The position numbers and the translations under genes are program-made. The notes below the pieces were generated by a model. The model was given only the letters and a program-made list of their open reading frames with translations, did not search any database and was not told where the DNA came from. Shown one piece after another: positions 1 through 63,693 of a DNA stretch of 63,693 bases. The stretch comes from Candidatus Blautia stercorigallinarum. Lineage in GTDB: Bacteria > Bacillota > Clostridia > Lachnospirales > Lachnospiraceae. Within the stretch, counting starts at the first letter, position 1, and every line of letters starts with the position of its first letter. The stretch is taken from positions 1 to 63,693 of the forward strand of contig DXIQ01000106.1 in the NCBI GenBank assembly GCA_019112785.1, in the 5' to 3' direction.

Positions 1-1
1 T

Positions 2-127
2 GTGGAGCATATTTCTATGCTGTCAGCAGATATCACAGCCTGCATAAAAAGTAAAGTAACCGATTGGATTGCTTCACAGGCCAAGTTTATACAGACATTG
101 TTTGCAGATATTAGCTGGGAAAGTTGA
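2..127 (+). CDS. C-terminal end of an unidentified protein (partial)
   Basis: An open frame enters from the left edge and ends with TGA 31 bases before the GH43 start. About 41 residues are visible, ending in FADISWES, with a normal mixed composition. I do not recognise the family. The short gap and shared strand suggest it is cotranscribed with the beta-xylosidase gene, so it may also belong to xylan or arabinoxylan use; that is inference. It could instead be a chance open frame, since only 42 codons are seen. Confidence 0.45.
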   Translation: MEHISMLSADITACIKSKVTDWIASQAKFIQTLFADISWES

Positions 128-158
128 GTAAAGTTACTAAATTTACAGGAGGACCTAT

Positions 159-1736
159 ATGTTAAAACAAACTTTTCACAATCCATTACTTTCCGGCTTT
201 TATCCGGATCCTTCTATCTGCAGAGTTGGGGAGGACTATTACATGGTCACTTCTTCCTTTGTCTATTATCCCGGTCTTCCAATCTTTCACAGCCGGGATC
301 TGGTACATTGGGAACAGATCGGTCATGGTATCCACCGTCCAGCACAGCTGGACTATAAAAACTGTGAAACCTCCGAAGGGCTATGGGCTCCCAGTATCCG
401 TTACCACCAGGGAACCTTTTATATCATCAATACCTTCGTTTCCGAAGGACGGGAGGCTCAGAGAGACAATTATGTGATCACTGCCCAAAATCCTGCAGGC
501 CCATGGAGCGACCCGATTGTAGTAGAAGGAGCTGACGGCATTGATTCCAGCCTTTTCTTTGATGATGACGGTTCTCTGTGGTATGTAGGCAATTTCATCA
601 GTCAGGAATGTCTGTATGAAGGCCATCACGGCATCTATCTGAACGAGCTGGATCCTGAAACCTTCCAGTTCAAGGGGCCCAGATATATTGTCTGGGATGG
701 CAAGAAAACCCGTTCCAAATGGATCGAGGCTCCTCATATCTATAAAAAGGACGGCTGGTATTATCTCCTGGTGGCAGAGGGGGGAACCTTTATCAACCAC
801 AGTGTTCAAATGGCCCGGTGCCGGACGATCAACGGTGATTATGAGATCTGTCCCAGAAATCCTATTCTCACACACCGGCATATGCCTGTACTGAATCCTA
901 TCTCTGTTACCGGCCATGCAGATATTGTAGAAACTCAGAACGGAGAATGGTGGATGGTACTGCTGGCTGTCCGTCCCTATGAAGGAGGCCATTACAATCT
1001 TGGCCGTGAAACCTTTATGGTTCCTTTTGTATGGGCAGAAGATGGCTGGCCTATGATCGACAATGAAAACGGACTGGTAAATGAAGAAGAACGGCTTCCA
1101 GATCTCCCCAGGACCCTCTATCCCCCTATGCCCCAGTGGGATAATTTTGAGTGTTCCACCCTCCAGCTGCAGTGGAACACTATCCATCCCCCTGTGGACC
1201 CCTTCTACAGCCTGACAGACCGGCCCGGATATCTCCGGCTTCAGGTCCGTCCGGAAGTTATGGAAGAGATCTGCACCCCTTCCTTTATAGGGCGAAGACA
1301 ACGGCATAAAAACTTTCTGGCTAAGACAGCCATGGAGTTTGCTCCGGCTGCAGATCAGGAAGAGGCAGGCATCGCCCTGGTACAGGACGACCGTTTTCAT
1401 TATCTGATGACTCTCGGACAAAAAGAGGAACAACCGGTCCTTCGTTTCTGGAAAACAGAAAACGGAAAGAAATCCCTTCTGGTTGAAAAGGGAATCTCTC
1501 CGTCAAAACGTCTGTATCTCAGTGTATACGGCCATACCACCGGTTATTCCTTTTACTATGGATCTGATGATCAGGAAATGCTTCCCCTGATTGAAAATGT
1601 GGAAGCTTCCCTCTTAAGTTCCGTGGTCAATAATGGTTTTACCGGCGTATATCTGGGTATGTACGCCACATCCAACCACACAGCCAGCAGAAACCATGCA
1701 GATTTTGACTGGTTCTGCTATCAGGGTGAAGTATAG
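159..1736 (+). CDS. GH43 family beta-xylosidase / alpha-L-arabinofuranosidase
   Basis: Intracellular glycoside hydrolase expected to release xylose (or arabinose) from short xylo-oligosaccharides. It has no signal peptide. The N-terminal five-bladed propeller carries the usual GH43 acidic residues: D17 in FYPDPS (base), D129 in GIDSS (pKa modulator) and E190 in KWIEAPHIY (acid). The last ~190 residues fit the beta-sandwich C-terminal domain of long GH43 xylosidases, and 525 residues is normal for that type. An AGGAGG sits 6 bases before the ATG. The stop codon is only 3 bases from the stop of the convergent XRE gene. The GH3 enzyme and the CUT1 importer lie nearby on the other strand. Family is firm; xylosidase versus arabinofuranosidase cannot be decided by eye. 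Confidence 0.92.
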   Translation: MLKQTFHNPLLSGFYPDPSICRVGEDYYMVTSSFVYYPGLPIFHSRDLVHWEQIGHGIHRPAQLDYKNCETSEGLWAPSIRYHQGTFYIINTFVSEGREAQRDNYVITAQNPAGPWSDPIVVEGADGIDSSLFFDDDGSLWYVGNFISQECLYEGHHGIYLNELDPETFQFKGPRYIVWDGKKTRSKWIEAPHIYKKDGWYYLLVAEGGTFINHSVQMARCRTINGDYEICPRNPILTHRHMPVLNPISVTGHADIVETQNGEWWMVLLAVRPYEGGHYNLGRETFMVPFVWAEDGWPMIDNENGLVNEEERLPDLPRTLYPPMPQWDNFECSTLQLQWNTIHPPVDPFYSLTDRPGYLRLQVRPEVMEEICTPSFIGRRQRHKNFLAKTAMEFAPAADQEEAGIALVQDDRFHYLMTLGQKEEQPVLRFWKTENGKKSLLVEKGISPSKRLYLSVYGHTTGYSFYYGSDDQEMLPLIENVEASLLSSVVNNGFTGVYLGMYATSNHTASRNHADFDWFCYQGEV

Positions 1737-1739
1737 AAC

Positions 1740-3173
1740 TTATGGATTTCTTCGGCTTCTCATAGCTCGCAGGCCCATATATACACAGAGCAGTGCCGCG
1801 GCTCCCAGCGCCAGCAGAATGATCATAATGACATTCCAGACATTATATGGCAGCTCCCATTTTGTAAAGTCAAAGGGAATGGCAAGGGAATAAGGCTTCT
1901 CAGGCTGTCCGTATACAGGGATCATGATCTGGTCAAAACCGGCAGGCGCCAGCCATATCCACAGCCCTGTCCATGCAAAAGCTGCCGCTGCTCTCAGCCA
2001 GCGGTTTACAGGGAGATAGCGCAGAGCCCCCATAACGCCCCAGGGAAGGACCAGGAACAACAAGGCATTGGGAAGGCTTAAAGTCCAAAAACCTCTGAGA
2101 TTTTCTCCCTGAAGGGCCACAATAAATAAAAGAAGCAGGAAAAATACCGTCTCTGCTGAGAGATAAAGGAGAGACTTATGCCGGTACAGAGGCAGATCCC
2201 TAAGGGTCTGCCTTAATATAATAGGCAGAAATACCAGCCCAAGCCCAAGAAGTACTCCAAGGGCTGCAGGAAAGAACCAGTTCCCCCCGCCGTTAAGATC
2301 ACAGACTAACAGAAGAAAAAGCAGTAACGCCGTTTCTATCAGCAGATACATGGACAGCTTCCGCTCTTCCATCCACTCTGACAAAGGAAGCTGATATAAA
2401 AGAACCGGCAGGATGAAGAGGCTCAGGCCAAAAAGCACACTTACTGCTGCTACAGGAAACCAGGTTTCTCCTGCTGACAGACAGGAGGTCAGAAGCAGAA
2501 GTATCAAAAGTCCTGTCACCGTCAGCAGATATACGGAAGTCTTTCTGTCTGCCATAGACGAAGGTAATGAAAGAAAAGGCAGTAAAAAAGGCAGAAATAC
2601 CAGGGCAAAACCGAATAGTACCGCCGTCCCTGCCACCCAAAACCAGGTACCGCCGCTGTAAAGACAGCAGACCAGCAGTAAAATCTCCAAAGAACATGTA
2701 AAAGAACCAAAGGCCAGAGGCAGCTTATAATTTTCAAATCTGGGATCCAGGGCTGCAAGAGCCGGTACCAGAGTCAGGGAAGCCGCCATCATCACCCCGG
2801 CAGCTGCGATAAAAAACCAGTCCAGGGTATGAGAAGAAACCAGGTTTCCAATGCCGCATCCTGCCAGGATCATTCCATAAAGTACATATTGAACGATCCG
2901 ATAATTCCGTGTCAGTTTTTTGTATTTCTGAGCCAGCTTCTCGGAAACTTTCCGGCTGGTGTCCTCGCTTCCTGTAAGAAGTTCGTGTTCCGTTACCTGA
3001 AGAACGGCACAAAGATTCTGCAGGATTGTAATATCCGGGTAGCTGAGTCCTCTCTCCCACTTGCTGACGGCAGACTCTGTCACATATAATTTCTCTGCCA
3101 GTTCCTTCTGGGTCATTCCCAGTTCCCGCCGCCGTTGAAGAACGTAAGCGCCAAATGTCTTCTTATTTTCCAT
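1740..3173 (-). CDS. Membrane-bound XRE-type regulator with repeated transmembrane modules
   Basis: A DNA-binding one-component regulator anchored in the membrane. Residues ~8-62 form a classic HTH_3 domain (LGMTQKELAEKL, ESAVSKWERGLSYPD). After a short basic linker come about 11-12 hydrophobic segments. The central part is repetitive: about three to four units of ~67 residues, each with two helices and a short loop of the type GG(T/N)WF followed by an LFG...LPxLL helix. I place the start at the ATG whose upstream AGGAG is 9 bases away; the frame could extend 13 codons further but without a better site. Target genes and signal are unknown. It is convergent with the GH43 gene, whose stop lies 3 bases away. 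Confidence 0.8.
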   Translation of the reverse strand: MENKKTFGAYVLQRRRELGMTQKELAEKLYVTESAVSKWERGLSYPDITILQNLCAVLQVTEHELLTGSEDTSRKVSEKLAQKYKKLTRNYRIVQYVLYGMILAGCGIGNLVSSHTLDWFFIAAAGVMMAASLTLVPALAALDPRFENYKLPLAFGSFTCSLEILLLVCCLYSGGTWFWVAGTAVLFGFALVFLPFLLPFLSLPSSMADRKTSVYLLTVTGLLILLLLTSCLSAGETWFPVAAVSVLFGLSLFILPVLLYQLPLSEWMEERKLSMYLLIETALLLFLLLVCDLNGGGNWFFPAALGVLLGLGLVFLPIILRQTLRDLPLYRHKSLLYLSAETVFFLLLLFIVALQGENLRGFWTLSLPNALLFLVLPWGVMGALRYLPVNRWLRAAAAFAWTGLWIWLAPAGFDQIMIPVYGQPEKPYSLAIPFDFTKWELPYNVWNVIMIILLALGAAALLCVYMGLRAMRSRRNP

Positions 3174-3350
3174 ATACTTCATCTCCTCTCGATCTTTTAC
3201 AGCGAAGGACATATATATATCTTTGTCTCAGGCTCCGCTGTTTTCTATCTAAAGGATAGGAAGGAAAATTTAAAAAGTCAATGATTCCGGGCAAATCAGG
3301 GACTCGACTGTTAGGAAAGTCCTGTATTTAAGGGCTTTTTGCACAAAAAG

Positions 3351-3429
3351 AAGGAACTGTTGTATTGAATTGAGGCAAGGAATATTTATACATTTTATTC
3401 CTGACATATGTCTGATACAACAGTTCCTT
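3351..3429. repeat. Hairpin repeat element, copy 1 (short form)
   Basis: A 15-bp perfect inverted repeat (AAGGAACTGTTGTAT / ATACAACAGTTCCTT) encloses about 49 bases holding a second, inner inverted repeat around AATATTTATACATTTTATT. T-rich tracts flank both sides, so it could also end transcription of the DUF4340 gene, which stops at 3444. The core and right arm match the element at 20348-20495, with about 60 inner bases missing here. Confidence 0.75.
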
Positions 3430-3443
3430 TTTATTTATATCTG

Positions 3444-4499
3444 TTAAAATGCTTTTCTTACAGAAGTTATGAGATTATCTACATCTTCTGAATTTACCAG
3501 GAAATAGCTGTTTCCGTTTACTTCCAGAAGATCATGGGTATCATCATAAGAGTAATACGACACCTGTATTTCCGGATATTCTTCACTATTTCTATGGAAG
3601 GTAATTTCCAGTTCCGGATCCCCTTCTTTAGTAATCTTCTCTTCCTCAGCCTCTCCTTCCAGCATAATTCCGCAGATTTCCTGATAAAGAGTAGTGAAGT
3701 CTGTCTTCTCCACATCCTTATTGCCAAATTGGTATTCACCGTTTACAGAGTCTACATTCATCTCATAAGATTTTTTGCCTGCCTGGATCTCCATACTTTC
3801 CACAGTATCAATATTGATCAATACCGGAATCTTTAAAATATAGGAAAATGGATCCAGACCGAAAATAGAATCTATTGTACTGGCTGAAAGCTTATATATC
3901 TGGTCTTCAAATCCCTGGATTGCTGCAAAGCGATTTCCCGCGCCGTCTTCATTTCCCAGGATGATAGTTGCTGTCTTATCTGCGTAATCAGTCTGTTTTG
4001 CCTTAGAATCATCCAATGTATCTACAAAATCCAGTGTGATACTGGTCCGGGAGTCTGCAATTCCCGTATCCATCTCTGCATCCACTGCTACAGGAGCCTG
4101 AAAATTCAGTCCGCAGAGTACGTCAAAAAGCTCATACATAGCTTCTGTATTCACAGTTACTGTTTCATCATAAGGATTCAGGATCTCCCAGTAATCAAAA
4201 TCCATCTTATATCCCGCCGGCTCATTGGAAAGATTAAAGATTTCCTCTCCATCCTCTACCAGAACTACTTTTCTGATACCATCAGCTACAAACTGAGGGT
4301 GTTCCGCCTGGGTTTTCTCCGGTTTTTCTATCTGCGCCTGACTGCTGCCTTCCGCTTTCTCCACAGTCTCCTGGCTTTCTCCCGAGGTGCCTTCCGTCTT
4401 TTCTGTAGTCTCTTCTGTATTTCCGCACCCGTACAGGCCTCCCGCCACAAGGGAAACGCTTAATCCAAGGATCATGATTTTCTTTTTCCAGTTCTGCAT
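3444..4499 (-). CDS. DUF4340-type lipoprotein
   Basis: Surface lipoprotein. It starts with a lipoprotein signal peptide: a KKK n-region, a hydrophobic core and a lipobox LYGC with the modified Cys at about residue 25. A ~45-residue linker rich in Glu, Thr and Ser follows, then a globular region of about 270 residues that resembles DUF4340 domains, often found in proteins beside ABC/gliding-type exporters. There are no transmembrane helices after the signal. An AAAGGA lies 10 bases before the ATG. It sits alone between the GH3 gene and the XRE gene, with the hairpin element just downstream as a likely terminator. Function is unknown and the domain assignment is by overall pattern. Confidence 0.75.
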   Translation of the reverse strand: MQNWKKKIMILGLSVSLVAGGLYGCGNTEETTEKTEGTSGESQETVEKAEGSSQAQIEKPEKTQAEHPQFVADGIRKVVLVEDGEEIFNLSNEPAGYKMDFDYWEILNPYDETVTVNTEAMYELFDVLCGLNFQAPVAVDAEMDTGIADSRTSITLDFVDTLDDSKAKQTDYADKTATIILGNEDGAGNRFAAIQGFEDQIYKLSASTIDSIFGLDPFSYILKIPVLINIDTVESMEIQAGKKSYEMNVDSVNGEYQFGNKDVEKTDFTTLYQEICGIMLEGEAEEEKITKEGDPELEITFHRNSEEYPEIQVSYYSYDDTHDLLEVNGNSYFLVNSEDVDNLITSVRKAF

Positions 4500-4672
4500 A
4501 GCTCTTCAGTCCTTTCTCTTTCCTCAGGCCATAATCCCTTCCTGTTCTTTTCAGAAACCGTTCTGTCTTCCGTGCTTTCTATTGAAAAGAGACAGGATAG
4601 GATATACCTATTCTGCCCCTTATGTTAGCATGGGTAATTTATCTTTTCTATAGAGAAATCTGTCTTCTTTCT

Positions 4673-6796
4673 TTATCCAAGTGTCACATTTATTTCTTCC
4701 GGTTTCTTTCCTGTAAGAGTCAGACTCCTGCTGTCAGGCTGTGAAATACCGGCAAAAATCTTAAAGCTTTTACTGTCAATATGCCGCTCTCCGGCCTCAT
4801 CTACCACTGCCATAGCCCGGTTTTTCACAGTAAAGGACAGTTTTTTCTTCTCTCCCGGTTCCAGGGAAACTCTTTTAAATCCGCATAAACTGTGATTGCG
4901 TACCGCCAGTGGCGACTCCAGATCCTTAATATAAAGCTGTACAACCTCTTCTGTGGCTGTTTTCCCTTTATTCTCCACAGTAACCTCTACTTCAATATCA
5001 GAGTCTGCAGTTACCTGATTCAGCAGTTTTCCATCTGTAACCTCTACGTTTCCATAAGTCAATCCATAACCAAAAGGATACAGAGGCTCTTTCTCCATAT
5101 AGCGGTAAGTCCGTCCTTTCATGGTATAGTCTGTAAATTCCGGCATACCTTCCAGATCTTTATAAAAAGTAACCGGCAGTTTTCCTGACGGAGATACTTT
5201 TCCAAAAAGCAGATCCGCCACAGCCTTTCCGCCTCTGGCTCCCGGATACCATGCAAGGAGAATGCCATTGCAGTTTTCCTGGGCGTAATTTAAGTCAATG
5301 GCACTTCCGGCCATAAGAACAACAACGGTAGGTTTTCCCACTGCTGTTACTTTCTCGATCAGCTCTTCCTGTACTTTCGGCAGATGAAGATCTTTCTTAT
5401 CCCCTGAAGCATCGCTGTTTCCTGTATCTCCTTCTTCACCTTCCAGCGTTTCATCCAGGCCTACACAGATCACAACAACGTCACTATGTTCTGCGGTAAT
5501 AACTGCTTCTGAAATACGATCCTGGGGCCATGCCAGATTTTCTACCCGGTCTTTATACAGATGGCAGCCCTGGGAATACAGAACTCTCACATCTTCGCCC
5601 ACTTCATCCTGGATTCCTTCCAGTACTGTGATATATCTGGATGAAGTACCATGATAATTTCCGATCAAGGCAGCACGGCTGTCAGCATTAGGACCTACTA
5701 CGCCGATGGTTTTTATCTTCGATTTATCCAAAGGCAGCACGCCGTCATTTTTCAGAAGAACGCATCCCTTTCTTGCTACATTCAGAGCTTCTTCTATATG
5801 TTCTTTACATTCCACTTTCTCATAAGGGATCTTGTCATATTCGCTGCCATCAAAAAGTCCCAGCAGGAACCTGGCCGTAAGGGCTCTTTCTGCTGATCTT
5901 GTGATATCTTCTTCTGTGATCAGGCCGTCCTCCACAGCTCCCAGTAGGTGGAGATAAGTGTTGCCGCAGTTTACATCACAGCCTCGTTTTAAAGCAAGGG
6001 CTGCAGATTCTCTGGCATTTTTCGTCACTTTATGATTTTCATGAAAATCTTTAATCGCCCAGCAGTCTGAGACAAAATGGCCGTCAAATTTCCATTTTCC
6101 TCTCAAAACTTCTTCCATCAGATAGTGATGGCCACAGCATGGCTCGCCATTGGTGCGGTTATAGGCACCCATGACTGCTTCCACATCCGCCTCTGTGACT
6201 AAGGCTTCAAAAGCAGGGAGATAAGTTTCCCACATATCTTTCTTAGTGGCCTTGGCGTCAAACTCATGACGGATGGATTCCGGGCCGCTGTGAACAGCAA
6301 AATGTTTGGCACAGGCGGCTGCTTTCATTACCGGGCCGTCTCCCTGAAGTCCTTCTACAAATTTCACGCCCAGGCGGGAAGTCAGGTACGGATCTTCTCC
6401 GTAAGTCTCATGGCCTCTTCCCCATCGGGGATCCCGGAAAATATTCACATTAGGCGACCAGAAAGTCAGGCCTTTGTAGATATCTCTGTCGCCATGTTTA
6501 GAATATTCATTATATTTTGCCCTTCCTTCTGTGGCGATGATATCTCCTACTTTCTTCATCTCTTCCTCGTCAAATGCTGCGGCCATACCGATCGCCTGGG
6601 GAAACATAGTAGCCACTCCTGCTCTTGCTACTCCATGAAGGCCCTCATTCCAATAGTTATATGTAGGTACTCCTAATCTTTCCACAGGAGATGCATCATA
6701 TTTTAACTGAGAGGCTTTTTCCATAAGAGTCATTTTGCTTACCAGTTCTTTTGCTTTTTTCCTAGCCTCTGCTCTTTCCTTTTTAAAGTTCTTCAT
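4673..6796 (-). CDS. GH3 family beta-glucosidase / beta-xylosidase
   Basis: Cytoplasmic exo-acting glycoside hydrolase that removes non-reducing beta-linked glucose or xylose. The N-terminal TIM-barrel domain has the substrate-binding KH pair (AKHFAVHSGPE, K164/H165) and the nucleophile D244 in HFVSDCWAI. The alpha/beta sandwich domain follows (GCVLLKNDGVLPL, VVGPNAD, EGEEGD), then a fibronectin-III-like C-terminal domain (EEVVQLYIKD, FKRVSLEPGE). At 707 residues, with no signal peptide, it fits the xylosidase-like GH3 group. It lies 95 bases downstream of the response regulator and probably belongs to the same regulon as the GH43 enzyme and the CUT1 importer. Exact substrate is inferred from context. 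Confidence 0.92.
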   Translation of the reverse strand: MKNFKKERAEARKKAKELVSKMTLMEKASQLKYDASPVERLGVPTYNYWNEGLHGVARAGVATMFPQAIGMAAAFDEEEMKKVGDIIATEGRAKYNEYSKHGDRDIYKGLTFWSPNVNIFRDPRWGRGHETYGEDPYLTSRLGVKFVEGLQGDGPVMKAAACAKHFAVHSGPESIRHEFDAKATKKDMWETYLPAFEALVTEADVEAVMGAYNRTNGEPCCGHHYLMEEVLRGKWKFDGHFVSDCWAIKDFHENHKVTKNARESAALALKRGCDVNCGNTYLHLLGAVEDGLITEEDITRSAERALTARFLLGLFDGSEYDKIPYEKVECKEHIEEALNVARKGCVLLKNDGVLPLDKSKIKTIGVVGPNADSRAALIGNYHGTSSRYITVLEGIQDEVGEDVRVLYSQGCHLYKDRVENLAWPQDRISEAVITAEHSDVVVICVGLDETLEGEEGDTGNSDASGDKKDLHLPKVQEELIEKVTAVGKPTVVVLMAGSAIDLNYAQENCNGILLAWYPGARGGKAVADLLFGKVSPSGKLPVTFYKDLEGMPEFTDYTMKGRTYRYMEKEPLYPFGYGLTYGNVEVTDGKLLNQVTADSDIEVEVTVENKGKTATEEVVQLYIKDLESPLAVRNHSLCGFKRVSLEPGEKKKLSFTVKNRAMAVVDEAGERHIDSKSFKIFAGISQPDSRSLTLTGKKPEEINVTLG

Positions 6797-6891
6797 ACTC
6801 TATCCTCCGATTTTGTTTGATATGGATATTTTACACTGGCCTTCCGTCTTTTCTCTATGTCCTTCATGCGGAAAACTGCCCATTTATTGCT

Positions 6892-8463
6892 TTATGCTTC
6901 TGTTCCGTGTTTCTGCATTTCTTCCCGGTACTTTGTGGGGGATTTTCCTGTATGTTTCTTAAATGCAAGAGAAAAATAATTGGTATCCCGGTAGCCTACC
7001 ATCATAGCGATCTTTCCTGTTTTCAAACTGGTGGTCTCCAGAAGGGATTTCGCCTTCTCTATACGCTTCCGCACAATGTATTCGTTGCAGCCTTCCTTTG
7101 TTACCCGCTTGAACAGTCTTGAAAAATAATTGGGGGTGATATACAGGGAGGCGGCAATATTGGATACTGTAAGATCTTCCGTAAGATGTTCCGAGATATA
7201 ATACTTTGCCTTATCTACGATCTCATGGACACTTTCTTCTTCCTTTCCAAGCATCTGGTTCAAAAACATTTCCGTCACTTCACAGGCCTCTTCCCGGTTG
7301 GCGGACAACAGACTTTTGGACAGCGCATCCAAACGCCCCGGCTCCGTCTCTTTTGACTCACCCATATAAGCGAAATAGGTATCCGATGCCATCTCAAAGC
7401 ATAATCTGCGCACAGTCTGCTGAGACAGATTATACGACTCCGTAGCTTTTACAAAAGTATGGAAAGCTTTCATAACATACTCTGTATTTCCGGTATTCGA
7501 ACACATAATCCCCTTCAACTCGCTGAAAATATCCCGGAAAATATTACTTTTGTTCTGTTCTCCAAAGGTCTGGATAATATCCTGAATACTTTCCTTTTCT
7601 GTATTCAGGAGATACTTTGCGTCATTATAAGAAATATACAGATTGGAAAACCCTGACACAGCACTTCCCACCACGATCTTTGGTTTTGTATCAAATTCAT
7701 CCTTTAGGATCCCTGAAAGTTCTTCAATATGTTCTATAACAGAACTTTCCTCCTCCGCAAAATAAACAATCCCCAGAATTCCATCTTCTTCAGAAAAGGT
7801 GATACCTTCTCCCTGAGCATCTACCACACTCATACAGATATTTTTTACGGACATTTCATGAAAATCCTGTTCTGCTTCCTGGCCGGAATAATTCTTGGCC
7901 GGTATGATCAGTACGATCTGAAGCCCCTGATCCATCTGGAATCCATAATATTGTTCCAGCACATCCATGATCTGGTTGCTTTCCTTCGGGCGGCTAATAA
8001 TACCCCGAATACATTTTTCCAGCTCCATCTGTTCCGCGGTTCCCTGGGTCCTCTGCTGCAACCGGAAATTACGTTTTTCTTCCTCCGCTTCATCCAGCTG
8101 TTTCACCTGTTCGCCGAGAGCCCTGGAAAGATTTTCTTCTTCAATAGGTTTCAGAAAAAAGTCCTGGACCTGGAGACGGAGGCTTTGTCTGGCATACTCA
8201 AAATTATCATAGCCAGTAAGAACGATCACTCTTAATTCGGGAATAATATTCTTGGCTTTCTCGATGAGTTCCAGTCCGGTCATCCCATTCATCTGGATAT
8301 CTGTGATCATGATCTGCGGTCTGTTCTTATCCAGCACTTCCAGAGCCTCGGCGGCAGATGCCGCGGTATATACCTCGCCAATACCCAGATCTTCCCAAGG
8401 TATTACTTTTTTCATCCCCATACGTATCATCTTTTCATCGTCTACAATCAGTGCTTTATACAT
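6892..8463 (-). CDS. AraC-type response regulator (YesN-like)
   Basis: Cytoplasmic response regulator of a sugar-sensing two-component system. Residues 1-120 are a receiver domain with the acidic pair D8-D9, phosphoacceptor D55 in MITDIQM and a conserved Lys in FFLKP. A long middle domain of about 270 residues follows. The last ~100 residues hold two AraC helix-turn-helix units (TVSNIAASLYITPNYFSRLF; GKIAMMVGYRDTNYFSLAFK). The start overlaps the 3' end of the sensor kinase gene by 8 bases, so translation is coupled. The closest genes on either side are the GH3 enzyme and the CUT1 importer, which are the likely targets. Confidence 0.93.
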   Translation of the reverse strand: MYKALIVDDEKMIRMGMKKVIPWEDLGIGEVYTAASAAEALEVLDKNRPQIMITDIQMNGMTGLELIEKAKNIIPELRVIVLTGYDNFEYARQSLRLQVQDFFLKPIEEENLSRALGEQVKQLDEAEEEKRNFRLQQRTQGTAEQMELEKCIRGIISRPKESNQIMDVLEQYYGFQMDQGLQIVLIIPAKNYSGQEAEQDFHEMSVKNICMSVVDAQGEGITFSEEDGILGIVYFAEEESSVIEHIEELSGILKDEFDTKPKIVVGSAVSGFSNLYISYNDAKYLLNTEKESIQDIIQTFGEQNKSNIFRDIFSELKGIMCSNTGNTEYVMKAFHTFVKATESYNLSQQTVRRLCFEMASDTYFAYMGESKETEPGRLDALSKSLLSANREEACEVTEMFLNQMLGKEEESVHEIVDKAKYYISEHLTEDLTVSNIAASLYITPNYFSRLFKRVTKEGCNEYIVRKRIEKAKSLLETTSLKTGKIAMMVGYRDTNYFSLAFKKHTGKSPTKYREEMQKHGTEA

Positions 8464-10249
8464 TTATCATATCCCCTTTTAAAATCCCATCATCAACTTC
8501 TGTAGTATAGGGAAGCTGTATTTCCACAGTAACTCCTCCAAATTCATTTCTGAGATAATACAGGCCGTAATCTTTACCATAGAGAAGCTCGATCCTCTTA
8601 TTCACGTTTCTTACTCCATATCCAAAGGATTCATCATATTCTGAAAGCTGCTGGTTCATAGCGTCGATCTGTGCCTGGGTCATTCCACTCCCGGTATCTG
8701 CCAGAGTGATCAGCACATGGTCCCCTTCCCTTACTGCTTTCAGAAAAATACTGCCCTTCTTTCCTTCTTTTACCTTAATCCCATGATAAATAGAATTTTC
8801 CACCAAAGGCTGGAGGGTCAGTTTCGGGATCATAGTTTCTTTACAGTTTTCTTCGATCTGGATCTCACTTCCGATTATATTATCATACCGCATATTCTGA
8901 ATGATCAGATAGTTTTTCATATGTTCGATCTCCAGCTCCAGAGGGATCACATCATGTCCCTTGCTCAGACAGATCCTGTAGTATTTTGCCAAAGCCATGA
9001 CAAGGGTGGAAATTTCCTTGTTTCCATCTGCCATAGCCTGCCAGTGGATACACTCCAGAGTATTATAAAGAAAATGAGGCTGTATCTGGGACTGGAGAGA
9101 ATTAAACCGGATCTGTTCTATCTGATGCTGCTCCATTTTCACCTGATCCATAAGCACCAGGATTTTCTCCATCATAGAGTTAAAACCCGTTGCCAGTTTC
9201 TGGAAATCCTCTCCCATACTCTCTACGTTTAACCGGGTATCCAGGGACCCGGCTGCTACCTGGTCCATTTTCTGTACAGTCTGATCCAAAGGCCGGTATA
9301 CCCGGCGTATGATAAGCTTCACTATAAAAAAACTCAGCAAAACCATAAAAAAGAGTATGACTGTCATGATAATAATGGTACGAATACTGGGCGCATACAG
9401 CTCCAGGCTGGCAATACTGCTTACAATATAATAATTCCAGCCGGATACTTTCTGATAAATATAAAGTCTCCCTTTCCAGGAAAATTCCCCGCTATCCCCT
9501 TTGAGAAGATCTTCGTAAGATGCCCTTTCACCTATTTTTTCCTTATTGTGATCTGCTACAATAGTCCCGTCTGTCTGTATGACTGAAGTCCGGCTTCCTG
9601 TTTCCGGATTGTTTTCCAGAATCTGTTCCAGGATCGGATTTGTAAAATTCATACACAGCAGACCGCGTTCCATCATGATCACATTCAAATCATAAATGGG
9701 GAAATAGACGCTGAGGGTATAACGGCTGCCTTTATAATATCGGTTGGAAAAACCTATACGTATGGTACTATTCTGAACAGTCTGACACTGTTGATAATCC
9801 TGGGCGTAGACCTGTTGAAAATCACTGGAAACAAGAGCCTCCGTTCCCTTATAAAGGTAGTCATCCATCTGGTAGCTTACTATCCCGATAAAATTCAGAT
9901 CCGGATACATATTCTGACAGCTGGTCATAGTATTCACTGCATTATTGGCATATCCGGTATAGGACGGATCTCTCTTGCTGGTACAGTGGAGATAATTCTG
10001 CACCGTATCATCCATTACTATAGCCACTGCCAGAGCTTTATACTGTTCCAGAGAAGTCACGTAGTTCCCTGCCATAGTATCGTTGTTAGTCTGCAGAAGC
10101 TCTATGGACTTTTCTTTCATAGACGTCACTGAGGAAATGGTGGATACCGCTAAAATAATTAAGGTCATCATAATAATAGAAGTCGTTACCAGAACCTGCA
10201 TTTTCTTATCCAGTTTCCAGTGATTGATTCGTTCTATCCACTTTTTCAT
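8456..10249 (-). CDS. Sensor histidine kinase (YesM/LytS-type)
   Basis: Membrane sensor kinase partner of the overlapping AraC-type regulator. Segment order: a short cytoplasmic start, one membrane helix (residues ~18-40), an extracellular sensing domain of ~250 residues (Cache-like), a second helix (VILFFMVLLSFFIVKLI), a HAMP region, then the His_kinase box with the phosphorylated His in QIQPHFLYNTLE, and a HATPase domain (NSIYHG, ADTGSGM, GYGVRNVNKRIELLYG). I chose the inner ATG because AGGAG lies 7 bases upstream of it; a longer frame of 13 more codons exists. These kinases usually sense sugar-loaded binding proteins or sugars outside the cell. The binding-protein gene 2 kb upstream fits that. 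Confidence 0.92.
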   Translation of the reverse strand: MKKWIERINHWKLDKKMQVLVTTSIIMMTLIILAVSTISSVTSMKEKSIELLQTNNDTMAGNYVTSLEQYKALAVAIVMDDTVQNYLHCTSKRDPSYTGYANNAVNTMTSCQNMYPDLNFIGIVSYQMDDYLYKGTEALVSSDFQQVYAQDYQQCQTVQNSTIRIGFSNRYYKGSRYTLSVYFPIYDLNVIMMERGLLCMNFTNPILEQILENNPETGSRTSVIQTDGTIVADHNKEKIGERASYEDLLKGDSGEFSWKGRLYIYQKVSGWNYYIVSSIASLELYAPSIRTIIIMTVILFFMVLLSFFIVKLIIRRVYRPLDQTVQKMDQVAAGSLDTRLNVESMGEDFQKLATGFNSMMEKILVLMDQVKMEQHQIEQIRFNSLQSQIQPHFLYNTLECIHWQAMADGNKEISTLVMALAKYYRICLSKGHDVIPLELEIEHMKNYLIIQNMRYDNIIGSEIQIEENCKETMIPKLTLQPLVENSIYHGIKVKEGKKGSIFLKAVREGDHVLITLADTGSGMTQAQIDAMNQQLSEYDESFGYGVRNVNKRIELLYGKDYGLYYLRNEFGGVTVEIQLPYTTEVDDGILKGDMINV

Positions 10250-10345
10250 TCTTTTCTCCTGATAGCTTTCGTTTTGAGTCTTTATCAATAACAGTATATC
10301 TTTATTTCAAACTTGTGTCCACTGGTTTCCTTTTGCTTGTATAGC

Positions 10346-10373
10346 AAAAAAGGGCGTATAAAACGCCCTTTTT
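10346..10373 (-). terminator. Rho-independent terminator of the CUT1 sugar ABC genes
   Basis: The stem AAAAAAGGGCGT / ACGCCCTTTTT with a 5-base loop lies 10 bases after the stop of the MalG-type permease. Its A/T flanks would let it act in both directions. Confidence 0.85.
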
Positions 10374-10382
10374 CTCTCTGGC

Positions 10383-11231
10383 TCAGCCCTTTACAGCACC
10401 GGCCGTCATACCTTTTACCAGTTTATCCTGGAAGATAATGAACATTACGATCATCGGCAACAGTGTCAGTGTCAGGACTGCCATGATCATAGGAGTATTC
10501 ATGGAATACTGTCCCTGGAATTCCCAGATAGCCAGAGGCAGCGTCCGGTTTTCGGAAGACTGGGTTAATGTATATGCGAAGGAGAACTCATTCCACATAT
10601 TTACACCATTATAGATTGCCAGTGTAGCAAGGCCGGGTTTGGAAAGAGGAAGGATCATAGAGAAGAACATCTTGATCTTTCCACAGCCATCGATTTCTGC
10701 AGACTCTTCAATCTCCCGTGGTATCTCTTTCATAAAGCTGGTAAGGATAAACACAGAAATAGGAACCGCAAATGCTATATAAGGGCCGATCAATGCCCAT
10801 ATACTATCGTAAAGTCCTGTAGCCTGAGACATCTTAAATACAGGGATCAAAGTAATATGTACAGGAATAGACATACAGGCTACGATCCCGGCATAAATAG
10901 GGCCGGCCAGTTTAAACTGGAATCTTGCCAGAGGATATGAAGCACAGGAAGCTATGAACAGCAGCAGGATCAGGGAAACTGCAAGTACGATAACACTGTT
11001 CAGAAAATATCTTCCAAATCCTCCTGTAAGGACTTCCTGATAATTGGCAAAATTAAAGCTTTCCGGCAATTCGAAAACGCCCTTTGTCAGCATTTCAAAC
11101 TTCTCTTTAAAGGAGTTCAGCACCATAAATATAAAGGGAAGAAAGGAAACTATCAGATAAAAGATCGCAAGAGCAAAGGCGATTATCCAGCAGACTATAC
11201 TTTTTGTTTTACTTTTCTTATAAGTATCCAT
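10383..11231 (-). CDS. CUT1 sugar ABC transporter permease (MalG/LacG-type)
   Basis: Inner membrane permease subunit of a carbohydrate importer. Six hydrophobic segments are visible, with the EAA-loop region EIEESAEIDGCGKIKMFFSM that docks the ATPase. The last residues are the usual GAVKG-type end. I start it at the ATG preceded by AAGGAGG at 7 bases, giving 282 residues and a 4-base gap to the upstream permease; an earlier in-frame start overlaps that gene but lacks a better site. No ATPase gene lies in this cluster, so a general MsmX-like ATPase elsewhere is presumably used. Substrate is probably a xylo-oligosaccharide, from context. Confidence 0.92.
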   Translation of the reverse strand: MDTYKKSKTKSIVCWIIAFALAIFYLIVSFLPFIFMVLNSFKEKFEMLTKGVFELPESFNFANYQEVLTGGFGRYFLNSVIVLAVSLILLLFIASCASYPLARFQFKLAGPIYAGIVACMSIPVHITLIPVFKMSQATGLYDSIWALIGPYIAFAVPISVFILTSFMKEIPREIEESAEIDGCGKIKMFFSMILPLSKPGLATLAIYNGVNMWNEFSFAYTLTQSSENRTLPLAIWEFQGQYSMNTPMIMAVLTLTLLPMIVMFIIFQDKLVKGMTAGAVKG

Positions 11232-11235
11232 ATAT

Positions 11236-12138
11236 TTACGCCTCCTTCTTTCCATTAATCAGTTTCATTGTGATCAGTGCGATCATGGAGATCAGTATGA
11301 ACATTCCACCTGCAACCGCTGAACCGTAACCCATGTTAAAGTTGCTGAAAGACTCCTTATACATATAAGTAGCCATCAATTCGGTAGATGTACCAGGACC
11401 GCCGCCGGTCATTACATAGATCAGGTCGAAATACTTCAGAGAACCTACCATAGAAAGAATGGCAGCGCTCTTCATAGACGGTACCAGAAGAGGAAGAGCA
11501 ATTCTCCAGAAATACTGTCCTCTGGTAGCCCCATCGATTCTGGCCGCTTCAAATACATCGTAAGGAATATTTGTAAATGCAGCCATAAAGTAAACCATAT
11601 AAAATGGTGTGAACTGCCAGCAGATAACTGCAATAACAGTAAGCAAGGCTGTTTTCGGATTGCCAAGAAGGTCAATATTTCCGCCCCCGAACCAGCCGGA
11701 TATGGTACTTACAATACCTCCGTTTGTAGCCAGTGCATAGGTAAACAGGAAACCAATGGCTACAGAAGACATCAGCAGAGGAATAAACCAGATAACTTTA
11801 AATACCGTAAGTTTTTTTCCTCCGAAATCCAGAAATGTTGCCAATGCAAGCCCCAGAGGAATCTGGATCACAATAGAAAGTACCATGATGATCAGATTGT
11901 TATTAAAGGCGATCCAGAAACTCTTGTCCTGAATAAGCGTGATCCAGTTTTGGATACCGATAAATTTTTTGTCTGCTGAGATTCCGTTCCACTGATAAGC
12001 ACTGGTGATAAACGTATCTACGATGGGGTAAAAAATATAGATTACCATCAGAATCGTTACCGGGGCCAGAAACAGCGCAGCCACTTTTCTCGTATTTCTC
12101 TGCCTGATCGCAAGCAAAGAAGTACTCTTTTCTTTCAT
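11236..12138 (-). CDS. CUT1 sugar ABC transporter permease (MalF/LacF-type)
   Basis: First permease of the sugar importer. It has 300 residues with six predicted membrane helices, starting at LFLAPVTILMVIYIFYPIV. The EAA loop is visible as YDVFEAARIDGATRGQYFWR, and the end is KLINGKKEA. AAGGAGGG stands 8 bases before the ATG. It forms a pair with the downstream MalG-type permease, 4 bases apart. The binding protein gene lies upstream, separated by a 207-base gap that contains a hairpin (see 12299-12320), so the permeases are probably made at a lower level than the binding protein. Confidence 0.92.
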   Translation of the reverse strand: MKEKSTSLLAIRQRNTRKVAALFLAPVTILMVIYIFYPIVDTFITSAYQWNGISADKKFIGIQNWITLIQDKSFWIAFNNNLIIMVLSIVIQIPLGLALATFLDFGGKKLTVFKVIWFIPLLMSSVAIGFLFTYALATNGGIVSTISGWFGGGNIDLLGNPKTALLTVIAVICWQFTPFYMVYFMAAFTNIPYDVFEAARIDGATRGQYFWRIALPLLVPSMKSAAILSMVGSLKYFDLIYVMTGGGPGTSTELMATYMYKESFSNFNMGYGSAVAGGMFILISMIALITMKLINGKKEA

Positions 12139-12298
12139 AACAAAATCCCTCCTTCTTATTACTTTAAGAACTTTTTTGATAGTATCATACTAACAAAAAG
12201 ATTCCGAAAACTACATAGAACAATCTTCCCAGATTCTATAATTTTCTATCCATACTGCTTCTTTTTTATAGGTTTCTTTATCTATTTTGCCAAAAATA

Positions 12299-12320
12299 AG
12301 GGCTCTGTCTCCAGAGCCCT
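12299..12320 (-). terminator. Partial terminator between binding protein and permeases
   Basis: A 9-bp perfect stem AGGGCTCTG / CAGAGCCCT with a 4-base loop lies 25 bases after the binding-protein stop, followed on the minus strand by a T-rich stretch. The permease genes are on the same strand further down, so it likely acts as a leaky terminator or an mRNA 3' stabiliser that favours the binding protein. Confidence 0.75.
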
Positions 12321-12345
12321 TTTGATTTTTCCGTCATATTGCTGC

Positions 12346-13698
12346 TTATTCGGCTTTCTGTGCGTTATACTCTTCCATAGCCTGCTGCATAGATTCCTGC
12401 GCTTCCTGAGGTGTCATAGTAAGACCGAATACCTCCTGAAGTCCGTCCAGATGCGCATTGGAAACTGCCGGCGGCAGATACTGGTCATACCACAGCTGGA
12501 TCTCAGACGCATTGTTGGCAGCCTCTACAACTTCGATTGTGATAGGATCTGTCAGTTTGTCTTCAATTCCGTTAACCGGCGGGATCTTTCCGCTTTCTAC
12601 GCCGATATCAATAACTTCATCAGACAGATGATCTTCTGCACACTCAAAAGCAGCTTCCAGTTTTTCGCCTTCACAGTTGAATACGATAAACTGGTCACCT
12701 ACTGTACCGATCATAATAGACGGGTCAGCATCCGAACCTTCGATAGCCGGGAATGGGAACCAGCCGATCTTCTGATAGAACTCTTCACTATCTGTTGCAA
12801 ATGTGCCCGTATACCAGGATCCGCAAAGCAGCATACCTGCTGTTTCCTGATACATTAACTGTTTCGCCTGTCCGTCGTCTTCACTTAAGGAGTTTACACC
12901 GTCAGGGAAGTATCCTGCTTTAACCCACTCCTGGATCTTTTCGCCGGCTTTAATGAAGCAGTCATCCGTGAAGCTTCCGGTTCCTGCTACAGCATTCTGG
13001 AATGGTTCCAGTCCGCCATATCTTGCGGCCAGATTCATGAAATACATAGAACCTGTCCATTTAGAGCTGTTCGCCAGTGCAAATGGTGTGATACCGTTTT
13101 CTTTCAAAGTATCACAGATATTTTCCAGTTCTGACAAAGTAGTAGGTTCTTCCAGCCCGTATTTGTCAAACATTTCTTTGTTATAGAAAATACCTGACAT
13201 AGATACATTCTGATAAGGAACCGCATAGATGTGATCGTTGTAAGTTGCCTGGCCGATTGCAGATTCCATCAGCTTATCTTTAATTTCAGAGTTATTAAAC
13301 AGATCATCGATAGGCTGTCCAAATCCGGAATCAATATACTCATACATAGGACCGCCGGACCAGCAAGAATACATATCCGGGCATTCACCGGAACTCATGG
13401 CAACGACCAGTTTTTCCTTATAGGAGTCATTCTGAGTCGGAACGGATGTTACGGTATAGCCGGAATCTGTCTCCTCGTTAAATTTGTTCACAGCAGCTTC
13501 GATAATATCTTTATCGGGACTTTCTGTACCGATATTCCAATACACGATCTCCTTATCTCCGCCTGAGCTGGAACCGCCTGAGCCGGAACCACTGTCACCG
13601 CTACCGCTGTCTCCACCTGAGCCGCCGCAGGCCGCCATCGATGCAGCCATCAAAACTGCCATGGAAAGCGCTGCAAGTCTTTTCATTCTTTTTTTCAT
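12346..13698 (-). CDS. Sugar ABC transporter substrate-binding lipoprotein (CUT1)
   Basis: Extracytoplasmic sugar-binding protein tethered by a lipid. The signal peptide (MKKRMKRLAAL...) ends in the lipobox MAAC, and a Gly/Ser-rich flexible linker follows. The mature part is a SBP_bac_1-type fold of ~410 residues (EIVYWNIG, FNEETDSGYTV, GILLCGSWYTG-like glycine motif). AAGGAGG lies about 8 bases before the ATG. It is the first gene of the importer set, divergent from the AraC gene at 13939. The end of the protein (TPQEAQESMQQAMEEYNA) is typical of the family. Ligand is inferred to be a plant-derived oligosaccharide because of the flanking GH43 and GH3 genes. Confidence 0.93.
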   Translation of the reverse strand: MKKRMKRLAALSMAVLMAASMAACGGSGGDSGSGDSGSGSGGSSSGGDKEIVYWNIGTESPDKDIIEAAVNKFNEETDSGYTVTSVPTQNDSYKEKLVVAMSSGECPDMYSCWSGGPMYEYIDSGFGQPIDDLFNNSEIKDKLMESAIGQATYNDHIYAVPYQNVSMSGIFYNKEMFDKYGLEEPTTLSELENICDTLKENGITPFALANSSKWTGSMYFMNLAARYGGLEPFQNAVAGTGSFTDDCFIKAGEKIQEWVKAGYFPDGVNSLSEDDGQAKQLMYQETAGMLLCGSWYTGTFATDSEEFYQKIGWFPFPAIEGSDADPSIMIGTVGDQFIVFNCEGEKLEAAFECAEDHLSDEVIDIGVESGKIPPVNGIEDKLTDPITIEVVEAANNASEIQLWYDQYLPPAVSNAHLDGLQEVFGLTMTPQEAQESMQQAMEEYNAQKAE

Positions 13699-13760
13699 AC
13701 TCTTTCCTCCTTTTCCTTATGCCCTTCGGCATGTTTAATAGTTTCAGTGATATAAGCATA

Positions 13761-13830
13761 GCATTTTATGTCTATAATGCCCATAAAATAAAATGTCCTT
13801 CTTCTATAATTTTCTTACTTTTATAGGACA
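13761..13830. promoter_or_regulatory. Possible operator region upstream of the sugar-binding protein gene
   Basis: Within the 240-base divergent region lie the near-palindrome GCATTTTATGTCTATAATGC (13761-13780) and a spaced inverted pair TGTCCT...AGGACA (13794-13830). No strong -35/-10 pair is visible. These are candidates for binding by the AraC protein encoded next door or by the YesN-like regulator. Confidence 0.35.
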
Positions 13831-13938
13831 CGATATTATAGCTTTTCCTGCTTTTATCCTTTCTCCGCTCTTTTACGATTGCTTTTTTCCCCTGATACTG
13901 CTATCCTTTCTTTATCAACATAATCTGGAGTCTGACTT

Positions 13939-14826
13939 ATGAAAAAAATCTTTTCCGGTTTTCGTGAAAATATCATCTATCCGGATTCTTCTAATTTCCG
14001 GCTGATGATACAAAGAAATTCTTATCATATTGATCCCCACTGGCATCCCTGCGTGGAGATCATCCTCCCGCTGTCGGGAGATTATCAGGTAAAGATTGAA
14101 GAAGAAACTTATCATCTGGAAAAAGGAGACATCATGTTTCTCCATTCCGGCACCATACATGCCCTTTCCGGCTCTGAGAAAGGCGCCCGCCTGATCTTTC
14201 AGTTTGATGTGGAGATCCTGTACTCTCTGAAAGAATTCCAGTCACTGCTATTCTCCTTTCCCTCCTTTCTCATCCTTCGAAGGGATTTGAAAGACCCTAC
14301 TTACACTGCAGCGGAAAGACTCCTGCTTTCGGCCATTTGGGAATCCAGGCACAAAAAGCTCCTCTGGGAAGCCAGCCTCTACGCACTGGTCCTGGAGCTT
14401 TACACCCTTCTTTTCCGTTCTTCGTCCCTGCAGATGCAGGTGTTCCCCGGAAAAGAGACAGGAGGTCTCTCCAGCCATCAGGGAAATCATCCCTATCAGG
14501 AAAAATTTCTGGCGGTGTGCCAGTATCTGAACCAGAATCTTTCCTCGGGGATCACCCTGGAAATGGCGGCATCCTACGCAGGTTTTTCCAAATTTCATTT
14601 TTCCAGGCTTTTTAAAGATTTTGTAGGAATGTCCTTCTCTCAGTATGTCACCATGCAGCGGGTCCACAAAGCAAAACTGCTGCTTTTGACCACCCAGGCC
14701 TCCATTACCGATATTGCTATGGAAGCCGGTTTCAACAGCAGCAGCACCTTTAACCGGGTATTTTATCAGTATGAAAAAATGTCTCCTACAGACTTTCGTC
14801 AGAGCCACGCTAAACTGAAAAACTGA
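13939..14826 (+). CDS. AraC family transcriptional regulator with N-terminal cupin
   Basis: Sugar-responsive regulator of 295 residues. The N-terminal half is an AraC-type cupin (HIDPHWHPCVEIILPLSG, GDIMFLHSGTIHAL). The C-terminal ~100 residues hold two helix-turn-helix motifs (ITLEMAASYAGFSKFHFSRL; ITDIAMEAGFNSSSTFNRVF), and the protein ends a few residues after the conserved PTDFR motif. The gene is divergent from the sugar-binding protein gene with a 240-base shared regulatory region, so it probably controls the importer and perhaps the xylosidases, alongside the two-component system. The ribosome binding site is weak (CTGGAG about 8 bases upstream). Confidence 0.9.
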   Translation: MKKIFSGFRENIIYPDSSNFRLMIQRNSYHIDPHWHPCVEIILPLSGDYQVKIEEETYHLEKGDIMFLHSGTIHALSGSEKGARLIFQFDVEILYSLKEFQSLLFSFPSFLILRRDLKDPTYTAAERLLLSAIWESRHKKLLWEASLYALVLELYTLLFRSSSLQMQVFPGKETGGLSSHQGNHPYQEKFLAVCQYLNQNLSSGITLEMAASYAGFSKFHFSRLFKDFVGMSFSQYVTMQRVHKAKLLLLTTQASITDIAMEAGFNSSSTFNRVFYQYEKMSPTDFRQSHAKLKN

Positions 14827-14841
14827 ATTTGCTCAAAATAA

Positions 14842-14874
14842 GCGCCTGGAACCGTTTTTCCCGGCTCCAGACGC
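14842..14874 (+). terminator. Hairpin downstream of the AraC gene
   Basis: The stem GCGCCTGGAACCG / CGGCTCCAGACGC with two G-T pairs and a T-rich loop lies 16 bases after the AraC stop and before the convergent nuclease gene. The tail is only weakly T-rich, so it may serve both converging transcripts. Confidence 0.65.
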
Positions 14875-14893
14875 CTGCTTTCAAAGGCTGGGA

Positions 14894-16501
14894 TCATCTG
14901 TCCCATTTATCACACATGGCATTAATCTGATCTGCAAACTTAGCCAGATCCTTGTTAGCTCCGCCCTCATTATGACGGATAACCGTCATTAATCTCTGAC
15001 CAGCTGCAAGTAATCTTGCATATACGCCGGCAGCTTTTCTGGTCTTCGCCTTTTCTTTTGCATGTTTCACTGCAATTCCCAGAGTTTCCTTTACCACCTC
15101 TCCGGTAAGCAGATCCACAATAGTGCCGCTGTAAGGAGCGATGGCCTGATAACCAAGTTCTTCATTCAGCCGTTTTGCAAACAGATCACAGACCTGGTCA
15201 TCCCCGTGGGTCACGAAGACTTTTTTTGGTTTTTCGTGAAAGGCTCCTGCCCAGCGCATAAGCCCTTCATTATCTGCATGACCGCTGATCCCGGGAAGCC
15301 GGACGATCTGGGCATTTACGTGGATCTCTTCTCCGAAAAGCTTGACCTCTGTTGCCCCTTCGATCAGCGCTCTTCCAAGAGTTCCCACCGCCTGATAGCC
15401 TACAAAAAGAATGGTGCATTCCTGTCTCCAGAGATTATGTTTCAGATGATGTTTGATCCGTCCTGCATCGCACATACCGCTGGCGGACAGGATCACTTTC
15501 GGTTTCTCGTTAAAGTTAATGGCCTTGGATTCGTCGCTGGTCACAGACAGCTTCAACCCGGGAAAAGCTATAGGGTTGATCCCCTGGCGGATCAGATCCA
15601 TAGCCTCCTCGTCATAGCATTCACTGTAATGTTCCTTGAAGATACTGGTTGCCTGGACCGCCAGAGGACTGTCTACGTACACTTCAAATCCCGGAAATTC
15701 CGGAAGAAGGTTATCCGCTTTGATCTTCCGCAGGAAATACAGCATTTCCTGGGTCCTGCCTACAGCAAAAGAAGGAACGATCACATTGCCTCCCCGTCGG
15801 AAAGTTCTCCTGATAATGTCAGTCAGTTCTGTTATATAATCCGGCTTTTCCCCATGGCTCCGGTCGCCGTAGGTAGATTCCATGATCACGTAGTCCCCGC
15901 TGTCCAGGTATTCCGGATCTTTAATAAGAGGCTGATCTGTATTTCCGATATCGCCTGAAAATACCAGTTTTCGCTCTTCTCCGTCTTCAGTGATCCATAT
16001 CTCTATACTTGACGAACCTAAAAGATGACCCGCATCTGTGAATCTTACCTTGATCCCTTCTGCCAGCTGAATGATCTTATGATAATCGCAGGCCGCGAAC
16101 TGCTGGATCACCCCCAGAGCATCCTCCATGGTATAAGCAGGCACAAATTCCGGCTGACCGCTCCGTCTGGCCTTCCGGTTCCTCCATTCAGCCTCGAACA
16201 TCTGAATATGGGCGCTGTCACGGAGCATAATGTCACAGAGATCACAGGTGGCTGCCGTAGCGTAGATCGGTCCCCGGAATCCCTTGGCATAAGCTAAGGG
16301 AAAATTCCCTGAATGATCGATATGGGCATGGGTCAGCACAGCAAAATCAATTTCCGAAAGAGGTACCGGTATTTCCTGATTTTCATACTGATCCGGTCCC
16401 TGTTCCATACCGCAGTCCACCAGAAACTTTTTTCCCGCCCCTTCCAGGAAATAGCAGCTTCCTGTCACTTCATGGGCGGCCCCAATAAAAGTCAGTCTCA
16501 T
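14894..16501 (-). CDS. MBL-fold beta-CASP RNA-processing nuclease
   Basis: Zinc-dependent metallo-beta-lactamase-fold nuclease of the beta-CASP type, expected to act on RNA in the cytoplasm. The metal-binding motif THAHIDHSG appears near residue 58, DAGHLLGSS supplies a further His, FSGDIGN an Asp, and the beta-CASP part carries SASGMCDAGRIKHHL and PGISGHADNEGL. At 535 residues it has the usual length of the YSH1/CPSF-like bacterial group. The last ~60 residues after GEVVKETLG are a Lys-rich helical tail. It is the third gene of a probable tadA - methyltransferase - nuclease transcript (35-base gap). Substrate RNA is unknown. Confidence 0.9.
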   Translation of the reverse strand: MRLTFIGAAHEVTGSCYFLEGAGKKFLVDCGMEQGPDQYENQEIPVPLSEIDFAVLTHAHIDHSGNFPLAYAKGFRGPIYATAATCDLCDIMLRDSAHIQMFEAEWRNRKARRSGQPEFVPAYTMEDALGVIQQFAACDYHKIIQLAEGIKVRFTDAGHLLGSSSIEIWITEDGEERKLVFSGDIGNTDQPLIKDPEYLDSGDYVIMESTYGDRSHGEKPDYITELTDIIRRTFRRGGNVIVPSFAVGRTQEMLYFLRKIKADNLLPEFPGFEVYVDSPLAVQATSIFKEHYSECYDEEAMDLIRQGINPIAFPGLKLSVTSDESKAINFNEKPKVILSASGMCDAGRIKHHLKHNLWRQECTILFVGYQAVGTLGRALIEGATEVKLFGEEIHVNAQIVRLPGISGHADNEGLMRWAGAFHEKPKKVFVTHGDDQVCDLFAKRLNEELGYQAIAPYSGTIVDLLTGEVVKETLGIAVKHAKEKAKTRKAAGVYARLLAAGQRLMTVIRHNEGGANKDLAKFADQINAMCDKWDR

Positions 16502-16536
16502 AAAAAACCCCCTTTATTATATTTATATTCTACGAT

Positions 16537-17391
16537 TCATAACATTCCTTTCAGTTCCCGGATATATTCCGGTGTAGTCCCGCAGCATCCGCCGGCGATA
16601 TCCACCCCGACGCCGATCAGACGCTTCATACTAATCGCAAATTCCCTGGCCTCCATGGAATATACAGGATTTCCCTGGTCATCGATCACCGGCATGCCGG
16701 CATTCGGCTTTACGATCAGAGGAATATCAACCGCTTTCCGAAGATTCTCTGTAACTGCCATAAGCTGATCCGGTCCTGTGGAACAGTTGATCCCTACAGC
16801 GTCCGCTCCCATATCCGCCAGGGCCTTTGCGGCGTCGTACACATTGCCCCCGAAGAAAAGACTGCCGTCTGACTCTACTGTCAGCGTACACATTACCGGC
16901 AGATCGCAGATAGAAGCCGCAGCGTCCAGAACAGCCATAGGCTCGGTCTCTCCCAGCATGGTCTCTGCCACCAGCAGGTCTGCCCCGGCCTCTTTCTGGG
17001 CTGTGATCTGCTCCTTATAAGCCTCTAAAAGCTCCTCATAAGGCACCTCCTGTTTCCCGGTAGTGGTCAGATCTCCCGCTACCAGACATCCGGTTCCTAC
17101 TGCTTTTCTGGAAATTCCGATAAGAGTTTTATTTAACTCCTCTACTTTATCCTGAAGGCCGTGATTGGCCAGACTGATCCTGTTTGCAGAAAAAGTAGGC
17201 GCGTAAACGATCTGGGAACCAGCTTCCCTGTAAGCCTTCTGCAGCTCCATGAGGGGCTGAGGATTTTCACATACCCACTGTTCTGTGCATACTCCTCTGG
17301 GCATCCCTGCCCGCATAAGATTGGAACCTGTTGCCCCGTCAAGTAATACTGTTCCCTTTTTTACCAATTCCTGAAATTCCTGTTTTGTCAT
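16537..17391 (-). CDS. Homocysteine S-methyltransferase family protein
   Basis: Stand-alone, zinc-binding homocysteine S-methyltransferase domain of 284 residues, expected to move a methyl group (from S-methylmethionine, betaine or a B12-partner) to homocysteine and form methionine. Visible motifs: LLDGATGSNL at the start, GINCSTGP for the first zinc Cys, and GGCCGTTPEYIREL for the paired zinc cysteines near the end. I start it at the ATG that overlaps the tadA stop as ATGA, with AGGA 7 bases upstream; longer starts would run far into tadA. The cobalamin and folate domains of full-length MetH are absent, so the methyl donor is open. Confidence 0.87.
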   Translation of the reverse strand: MTKQEFQELVKKGTVLLDGATGSNLMRAGMPRGVCTEQWVCENPQPLMELQKAYREAGSQIVYAPTFSANRISLANHGLQDKVEELNKTLIGISRKAVGTGCLVAGDLTTTGKQEVPYEELLEAYKEQITAQKEAGADLLVAETMLGETEPMAVLDAAASICDLPVMCTLTVESDGSLFFGGNVYDAAKALADMGADAVGINCSTGPDQLMAVTENLRKAVDIPLIVKPNAGMPVIDDQGNPVYSMEAREFAISMKRLIGVGVDIAGGCCGTTPEYIRELKGML

Positions 17392-17945
17392 TCCCGTTCC
17401 TCTCTTTCCTTCTGTTTTTTTCGCTTCTCTCTCAGCTCCCGGAAAAATCCTGAAAGCATGGAGCTGCATTCTTCTTCCAGGACTCCCCTGGTCACCTGGA
17501 CCTTATGATTAAATCCGTCCATCTCCAGCAGGTTCAGTATAGAGCCTGCACAGCCTGCCTTGGGATTCATAGCTCCAATGACTGCTCTGTCGATCCTCGC
17601 CTGGACAATAGCGCCCCCGCACATCTGGCAGGGCTCCAGGGTCACATACAAAGTACAGCCTTCCAGTCTCCAGTCTCCCAGTTTTCTGCTGGCTTTCCGG
17701 ATAGCATTCAGTTCTGCGTGAGACAGCGTATTTTTATCTGTGTTTCTCCGGTTATAGCCTCTGGCAATGATCTTATCCTCATAGACGATAACACAGCCTA
17801 TAGGAACCTCTCCCAGAGCATAAGCTTTCATGGCCTGTTTTTTGGCCTCTCTCATATATTTCTCATCTGTTGTAAGTCTTGACGCCTCATCCACGTTTTC
17901 TGCCTCCTGACTGGCTGTTTTCTTCTTAACCCTGTTCTCCACCAT
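17388..17945 (-). CDS. tadA: tRNA-specific adenosine deaminase
   Basis: Converts A34 to inosine in tRNA-Arg(ACG). The zinc-binding and catalytic motifs of the family are present: SHAELNAI (HAE) and LEPCQMCGGAIV (PCxxC), with VPIGCVIVYEDKIIARGYNR before them. The conserved domain starts at EKYMREAKKQA. A Lys/Glu-rich N-terminal extension of about 30 residues precedes it and the start is uncertain: none of the candidate ATGs (17945 or 18002) has a convincing ribosome binding site. The C-terminus is strongly charged (LREKRKKQKEREERE). The stop overlaps the start of the methyltransferase gene by 4 bases, so the two are coupled. Confidence 0.92.
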   Translation of the reverse strand: MVENRVKKKTASQEAENVDEASRLTTDEKYMREAKKQAMKAYALGEVPIGCVIVYEDKIIARGYNRRNTDKNTLSHAELNAIRKASRKLGDWRLEGCTLYVTLEPCQMCGGAIVQARIDRAVIGAMNPKAGCAGSILNLLEMDGFNHKVQVTRGVLEEECSSMLSGFFRELREKRKKQKEREERE

Positions 17946-18017
17946 CAGATTTTCTTTCTGATGCTTCTTGTTGCATTTATTGTAATGTATTCCCATAGGC
18001 AAATCAAGTCTGGTATT

Positions 18018-18986
18018 TCATCTTTCCCCTCCGGCGTATTTCCGGTAATTTCCCGGGGTGATCCCGAAATGTTTCCGGTAAATCCTGGTGAAATAGCTGG
18101 GATCATAAAATCCGCATTCGAATCCGATCTCCTTAACAGACAGCTCTGAAGATTCAAGAAGACGTCTTGCCTGATCCAGTCTGTACTCTATCATATATTC
18201 TATCGGGGCCTTTCCATAATATTTCTGGAAACATCTGCCAGCTTCACTGGAGCTTATCCCTGCCGAGGCTGCCACTTCTTCCAGGGATATTTTTTCCTGA
18301 TAATGCTCATTTATATAATCCAGCATTTTGCGCAGCCTTATCTGTGTTTTTTGTTCCTTTCCGGACTCTTTCTGAAAAGGGAGGTCTTCTCTGTGGATAT
18401 ACAATTCTCTGAAAATTCCCATCAGTTCCCCTGCCACATCCAGTTCAAAACATGGGGAATCTGGTTCTCCTTTCCCGAAGTCCAGAGAAATTTCCTCATA
18501 AAAGCCTTTTCTCCCGTACTTTGCCAGAAGTCCATAGACATGATACAGTCTTTTTATGATCTGAGCCTGCCATTCCACATCAGGACCCAGGATAAAATAT
18601 GGCAGAGAAGGATTATATAAAACAGCTGATAAATATTTCTGATAGACCATGCCGGTCACGGGAGCTATAAGCTCCCCGGAAAACACGATATTGGGGCAAA
18701 GACAGTCCTTCCTCTTTCCTGTTTGTACATAGCTGTGAAACTCACCGCCATTGAGAAATATCGTTTCCCCCTGAACAAGATGGAGATGTCTGTCCCCTGC
18801 CCGGACCTCCACCTCTCCCTGGTAAACGGAAAAAAACTCCGGTTCCCTGTGCCAGTGAAATGGTACCTGGCCATGTTCCCATTTTGCAAGATTGTCTGTA
18901 TAATACTGTATCGGAAACCTGTCAGTGCCCTGAGACAGGTTTTCTCTCATCTGATGATCTCTTGGCATCACAGCGCCAGCCTTCAT
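18018..18986 (-). CDS. AraC family transcriptional regulator with N-terminal cupin
   Basis: A 322-residue regulator. The N-terminal half is a cupin that may bind a sugar or similar ligand (QVPFHWHREPEFFSVYQGEV, LVQGETIFLNGGEFH). The C-terminal ~100 residues are two AraC helix-turn-helix motifs (ISLEEVAASAGISSSEAGRC; LSVKEIGFECGFYDPSYFTR) ending in FGITPGNYRKY. AAAGGA sits 5 bases before the ATG. It is divergent from the MFS transporter gene and the 143-base space between them holds a perfect TGATAT-N4-ATATCA palindrome, so it likely controls that transporter. Ligand is unknown. Confidence 0.9.
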   Translation of the reverse strand: MKAGAVMPRDHQMRENLSQGTDRFPIQYYTDNLAKWEHGQVPFHWHREPEFFSVYQGEVEVRAGDRHLHLVQGETIFLNGGEFHSYVQTGKRKDCLCPNIVFSGELIAPVTGMVYQKYLSAVLYNPSLPYFILGPDVEWQAQIIKRLYHVYGLLAKYGRKGFYEEISLDFGKGEPDSPCFELDVAGELMGIFRELYIHREDLPFQKESGKEQKTQIRLRKMLDYINEHYQEKISLEEVAASAGISSSEAGRCFQKYYGKAPIEYMIEYRLDQARRLLESSELSVKEIGFECGFYDPSYFTRIYRKHFGITPGNYRKYAGGER

Positions 18987-19069
18987 ATCCGTCCTTTGCC
19001 CCTTTCTCCTTTTTGGGTAAATAATACTATATTTTTCTGAGAAAATCCATGTATTTGATCTTAATATGG

Positions 19070-19085
19070 TGATATTCTTATATCA
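19070..19085. promoter_or_regulatory. Palindromic operator candidate between the AraC and MFS genes
   Basis: TGATAT-TCTT-ATATCA is a perfect 6-4-6 inverted repeat that overlaps the probable -10 region of the MFS gene (TTGATC at 19056 with an 18-base spacer to TATATC). Its place suggests control by the divergent AraC-type protein. Confidence 0.45.
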
Positions 19086-19129
19086 ACACAGAAATCTGTG
19101 ACTCTGTTTTCAAAGAAAGGAAATTTCTT

Positions 19130-20290
19130 ATGACCATTCTCCTTCTTATATTTATTTACATTTTTTACATTGGACTCGGTATTCCGGATTCCCTTCTGGG
19201 AACTGCCTGGCCGGCGATCTATACAGAATTCCATGCGCCTATTTCTTATGTAAGTTTTGTTTCCATGATCATTTCCGGAGGTACTGTTGCCTCCAGTCTC
19301 TTAAGCGCCAGGATCATTGCCAAGCTTGGAACTCCAAAAGTGACCGCCCTGTCCACCAGTCTTACCGCAATTGCACTTCTGGGCTTTTCCTGTTCCCAGA
19401 ACTTTCTCTGGCTGTGCCTGTGCGCGGTTCCACTGGGTATCGGCGCCGGCTCTATCGACACTGCGCTAAACAATTATGTAGCCGTAAACTACAACGCCAT
19501 GCAGATGAGTTTTCTCCACTGTTTCTACGGTATCGGAGTGTCTCTCAGCCCTTATCTCATGTCTCTGGCCTTGTCCGATAACATGAACTGGAGAGGAGGG
19601 TACCGGACAGTATTTTTTATACAGCTGTGCATTGCTCTCCTTTCCATCGTCTCTCTGCCTTTATGGAAAAAGGCAAAGCAGCGCCAGCCGGGAAAAGAGA
19701 TCCGGATGAAGGTCCTGTCTCCCGGAGAAATGCTGGGAAACAGGCGGATTTTTTTCGCTTTTCTCACATTTGTAGGTATCAGCGCTCTGGAATCCGTCTG
19801 CCTGATCTGGGGAAGTACGTTCCTGGTAGATACAAAAGGGATGGAAGCAGACGCCGCTGCTAAAATGATCACCTTCTATTTTGTGGGAATGGCTATTGGC
19901 AGATTTTTTTCCGGTCTGCTCTCAGTACGCTTTAACAGCCGGCAGCTGATCAGGGCCGGTCAGGTGATCATCCTGGCGGCTGTCCTTTTACTCCTTCTTC
20001 CTCTTCCCGGACCGGCAGCGATCCTGGGATTATTTCTCATAGGACTGGGAAACGGACCTCAGTTTCCAAACATGACCCATCTCACTCCTATACTTTTTGG
20101 AATAGAATCCTCTCAGTCTATTATCGGCATGGAAATGGCTTTCTCCAACGCCAGTATCATGCTGACACCTGCGGTCTTTGGATTTATTGCCCAGCATATA
20201 GGAACCTGGTGTTTTCCGCCCTTTTTGCTGGTCATGTTCCTGCTCCTTGTTTTCAGTTCCCGGATGCTGGATAGGAGACAGGCAATGTAA
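19130..20290 (+). CDS. MFS transporter
   Basis: Integral membrane transporter of 386 residues with about 12 hydrophobic helices and no signal peptide. The first helix is preceded by almost no cytoplasmic part. Helix 2-3 shows the MFS pattern SARIIAKLGTPKVTAL, and the central cytoplasmic loop is basic (WKKAKQRQPGKEIRMK). The composition GLGIPDSLLGTAWPAIY recalls the FHS/YfkF-like sugar or drug porters, but the substrate cannot be read from sequence. AAAGGAAA lies about 8 bases upstream of the ATG. Divergent AraC-type regulator upstream; repeats and tRNA-Ser downstream. Confidence 0.9.
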   Translation: MTILLLIFIYIFYIGLGIPDSLLGTAWPAIYTEFHAPISYVSFVSMIISGGTVASSLLSARIIAKLGTPKVTALSTSLTAIALLGFSCSQNFLWLCLCAVPLGIGAGSIDTALNNYVAVNYNAMQMSFLHCFYGIGVSLSPYLMSLALSDNMNWRGGYRTVFFIQLCIALLSIVSLPLWKKAKQRQPGKEIRMKVLSPGEMLGNRRIFFAFLTFVGISALESVCLIWGSTFLVDTKGMEADAAAKMITFYFVGMAIGRFFSGLLSVRFNSRQLIRAGQVIILAAVLLLLLPLPGPAAILGLFLIGLGNGPQFPNMTHLTPILFGIESSQSIIGMEMAFSNASIMLTPAVFGFIAQHIGTWCFPPFLLVMFLLLVFSSRMLDRRQAM

Positions 20291-20296
20291 AGTCGG

Positions 20297-20338
20297 ATGC
20301 CCGCTCGTGCAAGCAGGGCAGTCCCTTGCCGGGCGCAT
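20297..20338. repeat. Fragment of a GC-rich palindromic repeat
   Basis: The segment GCTCGTGCAAGCAGGGCAG...TTGCCGGGC closely resembles the inner hairpin of the tandem repeat at 23577-23816 (GCTCGTGCAAGCACGGCAG...TTGCCGGGC). It starts directly after the MFS stop codon and is followed by the hairpin element copy 2. Confidence 0.7.
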
Positions 20339-20347
20339 CGTAAAAAA

Positions 20348-20495
20348 GGGGATGTCGCATTAATCAAAATCGAGAATATTTATACATTTTATCGCTCAGT
20401 CTGCGCCGCTTTGAGCCTATAGTCTCAAAGCTATGCTCGACAAATTCGCATAAAATATCTAAATATTCCTGAAATATGACTAATGCGGCATCCCC
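20348..20495. repeat. Hairpin repeat element, copy 2 (long form)
   Basis: A 148-base nested palindrome. The outer arms GGGGATGTCGCATTAAT / ATGACTAATGCGGCATCCCC pair. The middle arms (AATATTTATACATTTTAT / ATAAAATATCTAAATATTCC) pair, and the centre has the perfect stem GCTTTGAG / CTCAAAGC. On the minus strand it ends in a T-run, so it can serve as terminator for tRNA-Ser. It is homologous to the short form at 3351-3429. Confidence 0.78.
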
Positions 20496-20504
20496 AAAAT
20501 ATTC

Positions 20505-20594
20505 TGGCGGAGATGGTGGGAGTCGAACCCACGCGCCCTTGCGGACCTATCGCATTTCGAGTGCGACCTCTTACGACCACTTGAGTACATCTCC
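20505..20594 (-). tRNA. tRNA-Ser (anticodon CGA)
   Basis: Read on the minus strand: acceptor stem GGAGATG / CATCTCC, D arm CTCAAGTGGTCGTAAGAG, anticodon stem TCGCA / TGCGA with the loop CTCGAAA (anticodon CGA), a long class II variable arm, and the T arm GTGGG-TTCGACT-CCCAC. Discriminator G is followed by an encoded CCA (included). Confidence 0.95.
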
Positions 20595-20626
20595 TGATCT
20601 TCTCCTGCATTGGCAGGACAAGATTT

Positions 20627-20655
20627 ATTATATCCCCTGTCCGGTTACAGGTCAA
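20627..20655 (-). promoter_or_regulatory. Promoter of tRNA-Ser
   Basis: TTGACC, a 17-base spacer and a perfect TATAAT on the minus strand, about 30 bases before the mature tRNA 5' end. Confidence 0.85.
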
Positions 20656-20664
20656 GAAAAGTTT

Positions 20665-21858
20665 TCAAAACTGGGGTGTGTCAATGAGCCGGTACCAGTA
20701 TCCAAACCTTCCCCGCCTTTCCCGGGAACCTGCGCACTCTTTAAAATAAGGAAAGCCGAACATATTTGCCATAAGACTTTCCTGCCGTTCATAAATTCCA
20801 GGAACTCCCAGTATGTATCTTCCATCTTCTTTTCTTTTTCCCATCAGCAGATGTCCGTAATTTTTCACTCCATACCGGAGAAAATTATTGTTCATCAGAC
20901 CCCGGTCCCGTCTTCCAAGGATCCGCAGATCCGCCGGCGTTACTTTCTGGCAGTCTGTGATCTCCTCATCTGAAAAAGGAATGAACAGCTGCTTCGGGGC
21001 AGCCGACTGGCTTTCCATCATCGGTTCGTCCGCGATCTTTACAGTATCCTGGCTTTCTCTGACTGTCTCTTCATATTCTGAAGCTGTTTCCGGGATTTCT
21101 TCCGGTGCGGGATTCTCTTCCAGAATTTCTTCTGTCTCCCCGTATTCTCCCTGGTAAGCCGATCCGGCCTCTGTTCCCGGTGTCATATAATACGCATTTT
21201 CCGACTCCTCCCGGTACTCACTTTCCGGCTCATCCGAAGTCTCCCGGTTCTCGCTTTTCGATTTTCCCTGCATTTCCCGGTTCTCGCTTCCCGGCATCTC
21301 TGAGTTTTTCCCTTCTGCTCCTCCCGGAACTTCACCAGAATCCGGTTCTGTATCTGTCACACTATCTTCCTGGGGAAAGATCTGTAGTGTATCTGAAACT
21401 GTATTACCGTCTTCATAATCTTCTTCCTCTGGCAAAGGGTTATCCTCATCTTTTTCCTCCTGCAGGGAAGGGAGCATGATCATATCCGGTCTTACCGGCT
21501 GTTCGTCCCAGCCGCTGGCATAGATCTCCCCGTTTTCTCCCAGGATCAGCAGTCCTCCCAAGTCGCCCAGACTATAACTGCTGCCGCCTATCTGATCTTC
21601 TCCCGACTCCAGTTCAAATTCTGCCTGACTTCCTGCCAGATCTCCTTTTCCCAGATATATTCCTCTGGCAGAATTTCCTTCTCTTACATAACCGTATGCT
21701 CTGGCCTCTACAGAATCTCTTCCCTGGATCCCTCTCAGTTTAAAACTCATACGGCAGATCCCGTTTCTGGCTTCAACTTTGATAAATCCTTTTCCGTCGC
21801 CTTTCTTTCCCTGAACGTATTCGTATACATAGGCAATAAATCTTCTATATCCCGGCAT
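20665..21858 (-). CDS. Lachnospiraceae-type hypothetical protein with acidic repeat linker
   Basis: A 397-residue protein of unknown function in three parts. Residues 1-125 look like a beta-rich domain (FIAYVYEYVQGKKG, GFIKVEARNGICRM, YGYVREGNSARGIYL). Residues ~130-290 are a strongly acidic, low-complexity linker with repeats of the SENRE(M/T) type. The last ~95 residues are a conserved-looking domain (DLRILGRRDRGLMNNNFLRY, YGHLLMGKR, FGYWYRLID); I recall similar ends in a family described as DUF6128, but this is from memory. There is no signal peptide or membrane helix. AGGAAGG is 5 bases before the ATG. It lies between tRNA-Ser and the ABC-F gene on the same strand. Confidence 0.75.
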   Translation of the reverse strand: MPGYRRFIAYVYEYVQGKKGDGKGFIKVEARNGICRMSFKLRGIQGRDSVEARAYGYVREGNSARGIYLGKGDLAGSQAEFELESGEDQIGGSSYSLGDLGGLLILGENGEIYASGWDEQPVRPDMIMLPSLQEEKDEDNPLPEEEDYEDGNTVSDTLQIFPQEDSVTDTEPDSGEVPGGAEGKNSEMPGSENREMQGKSKSENRETSDEPESEYREESENAYYMTPGTEAGSAYQGEYGETEEILEENPAPEEIPETASEYEETVRESQDTVKIADEPMMESQSAAPKQLFIPFSDEEITDCQKVTPADLRILGRRDRGLMNNNFLRYGVKNYGHLLMGKRKEDGRYILGVPGIYERQESLMANMFGFPYFKECAGSRERRGRFGYWYRLIDTPQF

Positions 21859-21948
21859 ATGCCCTTCCTTTGGATCCTTATCCCTAAAGTATATGAGGAC
21901 TCCTTTTCTTTAGAACCTGGCTTTTATAATTTTTCTACGGATAAGTTT

Positions 21949-23493
21949 CTATATTTTATCAAGGGAAAGAGTTCCGGTAGCTATCCTTTCACGGAATCTT
22001 ACATCATGCTCCACAGCCAGCAATGTAGGACAATAATCCAGGAGCAGTGTCTCTATCTGAACTCTTGAAAATACATCAATATAGTTCAGGGGTTCGTCCC
22101 ATATATACAGATGAGCCGGCGTCAGAAGACTGGCTGCCAGAAGCACCTTTTTCTTCTGTCCTTCGGAAAACTCCGCCATGTTCTTTCCAAACTGGGTCCT
22201 GTCCATATCCAGCTGTCGGAGTACAGCACAGAAAAGACTTTCCTCCAGTCCCTTTTTCCTGCAGAATTCCCGTATACTGCCTTGCAGGAAAGAGGTATCC
22301 TGGCTGACATAAGATATCACAAGACCGGAAGCGGTTTTTAACTCGCCTCTTTCCTCCGGTCTTTCGCCTTTTCCAAACTGGGGGATCCCCGTAGCTTTTT
22401 CCAGGATCATTTTCAGCAAAGTGGACTTTCCCTGGCCATTTCTTCCGGTTACAAATATCCTCTCTCCCTGAAAGATCTCAAAATCCAGTTCTTTAAATAA
22501 CACTTTACCGCTGCAAGGGAACTCCAGTCCGTATCCATCAGCCGCCGCCAGCCTTTCCTTACGATATTTCAGAGGAGTCATTTTCAGAGCCCGGATCTCC
22601 TCGATATCCTGAAGAAGACCTTCCTGCTGCCGGATCTCCCGTTCCACACGTTTTTCCATCTGTTTGACCCTGCTCTGCATCTTTTTTGTTTTTCCGCCGA
22701 TATAGGCTCTGGTGGCAATGGAACGATCATGTTCTTTCGCAGGGTCAAATCCGATCTTGGAGCTTTCATTTTTCTCTGCCCACTGTTTTGTCTGCCCTGC
22801 TGCTTCCCTCAGCTTTCCAATAGCTTTTCTGTGTTTTTCATTCTCTCTCCTGGCAAATTCATCCTGCCGCCGTTTATTCTCCTCCCAGGAGCTGAAGTTT
22901 CCGCTTTGTATCTCAATACTCCTCCGGTTCAGCACCAGGATATGGTCGATACATGTGTCCAGCAGATCCCTGTCATGAGACACCAGGATAAATCCTTTTT
23001 TCTCTTTCAGATAATTCTTTACCATTTCCCTGGATTCCTGATCCAGATGATTGGTAGGCTCGTCCAGAAGCAGAAAATCATTTTCACCGGAAAAAAGCAC
23101 TGCCAGAAGGAGCTTGGTCTGCTCGCCAAAACTGAGGGTATCAAATCTCCGATACAGAAGATCTCCCTCCAGCCCCAGCTGGTCCATTTCGCAGAATACC
23201 CGCCACTGTTCACAGCCGGGTTTCAGATCTTCTATAAATTCCGCCGCCGGCTTTAACCGGTCTTCTTTCCTTATAGTATATGGGAAATAATCAAAACAGG
23301 TACTGGCTGTAATACTGCCCTGATAAGAATATTCCCCCAAAAGCAGTTTCAGGAAAGTAGTCTTGCCTTTTCCGTTTCTCCCCGCAAAACCCAGCTTCCA
23401 GTCTGTATCCACTGAAAAAGAAACATTTTCAAAAATATTATCAAAACTGCCCTCATATCCAAAAGTAAGATTACTCACATTAATCTGAGACAT
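21949..23493 (-). CDS. Lsa-like ABC-F ribosomal protection protein
   Basis: Soluble ABC-F ATPase of 514 residues with no membrane helices. Members of the Lsa/Vga group displace lincosamides, streptogramin A and pleuromutilins from the ribosome. First ABC domain: Walker A GRNGKGKTT, signature LSFGEQTKL, Walker B LLLDEPTNHLD. An inter-domain linker rich in Arg/Lys/Glu follows (QDEFARRENEKHRKAIGKLR). Second ABC domain: GRNGQGKSTL, signature FSEGQKKKV, Walker B IWDEPLNYID, a variant shared with Lsa proteins as I recall. GGAGGG precedes the ATG. Whether this copy gives resistance or has a housekeeping translation role cannot be decided here. Confidence 0.88.
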   Translation of the reverse strand: MSQINVSNLTFGYEGSFDNIFENVSFSVDTDWKLGFAGRNGKGKTTFLKLLLGEYSYQGSITASTCFDYFPYTIRKEDRLKPAAEFIEDLKPGCEQWRVFCEMDQLGLEGDLLYRRFDTLSFGEQTKLLLAVLFSGENDFLLLDEPTNHLDQESREMVKNYLKEKKGFILVSHDRDLLDTCIDHILVLNRRSIEIQSGNFSSWEENKRRQDEFARRENEKHRKAIGKLREAAGQTKQWAEKNESSKIGFDPAKEHDRSIATRAYIGGKTKKMQSRVKQMEKRVEREIRQQEGLLQDIEEIRALKMTPLKYRKERLAAADGYGLEFPCSGKVLFKELDFEIFQGERIFVTGRNGQGKSTLLKMILEKATGIPQFGKGERPEERGELKTASGLVISYVSQDTSFLQGSIREFCRKKGLEESLFCAVLRQLDMDRTQFGKNMAEFSEGQKKKVLLAASLLTPAHLYIWDEPLNYIDVFSRVQIETLLLDYCPTLLAVEHDVRFRERIATGTLSLDKI

Positions 23494-24063
23494 ATCTATC
23501 CCTCCTCATTGTGTTGCCAAAGGGGCTGCTGTCCTTCCCAAAACCTCACTTTTCTATAAAAGAGCGTATCTGATCCTTTCGATTCCGCCTCGCGATCACT
23601 GCAATACGCACAGCTCGCTGCTTCGCCGCTCGCTGTACTTGCCCGACAAATATCTGCTCGTGCAAGCACGGCAGCTGCTTGCCGGGCTTATCCAATCGTT
23701 TCGGCTCTGCCTCACGATTACTGCGATAACGCACAGCTCGCTGCTTCGCCGCTCGCTGTACTTGCCCGGCAAATATCTGCTCGTGCAAGCACGGCAGCTG
23801 CTTACCGGGCTTATCGCACAAAAAAGAGAGGTGGTGAGAATACAGCCTGTTTTTGGCAACATAAAACCTGCCTTCCGGCTTCTCCGGAAGGAACCTGACT
23901 CCAAGTTTCACGATATCCAAAAACAAACTATCTCCTCATTTTTTCACCTCTCTCATTTTTCATAGCCCCATTATAGTCAGGATCATACCCTCTGTCAATT
24001 CTTTTTCTACATGGTAAGGATTTCATTTTTCCATATATTTACAATATATTTCTAATTTTTTTC
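23494..24063. other. Gene-free region with repeats
   Basis: No credible gene is seen in this 570-base gap. It holds the tandem 122-base repeat, a short hairpin CCTTCCGG / CCGGAAGG at about 23870-23890, and an AT-rich stretch leading to the tRNA-Pro promoter. Open frames here are made by the repeats themselves. Confidence 0.7.
23577..23816. repeat. Tandem 122-base repeat with nested GC-rich palindromes (two copies)
   Basis: Two head-to-tail units (23577-23698 and 23699-23816) are almost identical. Each contains AGCTCGCTGCTTCGCCGCTC and then a palindrome in which GCCCGGCAA pairs with TTGCCGGGC around an inner CGTGC-AA-GCACG stem. The second unit differs by a few substitutions, mainly at its ends. 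It lies upstream of the ABC-F gene. The style is that of REP-like elements in Lachnospiraceae genomes. A related fragment lies at 20297. Confidence 0.85.
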
Positions 24064-24092
24064 TTGACATCTGCCTTTCTATTCTTTATAAT
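24064..24092 (+). promoter_or_regulatory. Consensus promoter of tRNA-Pro
   Basis: A perfect TTGACA, a 17-base spacer and a perfect TATAAT, placed 21 bases before the mature tRNA 5' end. Confidence 0.95.
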
Positions 24093-24113
24093 AATTTCTG
24101 TTGAACACCTTAA

Positions 24114-24187
24114 CGAAGCGTGGCTCAGTTTGGTAGAGCGCTGCGTTCGGGACGCAGAGGTCGCGTGTTCGAATCACGTCGCTTCGA
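24114..24187 (+). tRNA. tRNA-Pro (anticodon CGG)
   Basis: Acceptor stem CGAAGCG / CGCTTCG, D arm GGCTCAGTTTGGTAGAGC, anticodon stem CTGCG / CGCAG with the loop TTCGGGA (anticodon CGG followed by G37, as in tRNA-Pro), and T arm CGTG-TTCGAAT-CACG. Discriminator A; CCA is not encoded. Confidence 0.96.
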
Positions 24188-24195
24188 CTGGTTGT

Positions 24196-24237
24196 AAAAA
24201 TACCGGAAAACCTGATCACAGGTTTCCGGTATTTTTT
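24196..24237 (+). terminator. Terminator of tRNA-Pro
   Basis: A long stem AAAAATACCGG...CCGGTATTTTTT with a short loop and T-run, 8 bases after the tRNA. Confidence 0.93.
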
Positions 24238-24263
24238 GTTCACAGGATTTCATGCAGTTAGAA

Positions 24264-24308
24264 AAGGGATCTTACCCTTTCGCATTTCTGCGCCGGGTAA
24301 GATCCCTT
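24264..24308 (-). terminator. Terminator of the Na/Pi cotransporter gene
   Basis: A 14-bp perfect stem AAGGGATCTTACCC / GGGTAAGATCCCTT lies 10 bases after the stop of the cotransporter gene, with T-runs on both sides. Confidence 0.9.
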
Positions 24309-24317
24309 CTTTTTTTC

Positions 24318-25964
24318 CTATGCGCTTACTTTTCCTCTTCCCATTTCCTGTCCGATATTCAGGATATGGTCGCCGATACGTTCAAAGTCTGTAAGCATTT
24401 CTGAATATATGATACAGCCTTCCTCGGAGCAGGTACCTTTCTGCATACGCTCCAGCTGTTTCTGACGATAATCTTCTGTCATATCATCAATCTTCTGTTC
24501 AATATCTTCGATGACCTTGATATCTTCCTTCTGTCCCGGCTCCTGGCCGATCTCTGAAAGATAGTCAATCGCCTGATCGCAGATTTTCTTCATCTCATCA
24601 ATCTCTCTTTTTACTTCAGAGGAGAAAGAAATATTCTGTCTCTCGATCATCTTGGTATATTCGCAGATATTCATGGCATGATCACCGATACGCTCTACAT
24701 TTCCGCAGACCTTAAACAAGGCACTGATATATCTGGAATCCCTGGGATTGCTTTCGTTTACAAGAGTCTTGGAAATATATTTGGAGATTTCCTTGTTCAG
24801 GAAATCAATATACTCTTCTCTCTCCCGCACTTCCTCCAGCAATGTGGTCTTACCTTCTTTTACTGCGTCGAAGCTCCTGTCCACGTTTTCCTTTGCCATA
24901 GTCATCATACGATGGATCTCTTTGCGGATGCTTGTAACAGCAATGGCGGAAAGTCCGATCTGGGTGTCTCTCTTAGTCTCCATAGGACGGATAAACTCCA
25001 TATGCATAACATCCACTTTTTCGTCTTTCTTCTCCGGCAGGATTTTGGTGGCAAGTTTTGCCAGATAAGTACCGAATGGAAGCAGCAGCAAGGTTGTCAC
25101 GATATTAAACAGTGTATGCATATTTGCGATCTGCGCCGCTACATTATCCGGGGTAATATTTGCGATCAGGTCTGTCAGCGGCGTAAGGATACATACCGTG
25201 GTAAAAATGATCGTTCCGATGATATTAAACATCAGGTGGATGATGGTTGTACGTTTTGCATTCCGGTTTGTACCGATAGCTGCCAGGATAGCCGTGATAC
25301 AGGTACCGATATTCTGTCCGAACAGTACGTAAACTGCATTCCCCAGTCCGATCAGCCCGCTGGAGGCCAGGGCCTGAAGGATACCTACAGAAGCAGAAGA
25401 AGACTGAATGATCGCCGTAAATACTGCGCCTGCCAGGATTCCCAGGAACGGATTAGAGAATTTCGTCATCAGGGAAATGAAGGCCTCAGAATCTCTAAGA
25501 GGCATCATCGCTGAACTCATCATATCCATACCGATAAACAGGATACCAAGGCCGGCAACGATCAGGCCGTAATGATGTACTTTCTGTTTCTTGATAAATA
25601 CTACAAGGGCAACTCCCAAAAATGCCAGCAGAGGCGCAACAGCCCCCACATCAAGAGCGATCAGCTGTCCGGTAATGGTTGTACCGATATTGGCACCCAT
25701 AATGATCCAGACTGCCTGCTGGAGAGTCATCATACCTGAGTTTACAAATCCAACTACCATAACAGTAGTGGCGGAAGAGGACTGGATAACTGCAGTAATG
25801 CCTGCTCCGACCAGTACTCCCAGGAAACGGTTTGCAGTCAGTTTTTCCAGGATCTGTTTCATTTTGTTTCCTGCGGCAGCTTCCAGGCCGTTGCTCATCA
25901 TCTGCATGCCGTAAAGGAATAAGGCCAGTCCCCCTAAAAGGCTAAAAAAATCTGTAATTTTCAC
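24318..25964 (-). CDS. Na/Pi cotransporter family protein with PhoU-like C-terminus
   Basis: Membrane protein that takes up or exports phosphate with sodium. The N-terminal ~320 residues contain two repeats of the NptA/YjbB family with the QSSSATT motif (AVIQSSSATTVMVVGF; AIIQSSSASVGILQ), and about eight to nine helices. The C-terminal ~210 residues form a helical PhoU-like domain (ERIGDHAMNICEY; FERIGDHILNIGQEMG). At 548 residues this is the usual fused length. The start codon is GTG with GGAGG about 6 bases upstream. It is a single-gene unit with a strong terminator; in this family the PhoU part is thought to regulate transport. Confidence 0.93.
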   Translation of the reverse strand: MKITDFFSLLGGLALFLYGMQMMSNGLEAAAGNKMKQILEKLTANRFLGVLVGAGITAVIQSSSATTVMVVGFVNSGMMTLQQAVWIIMGANIGTTITGQLIALDVGAVAPLLAFLGVALVVFIKKQKVHHYGLIVAGLGILFIGMDMMSSAMMPLRDSEAFISLMTKFSNPFLGILAGAVFTAIIQSSSASVGILQALASSGLIGLGNAVYVLFGQNIGTCITAILAAIGTNRNAKRTTIIHLMFNIIGTIIFTTVCILTPLTDLIANITPDNVAAQIANMHTLFNIVTTLLLLPFGTYLAKLATKILPEKKDEKVDVMHMEFIRPMETKRDTQIGLSAIAVTSIRKEIHRMMTMAKENVDRSFDAVKEGKTTLLEEVREREEYIDFLNKEISKYISKTLVNESNPRDSRYISALFKVCGNVERIGDHAMNICEYTKMIERQNISFSSEVKREIDEMKKICDQAIDYLSEIGQEPGQKEDIKVIEDIEQKIDDMTEDYRQKQLERMQKGTCSEEGCIIYSEMLTDFERIGDHILNIGQEMGRGKVSA

Positions 25965-26111
25965 TTTTCTCCTCCATTAGTACTTTCACACATTTTTTAC
26001 TTTAATTTAACCGTATAATTACATTTATACCTGTTATGAAGGATGAATTCAAGAAGTATTTCTTTTATTTTACATAAATTTTACACAGATAGTAAATTCA
26101 AAGACTTATAG

Positions 26112-26159
26112 AAAATGCACTGTTAACGTGATAGATCACGTATTAGCAGTGCATTTTTT
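26112..26159 (-). terminator. Terminator of the trehalose operon
   Basis: A hairpin AAAATGCACTG...CAGTGCATTTTTT with an inner CGTGA / TCACG stem, 17 bases after the treC stop codon. The A/T flanks are suited to both strands. Confidence 0.9.
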
Positions 26160-26175
26160 ATCAAAGACTAAGATT

Positions 26176-27825
26176 CTATTTTCTATACAGCACAACTGCC
26201 TCATAAGGCTTCAGCTCTATCCTGCTGTCCTCTACGGTGTGCTCTTTATAATTGCTCAGTACACACTGGTACTCTCCCAGATCCGCTTCAGAATCCCATG
26301 TCACTTCCTTGCCGTAGAAGTTACAGATCACCATCACCTTCTCTCCCTGGTACTCTCTTTCATAGGCAAAAACGGAAGGATTTTTCTCATCTAAAGGCTT
26401 CAGATCTCCATAAGCGATCACATCATACTTTTTCCGCAGAGCGATCAGCTTCTGGTAGTAATGGAAGATGGAATCTTCATCCTGAAGTTCTGCCTCTGCA
26501 TTAATGTAAGAGCAGTTCTTATTTACTTCGATCCAGGGTTCTCCTGTGGTAAATCCGCCGTTCTCTCCGCTGGTCCACTGCATAGGTGTACGGCTGTTGT
26601 CTCTGGAATGAATCTGAAGGATCTGATAAGCGTTTTCCTCTGTCAGTCCCTTCTCCTGCAGGATACGGAAATGGTTCAGGCTTTCCACATCCTTGTACTG
26701 GGAAATATCTGTAAATCCTGCATTAGTCATTCCCAGTTCCTCACCCTGGTAGATGTAGGGAGTTCCTCTGAGGCAATGGATCACGGTTCCCAGCATTTTG
26801 GCAGATTCTTTCCAGTACTTTTCCACATTTCCGAATCTGGAGACTACCCTAGGCTGGTCATGGTTACACCAGAATACCGCATTCCAGGCATGGTGTTTTC
26901 CCATGTTCACCTGCCAGTCAAAAAGGATATGTTTCAGCTTCTGAAAGTCGAAGGGAACGATCACCCACTTCTCATTTCCCATAAAGTCTACCTTCAGATG
27001 ATGGAAGCTGAAGACCATAGACAGCTCCTTTCCATCCTCATTGGCATACTGATAACAGTTTTCCATGGTGGTGCTGGACATTTCTCCCACAGTAATGATC
27101 TCTGCGTCTGTTCCGAAGGTGGCTTCATTCAGTTCCCGGAGATACTTGTGGATATTCGGGCCGTCAGTATAGAACCTGCGGCCGTCTCCTTCATAATCAT
27201 TCTCGTATCTGTCTTTACTGATCAGGTTCACCACATCGAAACGGAATCCTTTGATCCCTTTTCCCATCCAGAACTTGATCACATTCTGGACCTCTTTTCT
27301 TACTTCCGGGTTTTCCCAGTTCAGGTCAGGCTGGGATACATCAAAAAGATGGAGGTAATACTCATCAAACTTTTCTACATATTCCCAAGCACTGCCGCCG
27401 AACTTGCTTTCCCAGTTGGTAGGCGGTACTCCCGGCTTGGGGCCTTTTTTGAAAATATAGAAATCTTTATATTTGGGATCCCCGGCCAGGGCTTTCTGGA
27501 ACCACTGGTTTCTGTCAGAGGTATGGTTGAATACCATATCAAACATCAGGCGGATTCCTCTTTTGCCCGCTTCTCTTGACAGTTCTTCTACATCTTCCAT
27601 GGTTCCGTATCTGGGATCGATGTTATAATAATCTTCTACATCATATCCATTATCCTTCTGGGGAGATACAAAAAACGGCGTCATCCAGATGTAATCCACA
27701 CCCAGCTCTTTTATATAATCCAGTTTTTCTATTACGCCTCTTAAGTCTCCCAGTCCGTCTCCGTTGCTGTCATAAAAGGACTTGGGGTATATCTGATAAA
27801 CAACGCTTTTCTTAAAATCTGCCAT
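26176..27825 (-). CDS. treC: Trehalose-6-phosphate hydrolase (GH13)
   Basis: Cytoplasmic GH13 enzyme that splits trehalose 6-phosphate, made by the PTS, into glucose and glucose 6-phosphate. GH13 motifs in order: VVYQIYPKSFYDSNGDG, MFDMVFNHTSD, FRFDVVNLISK (nucleophile Asp), TVGEMSST (acid Glu) and FWCNHDQPR. Its 549 residues match the oligo-1,6-glucosidase/TreC group. It follows treB by 12 bases with a GGAGGAG site, and treR is divergent from treB, so trehalose rather than isomaltose is the substrate. The terminator follows directly. Confidence 0.95.
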   Translation of the reverse strand: MADFKKSVVYQIYPKSFYDSNGDGLGDLRGVIEKLDYIKELGVDYIWMTPFFVSPQKDNGYDVEDYYNIDPRYGTMEDVEELSREAGKRGIRLMFDMVFNHTSDRNQWFQKALAGDPKYKDFYIFKKGPKPGVPPTNWESKFGGSAWEYVEKFDEYYLHLFDVSQPDLNWENPEVRKEVQNVIKFWMGKGIKGFRFDVVNLISKDRYENDYEGDGRRFYTDGPNIHKYLRELNEATFGTDAEIITVGEMSSTTMENCYQYANEDGKELSMVFSFHHLKVDFMGNEKWVIVPFDFQKLKHILFDWQVNMGKHHAWNAVFWCNHDQPRVVSRFGNVEKYWKESAKMLGTVIHCLRGTPYIYQGEELGMTNAGFTDISQYKDVESLNHFRILQEKGLTEENAYQILQIHSRDNSRTPMQWTSGENGGFTTGEPWIEVNKNCSYINAEAELQDEDSIFHYYQKLIALRKKYDVIAYGDLKPLDEKNPSVFAYEREYQGEKVMVICNFYGKEVTWDSEADLGEYQCVLSNYKEHTVEDSRIELKPYEAVVLYRK

Positions 27826-27837
27826 GGAAACTCCTCC

Positions 27838-29811
27838 TTATTCAAACTTGATAACCGGTGTCTTTCCTGCCTCTGCTTCCATACCTGTAAGGTACTGGAT
27901 ATTCTTCGCCTGTCCTTCCTCGGTAACAATGAACACTGTCACATAAGGATGACCTGCCGCTTTGATCTTCTCTTTGTCAAACCGGATCAGGGGCTGCCCC
28001 TGTTTTACTTTATCTCCTTCTTTTACAAGAAGCTCAAATCCGTCTCCGTTCATATCAACGGTATCTACACCTACATGGATCAGCAGTTCCATCTCATTTG
28101 CAAAGATCAGACCGCAGGCATGTCCGGAATCTGCCATAACAACGCCTACCTTTGCGTCTGCAGGAGCAACTACTGTATCATTTTCAGGCTCGATGGCAAC
28201 ACCGTCGCCCATAATATGCTGTGAAAATACATCATCCGGAACATCATCCAGAGGGATCACTTTACCGGTAAGTCCGGCTTTCAGTTCTGTAAGAGGTTCT
28301 GCCGCTTCCATTTTTTCCTCTGCCGGAACCTGTGCAGCCTGCGCCTCTTCCACAGCCCGGGATTCTTCCCCGTAATCTTCGCCCAGTCTGTCTGCCGGGG
28401 ACAGTTTCGCTTTGCCTACGATAAAGGTCAGCACAAAAGGAATTACGATCGCTACGGCCATAGCCAGAAGGAAGATCACGTAATATTTCGGTTTAATGGA
28501 TAAGATACCAGGAAGGCCGCCGACGCCGATGCTCAGAGCTTCCACGCCGAAACCAACGGAGATCACAGCCGCACAGGCAGAACCGATCATACCGCATATC
28601 AGCGGGAATCCATATTTTAAGTTGACACCGAAAAGAGCCGGCTCTGTAACGCCCAGGTAGCAGGAAACACATGCAGGAACGTTAACCTGCTGGGCTCTTT
28701 CATTCTTTTTCTGCAGAATACTCATAGCCAGAACGCTGGAACCCTGCGCAATATTGCTAAGCGCGATCATCGGCCAGAGGATCGTGCTTCCGGAAGGACC
28801 TGCGATCAGCTGGGAATCAATGGCATTGGTCATATGATGAAGACCTGTCATAACAATCGGCGCATATAAGAATCCGAAGATTCCTGCGAATACAAACCGG
28901 ATATTGGAAGTCAGACCTGCGTAAACTACGTCAGCAATAGCGTTTCCGATGCTCCATCCGATAGGACCTACTACCATGTGTGCGATAAATACTGCCGGAA
29001 CCAGAGAACATACCGGAACTACGATCATACTCACCACCGCCGGACATATCTTCCGGAAAAACTTTTCCAGATATACCAGCACAAAACCGGCCATCATAGC
29101 TGCGATCACCTGTCCCTGGTAGCCGATCATATTAACCCTGGCAAATCCAAAATCCCAGTAGGGTATCTCATCTGCCGGAGTCGAGGCCACGCTGAAACCG
29201 TTAAGAAGCTGGGAAGACACTAAAGTCAGACCTAATACGATACCAAGGATCTGTGTGGTTCCCATCTTCTTGGTGATCGACCAGACAATACCTACAGGCA
29301 GCAGGTGGAACACCGCTTCACCGATCAGCCACAGGAAACTGTCTATTCCCGCCCAGAACTGGGAAATATCTACCAGCGTCTTAGTTCCGTTGTCGAAGAA
29401 ATAAATAGCATCGATCACATTTCTAAAGCCCAGCACAAGACCGCCGCAGATCAGAGCCGGGATGATCGGCGCAAATATTTCTCCCAGATTGCTCATGATC
29501 TTCTGGATCAGATTCTGATTGGTCTTAGCCGCCTGCTTCGCAGCCTCCTTGCTCACGCCTTCGATCCCGGCGTAGGCAGTAAATTCATTGTAGAATGTAG
29601 ACACATCATTTCCGATGATCACCTGATACTGCCCTGCCTGGGTAAAAGTTCCCTTTACACTTTTCAGCTTTTCAATTTCCTTTGCGTTTGCTTTCTTTTC
29701 GTCTACAAGAACAAATCTCATTCTTGTCATACAGTGGGACACTGCCGCAATGTTCTCTTTTCCGCCGATCAGTTCCAGCAATGCCTTGACATCATCTGTA
29801 TACTTTGCCAT
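27838..29811 (-). CDS. treB: PTS trehalose transporter subunit IIBCA
   Basis: Trehalose-specific PTS permease that imports trehalose as the 6-phosphate. IIB domain at residues 1-90 with phosphocysteine C27 in VSHCMTRMRF. IIC domain at ~105-470 with about ten helices, including GLHHMTNAIDSQLIAGPSG. A Pro/Ala/Glu linker follows, then a fused IIA-Glc-like domain at ~500-657 with active His at 579 in ELLIHVGVDTV. Many Gram-positive TreP proteins lack the IIA part, so this one does not depend on a separate IIA-Glc. AAGGAGG precedes the ATG. It is the first gene of treBC, divergent from treR. Confidence 0.95.
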   Translation of the reverse strand: MAKYTDDVKALLELIGGKENIAAVSHCMTRMRFVLVDEKKANAKEIEKLKSVKGTFTQAGQYQVIIGNDVSTFYNEFTAYAGIEGVSKEAAKQAAKTNQNLIQKIMSNLGEIFAPIIPALICGGLVLGFRNVIDAIYFFDNGTKTLVDISQFWAGIDSFLWLIGEAVFHLLPVGIVWSITKKMGTTQILGIVLGLTLVSSQLLNGFSVASTPADEIPYWDFGFARVNMIGYQGQVIAAMMAGFVLVYLEKFFRKICPAVVSMIVVPVCSLVPAVFIAHMVVGPIGWSIGNAIADVVYAGLTSNIRFVFAGIFGFLYAPIVMTGLHHMTNAIDSQLIAGPSGSTILWPMIALSNIAQGSSVLAMSILQKKNERAQQVNVPACVSCYLGVTEPALFGVNLKYGFPLICGMIGSACAAVISVGFGVEALSIGVGGLPGILSIKPKYYVIFLLAMAVAIVIPFVLTFIVGKAKLSPADRLGEDYGEESRAVEEAQAAQVPAEEKMEAAEPLTELKAGLTGKVIPLDDVPDDVFSQHIMGDGVAIEPENDTVVAPADAKVGVVMADSGHACGLIFANEMELLIHVGVDTVDMNGDGFELLVKEGDKVKQGQPLIRFDKEKIKAAGHPYVTVFIVTEEGQAKNIQYLTGMEAEAGKTPVIKFE

Positions 29812-29836
29812 GCTCGTACCTCCTTCTTTTCACGAA

Positions 29837-29850
29837 CTTGTTTGAACAAG
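29837..29850. promoter_or_regulatory. TreR operator site 1
   Basis: CTTGTTTGAACAAG is a near-perfect palindrome located 26 bases upstream of the treB start and downstream of the treB -10 box, a position expected for a repressor. Confidence 0.75.
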
Positions 29851-29853
29851 CAT

Positions 29854-29882
29854 AAAATAACACACTTGTTTAAACATGTCAA
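29854..29882 (-). promoter_or_regulatory. Promoter of treBC
   Basis: TTGACA, a 17-base spacer and TATTTT on the minus strand. The spacer contains TreR operator site 2. Confidence 0.85.
29865..29878. promoter_or_regulatory. TreR operator site 2
   Basis: CTTGTTTAAACATG, with the GTTTAAAC core, lies inside the spacer of the treB promoter and so would block RNA polymerase. Confidence 0.78.
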
Positions 29883-29891
29883 CATTATTTC

Positions 29892-29919
29892 TTGACTTTT
29901 CTACTTTTTTTCATATAAT
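29892..29919 (+). promoter_or_regulatory. Promoter of treR
   Basis: TTGACT, a 16-base spacer and a perfect TATAAT on the plus strand, 41 bases before the treR start. Confidence 0.85.
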
Positions 29920-29928
29920 AAAAACAGA

Positions 29929-29945
29929 AGATGTTTAAACAAGAT
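29929..29945. promoter_or_regulatory. TreR operator site 3
   Basis: AGATGTTTAAACAAGAT carries the same TGTTTAAACA core, just after the treR -10 box and over the likely transcription start, which points to autoregulation. Confidence 0.75.
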
Positions 29946-29960
29946 AGGACGTGATCTACT

Positions 29961-30695
29961 ATGCCGAAAAGTAAATATGAAAGAATCTATAAAGATCTGA
30001 AGCAAAAAATAGAAGAGGAAGAATACGCCTACCAGGAACTGCTCCCCTCAGAGAATCAACTGGTGCAGACATATGACTGTTCAAGGAATACCATCCGCCG
30101 GGCCGTCAGCCGTCTGGTAACGGACGGTTATGTCCAGACCAGGCAGGGAAAGGGCATCCGGAATATCTACCGGCCGATAGAACAGGCTGCCTTCACCATA
30201 GGCGGCATCGAATCTTTTAAGGAATCCTCTATCCGCAATCATATGAAAGGGCGTTCTGCAGTCCTCCAGTTCACAGAGCTGACTGCAGATCCGAAGATTT
30301 CCCGCCGGACAGGCTTTCCTGCTGGCTCTGAATTATATTATATTCAGCGTCTCCATTTTTTAGACGAAAAGCCCCTGATCCTGAATCATAATTATTTTCT
30401 GAAAAGCGCCGTACCCGGACTGACTCCGGAAATCGCAGAAAATTCCATCTACGAATATCTGGAAGATACGCTCCACATGACCATTGTAAACAGCAAACGG
30501 GTAATGACTGTGGAAAAGATCACCCAGATTGATGAAAAATATCTGGAATTAGATGTGAATGACTATAACTGTCTTGCAGTGATCACCAGCCATACCTACA
30601 ACAGCAACGGCGTTATGTTTGAATATACCCAGTCCCGGCACCGTCCCGATTATTTTTGCTTCCAGGACAACGCCATACGCAGCTTTGTAAGCTGA
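29961..30695 (+). CDS. treR: Trehalose operon repressor, GntR family
   Basis: DNA-binding repressor of 244 residues. The N-terminal winged helix is of the GntR type (KSKYERIYKDLKQKIEEEEY, LPSENQLVQTYDCSRNTIRR, YVQTRQGKGI). The rest is a UTRA ligand-binding domain (LYYIQRLHFLDEKPLILNHN; EYTQSRHRPDYF) that in TreR proteins binds trehalose 6-phosphate. It is divergent from treB with three GTTTAAAC-type operators between them, which is the basis for the name. The operators are similar in design to, but different in sequence from, the Bacillus subtilis site. Confidence 0.93.
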   Translation: MPKSKYERIYKDLKQKIEEEEYAYQELLPSENQLVQTYDCSRNTIRRAVSRLVTDGYVQTRQGKGIRNIYRPIEQAAFTIGGIESFKESSIRNHMKGRSAVLQFTELTADPKISRRTGFPAGSELYYIQRLHFLDEKPLILNHNYFLKSAVPGLTPEIAENSIYEYLEDTLHMTIVNSKRVMTVEKITQIDEKYLELDVNDYNCLAVITSHTYNSNGVMFEYTQSRHRPDYFCFQDNAIRSFVS

Positions 30696-30698
30696 AAA

Positions 30699-30755
30699 CT
30701 GCCGGAAGGTCCATGTCTTTAACTGATCGACATGGATCTTCCGGCAGCTTCTTTT
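30699..30755 (+). terminator. Terminator of treR
   Basis: A 19-bp stem CTGCCGGAAGGTCCATGTC / GACATGGATCTTCCGGCAG with one G-T or mismatch position, 11-base loop, then CTTCTTTTTT. It begins three bases after the treR stop. Confidence 0.95.
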
Positions 30756-30790
30756 TTCTATGACCCGAGCAGATATACCGATTTCTTATT

Positions 30791-31777
30791 TTAATCCTCC
30801 TGCGCATCCCCCGGCAGGTTTCCTTCCCACAGGTCTCTGAAGGATATCTTCTCTGTTTTGTCCTCATATTCTATGGTAAGAACATCATCCTGAGAAAGTT
30901 CCCGTTCTGTACCGTCTGACAGCCGGACAGTATCTTCGTCTATAAAGTTTATGGTATAGAAAGCTCCCTTCTGTGCCATCTCTTCCTGGCTGTCATAATA
31001 CTGGCGGATCAGGATCCGGTCTTCTCCCGCATCTTCCGCCCTCAGGTAAACCCCTAAGATTTCCGGGAAGAATCCCAGAGTCACTGTTCCGTTATCGTCT
31101 TTTGCCCAGGTCATCTCCACCTCATCAGACTGTGCCGGAGGATTCTCCAGGGCCTCCCGGGCCAGATCTTCCAGAGAAACTGTCTCTGTCCGGTCTTTGT
31201 ATTGGATCGTAAGCACCTGGTCCTGGCCAAGGTCTATATTCTGCCCGTTTATTCCCATAACTGTATCTTCATCAACAAAAGTGCAGCTCCAGTAAGCGTT
31301 GGGATCAGAGGCTTTTGTAAAAGGCGCCTGCCTGCCTTCCACGATCGTAATGGTATTACCTTCTCCGGCTTCCGCATAAAGTCTGGAATTTTTCTTCTCC
31401 GGAGAAAAACGGATGGAGGCGATCCCGCCCCAGGTCTCTACAGTCATCTTCACATCTTCAGAATCTGCCGTCCAGGTTCTTCCGTAATACAGAAGGCCGC
31501 CCCCAAAGATCAGAACGCAGATCAGAACGGCTCCCCCTGCCGCAAGAAGAATTTTTCTTCTGGTTTTCTGCCTCAATTTCCGGAAAGGCTGTACGGCCTT
31601 TTTATTCTTCACCGGCTGGTTCTCACCTGCAATGTCTTCCTTCATCTCATCCAGATATTCCCGACATTCCCCACATTCTTCCAGATGTTCTTCTATCAGT
31701 TCATTGCTCTCCCGGCTGGTCAGTCCGTCTATGTAACTTGGAAACAGATCCCGGATAATCTCACACTTCATCTTCAT
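30791..31777 (-). CDS. Membrane anti-sigma factor with zinc-finger domain
   Basis: Anti-sigma factor for the sigma gene directly upstream. Residues 1-50 form a ZAS/zf-HC2 domain: a Cys at residue 5 and the HxxxCxxC motif EEHLEECGECREYL. A basic stretch (FRKLRQKTRRK) then leads to a single membrane helix (LLAAGGAVLICVLIFGGGLL, about 75-95). The extracellular part of ~230 residues contains two similar halves, each with an S/LSQDDVLTIxYxDKTExxS-like stretch (QDQVLTIQYKDRTETVS; QDDVLTIEYEDKTEKIS), so it may be an internal duplication of a sensing domain. It begins 6 bases after the sigma stop. Likely signal: envelope stress. Confidence 0.88.
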   Translation of the reverse strand: MKMKCEIIRDLFPSYIDGLTSRESNELIEEHLEECGECREYLDEMKEDIAGENQPVKNKKAVQPFRKLRQKTRRKILLAAGGAVLICVLIFGGGLLYYGRTWTADSEDVKMTVETWGGIASIRFSPEKKNSRLYAEAGEGNTITIVEGRQAPFTKASDPNAYWSCTFVDEDTVMGINGQNIDLGQDQVLTIQYKDRTETVSLEDLAREALENPPAQSDEVEMTWAKDDNGTVTLGFFPEILGVYLRAEDAGEDRILIRQYYDSQEEMAQKGAFYTINFIDEDTVRLSDGTERELSQDDVLTIEYEDKTEKISFRDLWEGNLPGDAQED

Positions 31778-31783
31778 ACTTTT

Positions 31784-32257
31784 TCACCCTTTCACTAATT
31801 TCTGTTTTGCCCGGTAAAAAGTTACCCTGGCCCAGTTTTCATTCTTTCCGAAAATATCTCCGATCTCCCGAAAGGAGAATTCTCCTGTCAGCCGAAGAAG
31901 CACTACTTCCTTGGCTGTTTCCTCCAAAACATGAACCTTCCGGAACAACTCCATCTTCTCTTCCCTGATACATAATTCTTCTTCCAGGGCCGCTTTGGGG
32001 GAAACAAGATTTTCATCCAGCTGACTGGTCCCTTTTCTTTTTCTCCGGTCCAGCTCCTGATACCAGAGATGTTTTGCAATCTGGCAGAGCCAGGTAGACA
32101 CCTTACAGGAGCCGTCATATTTTTCTGCGCTTTTCACTGCCTGATAAAAAGTTTCCTGAGTCAGTTCCTGTGCCGTATCCTCTTCATAGCAAAGTGTCAT
32201 AAGATATTTGAACACTGCATTTGCCTGCTCTCTGTATATGGAGTCCATATCCATCAT
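31784..32257 (-). CDS. ECF-type RNA polymerase sigma factor
   Basis: Short sigma-70 family member with regions 2 and 4 only. Region 2: AVFKYLMTLCYEEDTAQELT, QETFYQAVKSAEKYDGSCKV, WLCQIAKHLWYQELDRRKRK. Region 4: KEVVLLRLTGEFSFREIGDI, FGKNENWARVTFYRAKQKL. The start is at the first of two adjacent ATGs after AAAGGAGGTG; a longer frame of 11 codons has no good site. It is followed directly by its anti-sigma factor. Such pairs normally autoregulate, but I did not find a clear ECF promoter. Confidence 0.92.
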   Translation of the reverse strand: MMDMDSIYREQANAVFKYLMTLCYEEDTAQELTQETFYQAVKSAEKYDGSCKVSTWLCQIAKHLWYQELDRRKRKGTSQLDENLVSPKAALEEELCIREEKMELFRKVHVLEETAKEVVLLRLTGEFSFREIGDIFGKNENWARVTFYRAKQKLVKG

Positions 32258-32406
32258 CTTGTTTCTCACCTCCTTTACCCATATATCCAAAAAAGAGAAG
32301 ATTCGTTACATAGATTTCTAAAAAAATAAAAATTGTTTCTGAGTGCCGACTGTATCTGTCTTTTTCCGGTTCCGGACATCAAGGAAGACAGCTATAGAAA
32401 CACGAA

Positions 32407-32470
32407 AGCCGCGGCGCTAAACATACTTCAGGAAAATCCTCCTTCCCTGTTTCCGTTTAACGCCGCAGCT
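32407..32470 (-). terminator. Hairpin downstream of the flavodiiron gene
   Basis: A 16-bp stem AGCCGCGGCGCTAAAC / GTTTAACGCCGCAGCT with two G-T type positions and a 32-base loop, 67 bases after the stop. T content after the stem is modest, so strength is uncertain. Confidence 0.6.
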
Positions 32471-32536
32471 CTGTTGTCTGTATGATCCGTCACCTTTTCT
32501 ATCAGAAAAGCCTTAATCTGTTCCTGTCAGCATTTT

Positions 32537-35068
32537 CTATTCCATTACTTCCTGGTAAGTGGCGTGTTTTTCCAGAAGCTGTGTCATCCTGGCCATGGCG
32601 CTGACATCTCCGATCAGGATCACGCCGCAGAGCCGGTTGTTCAGGAAATAATATTTCCGGTACTGTTTCTTTCCCATGTCCTTAAATTCCACAGTCTTAT
32701 ACACCAGATTGGTATTCTTCCCATTATCTCCTGCTGCAAACAAGGCGGTTCCCATACCGTGGAAATTCAGGGCCGCGGATACTCCTTCATAAACAAGAGG
32801 TTCTCCTGCCGCATTGGCACCGGCAACTTTACCCTGCTCCATAGCCTGGGGCCAGATGGCATAGTTGATCCCCTGGTACTGCGCGCAGTCACCGCAGGCG
32901 TAAATATCCGGGATATTAGTCTCCATTTTCTCATTGACCACCACTGCCCGGTCTGTCTCAATACCTGCGTCCTGAGCAATGGCTGTATTGGCTCTTACAC
33001 CGGCGGAAACAATCACCAGATCTGCCGGGAATACCTCTCCTCCTGCCAGCTTCACGCCGGTAACATGTTCTTCTCCGAGAATGTCTGTGATCTGGGCTCC
33101 TGTATGGATCTGGATATCCTTACCTTCGCTGATCAGCTTCAGCATATCGGCGGCTCCTTCATCCAGCTGTCTTCCCATAAGGAGAGGCGCAGCTTCCAGC
33201 ACAGTTACGTGGCATTTGGCTTTCTTCATCTCCCAGGCTGCTTCCAGTCCCAGGACGCCGCCGCCGATGACCACCACATTCCTGATCTGAGGAAGCATGG
33301 CTTCGATCTTCCGGACATCTTCCAGACGGCGGATAGCGATAACCTCTTTCTTATCCTTTCCATTAATAGGCGGGATAAAGCACTCGGATCCCAGAGCATA
33401 GATCAGCTTTGTGTAAGTCAGCTTCATGCCCTCTTCCAGAAGAACCTCTTTATTTTTCGTGTCAATGCCTGTCACCTGTTTTCCCAGAAGAAGATGGACA
33501 TTATTTTCCTCATACCACTTTTCTTCTTCAATAGCGATCTGTTCTTCATTTAGCTCTGCCATGATGGCCTTTGTCAGCATAGGACGGTTATAGGGACGAT
33601 AAGGCTCGTTAGAGATCATCACAATGGAACCGGTCCTGTCTCTCTCCCGGATAGCAGAAGCTGCATAAAAGGCTGCGGCTCCGCCTCCCAGGATCACATA
33701 GAAGTTCTTTGTATCCATTCTGTAGGAGCTTTCCTCCACGTCTACCGGAACGAAATTTTCTTTGCCTACGCCGCATACCGGGCAGACTTCCAGAGAAGCG
33801 TCAAAGATCTCTCCACATACCAGACATTTCACCAGTTTCTTCGGGCCTGTGGATTTCTTTACATTTTCTTTATTCTGAAGCAGGCAGCCGAAATTATATC
33901 CATAATCATGGGCGTCGATCAGATTATCCTGGCTTGGCTTAAACTTCACCCGGAATCCTTCATCCGGCACTCTCATTTTTAACTGTTTCAGTCTCTCGAT
34001 AAGGTGAGGCACCGCCTCGCCGCTCCAGCCGTAACTTCCGAAAGCACTGGCCAGCTTGCCGCCATGGGTTCCTGCAAAAATAGAAGTCGTCAGATCCCAG
34101 ATAGGTTTTAATGCCTCTCCCACAATGGTAGGAGATCCCAAAAGGAATCCGTCGGCAAATCCCAGTTCTTCCAGAACCTTTGCCTGATCTGCTTCTACCA
34201 TATCGTAGCAGCGCACGTCAATATCTCCGCTTTCCTGGATTCCCTGGGCAATGGCTCCCGCCAGCTCTTTGGTGTAACCATAGGCGCTTACATAAGGAAT
34301 GACCACTGTCTTTTTCTTATTTGGATTTACCACGGTACACCATTCCTGATAGGTATCCAGGATAAAGTCGATCCTGGTGTCCAGGACCGGGCCGTGTCCG
34401 GTGCAGATCATGGAGATATCCAGCTCTCTGACTCTTTCCAGCGCCTTCAGCATATAAGGCTTAAAAGGACCGATAATGTTATCAAAATAATACTTGGTAG
34501 CTCTCATATATCCTTCCTGATCCGTAACCTTGCTCAGAAGGATATCCTTAAAGCCATAATGAGAGCCGAAAGAATCGCAGGTCACCAGGATCTGCTCCTC
34601 TTCTATATACGTATACATGGTATCCGGCCAGTGAAGGTTCGGTACGATCATAAATTTCAGAGTCTTGTCTCCGATCTTCATCTCCTGGTTATCCTTCACA
34701 GGAAGAGCCGTAAACTCTCCATTGACGATCTCTTTCAGGAAATTAATGGCACAGCCTGTGGCAATGATCTTTAAGCCCGGGTTGATCTCCAGAAGCTTTT
34801 CCACACTTCCCGCATGATCCGGTTCCGTATGATTCACTACCAGGTAATCAATCTTTTCCACATCTGTGATCTGCTTCAGTTCTTCCAGATATTCATCAAA
34901 AAACTTTGCCTTGGCAGTCTCAAATAAGATTGTCTTGTCTCCGGCCTTCATTACATAGGAGTTGTAGGTAGTTCCAAATTCCGTGTACATAATGATATCA
35001 AATACCCGGAGCTTGTCATCTACAATACCTGTCCAGTAAAAATTGTCTCTCAGTTTCAGTGTTTCCAT
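32537..35068 (-). CDS. Class F flavodiiron protein (FDP + rubredoxin + NADH:rubredoxin reductase)
   Basis: Cytoplasmic O2-reducing (or NO-reducing) enzyme that protects anaerobes and carries its own electron supply. Residues 1-250: diiron MBL-fold domain with NHTEPDHAG (H80, E82, D84, H85) and further ligands in CDSFGSHYG and TGHGP. Residues ~255-400: flavodoxin domain (VVIPYVSAYGYTKELAGAI; GSPTIVGEALKP; FGSYGWSGEA). Residues ~412-445: short rubredoxin-like domain (KCLVCGEIFD, CPVCGVG). Residues ~450-843: FAD/NAD(P)H reductase (LGGGAAAFYAA; VVIGGGVLGLEAAWE; IYACGDCAQY). This order matches class F FDPs known from Clostridioides difficile. AAGGAGG precedes the ATG. Confidence 0.95.
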   Translation of the reverse strand: METLKLRDNFYWTGIVDDKLRVFDIIMYTEFGTTYNSYVMKAGDKTILFETAKAKFFDEYLEELKQITDVEKIDYLVVNHTEPDHAGSVEKLLEINPGLKIIATGCAINFLKEIVNGEFTALPVKDNQEMKIGDKTLKFMIVPNLHWPDTMYTYIEEEQILVTCDSFGSHYGFKDILLSKVTDQEGYMRATKYYFDNIIGPFKPYMLKALERVRELDISMICTGHGPVLDTRIDFILDTYQEWCTVVNPNKKKTVVIPYVSAYGYTKELAGAIAQGIQESGDIDVRCYDMVEADQAKVLEELGFADGFLLGSPTIVGEALKPIWDLTTSIFAGTHGGKLASAFGSYGWSGEAVPHLIERLKQLKMRVPDEGFRVKFKPSQDNLIDAHDYGYNFGCLLQNKENVKKSTGPKKLVKCLVCGEIFDASLEVCPVCGVGKENFVPVDVEESSYRMDTKNFYVILGGGAAAFYAASAIRERDRTGSIVMISNEPYRPYNRPMLTKAIMAELNEEQIAIEEEKWYEENNVHLLLGKQVTGIDTKNKEVLLEEGMKLTYTKLIYALGSECFIPPINGKDKKEVIAIRRLEDVRKIEAMLPQIRNVVVIGGGVLGLEAAWEMKKAKCHVTVLEAAPLLMGRQLDEGAADMLKLISEGKDIQIHTGAQITDILGEEHVTGVKLAGGEVFPADLVIVSAGVRANTAIAQDAGIETDRAVVVNEKMETNIPDIYACGDCAQYQGINYAIWPQAMEQGKVAGANAAGEPLVYEGVSAALNFHGMGTALFAAGDNGKNTNLVYKTVEFKDMGKKQYRKYYFLNNRLCGVILIGDVSAMARMTQLLEKHATYQEVME

Positions 35069-35131
35069 GTTGAACCTCCTTTTCTGGCATTTTCAGTGAT
35101 TGTTCCCTAAAATTATCTGCTTATGCAAAAA

Positions 35132-35815
35132 TCAGCCGTTTCCGCCTGTAGGGATAAACGGGCGGATAGCCTCAGCTACTCCGGAAACCGGCATAGTCTG
35201 CAGCCAGATCTTTCCCGGCCCTGTCAGTACCGTATTGAAGAATCCTTCTCCTCCCAGAAGTTTGTTTTTGATTCCCGCCACCTGACGGATATCGATAGAA
35301 ACCCCTGGTTCAAATCCGGCTACATTTCCTGTGTCTACGATCATCTCCTCGCCCGGGGCCAGGTCGTATTCCACAAGCTCGCCATCGATCTCAGCAAAGG
35401 CCATCCCGCTTCCGGAAAGTCTCTGCATGATAAATCCTTCTCCGCCGAAGAATCCTGCGCCCAGCTTTTTGTTAAAATGGATATCCAACTGTACGCCGCT
35501 CTCTGAAGCAAGAAAAGCCTTCTTTTGCAGGATGATCTCTCTTCCCGGCGCGATCTCTATGGGAAGGATCTTTCCCGGAAAGCTGGAGCCGAAAGTGATC
35601 ATAGCCGGTCCTCCCTGAGCCGTATAAATATTCTGGAACATACTTTCTCCGGAAAAAGCCTTAGAAAACATTTTTCCCAGACCTCCTCCTGAAGTTTCCA
35701 TCTTAACATTAGGGCTCTGCCATACCATAGAGCCTTTTTCTGTGATCATTTTTTCCCCGGCTTCCAGATAGCACACAACAATAGGAAATACACCGCCTTT
35801 AATCTCATACCTCAT
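35132..35815 (-). CDS. AIM24 / TIGR00266 family protein
   Basis: A 227-residue beta-rich protein of the AIM24 family (TIGR00266), whose molecular role is unknown; the mitochondrial relative helps inner membrane organisation. Visible family features: repeated beta-strand units with GEKMITEKGSMVWQSPNV near the start, GGGLGKMFSKAFSGE and GGEGFFNTVLTGPGKIWLQT towards the end. There is no signal or membrane helix. AGGAGGGG lies 6 bases upstream and the start overlaps the 3' end of the DUF4317 gene by 4 bases, so the two are coupled. Confidence 0.88.
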   Translation of the reverse strand: MRYEIKGGVFPIVVCYLEAGEKMITEKGSMVWQSPNVKMETSGGGLGKMFSKAFSGESMFQNIYTAQGGPAMITFGSSFPGKILPIEIAPGREIILQKKAFLASESGVQLDIHFNKKLGAGFFGGEGFIMQRLSGSGMAFAEIDGELVEYDLAPGEEMIVDTGNVAGFEPGVSIDIRQVAGIKNKLLGGEGFFNTVLTGPGKIWLQTMPVSGVAEAIRPFIPTGGNG

Positions 35816-36468
35816 AAAAACCCCTCCTTTTCTTTTACCCCTAGCAGACTGTCCAGTTTTTCGCAGTTCCTGCCGCCGGCGTGGAAAATATTTATATGAT
35901 CCCAGTCGCAGCTTCTGTCTGTGAATGCCGGATATAAGAATCCCCAGAAAGGTTTATCCGGTTCATACTCATCTGCAAGAGGGCATAAGGCGCAGATCAG
36001 ATATTCATAAACTTCTTCCGACTCCCACTGCCTCTCTTTATCCGATGTCTTCACAGGCACATCATACCGGTCATGAAATACTATGATCCCGTAAGGCGCT
36101 CCGGATTCATAGTTCTCCATTATAATATCATAAAATGTATCCATCAGGGCATCATTTTTCAATCCGCATTCTTTCATTGCGTTCAGCATCCGGATCAGGC
36201 CCTGGGCTTCCCTGGAAGCTTCCTGAATCTTATATCGTTTCAGCTGCACATTTGTCTCTGAAAAAGGAATGGTCTTTGCGATCTCCAGATTTTTGGCCTT
36301 ATCCTTCTGGGACAATTTTAGGAAATTTACGTTAAAGCTTCCCTCAAAATCTCCATCTTTGTCCACATAGCAGCCTGCGATCCTGGTAAAGGATGTTCTG
36401 GAGGGTGTCATCCTCCTGGTCAGTTCCAGCATGTCTTCTCTGTTGATAGTTTTCCTTATGCTTTTCAT
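35812..36468 (-). CDS. DUF4317-like protein, short form
   Basis: The N-terminal half resembles DUF4317 proteins of Firmicutes (INREDMLELTRRMTPSRTSF, TRIAGCYVDKDGDFEGSFNV, YGIIVFHDRYDVPVKTSDK, EEVYEYLICALCPL, GFLYPAFTDRS). From memory, members are usually about 380-400 residues; this one stops at 218, just after the region that reads FLFPAFxDRS in others, so the C-terminal half is missing. It ends in frame and overlaps the AIM24 gene by 4 bases, so it may be a stable short version and not a wreck. The function of the family is unknown. A weak AGGA lies 11 bases before the ATG. Confidence 0.75.
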   Translation of the reverse strand: MKSIRKTINREDMLELTRRMTPSRTSFTRIAGCYVDKDGDFEGSFNVNFLKLSQKDKAKNLEIAKTIPFSETNVQLKRYKIQEASREAQGLIRMLNAMKECGLKNDALMDTFYDIIMENYESGAPYGIIVFHDRYDVPVKTSDKERQWESEEVYEYLICALCPLADEYEPDKPFWGFLYPAFTDRSCDWDHINIFHAGGRNCEKLDSLLGVKEKEGFL

Positions 36469-36597
36469 ATGATCAAAATCCTGTCTTTTCTCTTAATTTC
36501 TGCAGGCAGCACTCCAAGCAGCCCCGCAATTCTGACGTTCCATATACTTGCATCAGAGTTTTTGACTTCTGCGGAGATGGAAGGAAATCCCGCTTTA

Positions 36598-37299
36598 TTA
36601 TACATAGAATTCCTGCCCGTCCTCCAGTCTCATACAGGACAGACGCCCTCCTTCCTGCCGACGTTCATTTCCTGTATCGATGTCTATATATTTTTTTCCA
36701 TGATAGATCCTGGCACATTTAAAATCCGGCAAAAACAACGTAGGATAATGTCCTACAATCATTCTTTTGTCAAACTGTATAGAAGCCGGTATGTAATGGA
36801 TATCATCGGAAAACAGATATCGCTCCTGGTCAGCCTCCACTGCTGCCAGCACAGAAGCTTCGATATCCACCAGACCTGTTTTGGGGTCCCGGATTTCATA
36901 ATCCGCATAAAATCCTGAATGAGTAAGAAAATATTCCTTTTCTCCTGTTGTTATCTTCTTATATACAGGCAGTCCTCTGAGATAATCCCGAAGCTTCATA
37001 CGTTCTTCTATAGTCAGACCGTCCACTTCTTCCCGGGTGTTTCTTCCCCCGCAGGCGTCCCAGACATTTCCACTGATAGTACCGGTCAGATATCTCTCGC
37101 AAAGGTATTCATGATTGCCTTTTATAAGGCAGATATTTTCAGAATCGTAAATATACCTGAGAACCCGGAGGTTTTCTTTTCCCTTATCAACCGCATCTCC
37201 CAGAATATACAGCCTGTCCTCAGAAGAAAGCCTGATTTTCTCCATCATCTTGAAAAAATGAATGTAGTCGCCGTGTATATCGCTTGTGACGTAGATCAT
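36598..37299 (-). CDS. PPP-type metallophosphatase
   Basis: Calcineurin-like phosphoesterase of 233 residues, related to bacterial serine/threonine protein phosphatases PrpA/B. Metal-binding motifs in order: TSDIHGDYIHF (DxHG), ILGDAVDKGKEN (GDxxDKG in place of the more common GDxxDRG), LIKGNHEYL (GNHE), and later HSGFY and VGHYP. I start it at the ATG 9 bases after GGGAGGAC, directly before MIYVTSDIHGD. It is cytoplasmic. It may work on phosphoproteins or on nucleotides such as diadenosine tetraphosphate. It could be cotranscribed with the DUF4317 and AIM24 genes (129-base gap). Confidence 0.87.
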   Translation of the reverse strand: MIYVTSDIHGDYIHFFKMMEKIRLSSEDRLYILGDAVDKGKENLRVLRYIYDSENICLIKGNHEYLCERYLTGTISGNVWDACGGRNTREEVDGLTIEERMKLRDYLRGLPVYKKITTGEKEYFLTHSGFYADYEIRDPKTGLVDIEASVLAAVEADQERYLFSDDIHYIPASIQFDKRMIVGHYPTLFLPDFKCARIYHGKKYIDIDTGNERRQEGGRLSCMRLEDGQEFYV

Positions 37300-37385
37300 A
37301 GTCTGTGTGTCCTCCCATGGAGAGTATAGCACATTATCCCGGGTTTATCACAGACTTTCTTCTGTTTTTCTTTTCCTGACGCAAA

Positions 37386-37433
37386 ATAAACCTTCAAAAC
37401 AGAAATGCCTCTTGCATCTGTTTGAAGGTTTAT
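37386..37433 (-). terminator. Terminator of the peptide ABC / epimerase / hydrolase operon
   Basis: A stem ATAAACCTTCAAAACAG / CTGTTTGAAGGTTTAT with one bulged A and an inner ATGC / GCAT stem, about 55 bases after the hydrolase stop, with A/T flanks on both strands. Confidence 0.85.
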
Positions 37434-37487
37434 CTGATTTTCCCGACAATTTCCGGCTGTTTTTAATTACTGAGCTGTAGAATAAGC

Positions 37488-38906
37488 CTAATCTGTCTCA
37501 TATGTTTTTGGAAAAATCCTGCTGCCATAACGAGCGGCAAATACTTTTCCCTCCTCATCTCTTACCGCAGTCAGATAGACATCCGTATATTTCTTCCTGA
37601 CCATTCCCTGCCATGGATAGACTGGAGTCAGTTCGACCGGCGAGCCATTAACGACCATATCCAGCGATCCGGAAGCATTCTTTTTCAGAACAAACCGATC
37701 GCCTTCTCCCGAAATATATTCTCCGCAAAGTTCTCTTTTTTCTTCCTCTGTCCACCGATAAGGAGTATGCGATATCCGCTCTTCAAAAATCGGTAATCCA
37801 CAGCATGATCGAAGTATTCCATCGCTGATTGCATAAACAGGAACATCCATAGTGTTGCACAACACAACAACGCCAATACCTGCCTGCGGACAAAAGGCAA
37901 AGTTCGAAGAAACACCCGGAAGGCTTCCGCCATGTTCAATAACTGTCATATCGTTCATCTGTTTTGTTTCCAGTCCATATCCATAATATACGCCTGGTTT
38001 CATAAACTGTCTCGGTTTGCACATTTCATGGATGGAGTATCGGTCAATAATACGGTTTCCATTCATTCCTGTTCCTTCATTTAAATACATCACCGCATAT
38101 TTCAGCATGTCGCCAAGGGTGGATTTCATAGCTCCGCCGCCGTGAAGGACAAAAGCATCATTCTGATAATCTCTGTCACATCTCCAACGGCCGTCCTCTT
38201 CCCTGGAATACAGAATTGCTGCATTTTCATCCAGGGTATTTTTGATAAAGCTTATATTACTCCTGTTCATATCAAGAGGCTTCAGGATATGCTTATCCAG
38301 ATAGTCTGCAAAAGAGTCGCAATCGGAATGTCTGCGGACGATATCTGATAAAAGTCCAAACCCGTCATTGCAGTAACTCATACGTTCTCCCGGTCTGCCG
38401 GTAAATCTTGTCTGAGAATCCAGTCTCTGTGCAACAAGTTTTACCCCCTCATCAGCAAAGCCTTTATGATAGATCAGCTGATCTTCCATCGTATCCGTTA
38501 GTCCCATTGCACTGGCTGTTTTATCCACGACAATCCTCGGCAGGGGAAAATAACCTCCGCTGTGGCATAAAAGATGCCATAAACGCACAGGATCCTTCTG
38601 ATTTTTGTTAGTAAATTCCGGAATATATGTTTTAACCATATCCTCTATATGCAAAATACCATCCATTTGCATCTGCATAATAGACAAGGCTGTAAAAGAT
38701 TTTGTTACAGAAGCCATACCAAAGATAGTGTCTCTGTTGATCGGGAGTTTCTTTTCCTCATCTCTCCAGCCAAAATATTTTTCATACAATATATTTCCTT
38801 CGGCATCTACAACCCCTGCTGCAATACCTCTGGCACAACTGTCTTCCATGATCTCATGGATCAGATTTTCCAGTTGTCTTTCGGAATCCCCTGTCATCAG
38901 ATTCAT
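37488..38906 (-). CDS. Serine beta-lactamase-fold hydrolase (class C / DD-peptidase-like)
   Basis: Serine hydrolase of the beta-lactamase/esterase superfamily, 472 residues. Catalytic motifs: S66-V-T-K69 (SxxK) in MASVTKSF, Y178-C-N180 (YxN) in RMSYCNDGFG, and EHGGSLPG as the third motif. A C-terminal beta domain of ~100 residues follows (EEERISHTPYRW...). There is no signal peptide, so it acts in the cytoplasm, unlike true beta-lactamases. It overlaps the epimerase gene by 4 bases (ATGA) at the end of the peptide ABC operon. The context suggests cleavage of imported murein peptides or amino-acid amides; the exact substrate is not visible. AAAGGGG precedes the ATG. Confidence 0.88.
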   Translation of the reverse strand: MNLMTGDSERQLENLIHEIMEDSCARGIAAGVVDAEGNILYEKYFGWRDEEKKLPINRDTIFGMASVTKSFTALSIMQMQMDGILHIEDMVKTYIPEFTNKNQKDPVRLWHLLCHSGGYFPLPRIVVDKTASAMGLTDTMEDQLIYHKGFADEGVKLVAQRLDSQTRFTGRPGERMSYCNDGFGLLSDIVRRHSDCDSFADYLDKHILKPLDMNRSNISFIKNTLDENAAILYSREEDGRWRCDRDYQNDAFVLHGGGAMKSTLGDMLKYAVMYLNEGTGMNGNRIIDRYSIHEMCKPRQFMKPGVYYGYGLETKQMNDMTVIEHGGSLPGVSSNFAFCPQAGIGVVVLCNTMDVPVYAISDGILRSCCGLPIFEERISHTPYRWTEEEKRELCGEYISGEGDRFVLKKNASGSLDMVVNGSPVELTPVYPWQGMVRKKYTDVYLTAVRDEEGKVFAARYGSRIFPKTYETD

Positions 38907-39988
38907 CCCAACATTTCCCCTTTCAAAGATGTTATTCCCAGTCCCGGATTCTCAGAAAGCACAAGATGTCTCGTATCTATTACTGAAAATCCTCCTTCAT
39001 ATGGCAACTCATTCAAAGAAAAGCTGGCGTCCAGATCTGCTCTGGTTATATTTTTTAATGCAGCTCCCAATGCCGCAGCAGCATTAATGGCAATACCACT
39101 TTCTTCTGCCATACAGCCTAACATACACTCTACTCCTGCTGCTTCTGCTATATTAACAATTTTTTTAGCCTCATATAAACCGCCGCATTTCATCAGCTTA
39201 ATGTTAATAAAATCAACTGCCCTATGAGAAACCAGCTTCATAGCATCTTTCGCATCCCAGCAGCTTTCATCTGCCATAACCGGAACACTGCTGTGATCCG
39301 TAACGTACTTCAGTCCTTCAAAGTCATAGCGGGGAACTGGCTGTTCCACCAATTCAATGTCATATTCATTTAAACGGGCGAGAAGTTCTACCGCTTCTTT
39401 CGCTTTCCATCCCTGATTGGCATCAAGACGGATCTTGACATCATCACCTACGCTCTCCCGGATAGCTTTTACCCTCGCAATATCGCTGGCAATATCTGTT
39501 CCTACTTTCGTTTTGATCACATTAAATCCTGCGTCCACATGTTCTTTTGCTCTGGCAGCCATGATTTCTGGCGTATCGATACCTACTGTAATATCCGTTT
39601 CTATTTCATTCTGTAAGCCGCCTAAAATCCTATACAATGGCATATTCGCAGATTTTCCTAGGATATCATGACACGCAATATCAATTGCTGCCTTTGCCGT
39701 ACCTGCATAAGCCACTCCCCGATTCATTACAGTATAGATTGCTTCGATATCTCTTGGATCCATACCAATCAGTTTACTCTTCAGAACCCGGATAGTTTCT
39801 ACTGTGCCTTCCAGATTTTCACCGGTGATCAGCGGCCCTGGAGATCCTTCCCCGTATCCGGTGATACCCTCGTCCGTTTCAATCTGCACCAGGCAGCTTA
39901 CGGCATGTGTAATCACACCAAGGGAAATTCTGAATGGTCTGACCAGAGGCACTCTGATCATATATGTTTTTATATCTGTAATTTTCAT
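38903..39988 (-). CDS. Dipeptide epimerase (L-Ala-D/L-Glu epimerase-like)
   Basis: Enolase-superfamily racemase of 361 residues, expected to turn L-Ala-D-Glu into L-Ala-L-Glu. Visible catalytic features: K159/K161 in NVIKTKVG, metal ligands D189 in LDANQGW, E215 in ELVEQPV and D240 in MADESCW, and the partner base K264 in INIKLMKCGG. The start ATG overlaps the TGA of the ATPase gene upstream, with AAAGGAG 8 bases before it. The neighbouring peptide importer and serine hydrolase parallel the murein-peptide loci of E. coli (mpaA-ycjG) and B. subtilis (dpp-ykf). Another dipeptide substrate remains possible. Confidence 0.9.
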   Translation of the reverse strand: MKITDIKTYMIRVPLVRPFRISLGVITHAVSCLVQIETDEGITGYGEGSPGPLITGENLEGTVETIRVLKSKLIGMDPRDIEAIYTVMNRGVAYAGTAKAAIDIACHDILGKSANMPLYRILGGLQNEIETDITVGIDTPEIMAARAKEHVDAGFNVIKTKVGTDIASDIARVKAIRESVGDDVKIRLDANQGWKAKEAVELLARLNEYDIELVEQPVPRYDFEGLKYVTDHSSVPVMADESCWDAKDAMKLVSHRAVDFINIKLMKCGGLYEAKKIVNIAEAAGVECMLGCMAEESGIAINAAAALGAALKNITRADLDASFSLNELPYEGGFSVIDTRHLVLSENPGLGITSLKGEMLG

Positions 39989-41007
39989 CACATTTTCTCC
40001 TTTAAGCTATCTGTACCACATTTTTCACAGAAATGGCATGCACACATATGCCCGTTTCCAATATCCTTTAATTCCGGTTTTTCCGTTTTGCAAATATCCT
40101 TAGCCATAAAGCAGCGGGTATGGAACACACAGCCTGACGGAGGATTTGCCGGACTTGGAAGATCTCCCTGGAGCAAGATCCTCTTACGCTTGCTGTGACG
40201 TTCCGGCAGAGGAATGGAATACAAAAGTGCCTGTGTATACGGGTGGGAAGGATTATCAAACAATTCTTTCTTATCCGCCATTTCTACTACATGGCCAAGA
40301 TACATAACCATTACTCTATCTGAAATATGCTTGATCACACTTAAGTTATGAGAAATAAAAATATATGCCATTCCCATGGACTCCTGAAGGTCTGTCAGAA
40401 GATTAAGTACCTGAGACTGTATAGATACGTCAAGCGCAGACACTGGTTCATCACAGACAATCAAAGATGGCCCCAGCACAATAGCTCTGGCTATGCCGAT
40501 CCTCTGGCGCTGGCCGCCGGAAAACTCATGGGGATACCGGTTATAATATTTCTGGTTTAATCCTACCACAGACATAGTTTTCAGAACATGCTCCCTGATC
40601 TCTTCTTTCGAAGAATACTTTTTCTGTATCTTCAGGGGCTCTGCAATAACTTCCCCCACAGTCATTCTGGGATTCAGAGAGGCATATGGATCCTGAAAAA
40701 TAATCTGCATATCAGATCTTATTTTTCTTAATTCGTTACCTGTGGTTTTCATGAAATCTTTTCCTTTGTAGATGATTTCACCCGAAGTAGGCTCGATCAG
40801 TCTTAACACAGATCTTCCCATGGTAGATTTTCCGCAGCCTGACTCTCCAACAACTCCCAGAGTTTCTTTCGGCATCAATGAAAATGACACATCATCAACC
40901 GCTTTGATCGATGACTTTTCCCTTGACAAAAAGCCTGATTTCACAGGAAACATTTTCTTCAAATGCTTTACTTCCAATAATGGCGTTTCTATCCTTTTTT
41001 CATTCAT
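39988..41007 (-). CDS. Oligopeptide ABC transporter ATPase (OppF/DppF-type)
   Basis: Cytoplasmic ATPase of the peptide importer, 339 residues. Walker [17 protein letters not shown]-loop IIFQDPYASLNPRM, signature EFSGGQRQRIGIA and Walker B LIVCDEPVSALD are all intact. The C-terminal oligopeptide-type extension (SPANPPSGCVFHTRC, C...C...C) holds the four-Cys region found in DppD/OppF proteins. The start overlaps the end of the OppD gene by 4 bases and the stop touches the epimerase start (TGATG). Confidence 0.95.
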   Translation of the reverse strand: MNEKRIETPLLEVKHLKKMFPVKSGFLSREKSSIKAVDDVSFSLMPKETLGVVGESGCGKSTMGRSVLRLIEPTSGEIIYKGKDFMKTTGNELRKIRSDMQIIFQDPYASLNPRMTVGEVIAEPLKIQKKYSSKEEIREHVLKTMSVVGLNQKYYNRYPHEFSGGQRQRIGIARAIVLGPSLIVCDEPVSALDVSIQSQVLNLLTDLQESMGMAYIFISHNLSVIKHISDRVMVMYLGHVVEMADKKELFDNPSHPYTQALLYSIPLPERHSKRKRILLQGDLPSPANPPSGCVFHTRCFMAKDICKTEKPELKDIGNGHMCACHFCEKCGTDSLKEKM

Positions 41008-41996
41008 TCAGCACTTTCCCCCCATTCTTGCGTATACTTAAAGCAGCGGACCATTCGACCTTCGGCTTCTGCAAGTTCCGGCATTTTCTGTCTGCATATT
41101 TCCCGTGCTTCCTTGCATCTCGGACAGAAAGCACATCCTTTCGGCATATCATCAAAGCTTGGGACCATACCTTCTATAACGCTTAACCGTTTTGTATCAT
41201 CATCATCCAGTTTTGGAATACACTGCATTAATCCATAAGTATAGGGATGCATTGGTTTCTCAAAAATCTGATCACAAGTAGCCCGTTCAACAATCTTTCC
41301 CGCATACATGACCATAACATCATCAGCAATTTCTGCAATAACACCAAGGTCATGAGTGATCATCATAACAGATGTGCCGGTTTTTTCCTTCAGTTCATTA
41401 ATCAGATCAAGGATCTGAGCCTGGATAGTCACATCCAAAGCTGTGGTAGGCTCATCACAGATCAGCAGATCCGGATTACAGCATAACGCCATAGCGATCA
41501 TAACCCTTTGACGCATACCTCCGGAAAGCTGATGGGGATATTCGTTAAAACGTTTTTCTGCCAGAGGTATTTTTACCATCTTCAGCATTTCAATGGCGCG
41601 TTCTTTCGCCTGTTTTTTTGTCATTTCTTCATGGAGCATCAAAGTTTCCACAAGCTGCTGTCCGATAGTAAACACAGGATTTAAGGATGTCATAGGTTCC
41701 TGGAAGATCATAGCGATTTTCTTTCCACGGATCTTACTCATCTCTTTTTCATTTTTCTTCAGCAGATCTTCGCCTTCAAAAATGATCTCGCCGCCGGCAA
41801 TCTCTCCGGGCGGAGTCTCTACCAGACCCATAATCGACAAAGAAGTAATACTCTTACCGCATCCTGATTCCCCTACAATCCCGAGGGTCTTACCTTTTTC
41901 CACAAAAAAGGACACATCATTCACTGCTTTGGAAAGTCCGGCATCTGTGTGGAAATATGTTTTTAAATGGTTCACTTCAAGAATTTTTTCTCCCAT
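41004..41996 (-). CDS. Oligopeptide ABC transporter ATPase (OppD/DppD-type)
   Basis: Second ATPase of the peptide importer, 330 residues. Walker [16 protein letters not shown]-loop [14 protein letters not shown], signature [15 protein letters not shown], Walker [15 protein letters not shown]. The Cys-containing C-terminal region [17 protein letters not shown] is typical of peptide/nickel ATPases. An AAGGAGG site precedes the ATG, which lies 14 bases after the stop of the OppC gene. Confidence 0.95.
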
Positions 41997-42010
41997 TATC
42001 TATGCCTCCT

Positions 42011-42928
42011 TTAGTTTTTAAGCTTTGGATCCAAAGCGTCTCTTAATCCGTCTCCAAAAATATTAAATGCGATAACTGTGATCATAATGGCAACACCGGG
42101 CATAATGCTGTATAACGGACGGTAATTGATAAATGTCTGAGCCGCGCTGATCATATTTCCCCATGACGGTGTGGGAGGCACAATACCGATACCCAGGAAG
42201 CTCAAAGATGCTTCATACATAATAGCATTTGGAATACCGAGAGTTACAAGGACAATGATTGTTGACAGACAGTTCGGGATCAACCCCTTCATTATGATCC
42301 AATATGTAGTCGCTCCGCTTGCCCGGCTGGCTTCAATATATTCCTTCTCTTTCAACTGCATAACGGATCCACGGATCATTCTGGCCGTCCTTACCCATGT
42401 CAGCAGTCCCAAAGCAATAAACAGATTAACTACACCTTTTCCCATAAATGTCATGATTGCCATAGCGAAGATCAGGTCTGGAAATGCCTGGAAGATTTCC
42501 ATGATCCTTGAAATCACGCTGTCGATTTTTCCTCCGTAATATCCTGCAATAGAACCAAGTGTTACGCCTACCAAAGACGCAACAATCTGAGCTACAATAC
42601 CGATACTGATGGATACCCTGGAACCATAAATAATACGTGATAAAATATCTCTTCCGTACTCATCTGTTCCAAAAGGGTGTGCCATACTCGGCTCTGCAAG
42701 AACTGCGGCATAATCCTGATATGTAGGATCATAAGGTGCGATCAGAGGTGCAAAAATTGCGATCAAAATCAGCACTATGATAACGCCTGCACAGAACATT
42801 GCAATTTTATTCTTCTTTAACTGTTTAAAGCTGTCTCCATAAAAACTGGAATACTGCATGTTATTTTCCAAAACTTCTTTTTCGAATTGTTTCTGCTTAT
42901 TAAAAAATCCAAAAATTTTCTTGCTCAT
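42011..42928 (-). CDS. Oligopeptide ABC transporter permease (OppC/DppC-type)
   Basis: Membrane permease of 305 residues. After an N-terminal cytoplasmic stretch comes the first helix (IAMFCAGVIIVLILIAIFAP) and the OppC_N signature LIAPYDPTYQDY. It continues with HPFGTDEYGRDILSRIIYGS and the EAA loop KEYIEASRASGATTYWIIMK. It pairs with OppB, whose gene overlaps it by 4 bases. About six helices in total. Confidence 0.95.
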   Translation of the reverse strand: MSKKIFGFFNKQKQFEKEVLENNMQYSSFYGDSFKQLKKNKIAMFCAGVIIVLILIAIFAPLIAPYDPTYQDYAAVLAEPSMAHPFGTDEYGRDILSRIIYGSRVSISIGIVAQIVASLVGVTLGSIAGYYGGKIDSVISRIMEIFQAFPDLIFAMAIMTFMGKGVVNLFIALGLLTWVRTARMIRGSVMQLKEKEYIEASRASGATTYWIIMKGLIPNCLSTIIVLVTLGIPNAIMYEASLSFLGIGIVPPTPSWGNMISAAQTFINYRPLYSIMPGVAIMITVIAFNIFGDGLRDALDPKLKN

Positions 42929-43857
42929 ACTACTCCTTTCCCATATCTGATCCTTGGATCCAGGAATGCATATGATAAATCCACGATTAAGTTTACAATA
43001 ACAAAGACAAATGCGATATACATAACTGTTCCTTCCAGCAGTGGGAGATCCCTGTTAGACATTGCGTCTACTGCCAGTTTACCAATTCCGGGAATTGAGA
43101 AGACTTTTTCAATAAGCATGGAACCAGTCAGCATGTAACCGAAATCTGTTCCGATCAAAGTAACGATAGGGATCAATGCATTTTTCAGGGCATGTTTTAA
43201 AATAACCGCCCATTTTCTCACGCCTTTTGCTCTCGCAGTACGGATATAATCCTGTCCCATGACTTCCAGCATACTTGTTCTTGTTATTCTCGCCATACTT
43301 CCCGCATATCTGGCGCCAAGAGCAATACTCGGAAGTACATAGGAAGCTACAGAATCAAAACCGGAAATAGGAAAAAGATTTAATTTCAGTCCAAAAATAA
43401 TCTGAAGAATGATCGCAACCCAGAATGCCGGCGCAGATACGCCGATAATAGACAAGATCATAACTACTGTATCGATTCCCTTACCTCTTTTCACAGCAGA
43501 GAAGATACCAGCCGGAATACCGATTACTGCTGAAAAAACAAAGGACATACAAGCCAGTTTAAATGTCACTTTAAAGCAGCGGAACAAAGCCTCAGATACA
43601 ACTTCATTTGTAAAATAGGATGTACCAAAATCCAGATGAATGGCACCTTTAATGAAATTAAAATACTGCACATAATATGGGAGATCCAATCCCAATTCAT
43701 GCCTTACTTTTGCGATTGTCTCAGGATCAGCCCTTTTTTCCAGCATGAGTGCTACCGGATCTCCGGGAACAATCTGCAGAAGGACAAAAGTGATCAGACT
43801 GATTCCAAAAAGAACAAAGACAGTCTGTGCTAATCGTTTAATAGTGTATGATAACAT
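42925..43857 (-). CDS. Oligopeptide ABC transporter permease (OppB/DppB-type)
   Basis: Membrane permease of 310 residues that begins like other OppB proteins (LSYTIKRLAQTVFVLFGISL, ITFVLLQIVPGDPVALML). Further motifs are FGLKLNLFPISGF, ARITRTSMLEVMGQDYIRTA (EAA loop) and SIPGIGKLAVDAMSNRDLPL. Six helices. AGGAGGG is close to the ATG. It follows the binding protein gene with a 131-base gap that holds a hairpin, and overlaps OppC by 4 bases. Confidence 0.95.
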   Translation of the reverse strand: MLSYTIKRLAQTVFVLFGISLITFVLLQIVPGDPVALMLEKRADPETIAKVRHELGLDLPYYVQYFNFIKGAIHLDFGTSYFTNEVVSEALFRCFKVTFKLACMSFVFSAVIGIPAGIFSAVKRGKGIDTVVMILSIIGVSAPAFWVAIILQIIFGLKLNLFPISGFDSVASYVLPSIALGARYAGSMARITRTSMLEVMGQDYIRTARAKGVRKWAVILKHALKNALIPIVTLIGTDFGYMLTGSMLIEKVFSIPGIGKLAVDAMSNRDLPLLEGTVMYIAFVFVIVNLIVDLSYAFLDPRIRYGKGVV

Positions 43858-43936
43858 TTTTTCCCTCCTGTCAATTTATTTTTCTTTTTAGCTTCCAGCG
43901 ACATCGCCGGTATAAAATGTAATAAGCGATTAAAGC

Positions 43937-43978
43937 GAAAAAAAGGGAAATCACACAATCAGGAGATTCCCCTTTTTC
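43937..43978 (-). terminator. Partial terminator between peptide-binding protein and permeases
   Basis: A hairpin GAAAAAAAGGGAAATC / GATTCCCCTTTTTC with a small bulge, 10 bases after the binding-protein stop. As the rest of the operon lies downstream on the same strand, it probably lowers read-through and raises the binding protein dose, as also seen at 12299. Confidence 0.72.
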
Positions 43979-43988
43979 AAACTTACAA

Positions 43989-45602
43989 TTACTGAATATC
44001 TGCATCCTTCCAGAACATACGGAATGTAGAATCAACCTCAAATCCAGTGATCTTCGGATTTAACAGATAGAATTTCGTTTCATTATATAACGGTGTTGTT
44101 GCCCAGTCTTCTCTAGTCATGATATGTTCAGCTTTGGCGTAGATTTCCTGGCGTTCATCAGTATCTGTTGTCGCAATTCCAGCTTCAAGCAACTGATCAA
44201 ATTCATCATTATGCCAGAAACTTGAGTTTGTATCTGTCTTTGTCATCGGGTACAGCATACTTTCAGGATCAGGATAATCTACATACCAGTTAGAAATACC
44301 GCAGTCTACACCGCCGGAAGCCTTCATGTCTGACCAGGCTGCTGAATCTACCTGTTCTACTTCTACATTGATTCCAGCTTCTTTTGCCTGTTCCTGGAAT
44401 GCCGTTGCAATCGCAACATTTCCGGCATATTTTGTATTTACTGTTACTCTAAGATCGATACCGTCTGGATAACCAGCTTCCGTAAGAAGTTCTTTTGCAC
44501 GTTCCGGATTATACTCGAATTCTGTAAGGGAATCGTCATGTCCGATAACACCTTCTGGAATATAAGATGTAGGAACGGTTGCTGTTCCGTGCAAAATACT
44601 GTCACAGATAGCAGCTCTGTCAATAGAAAGCGCAATCGCTTCTCTTACTTTAGGATCCGGATATGTATTGGCATTAACTGTAAGACTGTAGCATCCTATA
44701 GGCTGGAATCCATGCATCTGGTCTTTCAGTGTTTCATTGCTTGAGTAGATCGGGTAAACAGATGGATCTACATCTACATAATCTACATTTCCTGCCTGAT
44801 ATTCAAGAACCTGCGTATTGACATCCTCGATAAATTTGTAATCAACGCCGTCTAATTTAACAGGACCGTCATGATAATCCTCAAATCTTGATAAAGTCAC
44901 GCCTACACCTGACTGGTAACTGTCCATCTTGAAAGGACCTGTACCATATAAGGTTTTCATACCCCAGTCATTTCCAGCTTCTTCACACGCCTGTTCCGGA
45001 TAGATTGCTGTATATGCAGTAGAAAGAACTGATAAGAACGGCGCATATGCTTTCTTTAATGTAATTGTAAAATGAGTATCGTCCTGAATCTGGAAACCAG
45101 ATAACTCATCTGCAGTTCCTGCACTTAATTCATCATATCCCTGCACATTTTCCAGAAGTGTTGCCATCTTTGCCATCTTGATCAGGCGCTCATAAGAATA
45201 TTTCACATCTGAAGCTTTCATGACCTCTCCGTTGTGAAATTTAACATCCGGAAGAAGTTCAAAGCTGTATGTCATCTGATCTTCAGAAATTTCAGGCAGC
45301 TTAGCTAACAGAACCGGTTCAAGGCTTCCATCAGCATTGCTTTTTAACAAAGACTCGGTAACGTTGTCGGTAATCTTCATAACAATACTATATGTATACT
45401 GCTGAGGATCCAGGGCAACCTGCGGGTCCACCGCTGCCACCCGGACAACTTTATCTCCGGCCGAAGCAGTATTTTCTGTCTGTGCCTGTTCTGAGGCGCT
45501 GTTGTTTTCAGTTGTTGTTCCAGATGTATTTGAGCCGCCACACGCCGACAGAAACATTGCGGCTGCACAAAGTAAAGCAACACCTGTCCATTTTCTTTTC
45601 AT
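43989..45602 (-). CDS. Oligopeptide-binding lipoprotein (SBP_bac_5; DppE/OppA-type)
   Basis: Extracellular peptide-binding lipoprotein of 537 residues. The signal peptide ends in the lipobox LSAC followed by a Ser/Thr/Asn/Glu-rich linker. The mature protein has the family 5 pattern (LDPQQYTYSIVMKITDNVTE, VKFHNGEVMKASDVKYSYER, GTGPFKMDSY, SIDRAAICDSILHGTAT). AAAGGAG stands 8 bases before the ATG. It is the first gene of the peptide-import operon. The epimerase and hydrolase at the end of the operon suggest that its ligands include murein-derived peptides; sequence alone does not prove it. Confidence 0.94.
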   Translation of the reverse strand: MKRKWTGVALLCAAAMFLSACGGSNTSGTTTENNSASEQAQTENTASAGDKVVRVAAVDPQVALDPQQYTYSIVMKITDNVTESLLKSNADGSLEPVLLAKLPEISEDQMTYSFELLPDVKFHNGEVMKASDVKYSYERLIKMAKMATLLENVQGYDELSAGTADELSGFQIQDDTHFTITLKKAYAPFLSVLSTAYTAIYPEQACEEAGNDWGMKTLYGTGPFKMDSYQSGVGVTLSRFEDYHDGPVKLDGVDYKFIEDVNTQVLEYQAGNVDYVDVDPSVYPIYSSNETLKDQMHGFQPIGCYSLTVNANTYPDPKVREAIALSIDRAAICDSILHGTATVPTSYIPEGVIGHDDSLTEFEYNPERAKELLTEAGYPDGIDLRVTVNTKYAGNVAIATAFQEQAKEAGINVEVEQVDSAAWSDMKASGGVDCGISNWYVDYPDPESMLYPMTKTDTNSSFWHNDEFDQLLEAGIATTDTDERQEIYAKAEHIMTREDWATTPLYNETKFYLLNPKITGFEVDSTFRMFWKDADIQ

Positions 45603-45774
45603 CCTCCATTACTCCTTTACTTAAAAATTATATTTAACCCTTTTAAGAGCAAATACCAATATATTGCTATAAAATTTTATCGCTACACTTTATTAAAGCA
45701 TTTTTTCTACAAAAAACCTTTGCACCTTTGATACAAAAAGTACATTCTTACTCTAAGGAATCAATTATTCAGCT

Positions 45775-45803
45775 AGTATACTATGCTAATCTTTACTTGT
45801 CAA
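45775..45803 (-). promoter_or_regulatory. Promoter of the peptide ABC operon
   Basis: A perfect TTGACA, a 17-base spacer and TATACT on the minus strand. It lies about 170 bases before the binding-protein start, giving a long, AT-rich 5' leader with no clear riboswitch fold. Confidence 0.85.
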
Positions 45804-45863
45804 GATTGATTTTATTAAAATCCGACATAAAAATCCCAAAATTTACATCCTAATTTTTCTGCT

Positions 45864-48800
45864 TCACTTTTCTGTTTTTTCTTTCCTTTCTTTCCTTTTT
45901 ATTCCCAAAGCGGCTCCTCCGGCCGCTGCTATAAAGGCAGCAACAGTTCCCCAGAAAAAAGGTTTATTCATATAATATTGAACTGCAATATTTGGGGTCA
46001 CCAATACGCTTAAGGCAACCGGCCTTCCTCTCCCTTTCACCTGCATTTGTCCAAGTATATTATCTGCAGCATCTGAGGCAGTTACTTCTATTTTCTGAAA
46101 GTGATAAGCAGAAGGAATTTTCACCTGTATAATCCCATTTTTCTCTTTAAGTTCTTCTGCTTTATATATCTCGTTCTTTCCATTTATAGATACAATCACT
46201 TCGTTCAATGCCAGATTATCCTTGGCGTCTATAGTCATCAGCTGTTCCGTGCTTCTGTATGTGCCTCCATCCTTTACTCCGGTAACAACTGCCGTAGGTG
46301 CTGTTTTATCTACTGCAAATTCTATGGGAAGATTCTGATCACTCTTCTTAACGCTCCTATTATTCATAACATTGCCGGCTTTATCCTGAGTACTGAAGAT
46401 TACAGAATATTTTCCTTCTGTTGCAAAATTTGGGGCATCTAGAATATAATGATTTTCCTTCCACTGTGCTTCTGTTCCGGAACTGGTCACCTTGTAATCT
46501 GTCTTTTCTTTCAGGTTTGTCATTTCTCCATCCCGGTTTACTGTGATCTGCCTGTTTTCGATGCTGTCTACATTGTATTCGATCACGCCCACTTCTTTCT
46601 CTTCATTAATGTAGGTATAATCCTTTATATCAAGCCAGTCTTTTGTGTCATTATCCAGTACGTATACAGATCCATAACGGTTTACAGAAAAGCGAATGGA
46701 TTCTTCTTTCTCGTTTCCTGCCATATCTACCGCCTTAGCAGTAAGGGTATACAGGTCGTCCATCTTCTCCTGCCTTGCAAAATCATTAAACTTCATGGTC
46801 TGGCCATTTTCGATAGCGGATACCACATTTCCAATATTTACTTTTCCATTATTAGCGCCTGTAATAGTTACCGTTACATTCTTAGCGTCATAGTTTACGT
46901 CTGTAGCTTTTACCCTTGGAGATACCACATCATTATTCGCAGATTTGTCTGCTACATCGGTGATCTCGATTTCCGGTTCTGTAAGGTCTACTGTAAAATC
47001 GTCCGGCGTATACTCAGCCGCTGCATTTCCGGCCATATCTGTGTATTCCACATCAAAGGTATAGTCACCGTCTATTCCATATGTCACAGTCGCCGTATGG
47101 ACGTCGCCGTTTCCGGAGAATCCGCTGATGGACGGAGCGGAAATGCCTCTCCCTTCCAGGCTGGCTGTGATCGCTGCTTTTACGTCTGCGGCATTGAAGT
47201 TGTGCTCCCGTACAGTTACAGTGGCTATACGAGCTTCGTTGTAATAATTTCCATTTCTTGCACTGTTATTATCATAGGAAACAGAAATCTCCGGTACGGT
47301 CTTATCAATGGTAAACTCATCGGTCTGTCCGTATTCTGTGCTGTTGCCTGCAAGGTCTGTGCAGCCCAGTGTAAAGGTATAATCACCTTCTGCCGGGAAG
47401 GCTACCTGGCAGGTACTTGTAGCGCTGTCGGATACTCCAATATCAGAGCTGCTGCTCCATCCGCCGATGCTGGCTTCTGTTCCGTCTGTATTGGTAATAC
47501 TGAACCTTACATTATTCGGATCAAAGTTCCTGTCTGTTACAGTGACCGTGGCTGTTCGGGTATCCTTGTAAAAGCTTCCGTTCAGCGGATTATTCAGATC
47601 CCAGGAAACAGAAATTGTGGGATTGGTCACATCAATCTTCATTTCTGTAACCTCACTCTCGCCCTGGTTTCCGGAAAAATCTACCGCAAAGGCCTGAACC
47701 TTCACATCATTACTGTTATATACATTTGCCGGCACTGTAACTACCTGACTGAATGTCTGATTGCTCTGTACCCGGTTGCTGCTGTTCAACAGTTCAATGG
47801 TTTCGCTGGTATTTACATTTCCAGAAGCGGAAACGGTATACCATACACGTTCCAGTCCGGAATATGTATCCCCTGCGTAAGGATCTTCCACATCAATCTG
47901 AAGAGTAACGTCTTCGTTGAAGATTCCGTTCTGAGACTGGCTCAGGTTGGTAATGGTAACTACCGGGGCAGGTTTGGTGCTGTCCACGATCATACCGTCG
48001 GAGCTGAAATAGGATACGTTATTTGCATAATCTGTAACCTTCATGTAAACAACAAACTGCTCATCTGGATTTACTGTAAATGCACCATGAGCTTTGTATC
48101 CGTCTTCAGAAGGATCCATATAGCTGGTATTGCTCCAGTCATAGTTTTCCAGCTGTTCCAGACTCATAGGATCCGGCGTTCTGAAATACTGCACCGCATA
48201 AAGTGGAGATGTATAATCCTCCGCATTCATCTCTACATCTACGGAACCTGGGTTAAACAGTCCAAAAGTAATATTATGTAAGAATGTCTCCCAGAAACCA
48301 AAGCCATTAATGGAAACAGAACCTGTAGCCTGAGTCCAGTCAATGGTAAAGAGCGCGTCTGTATTGGAAATCTCATTTCCATTAGAGTCTACATAGATGG
48401 CCGGTTTACCTGCTAAATCTTTGTATTCAAAGAAATGTCTGTATGCGCCCTGTGCTTCAAAGGTAAATGTGTATTTCCACTGTTCGGTAATACCATTCAC
48501 GCCGTTTTCTGCCCACTGAGAACTATCCTGCATCAGATCATCCGGATTCCATGCTCCATCTGTATTTCTACTAATCTCAGTCTGTGAAACAGCGCCAAAG
48601 TCTAGTCCTTCACCTGCAAAATTATGTTCATCAACATAAGTAGTGTAGTATACCGGAGACTGTACATAATAAGGTTCTCCCGGCTGCAGGGAAATTTCTG
48701 TTCCTCCTGCGGTATATATCTGTTTGATCACAGGACTGGTTTTATCAATCGTAAATACATGATTTGCCGCCTCTGTTACGTCCGTGGAATAAGAAACATT

Positions 48801-51800
48801 ATCGTTTCCATTGCCTAATCCATCTACACAGGAAAAATTAACTTCGTATCTATCCTCGCCATTGAAGACAAAGACAATGTCCATCTGCTGGACCCCATCA
48901 CCTAAATCCTTCATTTCCGTAGAAATGCTGCTGAATACATTCTGAGGTTTCGGTGTTACGTCTGTTAATTCTCTCAGCTGTTCAATGGACGCAGAATCCA
49001 GGGTATAAGTCTCGTTCAGTTTCTTATCTGTAAGAGTCAAGTTGAAATAAATCTGTCCCGGAACAATATTTCTATCTTTAATGGATAAAACAGCCTTTCT
49101 GTTTCCATTAAAGTATGTACCGTTCTGTACAGAAGTATTCGGTTCATTGGTATACTGAACATTAACTTCAGGGCTGGTTAAATCGATAGTTAACTGCTGA
49201 ACTGCAGAAACAGTCTTTCCTGAATTATCTGTTGCCATAACTTTCAGATATACATCATTGTGATCTGCCAGTATTTTTTCTTTGTCCCCTAAGTTCTTAA
49301 TATCTAATACGCCTTTAAATGCGATTTTCAAAGGCTCGCCATTTTTATCCCGCAGTCTTTCATAGCTGTATTGGGTATCATTTTCTGTAGAATAAACCAT
49401 AGCTTCACTGATTTTATTTTCTTCAGTTCCCTGATAAATTACATATTGAATATTGTTTATACCAGAGCTTACATATTCTGTCTCTTTAACATCATAGTCT
49501 GTCACGGTAATATCATCTATTTCAATAGCCTTTTCTAAATACTCCTGATTATATCTATAATCAAGATCAGCGGGAAATTGAATAGATGGCTCTTTATTCT
49601 CAATAACAATACCGTTTGACGCATAGATCAGAGTATTTCCCAGGTTATCATACGTTCTGACTGCTGCAACATAATATCCTTCTATTGTCTCCTCATTCTC
49701 GCCTTTCCCAACAGGAATCGGTACGCCTTCCGTGCCGCTGTCCCAGTCCTCTTCACTTAATCCGTTTAAGACAGTGCAAAGTTCTTCTTTTGAAATATCA
49801 TCAGTTACGTCCAGAACAACCTGATCAAAGTTTCTTTTTCCTGAACCATTATCACGAACTGTTACCGGCACTGAAAATAACGTATTCTTATAGTTGCCAA
49901 AGCTAATTGCACTGATGATACTGTCCAGCGGAGTATTTTCTCCGACCAGATCTTCAAATGTTACAGACGGTGCTTTCGTATCTATATATACCGTTTGTGT
50001 ATAAGGCTTTGAGCAAAGGACAGTATCTTTATAAAGCTCAAATATAATTTTTTGTCCTACAGAGTCAATCTTTTCTGAAGTATTAAAGGAAATTTTTCTA
50101 TTATCCCCTATTTTCTTATCATATTCAGATTCCATGCTCTCTTCGCTATCTAATGGTGACACAGCAGTAATTTTTATAGCATCGAATAAGGAATTGTCAG
50201 AATTAATTTTTACCCATATTCCATATGCTGTACTATCTCCTGCAAGATTTCCTCTTACCCAGAGATTACTATTTTCCTGGTCTGTAAAAATATCACCCTC
50301 ATAAGATACAAAATCATGGATATTGTTTTTTGTTAACGTTCTTTCTGTAATAGTAAGGTCTCCGAATAAAGGATTCCCCTGATCATCTGTGTCTATTTTG
50401 TAACAGTAATTTTTATTTGCGCTGTTTACTACACTGTCCGTCCCTTCAATAATCTGACCGTTTTCGGAGTTTTCATCTAATATAGATGGTTTTAGAGCAT
50501 ATGCATATGCAGCTTCCTGTACCAAAGCCTCCGGTTTTGTATCAATAACTGTAATGTTATCCTCTACTTTATCCCCATCTACAATACCCGATTTGTCATC
50601 TTTATCGTAGGCCTTCAGTTCTACATTTTTCTGATCTTCCGGAAGGTCTGTACCATATTCTCTTGTTCCATCTGAGACTTCCAGATAAATCGGACGGCGT
50701 TTGATTTCACAGGTAAAACCCTTCTCGCCAATCTCTTCGCCTTTAACAATCAGATAATTGTCATTCATAGCGTCATTTACTAAAGAAATCGTACCTGTCT
50801 GTTCTTCATCCCACTGGATTTCATCCTGCCATGGTAGGTATGATATTCCCTCTTTTACATTATCTTTATCATCTCTAGTAGCAGTAGCTAACTGAAATGT
50901 CTGTCCATTTATGTCTGCTACAATCTCACTTTTATCGCCTTCTACAATATCCTCTTCATCGAATGTAACTGATTGGATTCCTACATTAGTTGTACCATCA
51001 TAGATTTTGTTCTCAAATGTAATGTCCGTCACATGCAAGGGTTTCTGGTTGATTGAAAAAGTTGTGCTATTCGTTGCATCTCCATAGACTTGTTGATTTT
51101 TATCATCTGTATGGCTGTATGTAAGTGTTAAATTAAGATTGTTTCCTGCTTTAGAAGGTTTTAAATTAATATATCCGCTTACGTTGAATAACCCGTTCTC
51201 GTTCTTTTTGATACTATCTGGATTGATTGTGACAGTATACCCCTCAATCGCATCGGAGGTTACTGTCCATCCCTTGCGTAAATCAGTACTGTTTACATCA
51301 GCGACAGTTGCTGTAAACTCAATCTTCGTTGTATCCCCTTCATTATCCCCATATGTACCAATAGGCTCTTCCGGTTGATCAATAGACTCAATTTTCTGGC
51401 TCTCTAGTGGAACTACGTTAGCCACCGTTATTGATGTTTCACATCTTTCTGCATATTTTCCATCTTCTTCTAAAGCACAATAAATTGTATAGTTTCCTGC
51501 GTATGGAAACGTAAATGATGTCGTTGCTTTCCCACCTGAAAGCGAAACATCTTGGGGTTCAGTCGGATGTTCAGTCCCATCCGGATAAAACACTCTAAAA
51601 GATACAATTTTATTAGCATCATTTATAGAAATATTGTTTGAGAAAAACTCGGCTTCAATCGTAATCTGATCATGTACTTGGTAACTTTCCGATTGATCTA
51701 CTATTTGAATTGATCCGGTAATATTTCCATATTTCTCTACCGTTACTTCTATTTCAATGTTCTGACCATGAGCTGAAATCATTAACGAGGTTTCGCCTGC

Positions 51801-52928
51801 ATTTATTCCATTCAATGTTATTTGTCCATCACTATAGACAGCCGTTACAATATTCGAGTCTTCTGACGTAACCTCTACCCTCCATCCTTCAGGGCAATTT
51901 ACACCTATATTTTTCACATCTCCGACTTTTAAAGTTATGGTTTCTTCTGCAGAAATTCCCTCCAGAGAAATCGATTCAGATGTTTCTAAACTTATATTTC
52001 CCAAATCAAAATCTTTCTCTAAATCAACAAATTGATTCTCGATTTCTTTTGTCTTATATTTTCCTTCTTTTGAAATTACAATCTTATAACTTGTTCCTTT
52101 TCCCCCTCGAACATTATCTAAGGAAAAACTTCCATCTTTTTCTGTGAATACAGAGCCTACGGTTGTTCCTTCACTGTCGCCTTCCACAGAAATCAAATCC
52201 ACATTTGCATCGGCAATAGGTTCACTTTCAAAAATGTCCACCACTTTCCCCTTTATACTATACATAGGGCGTACTTGAACATTGTTGATAGTCACACTAC
52301 TACTTTTTTCTATATCATAACTTTTCCATGTAGCAACAATAGTGACTTCTCCTGCTGTATGGATAGTTAATATTCCTGTCGTAGGATTGATAGATGCATT
52401 TTGTGTTGTACAAGACCACTCAATATTAGGATTTTCTATGATGATACCTGTTGTAGTTTCTCGCACCGTTGCTGTAAACGGTGTTTCGCAGGTTTCCCCT
52501 ATATAAAATGGGCCATCAGGAGCTGTTATCGTTACTTCATACTCCTTTTCCAAAGGCGGCTGCTCTTCTCCTCCTTCACTCGGTTCAGTAGGTTCTTCTC
52601 CAGGTTCTGTAGTTCCGTCTGGCTCTTCTCCACCTTCATCAGTTTCAGTCCCGTCTTCGCTTCCATCTCCTGCATCAAGTTCTGTAACTGCATTCTCATC
52701 ACCAGCCTCGTTAAATGTACTGCTTTCATCTGATGCTTCCAGAGATGCTTCCGCTGGCACAGATTCTTCTGTAGTCACAGGTTCTTCTGTCACGATTTCT
52801 TCCTGCACTGGCTCCCCATCTACTGCTGCCGCCTGCAGCTGTACAGGTTCCATGACCATTCCCACTACCATGGCAAAGGTCAGCATGAAAGCCAGTATCC
52901 GTTCTTTACATGTTCGCTTTCCTTTCAT
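45864..52928 (-). CDS. Giant secreted multi-domain surface protein (2354 residues)
   Basis: Large exported protein, probably rod-like and cell-attached. Residues 1-36: signal peptide (FMLTFAMVVGMVM...AAA). ~37-115: acidic Glu/Pro/Thr-rich stretch. ~118-205: Ig-like Big domain (ASINPTTGILTIHTAGEVTI). ~210-300: carboxypeptidase-regulatory-like domain (YSIKGKVVDIFESEPIADAN). ~310-620: further Ig-like units. ~640-800: YDG-type repeat (KPLHVTDITFENKIYDGTTN). ~980-2250: many Ig-like modules, several with D(M/L)AGN and TVTV(T/R)(D/E)(R/H)NF motifs. ~2325-2345: membrane helix followed by a Lys/Arg tail (KRKERKEKTEK). No LPxTG motif is present. The start overlaps the four-span membrane gene by 23 bases, and the operon begins with a kinase and phosphatase. 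Confidence 0.9.
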   Translation of the reverse strand: MKGKRTCKERILAFMLTFAMVVGMVMEPVQLQAAAVDGEPVQEEIVTEEPVTTEESVPAEASLEASDESSTFNEAGDENAVTELDAGDGSEDGTETDEGGEEPDGTTEPGEEPTEPSEGGEEQPPLEKEYEVTITAPDGPFYIGETCETPFTATVRETTTGIIIENPNIEWSCTTQNASINPTTGILTIHTAGEVTIVATWKSYDIEKSSSVTINNVQVRPMYSIKGKVVDIFESEPIADANVDLISVEGDSEGTTVGSVFTEKDGSFSLDNVRGGKGTSYKIVISKEGKYKTKEIENQFVDLEKDFDLGNISLETSESISLEGISAEETITLKVGDVKNIGVNCPEGWRVEVTSEDSNIVTAVYSDGQITLNGINAGETSLMISAHGQNIEIEVTVEKYGNITGSIQIVDQSESYQVHDQITIEAEFFSNNISINDANKIVSFRVFYPDGTEHPTEPQDVSLSGGKATTSFTFPYAGNYTIYCALEEDGKYAERCETSITVANVVPLESQKIESIDQPEEPIGTYGDNEGDTTKIEFTATVADVNSTDLRKGWTVTSDAIEGYTVTINPDSIKKNENGLFNVSGYINLKPSKAGNNLNLTLTYSHTDDKNQQVYGDATNSTTFSINQKPLHVTDITFENKIYDGTTNVGIQSVTFDEEDIVEGDKSEIVADINGQTFQLATATRDDKDNVKEGISYLPWQDEIQWDEEQTGTISLVNDAMNDNYLIVKGEEIGEKGFTCEIKRRPIYLEVSDGTREYGTDLPEDQKNVELKAYDKDDKSGIVDGDKVEDNITVIDTKPEALVQEAAYAYALKPSILDENSENGQIIEGTDSVVNSANKNYCYKIDTDDQGNPLFGDLTITERTLTKNNIHDFVSYEGDIFTDQENSNLWVRGNLAGDSTAYGIWVKINSDNSLFDAIKITAVSPLDSEESMESEYDKKIGDNRKISFNTSEKIDSVGQKIIFELYKDTVLCSKPYTQTVYIDTKAPSVTFEDLVGENTPLDSIISAISFGNYKNTLFSVPVTVRDNGSGKRNFDQVVLDVTDDISKEELCTVLNGLSEEDWDSGTEGVPIPVGKGENEETIEGYYVAAVRTYDNLGNTLIYASNGIVIENKEPSIQFPADLDYRYNQEYLEKAIEIDDITVTDYDVKETEYVSSGINNIQYVIYQGTEENKISEAMVYSTENDTQYSYERLRDKNGEPLKIAFKGVLDIKNLGDKEKILADHNDVYLKVMATDNSGKTVSAVQQLTIDLTSPEVNVQYTNEPNTSVQNGTYFNGNRKAVLSIKDRNIVPGQIYFNLTLTDKKLNETYTLDSASIEQLRELTDVTPKPQNVFSSISTEMKDLGDGVQQMDIVFVFNGEDRYEVNFSCVDGLGNGNDNVSYSTDVTEAANHVFTIDKTSPVIKQIYTAGGTEISLQPGEPYYVQSPVYYTTYVDEHNFAGEGLDFGAVSQTEISRNTDGAWNPDDLMQDSSQWAENGVNGITEQWKYTFTFEAQGAYRHFFEYKDLAGKPAIYVDSNGNEISNTDALFTIDWTQATGSVSINGFGFWETFLHNITFGLFNPGSVDVEMNAEDYTSPLYAVQYFRTPDPMSLEQLENYDWSNTSYMDPSEDGYKAHGAFTVNPDEQFVVYMKVTDYANNVSYFSSDGMIVDSTKPAPVVTITNLSQSQNGIFNEDVTLQIDVEDPYAGDTYSGLERVWYTVSASGNVNTSETIELLNSSNRVQSNQTFSQVVTVPANVYNSNDVKVQAFAVDFSGNQGESEVTEMKIDVTNPTISVSWDLNNPLNGSFYKDTRTATVTVTDRNFDPNNVRFSITNTDGTEASIGGWSSSSDIGVSDSATSTCQVAFPAEGDYTFTLGCTDLAGNSTEYGQTDEFTIDKTVPEISVSYDNNSARNGNYYNEARIATVTVREHNFNAADVKAAITASLEGRGISAPSISGFSGNGDVHTATVTYGIDGDYTFDVEYTDMAGNAAAEYTPDDFTVDLTEPEIEITDVADKSANNDVVSPRVKATDVNYDAKNVTVTITGANNGKVNIGNVVSAIENGQTMKFNDFARQEKMDDLYTLTAKAVDMAGNEKEESIRFSVNRYGSVYVLDNDTKDWLDIKDYTYINEEKEVGVIEYNVDSIENRQITVNRDGEMTNLKEKTDYKVTSSGTEAQWKENHYILDAPNFATEGKYSVIFSTQDKAGNVMNNRSVKKSDQNLPIEFAVDKTAPTAVVTGVKDGGTYRSTEQLMTIDAKDNLALNEVIVSINGKNEIYKAEELKEKNGIIQVKIPSAYHFQKIEVTASDAADNILGQMQVKGRGRPVALSVLVTPNIAVQYYMNKPFFWGTVAAFIAAAGGAALGIKRKERKEKTEK

Positions 52929-53400
52929 TCTCCTTAACTCCTTTTTTCCTTTTTACTTGTGCTAAATATTGGAATACCTTTCCTGTTACCAGGAAGTGTA
53001 AATAAAAGCATGTGATTGTTATAAACAAGGATAAGAAATCCAAAATCCGGTTAGCGCCTATTGTCATATTGCAATAGACGGCTCCGATTAGGCCTATAAG
53101 GAATAAAATGTCAATTCCTATAGCCACCGGGTTTTCCCATACTCTCAGGCAGGAAGGAATCCTGCTCTGTGGAAGTCTTTTTGCCAATGTCTCCTTATAT
53201 TTCCGATACATCAAAAAATAACTGACGCAGCCGGATAGGATTCCTGCCCAGAATAAAATCCCTGCCAGAGTTCCTATTCCTTTCTTTATTCCCGTCTCCC
53301 CTCTGCCGTATAAAGGCAGTAAAAACAGCGCAATGGAAATCAGGAAAAAGCACCCGACTGTGATCAGGAATCTTTTCTCTAAGTCCTGCAAGTTCTTCAT
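52906..53400 (-). CDS. Four-span membrane protein of the kinase / surface-protein operon
   Basis: A 164-residue membrane protein with four hydrophobic segments (around residues 11-30, 41-64, 92-110, 120-142). The first loop faces outside and has the sequence PLYGRGETGIKKGIG. The loop between helices 2 and 3 is basic (MYRKYKETLAKRLPQSRI) and the tail is basic (QVKRKKGVKENERKANM), which places both ends inside. I do not recognise the family. It starts 3 bases after the single-span protein gene and overlaps the giant surface protein gene by 23 bases, so the three are very likely made together; a role in anchoring or exporting the giant protein is inference. Confidence 0.82.
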   Translation of the reverse strand: MKNLQDLEKRFLITVGCFFLISIALFLLPLYGRGETGIKKGIGTLAGILFWAGILSGCVSYFLMYRKYKETLAKRLPQSRIPSCLRVWENPVAIGIDILFLIGLIGAVYCNMTIGANRILDFLSLFITITCFYLHFLVTGKVFQYLAQVKRKKGVKENERKANM

Positions 53401-53403
53401 CTG

Positions 53404-53940
53404 TCACACCACCTCGTCTGTATGTATCAGCATTGTGTATTTTTCAATCCGGAACATTCCATAGCTCTGGTCTGTTTCCTTCTGTATCTGTTCCAAAGTA
53501 GGAACTAAGTCTTCCGAGCTTAATACCTGTGTCTCCATACTGCTAGTGTTTTTCTGTTCTGTCTGCAAAGCTTCTGTAGGCCTGGAGGGGGGCTGGATCA
53601 GCTCGTTCATGTCTGCCTTCCGAACTTTTCCAAGTCTCTTGCTTGGGCTGAGACTTCCGGACTTTCCAAGTCCGCCGGTTCTTCCAATTCCCCCTGACCT
53701 TGCCAGCGTACCTGTATACCCTCTTCCTGCCGGTCTTCTCAGTGAACTGGTACGAGCATTTTTTTCTTCCATGCTCTGTACAGTTTTTCTCACAGAACGG
53801 CCGGTCTTGGCGTTGAATATATTCCGTATATCAAATTTAAAGAAAAAGGTCACACTTAATATGAGAAAAACAATGCACAATCCCAGACACACATAAAACA
53901 AGGTGTGAAACATATTAATCTGCTGCTGTATCCGCTGCAT
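53404..53940 (-). CDS. Single-span basic protein, possible kinase substrate
   Basis: A 178-residue protein with one membrane helix (about 12-33, YVCLGLCIVFLILSVTFFF) and a cytoplasmic C-terminal part. Residues ~70-105 are very basic and Gly/Ser/Thr-rich, with short repeats (ARSGGIGRTGGLGKSGSL). A Glu/Gln-rich section follows with SSMETQVLSSEDL, a Thr context like those phosphorylated by Hanks-type kinases and read by FHA domains. The end (GMFRIEKYTMLIHTDEVV) is beta-rich. The gene overlaps the kinase gene by 26 bases. I do not recognise the family. That it is a substrate of the adjacent kinase is a hypothesis from context and motif. Confidence 0.8.
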   Translation of the reverse strand: MQRIQQQINMFHTLFYVCLGLCIVFLILSVTFFFKFDIRNIFNAKTGRSVRKTVQSMEEKNARTSSLRRPAGRGYTGTLARSGGIGRTGGLGKSGSLSPSKRLGKVRKADMNELIQPPSRPTEALQTEQKNTSSMETQVLSSEDLVPTLEQIQKETDQSYGMFRIEKYTMLIHTDEVV

Positions 53941-55735
53941 CCTGCTCCCCTCCCTGTATATCTATCGCCAGATTCTCTCTGTTAAAAGTAGAATGCACAA
54001 TGTTCCTGGCAAAGCCCAGACTCTCGATCAGATTGTACTTCAGCTCCTGTTCATATTCCGCATTGGCCGAGCCGGTAACGATTTTCATGTTGCCCACAGC
54101 CTCCACAGCATGATCCAGTTCATTTTCCATCTGCTGCCGGGTAATTCCTGCACTCTTAAAGTTAGCGGCATTATCAGCGATCTGAAATGTCATTTCTTTA
54201 TATGCCAGAAGTATGTTTACATTATTTCCACTCGCCGAATCATCTTCTACTGTTTTCTGCAGGTCTCTCCAGTAATCCGCATAGGATACCCTAGAGTCTC
54301 CTGCCTGATTCCGCATTCCCAGGCTGTCATAGTATTCCGAAATCTTATAAAGATTTGCCGCACGATTGATATTTGCCTCATTAAGTTTCTCTGTAATCTC
54401 TGCCTCTGAGGCAATCTCCAGCCATTTTCTGGCTGCGCCTTTATTTCCGGTTCCGTTATAGGAAAAGTAATAGGCAATTCCCAGGTCATAGGCAAATTTA
54501 TCATAATCCTCTACATTTGCTTTCAGATATTCCTCATTCCTTCGATTCTTGTTTTCCTCTGTTCCCAGCACTTTTCGTATCTCCTGTTCCTCTGCATCTG
54601 AAAATACACAGGTAATCTGCTGGCTGGCCGCTTCATTTCCGGTATCTCCCTGAGCACTGTCATTATGTTCCCACAGAAAGAAATTCAACAGCTTCTCATA
54701 AGCTAAACCGTCGGAAGGATTTAAGGCAATGGCATTTTTATAATACTGAATGCACTGTTCTGGATCTGTGGACGCAAGATTGTCCGCTTCTTCCACATAT
54801 GTCTCATAGGTACTTGCCGTCACTGTATTTTCTGCAATTTTAAACCCCGTCGCTCCTGCGCCGGCCACAACAGTCAGCGCTGCGCTGCACAGAAAGGCCC
54901 TCCATTTTAAAGTCTGTTTCCTTTTATATTCGATATCCAGTTCATTATAATGTTCCAGTGCATACAAAAGCCCGCCGCAATTCTGATAGCGGTCATCCGG
55001 ATTTTTCTGGGTACATTTCAGAATGATCTCCTCCAGGCCGGAGGAAAGTTCCGGATTCCAATACCGGATCGGATACATCTCATAAGGCGGCTCACTGGGA
55101 TTATGTCCGGTGAGAAGATGGTAAAGAGTTGCTCCCAGGCAATAAATGTCGGTTCTGGCGTCGGTCTGTCCATGGCCTCCATACTGCTCCGGCGCTGCGT
55201 ATCCCTGGGTTCCCAGACATGTGGTATCCGCCACACTGTTTTCCTTAAATTCTCTGGCCGTACCAAAATCAATAAGCATAACCTTTCCATCCGGTTTTAA
55301 CATGACATTGGACGGCTTCATATCCCGGTAGATAATCGGCGGCTTTCTGGAATGAAGGTAAGAAAGCACATCACAGAGCTGTTTTGCCCATTCGATCACA
55401 TCTTCCTGGCTTTGAGCTCCATATTCTTTCGCAACGCTTTCCAGATGGCGCCCTTCTATGTAATCCATGACAATAAGAAAGGTTCCGTCTCCATCGATCA
55501 CATCGATAATACTGGGCAGATTGGGATGGCTCAGCTTTTTCAGCATTTCGGTCTCTGCAATCAGTCCCTGCTTTACCACCTCAAAGTTCTGTACACCATC
55601 TTTACGTACCTCCTTGATGGCCCACTGCTTATTTGCCCTTTCATTCATAGCCAGGTAAACAACACTCATTCCTCCCTGGCCGATCTTATTTAAAATTTTA
55701 TATTTTCCATCCACTAAAGAACCAATTTCAAGCAT
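53915..55735 (-). CDS. Hanks-type serine/threonine protein kinase with TPR-like tail
   Basis: Membrane-anchored Ser/Thr kinase of 606 residues. The kinase domain (about 11-262) is complete: Gly loop GQGGMSVVYLA, K41 in WAIKEV, catalytic D138 in IIYRDMKPSN, DFG D156 in LIDFGTARE, and the activation segment GTQGYAAPEQYGG. One membrane helix follows (~280-299). The C-terminal ~300 residues, expected outside, look like alpha-helical TPR/SEL-type repeats (QCIQYYKNAIALNPSDGLAY; AARKWLEIASEAEI). No PASTA domains occur, unlike PknB/PrkC. The gene starts 11 bases after the phosphatase gene and overlaps the next gene by 26 bases. It probably phosphorylates partners encoded in the same operon. Confidence 0.93.
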   Translation of the reverse strand: MLEIGSLVDGKYKILNKIGQGGMSVVYLAMNERANKQWAIKEVRKDGVQNFEVVKQGLIAETEMLKKLSHPNLPSIIDVIDGDGTFLIVMDYIEGRHLESVAKEYGAQSQEDVIEWAKQLCDVLSYLHSRKPPIIYRDMKPSNVMLKPDGKVMLIDFGTAREFKENSVADTTCLGTQGYAAPEQYGGHGQTDARTDIYCLGATLYHLLTGHNPSEPPYEMYPIRYWNPELSSGLEEIILKCTQKNPDDRYQNCGGLLYALEHYNELDIEYKRKQTLKWRAFLCSAALTVVAGAGATGFKIAENTVTASTYETYVEEADNLASTDPEQCIQYYKNAIALNPSDGLAYEKLLNFFLWEHNDSAQGDTGNEAASQQITCVFSDAEEQEIRKVLGTEENKNRRNEEYLKANVEDYDKFAYDLGIAYYFSYNGTGNKGAARKWLEIASEAEITEKLNEANINRAANLYKISEYYDSLGMRNQAGDSRVSYADYWRDLQKTVEDDSASGNNVNILLAYKEMTFQIADNAANFKSAGITRQQMENELDHAVEAVGNMKIVTGSANAEYEQELKYNLIESLGFARNIVHSTFNRENLAIDIQGGEQDAADTAAD

Positions 55736-55746
55736 ATGTCTTCCCC

Positions 55747-56514
55747 CTAGTATGCCCGGATCAAAGCAACTGAAATATTGTCTTCTTCTCGTCTTGACTT
55801 ATTAAGCTCTGTGAAATATACAGCTGCTTCTTTCATTTTTTCTTCCGTCGCCATAAGCTCAGGTTTCAATCTATCATAAAACTCCTGAGGCTGTATTACA
55901 TGGCGGAACCCGTCGGAGCACATCATGAACACGGAATCAGGCTGGTATTCGCCTACATAGAAATCCGGTTCGATCACACTGCTGGCGCCTACGCACTGAA
56001 GCAGCATATTTCTCTTCGGGTGTATCTTCGCCTCCTCAAGAGTCATTCTTCCCAAATCCATTTCCCTTTGTACAAAAGTCTGATCTGCGGTCATCTGGTT
56101 TATTCCTTCTTTCAGGTAATAAACTCTGGAATCTCCCACATTGATGATATAATAAACATTCTCTACCAGCAGCAAAGCCACTGCAGTAGTTCCAAGACTG
56201 GCATTACAGCTCAGCCCATATTCACTAATTTTCTGATTTTGTTCTAAGATTAAATCTGTCCAACTCTGTCTCACAACATTTGCTTCAATCCCGCTGTATA
56301 AGATCCGGGGAAACTCCCTGTGAAACCAGTCGGAAAAAGCCTTAACTAAAATGGCGCTGGCAACCTCGCCTTTTTCAAGGCCGCCCATACCATCACAGAT
56401 AACTCCTAACAGTACCTGCCCATAATCTGTAGCCGCTGTTTCCAACAATATAGAATCCTGATTTGTTTTTTTTCTAATTCCTACATCTGTGAGGACTGCT
56501 GTTAAAAAATTCAT
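55747..56514 (-). CDS. PP2C-type protein phosphatase (Stp-like)
   Basis: Cytoplasmic Mn/Mg-dependent Ser/Thr phosphatase of 255 residues, expected to reverse the adjacent kinase. PP2C motifs are present in order: TDVGIRKKTNQDS, CDGMGGLEKGEVAS, SLGTTAVALLL, INVGDSRVYYL, MCSDGFRHV and EEDNISVALI, with the metal-binding Asp residues kept. It is the first gene of the five-gene unit; the kinase gene starts 11 bases later. This phosphatase-kinase order is common, but the downstream genes differ from the usual ribosome-biogenesis neighbours of PrpC/PrkC. Confidence 0.93.
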   Translation of the reverse strand: MNFLTAVLTDVGIRKKTNQDSILLETAATDYGQVLLGVICDGMGGLEKGEVASAILVKAFSDWFHREFPRILYSGIEANVVRQSWTDLILEQNQKISEYGLSCNASLGTTAVALLLVENVYYIINVGDSRVYYLKEGINQMTADQTFVQREMDLGRMTLEEAKIHPKRNMLLQCVGASSVIEPDFYVGEYQPDSVFMMCSDGFRHVIQPQEFYDRLKPELMATEEKMKEAAVYFTELNKSRREEDNISVALIRAY

Positions 56515-57087
56515 TTTTATACACTCTCATTCATTAATTTGTACGGAACCCAGCCTTGCTCCCTGTCCATTCAGACATTTACAAACCTTAACTATATCTG
56601 AATTTTAGATGAACACTCATTCAATGAAAAAATCAAATCTATTTTTTGCACCGATTTATGAGCTATATAGTATATTTATAGAAGCAAATCTGTACTTTTT
56701 TATGTTTCAATAATTCAAAAAGGGGATTCATGTCATTGATAAGAAAATATAGAATTGTTTAAGAATATCTATTTCATAAAATTTTATAATTGGGGAATAC
56801 TGGCTGATCTGCCTTCGAAATGTATCTTTACCATATCATAAACTTGCTTGTTTCTCAATTAGCAAAAATGCTGAATTCTATTTCCGGATCATTCCCTCCA
56901 ATATGCCTAAAAACAGAAAGATATCAGAGGGAATAATTCAGATATTTTTTCTATAGGATTCTAATTTCGTGAATCTCTCTCCCTGGTTCAAGCTCCCAAA
57001 ACAGCAATCAATTTCCTGTTGCTCCCCCTTCTCTATTAATGTATATAAACATACAAAATCCTTCTGGTTTCTTTTCTTAAATAACCA
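56515..57087. other. AT-rich intergenic region, 573 bases
   Basis: No confident gene is seen. It contains the likely promoter zone of the phosphatase-kinase operon (AT-rich, no single good -35/-10 pair), a loose hairpin ATTCCCTC...GAGGGAAT at about 56890-56935, and an in-frame 49-codon open extension after the acetyltransferase stop (56938-57087). Confidence 0.6.
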
Positions 57088-57633
57088 TTAATCATTCAGC
57101 GCACAACTCATCTCATACCAGGGCACGCCTCCCCAGGTGGACTTAGACAGTCCATGACTGGTGAATCCCATTTTTTCATACATAGGAATTTTATCAGCCA
57201 GACAGGTGAGGACTGCCATCTTCCTTCCCCGTTCTTTTTCCCTTTGAAGGTAGATATGCATCAGTTCTCTTGCCAGACCCTGGCCCCTGTATTCCGGAAG
57301 GACATCCAGTCCCAACAGTATCACATTTTTTCCCTCAGGCTGGTACAACGTATTGTCATAAAAAAATTCATCCCGGAAACTGACTTCATCGGTTGCCAGG
57401 CCGCATAGAAATCCCGCAAGTAATCCGTTCTTTCTGTCAACCGCCGTCAGGAACATCTCTGGAGCCGCAGCCGCCCGGTCTTTCATCATTTTCTCCGTGC
57501 ATGCTTCGTTGGGTGGAAAGCAGACCTGTTCGATCCGTGCTGCCTGGTCTCCTTCCTCCGAGCGGATATACCGGAACTCAAAACGCTCATACAGACTCTC
57601 TGCCGCCTGTTGGCATCCTTTTATATCACTCAT
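57088..57633 (-). CDS. GNAT family N-acetyltransferase
   Basis: A 181-residue acetyl-CoA-dependent acetyltransferase. The acetyl-CoA binding loop is visible as VLPEYRGQGLARELMHIYLQ (Q/RxxGxG/A). It is preceded by the strand VILLGLDV and followed by the beta-alpha unit MAVLTCLADKIPMYEKMGFT. The start is the ATG 10 bases after AGGAGG, giving MSDIKGCQQAAE; the frame extends 7 codons further upstream without a site. Substrate is unknown. Confidence 0.88.
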   Translation of the reverse strand: MSDIKGCQQAAESLYERFEFRYIRSEEGDQAARIEQVCFPPNEACTEKMMKDRAAAAPEMFLTAVDRKNGLLAGFLCGLATDEVSFRDEFFYDNTLYQPEGKNVILLGLDVLPEYRGQGLARELMHIYLQREKERGRKMAVLTCLADKIPMYEKMGFTSHGLSKSTWGGVPWYEMSCALND

Positions 57634-57708
57634 TTTCCCTATTCCTCCTGCCATTATCCTATCATATTCCTCATAATACTATTTTCCAGTCTTTTTATGC
57701 AGCACCTG

Positions 57709-58275
57709 TCACCGGCTGGAAAATTCTTTGATATACTGATCCGTTTTCTCCATAATTGTTTTTAAAATTTCCAGATCACGGAGAGCATTTCCTGTCTCCA
57801 TAGAATGGTTAGCCTGCTCTGTCAGATATAGAGGCAGCCCTCTTTTCTCACATTCTGCAGAAATAACTTCCGTCTTAGCCCAGTCATCACCGGTCCCGTG
57901 AAAGACGATCCCCTCTGTGCCGATTGCCTGGAAAGAAGCTTCCACCGGAGTATAATAGATATGTCCGGCGCCAATTTCATATTGGGCATCATAAGAAGCC
58001 GCCACAGCTGTTCCGATACTTTTGGAGATAAACAGAACGCGATCATAAGAATGAAAATCCAGGTCTGCAAATTTTTCCGTTACATTGGCAAGGGCCTGTT
58101 CATAGGCCTCATACATTTTCTTCATGTCACCTTTAATGCCGGAAGGCAGCTTCCCGTAGTCTGCACAAACAATCTCATATCCATACTGTCCTGCCAGCTT
58201 CCTGCTGTAGTATAAAAGGGGTTTATCCACATGATAACCCACTCCCGGAAATATCACCGCAATTTTTATCTCCAT
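57709..58275 (-). CDS. Alpha/beta-hydrolase-like protein
   Basis: A 188-residue cytoplasmic protein with the strand order of a small alpha/beta hydrolase: IAVIFPGVGYHVDKPLLYY, VLFISKSIGTAVAA as the nucleophile elbow (SKSIGT, not the strict GxSxG), GIVFHGTGDDWAK for the acid, and QANHSME for the His. There is no lid domain. It lies 25 bases downstream of the CYTH gene, so the two may be cotranscribed. Substrate is unknown; it could also be a non-catalytic relative. Confidence 0.75.
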   Translation of the reverse strand: MEIKIAVIFPGVGYHVDKPLLYYSRKLAGQYGYEIVCADYGKLPSGIKGDMKKMYEAYEQALANVTEKFADLDFHSYDRVLFISKSIGTAVAASYDAQYEIGAGHIYYTPVEASFQAIGTEGIVFHGTGDDWAKTEVISAECEKRGLPLYLTEQANHSMETGNALRDLEILKTIMEKTDQYIKEFSSR

Positions 58276-58299
58276 GATCTTTTTTCTCCTTTTATTTTC

Positions 58300-58881
58300 T
58301 TATTTATCCATGAGCATACTGAGATAAGAAGTCCTGACTGTATTGTCCATGGAAAGTCCCAGTTCCTGCAAAATCTCTCTCATCTGAACCAGACATTTCT
58401 CCCTGAGATTTTCTTTTCTCACAATGACCTCCAGCTCCAGGAAATCTCCCAGATTTTCTACCTGGTCCAGACATGCGGTCATTTCTTCTCTCCGAAGGTA
58501 ATTCCGAGTCTTCTTTACACCTGCTACCCGTGTAAATCCAATAGCCCCCAGGATTTTCTCCATGCAATCCGGGTCCTCTATACCTGTTTCATACTCCCGC
58601 CGGGACATAGAAATCTGATCCATTTTTTTCCCTTTAAAATTGATCTGAGCCCTGGTCTTACCGGTAAAAAGATCCCTGGTCTTTCTGATACGCAGGGCTT
58701 CATCATGCTTTCTCACATCATGATATTCACTGTTATAATACATGTCTTCTTCTATGACTTTTTGGTATTTTTGAAACCCTCTGATCATCAGACTCTTCAT
58801 TATTCTTTCAGGATCTTCTATTGGGATCTTAATCTCAATTTCAAAATTCTCTATTTTCTTTAACTTTTCCTGCTGCGTCAT
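58300..58881 (-). CDS. CYTH domain protein (CyaB / thiamine-triphosphatase-like)
   Basis: A 193-residue protein with the CYTH superfamily signature FEIEIKI (ExExK) near the N-terminus, and further charged strands of the triphosphate tunnel (EALRIRKTRD, KTRAQINFKG, FLELEVIV, RTSYLSMLM). Class IV adenylate cyclases and triphosphatases share this fold; which reaction this copy performs cannot be told. It lies upstream of the hydrolase gene on the same strand. Confidence 0.87.
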   Translation of the reverse strand: MTQQEKLKKIENFEIEIKIPIEDPERIMKSLMIRGFQKYQKVIEEDMYYNSEYHDVRKHDEALRIRKTRDLFTGKTRAQINFKGKKMDQISMSRREYETGIEDPDCMEKILGAIGFTRVAGVKKTRNYLRREEMTACLDQVENLGDFLELEVIVRKENLREKCLVQMREILQELGLSMDNTVRTSYLSMLMDK

Positions 58882-58929
58882 ATTTTCTTTTATTTAGCGC
58901 CAGAATCATGGCTCTCCTTTCATCCATTT

Positions 58930-59340
58930 TTATACTGTTTTCCCAAGAATAATCCCTATCAGATGCTTATCCAGCATGATCGTCTGGTTCCAGGGATTCA
59001 GGATGATCCCTTTTATCCCGTCCGTTTTTAAGACTGCTTCAAAGAGCTGTCTCATATTTCCCATAAAGGCAGACATAACCTTATCCGTCCCTTTCATTTC
59101 TTCCTCAAAACTGGTAAACGCCATCCACCAACTGGTACCGTCCTCTAACTGGATCCCATGAACTTTAAGCTGAGAATCTCCCGCCCCGGGCTCCACGGCA
59201 ACGATCAGTTCACCTTCTTCTTTCATCCGGCGGCGGATCACCGTCAGCGTATGAGCCAGCATCTCCTGGGTGGGCTCTTTCTTAAGCCCTTCAATGGCAT
59301 CCTCAATCTTTTCATTTCCCTGCAGTTTTTCGTCTTTCAT
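58930..59340 (-). CDS. SseB-like protein
   Basis: A 136-residue cytoplasmic protein that resembles the N-terminal SseB domain (ELIVAVEPG, GTSWWMAFTSFEEEMKG, KGIILNPWNQTIMLDK). I start it at the ATG after AAGGGAG (8 bases), not at the more distant in-frame start that would run into the hairpin at 59490. The role of SseB-like proteins is poorly known. The family call is moderate. Confidence 0.65.
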   Translation of the reverse strand: MKDEKLQGNEKIEDAIEGLKKEPTQEMLAHTLTVIRRRMKEEGELIVAVEPGAGDSQLKVHGIQLEDGTSWWMAFTSFEEEMKGTDKVMSAFMGNMRQLFEAVLKTDGIKGIILNPWNQTIMLDKHLIGIILGKTV

Positions 59341-59489
59341 TCTCTGTCTCCCTTTATCTCTTTTTTCCCACTTCTCTTTATTATTCATATCACATTCACA
59401 TATAGTTCTCAGCATTTCGCAAAAACCGCTTATACCCCCTACATCATCTACAAGCTCAACATAGAATATTTGGCATCCGCGACAGTCGC

Positions 59490-59517
59490 CAAATGGGCAT
59501 GCAAACATGCCCATTTG
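59490..59517. repeat. Perfect 12-bp hairpin without T-tract
   Basis: CAAATGGGCATG, a 4-base loop and CATGCCCATTTG form a perfect inverted repeat between the SseB-like gene and the small unknown gene. There is no T-run on either side, so it is not a standard rho-independent terminator. Confidence 0.8.
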
Positions 59518-59556
59518 ACCCGTTGCCTGGGGAATAATCCTATTTCAGTTTTCTCA

Positions 59557-59874
59557 TTATCTGTCCAGAATCAGCTTTACTGCCTGCTGCAAGTCTTCGC
59601 TGAAATCAGACAGATCATCACAGGTAATCACTCCAAGCCGGATAAGCCGGACAATATCGTATATGGCTTCAGATTTTCTTACATTCAGGATCACTCCCGG
59701 ATGACATCTGTCGGTCCTGATTTTGCTGTCAAGCTCCCAGAATCTGTCAGAAGCTATTTTATCCTCATCGCTTAGCAGGGCAATATACTCCCTGATCAGG
59801 CAGGCCATATAATTTTCCTGCCAAATTGCTAATTTTTCTCTGAAAAGTTTCCAATCTCTTTTTGATATTTCCAT
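59557..59874 (-). CDS. Small conserved-looking protein of unknown function
   Basis: A 105-residue soluble, helix-rich protein (KRDWKLFREKLAIWQENYMA, FWELDSKIRTDRCHPGV, DDLSDFSEDLQQAVKLIL). I recall similar ~110-residue proteins in many Firmicutes that carry an unhelpful 'multidrug transporter' label, but there is no membrane helix here, so that label would be wrong. It lies 18 bases downstream of the methyltransferase gene and is probably cotranscribed. Function is unknown. Confidence 0.75.
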   Translation of the reverse strand: MEISKRDWKLFREKLAIWQENYMACLIREYIALLSDEDKIASDRFWELDSKIRTDRCHPGVILNVRKSEAIYDIVRLIRLGVITCDDLSDFSEDLQQAVKLILDR

Positions 59875-59892
59875 TATTTATTTCCTCTAAAT

Positions 59893-60651
59893 TTATTTTT
59901 TTGCAACGATCAGATATCGATGAATGGTTCCCTCAACCCTGCCGTCTTTATCAATCATCTTCTGCATTTTTAGGAGTTGTTCAAAACACTTATCTACAGA
60001 AAAATCAGGGAACTCCCATTCTATGATATGAGCAAACCAGACAAACGCTCCCACATCATAAAATTTTATCGGACGATACGCTTCTTCTGCCCGAACAATT
60101 TCAAATCCGGCATCTTCAAAATGTTTTCTCTGTTCCGTCAGATTCAAATGCGGAAATGGCTTCTCAGTTTCGGGTAATACCATTTCCACCAAGTCCCTAT
60201 CGTTATCTCCACCTACCTGCTCTGTAATAAACAGCCCGTTTTGACGTAATAATCGAAACAATTCTCTCGCATCAAAATCACCATGCCTATTGATAACCAG
60301 ATCAAAGGATTCATCTTCAAAGGGAACTTTTGACGGATCATGACATTCCCTGAAACGGATTCCCAATGGCAATAATTTTTCCCTGCACAGTTTAACATTG
60401 GGTGGATAACCTTCTGTTGCAGCAGTTCTGCTATACGGGTGATTCAAAGACAACAAAAATTCGCCACCGCCAGTATCATAATCCAAAATATCCAGGTCAC
60501 TATATAGATACTGCCTTACGATTTCTTCATAATCCCATGGCAGATCATTTTCTTCTTCATATCTGCCATGGATGTGTGAAAAGTCCCAGCCATGAATATG
60601 TGCTGCTGCTTCTTCCTGTTTCCAAATATTCCTTAAATATGCTTTCTTCAT
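59893..60651 (-). CDS. Class I SAM-dependent methyltransferase
   Basis: A 252-residue methyltransferase. Motif I is LDYDTGGGEFLLSL (the E/DxGxGxG loop), followed by an acidic motif II region (FRECHDPSKVPFEDESFDLV), then LFRLLRQNGLFITEQVGG as motif VI. The C-terminal region (FVWFAHIIEWEFPDF) resembles small-molecule methyltransferases and may bind the substrate. No clear target. It is the first gene of a probable two-gene unit with the small protein downstream. Confidence 0.87.
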   Translation of the reverse strand: MKKAYLRNIWKQEEAAAHIHGWDFSHIHGRYEEENDLPWDYEEIVRQYLYSDLDILDYDTGGGEFLLSLNHPYSRTAATEGYPPNVKLCREKLLPLGIRFRECHDPSKVPFEDESFDLVINRHGDFDARELFRLLRQNGLFITEQVGGDNDRDLVEMVLPETEKPFPHLNLTEQRKHFEDAGFEIVRAEEAYRPIKFYDVGAFVWFAHIIEWEFPDFSVDKCFEQLLKMQKMIDKDGRVEGTIHRYLIVAKK

Positions 60652-60976
60652 AAAACTGCTTTCCTTTCATTCGAATAATAAAATTCTTGATAGGTGCAGT
60701 TCCTGACAACATAAGCAAAATACAAACCTCGATACAGCCTGCTGCCAGCTTTTTAGAACTGCACCGAGTAGTTAATTCGTTTTAGCATTGATTGCCTCCG
60801 GAAATTCCCATTCGTTTGTCTCAAATTATACACTTCACCATGAACACTGTAAACTCAAATCGCCTCAATCACACGGTCAAAAACGAAAATACAGCTGCCA
60901 AATGATGATTGATATCTATTCCCTTAGAAATTAAATTTCATCTGGTGGCTTACACGACTTTTTTGTCAATATAATC
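60652..60976. other. Intergenic region, 325 bases
   Basis: No gene is seen. The only clear feature is a 10-bp perfect inverted pair GGTGCAGTTC (60693-60702) and GAACTGCACC (60756-60765), 53 bases apart, upstream of the methyltransferase gene. It could be a leader hairpin or an operator pair. Confidence 0.55.
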
Positions 60977-61690
60977 CTACTTCACTTCCCACGATCCGAA
61001 ACGCTTTCCATCTTCACGAACAATCTTACCCTGTTCGGAAAGCATATTCATTACCTGCTGTACGGAGGCTATGGAGCGGCCTGTTTTTGTAGCTATTTGT
61101 TTTTGATTGAGCCTATTATGCTCGATCAAAAGTCGAATTATCTGCTTTTCTAAAGTATCTTTTAAAACATCATTTTGATGTTTTGGAATTTCTGCATTCG
61201 TATTATTCTGCTCATTTTTCCATGTTTCCCGAAAATTCCTATAAAACACAACCACAAAATCGTCTTTTCAGTTCTAAACTCTGCCTTGACCTTGCATCCG
61301 GTCTCATCGCATAAATCCTTAATACGTTTTAAACCGGTAGCAAACGTTTCCATATCTTTTGAATAGTACAGGCCATCAGCTTATTTCTGCGAATTGCTTT
61401 CTTACTGCCATCCAGAAATTTCTCCAGCGTATGACCTTTAGGGAAACCACCTGTTGTATGAATCTCAATCCTGTCTTTAAAAACATCAATTTCATTACAC
61501 TGATTATTATTATACATCCTGTGTCCATATGAGTTAATGACTGCTTCTCTGATCGTTTCTACCGGTATTTCTGGCGTTTCTACCCGTTCAAGACCTATAA
61601 TGTTCGCTTTCCAATCCATTGCATCAATAATATACTGCTCACATACTTTGCTTAATCCTATAATAGAATCTTTATCCTCACAGCGAACAG
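60977..61690 (-). pseudogene. Broken AlbA / ATP-binding domain DNA-binding protein gene
   Basis: Three reading frames on the minus strand carry consecutive pieces of one protein of the AlbA_2/HATPase_c_4 type, often labelled RecG-like or ATP-binding. The piece at 61329-61690 has DWKANIIGLERVETPEIPVE and TIREAVINSYGHRMY, then the ATPase-like KDRIEIHTTGGFPKG. A frame change near 61395 continues with LYYSKDMETFATGLKRIKDL. Another near 61263 continues with FVVVFYRNFRETWKNEQ and a complete C-terminal winged helix (HNRLNQKQIATKTGRSIASV). The N-terminal part is missing upstream of ~61690. At least two frameshifts plus the 5' loss make it inactive. Confidence 0.75.
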
Positions 61691-61811
61691 GTTACATCAT
61701 GTTTTTGTACTATTTTACTCGCTTTCTATGTCCGCTGCGTCAGCAGATACTGCTTTGAACCATACTTCCAAAATAATACACATCTATCTTTTGTTTGCTT
61801 ACAAATATTTC

Positions 61812-61840
61812 TTGACCATGCTCAGCATTTATAACATAAT
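61812..61840 (+). promoter_or_regulatory. Promoter of the XRE regulator gene
   Basis: TTGACC, a 17-base spacer and CATAAT, 44 bases before the start codon at 61885. Confidence 0.75.
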
Positions 61841-61850
61841 AACTTATATA

Positions 61851-61860
61851 TGACATGTCA
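61851..61860. promoter_or_regulatory. Palindrome near the start of the XRE transcript
   Basis: TGACATGTCA is a perfect 10-bp palindrome placed 10 bases after the -10 box, a position expected for autoregulation by the XRE protein. Confidence 0.45.
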
Positions 61861-61884
61861 CTTTTGCAGGGAGGATAAATAATC

Positions 61885-62655
61885 ATGGTTCAAAAAATAA
61901 TCAAAGGAAATGAAACCCTTGCCAAGCAGATTAAATCCAGACGGAATGAACTTGGATTAACCATTGAAGAAGCAGCTTTCCGTGCAGGAGTAGGGACGAA
62001 AACATGGTATCGATACGAAGCTGGCGAGTCTATCCGCAAAGATAAATGCAAAGGAATCTGTAAAGCTCTGAAGTGGCACAGCCTTCCGGATCAGGACGGA
62101 GAAAACACTGAAAATATCTCTGTTCAGGAATTTAAAAATCATGAGGCATGGTCAACGTTTCTGGAAAATAGTTTTGGTGCTGAAGCAGCTATATCCTTTG
62201 CTGCTGGCAGTGATATCCTGTATGACCACATCAAAGAGGATATGGACGAACTTTCTTCTCTGCCCGCAGGAACTCATATTGGACAGCTAAACATCTCTTG
62301 GCTAAGCAGCAGTCTGCCGGAACAGTTTTTGATGTATTATGACTATGATTTTTTATATCGGATGAAATGTTCCTTATGCGAAATGAGAATGCGTGCCAAA
62401 AATAACTTACCGATGACAGCGCATTCTGTAATGGAAGAATTACTCATCTATCTCTGCAGTGAAGAAGCCTTTGCTCTGATTGAACTTAATGACGGATTCT
62501 ACGGAATTGAAGATGGTAATGCCGCCGATGAATGGATATTTGATCTGTTCGGCGATATGGATATCATCAGTTCTTTATATTCTAATGAATATCTTGATCC
62601 AGACCACCCATATCATTTTTCTCATTGGTCAGAGCAACAGTTTTACACAGATTAA
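61885..62655 (+). CDS. XRE-family regulator with unknown C-terminal domain
   Basis: A 256-residue protein. Residues ~12-70 form a helix-turn-helix domain (IKSRRNELGLTIEEAAFRAG, VGTKTWYRYEAGESIRKDKC). The remaining ~180 residues are acidic and helical (EEAFALIELNDGFYGIEDGN) and match nothing I recognise. GGGAGGA lies about 9 bases before the ATG. It is followed after 57 bases by a second gene on the same strand, which is likely its partner. The neighbours are a decayed gene on the left and a nested palindrome on the right, so this looks like an accessory module. Confidence 0.82.
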   Translation: MVQKIIKGNETLAKQIKSRRNELGLTIEEAAFRAGVGTKTWYRYEAGESIRKDKCKGICKALKWHSLPDQDGENTENISVQEFKNHEAWSTFLENSFGAEAAISFAAGSDILYDHIKEDMDELSSLPAGTHIGQLNISWLSSSLPEQFLMYYDYDFLYRMKCSLCEMRMRAKNNLPMTAHSVMEELLIYLCSEEAFALIELNDGFYGIEDGNAADEWIFDLFGDMDIISSLYSNEYLDPDHPYHFSHWSEQQFYTD

Positions 62656-62712
62656 TTCTATTAGTCTGAAGGAAATTAAAATAGAACTATGTAATGAGAA
62701 TGGAGGAAGTTT

Positions 62713-63345
62713 ATGTTTGAACAGATAAAATGGGAAGATGCCTATGAGCTCTGGAAAGAGGGCTGCTATTCCTTTCCCAAAATGCTTACAGATCCTGTAT
62801 CCGCTGAAACGGTCTTTGTAAAATACGAGCGAGATGGTTACATCTATGGATATGATTGGCTTGAATCTGTGGAGGCTCAGGAAAGAAAACGGCTGATCAA
62901 AGAAAATCCTATAGAGTTTCTGTATTTTACAAAACCTACCAATAAAGGAACGATTCAAACTGCTGAAATGTTAATAGAAGCCCGAAACGAAGAGGAACTC
63001 GCAGCCATCTGGATAGCCGCTACTGCCCATGAATTATCTGAACACATGACTGGAAATGATGTGAGACGGTATGCATATATGCTTTATATGGCTGCATACG
63101 AATTCTTAAAAACCCGGTATTTTTTGTGGCATCACGCAATGAAAAGGCTGGTACCAGAAATCATGGTTCCATCATCCATTCTATCAAATATTATCTGTAA
63201 AGATGCAAAGCCAGTTATGGAACTAATCCAAATGAATACCATATTACTGAAAAGCACTTGGAGTATTCTAAGATATTCCTCTTTAAAGGATGGGGAATTG
63301 CCAGAATCTCTCCGTCACGTAAGTTACTTAAGGGATTCAAAGTAA
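62713..63345 (+). CDS. Hypothetical protein, probable partner of the XRE regulator
   Basis: A 210-residue soluble protein with a good GGAGG site 7 bases before the ATG. The N-terminal third is rich in aromatic and acidic residues (WEDAYELWKEGCYSFPKM, DGYIYGYDWLESVEAQERKR). The middle is helical (ARNEEELAAIWIAATAHELS), including a repeated Tyr/Met-rich helix (YAYMLYMAAYEFLKTRYF). There is no signal peptide or membrane helix. I do not recognise a family. Its position after an XRE gene allows a toxin-antitoxin-like or regulatory pair, but nothing in the sequence proves it. Confidence 0.75.
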   Translation: MFEQIKWEDAYELWKEGCYSFPKMLTDPVSAETVFVKYERDGYIYGYDWLESVEAQERKRLIKENPIEFLYFTKPTNKGTIQTAEMLIEARNEEELAAIWIAATAHELSEHMTGNDVRRYAYMLYMAAYEFLKTRYFLWHHAMKRLVPEIMVPSSILSNIICKDAKPVMELIQMNTILLKSTWSILRYSSLKDGELPESLRHVSYLRDSK

Positions 63346-63511
63346 TCATCAAAAGCGAAGATATAGTATCCATATATTAAATGGACAATTCATTAAGCAA
63401 AAATATGATAGCTGTGCAGATATTGCAAGCCTGATAATATAAAAGTATTTTAATAAGGATTGAGTATAATATTCAAAATTAACATCACAATAACATCACG
63501 GGCATTAAAAA

Positions 63512-63550
63512 GATCCCCAGAAGCCGCTGTTTATAAGGCTTCTGGGGATC
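63512..63550. terminator. Perfect 14-bp hairpin downstream of the XRE module
   Basis: GATCCCCAGAAGCC / GGCTTCTGGGGATC with an 11-base loop. On the minus strand it ends in a T-run (complement of TTAAAAAG), so it may end a transcript entering from the right edge. Confidence 0.8.
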
Positions 63551-63570
63551 TGCCCACTATTCGAACTCGT

Positions 63571-63627
63571 AAAATCAAATCTAATTCTATACAGTTTTGT
63601 ATAGAATATTTGGTTCTATTTGATTTT
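63571..63627. repeat. Nested palindrome at the right edge
   Basis: Outer arms AAAATCAAAT (63571-63580) and ATTTGATTTT (63618-63627) are perfect reverse complements. Inner arms ATTCTATAC (63584-63592) and GTATAGAAT (63599-63607) are also perfect, with a 6-base loop. It could be an attachment or nicking site or a regulatory hairpin. Confidence 0.7.
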
Positions 63628-63693
63628 ATTTGTTTCCAACTGTCATGTTTCTATGGTCTGTCTCTGCTAGTGTTATCAATTCGTTATCATGAT
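63626..63693 (-). CDS. Possible C-terminal end of a protein (partial)
   Basis: An open frame on the minus strand enters from the right edge and stops at 63626 after 21 codons, ending NMTVGNK. It is too short to identify. It is followed by the nested palindrome and a hairpin with a T-run, the order expected behind a real gene. Confidence 0.3.
   Translation of the reverse strand, partial: HDNELITLAETDHRNMTVGNK

Follow-up and report, generated by a model that had tools for sequence, protein, structure and literature searches.

The closest described relatives of the locus analysed here are T7SSe and T7SSd. The definition of T7SSe as a secretion system came from gene neighbourhoods; it comprises TseD, TseF, TseH and TseI together with TseA and TseA2 (WXG100 proteins), TseB (YukD-like), TseC (an EssC-type ATPase with an N-terminal FHA domain), TseJ and TseK (a second single-span protein) (Garrett, Higginson and Palmer 2024, PMC11217815). 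The same paper suggests regulation by phosphorylation. In the literature that we searched, with partial coverage, T7SSe occurs as a whole word only in this paper, and among the matches listed for T7SSd, TsdI, TseI and T7SSj, it is the only one that concerns these systems. In the T6SS, a threonine phosphorylation pathway is formed by PpkA, Fha and TssL, and the phosphorylation of TssL at Thr 14 was demonstrated by experiment (PMC3953482). The bifidobacterial PFNA operon consists of pkb2, fn3, aaa-atp, duf58 and tgm, and its abstract proposes a role in sensing host signals (PMC8430577).

A putative T7SSe-type module in a Blautia genome

We analysed a stretch of 63,693 nucleotides from Candidatus Blautia stercorigallinarum (the window), which carries an operon with the following features.

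55747..56514, minus strand: PP2C/PPM phosphatase, TseF-like, 255 aa (Pfam PP2C_2, 5.1e-11)
53915..55735, minus strand: Hanks-type Ser/Thr kinase, TseD-like, 606 aa, with one span and a TPR-like ectodomain (Pkinase, 1.5e-48)
53404..53940, minus strand: single-span protein, TseH- or TseK-like, 178 aa, with a basic cytoplasmic tail of low conservation
53521..53535, minus strand: E-T-Q-V-L in the TseH tail, predicted phosphothreonine and FHA-docking site at T137 (motif conservation)
52906..53400, minus strand: four-span membrane protein, 164 aa, accessory (alignment of 23 sequences with 5 invariant residues)
45864..52928, minus strand: giant Ig-like surface protein, TseI-like, 2354 aa (Big_3_3 above cut-off)

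The five genes on one strand, their sizes, the gaps of 11 and 3 bases and the overlaps of 26 and 23 bases are exactly as the preliminary description had claimed. By architecture and gene order, the operon genes match TseF, TseD, TseH and TseI of T7SSe as their putative counterparts, and the parts and their order make the operon a predicted T7SSe-type module. Between the kinase and the giant there is one gene for a single-span protein, which could be TseH or TseK; we call it TseH below.

The phosphatase and the kinase were recognised by both Pfam and NCBIfam, and PP2C adjoins the kinase in 72 of the 78 loci for which 900 bp or more of upstream sequence is available. The kinase keeps its catalytic motifs, as judged by eye. 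The profile of its ectodomain matches TPR structures, and the predicted structure of this part is helical (mean pLDDT 87). We rejected a PASTA kinase operon of the PrkC/Stp type because PASTA repeats were not found in the operon's kinase, which reached 210.8 bits with the PASTA-kinase model (cut-off 450) and in the kinase part only. The PASTA kinase of the genome is encoded at another locus (C39), with three PASTA stretches and a PP2C neighbour. PADLOC models, applied to the five proteins to compare them with anti-phage kinase systems, gave many kinase-domain matches, one PP2C match and no match for the remaining three proteins. Several relatives carry a second kinase 3' of the giant, one of which (L096:796-2691) has clear TPR repeats. 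At another locus (L055:2230-12119), a kinase-TseH pair is followed by FHA, DnaJ-like, vWA and kinase genes, next by a protein matching Hcp/TssD (PF17642, 7.5e-7), whose neighbour is similar by eye and has no Pfam match, and then by two FHA genes and PP2C; EssC was not found in this genome.

The 178-residue protein had no match in Pfam or NCBIfam, and the 164-residue protein none above cut-off in either. A homologue of the former follows the kinase in 76 of 80 kinase loci. The four-span family is less constant, its model matching 26 of the 80. The preliminary description had proposed comparing gene order around these two membrane proteins, and homologues of both proved to be linked to kinase and giant genes elsewhere. 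The 164-residue protein is present in six genomes, its own included, among 200 sampled genomes of the family. PP2C, kinase, 178-residue and 164-residue genes follow in identical order in all five others; the start of the giant is visible in four of them, and the contig of the fifth ends.

Promoter-like and terminator-like sites at 45500-57200 did not rise above shuffled sequence. The stretch between the giant and its neighbouring gene contains one promoter-like site with 11 of 12 matches (45803-45775), a hint that a separate unit lies downstream of the giant. Peptide-type ABC transporter genes, identified by eye, lie downstream of the giant at positions 37488-45602 of the window and separate it from genes that are the immediate neighbours of the giant in a relative (G028). 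This block beside the operon appears to be an insertion or a rearrangement.

The giant protein combines a conserved stalk with a variable tip

One Ig-like domain of the giant lies above the Pfam/NCBIfam cut-off, and by eye the protein has an N-terminal Sec-type signal and a C-terminal membrane span; an LPXTG-like site was not found in its last 120 residues. A giant lies within 3.2 kb of the kinase in 50 of the 64 loci with at least 5 kb downstream. When the window giant was compared with 62 giant-like ORFs of more than 1000 aa, residues 1701-2300 were matched on average by 56-61 of them; for residues 201-500 there was no matching ORF, and elsewhere in residues 1-600 the number never exceeded two. 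A 777-aa fragment at L017, which falls outside this set by its length, gave a 52% match to the first 803 residues of the window giant, and the giant of G397 (L102) matches only at residues 968-2348 and in the signal region. Conservation near the membrane together with a variable distal part matches what would be expected of an anchored stalk whose tip can be exchanged. In one Blautia bin (L016:6571-7839), the frame of TseH stays open into the start of the giant, forming a 423-aa ORF at the contig end, which is presumably either a TseH-giant fusion or an assembly artefact.

The module recurs in genomes where EssC and WXG100 were not found

In the source genome, the best EssC match (2.0e-19, all four candidates scored) is at the level of FtsK/SpoIIIE, and no EssC match was obtained at 1e-30 when the best 2 of 16 candidates of this 91%-complete genome were scored. 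WXG100 gave no match at 0.01, with 19 of 19 candidates scored, and none at 1e-5. We extended the search to an even sample of 397 genomes of the family, in which the kinase ectodomain was matched in 98 genomes at 1e-10 and in 56 at 1e-40; the count of 56 kinase genomes depends on the chosen cut-off of 1e-40. For EssC, the two best candidates per genome were scored, and we removed eight matches that were weak or fragmentary, all of which lay outside the kinase genomes. EssC was present in 30 of the 56 kinase genomes compared with 63 of the 341 others (odds ratio 5.1, p 1e-7, kinship ignored) and was not found in the remaining 26, which we call orphans. WXG100 at 1e-5 was found in none of these 26, and it was found in 23 of the EssC-positive kinase genomes searched (24 of 30). 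What is new in this analysis is that the orphan module recurs. No orphan T7SSe module is described in the literature that we searched, which had partial coverage, and the word "orphan" is absent from the main text of PMC11217815. Because kinase, phosphatase, TseH and giant occur without motor or WXG100 in 26 of 56 genomes, these genes need not be only secretion parts, and the return of the same stripped-down operon in related bacteria suggests a job of its own.

Could the operon serve a complete T7SS that was missed because the source assembly, with a completeness of 91.45% and 111 contigs, is incomplete? We consider this very improbable. Two 100%-complete genomes of the same genus contain the kinase, and EssC and WXG100 were not found in either; moreover, among the 26 orphan genomes, 22 reach a completeness of 90% or more, and one, G315, consists of a single contig.

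The locus sample, which shares genomes with the 397-genome sample (for example, L019 is G028 and L020 is G090) so that the counts were not added, gave EssC in 39 of the genomes that contain 50 of the 80 named loci. Among its five genomes named Blautia, EssC was present in L018 and not found in the other four. EssC was also not found in Faecalimonas umbilicata DSM 103426, and the locus of Blautia sp. An81 (L019) has the four-gene version of the operon. Where EssC and the kinase occur together, they lie within 25 kb on one contig in 13 of 30 genomes. At L043, an EssC-type ATPase, a giant, an FHA-protease, PP2C, kinase, TseH, two WXG100-like genes and a YukD-like gene follow on one strand, the WXG100-like (21.7 and 19.4 bits) and YukD-like (25.6 bits) proteins being below the Pfam cut-offs; at L075, one WXG100 protein passes the cut-off (34.8 bits). 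In G148, the genes after the giant are a second kinase, an FHA gene, an FHA-bearing EssC and WXG100 genes above cut-off, and the place of YukD is taken by a gene of 91 aa without a Pfam match. The EssC of EssC-positive genomes may be of another subtype.

We read 20 orphan loci from 19 genomes, G315 being read twice. The giant is kept in 17; two of the three loci without it are short contigs, and L118 has none. PP2C was labelled beside the kinase in 15 of the 20, the TseH model matched in 16, an upstream FHA gene was labelled in only 7, and the four-span gene is present in one. An alternative explanation is that a stand-alone operon for surface sensing or adhesion, similar to PFNA, joined the T7SS later in some lineages, by recruitment and not by loss. 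The orphan operons are compact and their inspected neighbours differ, as such an origin would allow, and a variable tip on a conserved stalk fits it as well. On a tree of 74 kinases, the EssC label required 15 changes, at least 11 of them forced by starred branches, compared with 24 in shuffles. This was a quick tree with SH-aLRT support only; it has a single very long branch, L120, and four of its orphan rows come from genomes less than 90% complete. Its counts cannot say whether EssC was gained or lost. The clustering of the label on this tree argues against recruitment, and the upstream FHA gene that remains in some orphan loci can be read as marking stages of loss. We regard recruitment as rather doubtful.

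The operon genes look to be under purifying selection

Another explanation is that the operon is a decaying remnant, left over after the loss of a T7SS and without a selected function. EssC, WXG100 and a locus FHA gene were not found in the source genome, in each of five genera (g3, g14, g67, g90 and g102) one sampled species has EssC and another has the kinase without it, and the orphan locus L118 has lost the giant, all of which would fit such decay. Against it, all five reading frames are open. Among Blautia, in a comparison that includes the EssC-positive L018, dN/dS was 0.03-0.21 for PP2C, 0.10-0.19 for the kinase, 0.12-0.36 for TseH, 0.12 for the four-span protein and 0.18-0.30 for the aligned parts of the giant, with dS near saturation. 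Three neighbouring control genes gave 0.03-0.15, which TseH and the giant exceed. The operon genes look to be under purifying selection, and the values of 0.03-0.36 across the five genes count against a leftover. The giant is also retained in most of the orphan loci read, and flanking genes are common to the window and its relatives (L016 and L017 on the upstream side, L019/L101 and L102 on the downstream side). A decaying remnant is therefore improbable in our view. The window PP2C is 98% identical to that of L018, whereas the window kinase is 79-82% identical to the kinase of L018 and 86% to those of L016 and L102; this discrepancy points to recombination.

A conserved threonine in the TseH tail resembles sites beside FHA domains

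FHA domains bind phosphothreonine, with a preference at the +3 position. The span of TseH and the disorder of its tail were judged by eye. In an alignment of six TseH sequences, the tail is poorly conserved except for the invariant T137 and L140 (+3), and M-E-T-Q-x-L is kept in five aligned Blautia sequences while the rest of the tail changes. Counting over ORFs of up to 400 aa at 75 of the 80 loci, we found T-x-[VILM]-L in 63 of 75 tails (shuffle mean 12.1 loci, maximum 21), with 192 sites in total (shuffle mean 13.3, maximum 28). The motif is absent from 12 tails, and L036 has neither the TseH motif nor an FHA gene beside PP2C.

A site of the form T-x-[VIL]-L is also found in the linker beside the FHA domain in all 51 FHA-proteases (proteins of more than 400 aa, 49 of them distinct and three the seeds of the model), with 100 sites compared with 4.4 in shuffles. 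As a control, PP2C proteins had 38 motif sites versus 23 in shuffles, within the shuffle range, and the kinases had 98 versus 45, about twofold and above the range. Since G-x-S-G-G was seen in only 39 of the 51 FHA-proteases, not all of them need be active. The same kind of site lies N-terminal to the FHA domain in 9 of 13 FHA proteins inspected. An FHA protein encoded upstream of PP2C at L011:15754-17001 has seven E-T-T-[VI]-[LM] sites before its FHA domain. In the sole FHA protein found in the source genome, a DUF6382-FHA protein (L014:9348-10709), T-A-V-L and E-T-E-L precede the FHA domain. This protein, encoded at C11, has hydrophobic spans by eye, and its gene lies beside T2SSE and T2SSF genes in a Tad-like setting; the operon locus itself has no FHA gene in the source genome. 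No FHA protein was matched anywhere in the genome that contains L017, a poor fit to the idea that an FHA reader is required.

From motif conservation, we infer that TseH would be phosphorylated on threonine and bound by an FHA domain at the predicted site, and there is good reason to propose a threonine-phosphorylation switch that would act on a membrane complex. The preliminary description had proposed that reversible phosphorylation of membrane partners controls the giant. Its first half is supported indirectly, by the conserved T-x-hydrophobic-L site of the 178-residue family, which matches the site seen beside FHA domains in partner proteins. In its second half, phosphorylation would control the export or anchoring of the giant, a protein that by eye has a Sec-type signal of its own.

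A proposed phosphothreonine-FHA switch

The reading that we hold to be somewhat more probable than all others together is that the operon represents the membrane and phosphorylation components of a T7SSe-type system, kept where EssC and WXG100 were not found, and that it would act as a phosphothreonine-FHA switch on an anchored stalk that exchanges its tip. The TPR-like ectodomain of TseD would sense the state of the envelope or the base of TseI. TseD would then phosphorylate the tail of TseH at the threonine within E-T-x-hydrophobic-L, and TseF would remove the phosphate, as the conserved site and the pairing of the genes suggest. Phospho-TseH would recruit an FHA reader, which in many relatives could be the membrane-anchored trypsin-like FHA protein and in T7SS-positive genomes possibly the FHA-bearing EssC. 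As the locus in the source genome has no FHA gene and the only FHA protein found there is the Tad-like DUF6382-FHA protein, either that protein or another reader is the candidate partner. Recruitment of the reader would switch a complex in the membrane to which TseI is anchored. TseI would be an Ig stalk exported by Sec, with a tip that differs between lineages, and the operon may serve in surface recognition or adhesion.

It is possible, and we hold this only tentatively, that TseF-TseD-TseH-TseI is an independent envelope system, in which a phosphothreonine switch would control a giant surface stalk that swaps its tip, and that it works with or without a T7SS motor; type VII secretion would use the kinase-TseH-stalk unit in some lineages. 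Orphans may then share a phospho-code (E-T-x-hydrophobic-L) with the FHA protein of the Tad pilus, and, if this were true, one kinase network would coordinate pilus and stalk.

Comparison with known systems

The operon resembles T7SSe in its membrane kinase with a helical ectodomain (TseD), its PPM phosphatase (TseF), its single-span protein with a short unstructured cytoplasmic tail (TseH, with TseK equally possible) and its giant, Ig-like protein with a Sec signal and a C-terminal span (TseI) (PMC11217815). It differs in the extra four-span protein. It is not a complete T7SSe, because EssC/TseC and WXG100 (TseA and TseA2) were not found in the source genome and TseJ, a cytoplasmic DUF6382-FHA protein, is not encoded at the operon locus (PMC11217815). 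Many relatives also have an upstream trypsin-like FHA protein, and the word "trypsin" is absent from the main text of PMC11217815.

EssB/YukC of T7SSb likewise has a cytoplasmic kinase-fold domain, one span and an outer domain (PMC11217815); unlike it, the operon kinase keeps its catalytic motifs. The ectodomain structure matches listed (the best 50 of 981 chains in one search and the best 60 of 69 in another) are TPR-type domains, with EssB not among them, and YukC gave no match above cut-off in seven genomes. The PFNA operon shares a Ser/Thr kinase gene beside a surface-protein gene, in its case with fibronectin-type domains (PMC8430577). The operon described here is without AAA-ATPase, DUF58 and transglutaminase genes, and a TseH-like tail is not mentioned in the abstract on PFNA (PMC8430577).

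The T6SS threonine phosphorylation pathway belongs to an unrelated, Gram-negative machinery, and the proposed likeness would lie in a kinase, a phosphothreonine in a membrane component, an FHA reader and an assembly switch (PMC3953482). Since T-x-hydrophobic-L is common to TseH, the FHA-proteases and other FHA proteins, it offers a concrete single-residue prediction for the read-out of phosphorylation, and the regulation by phosphorylation suggested for T7SSe (PMC11217815) becomes testable at the peptide level.
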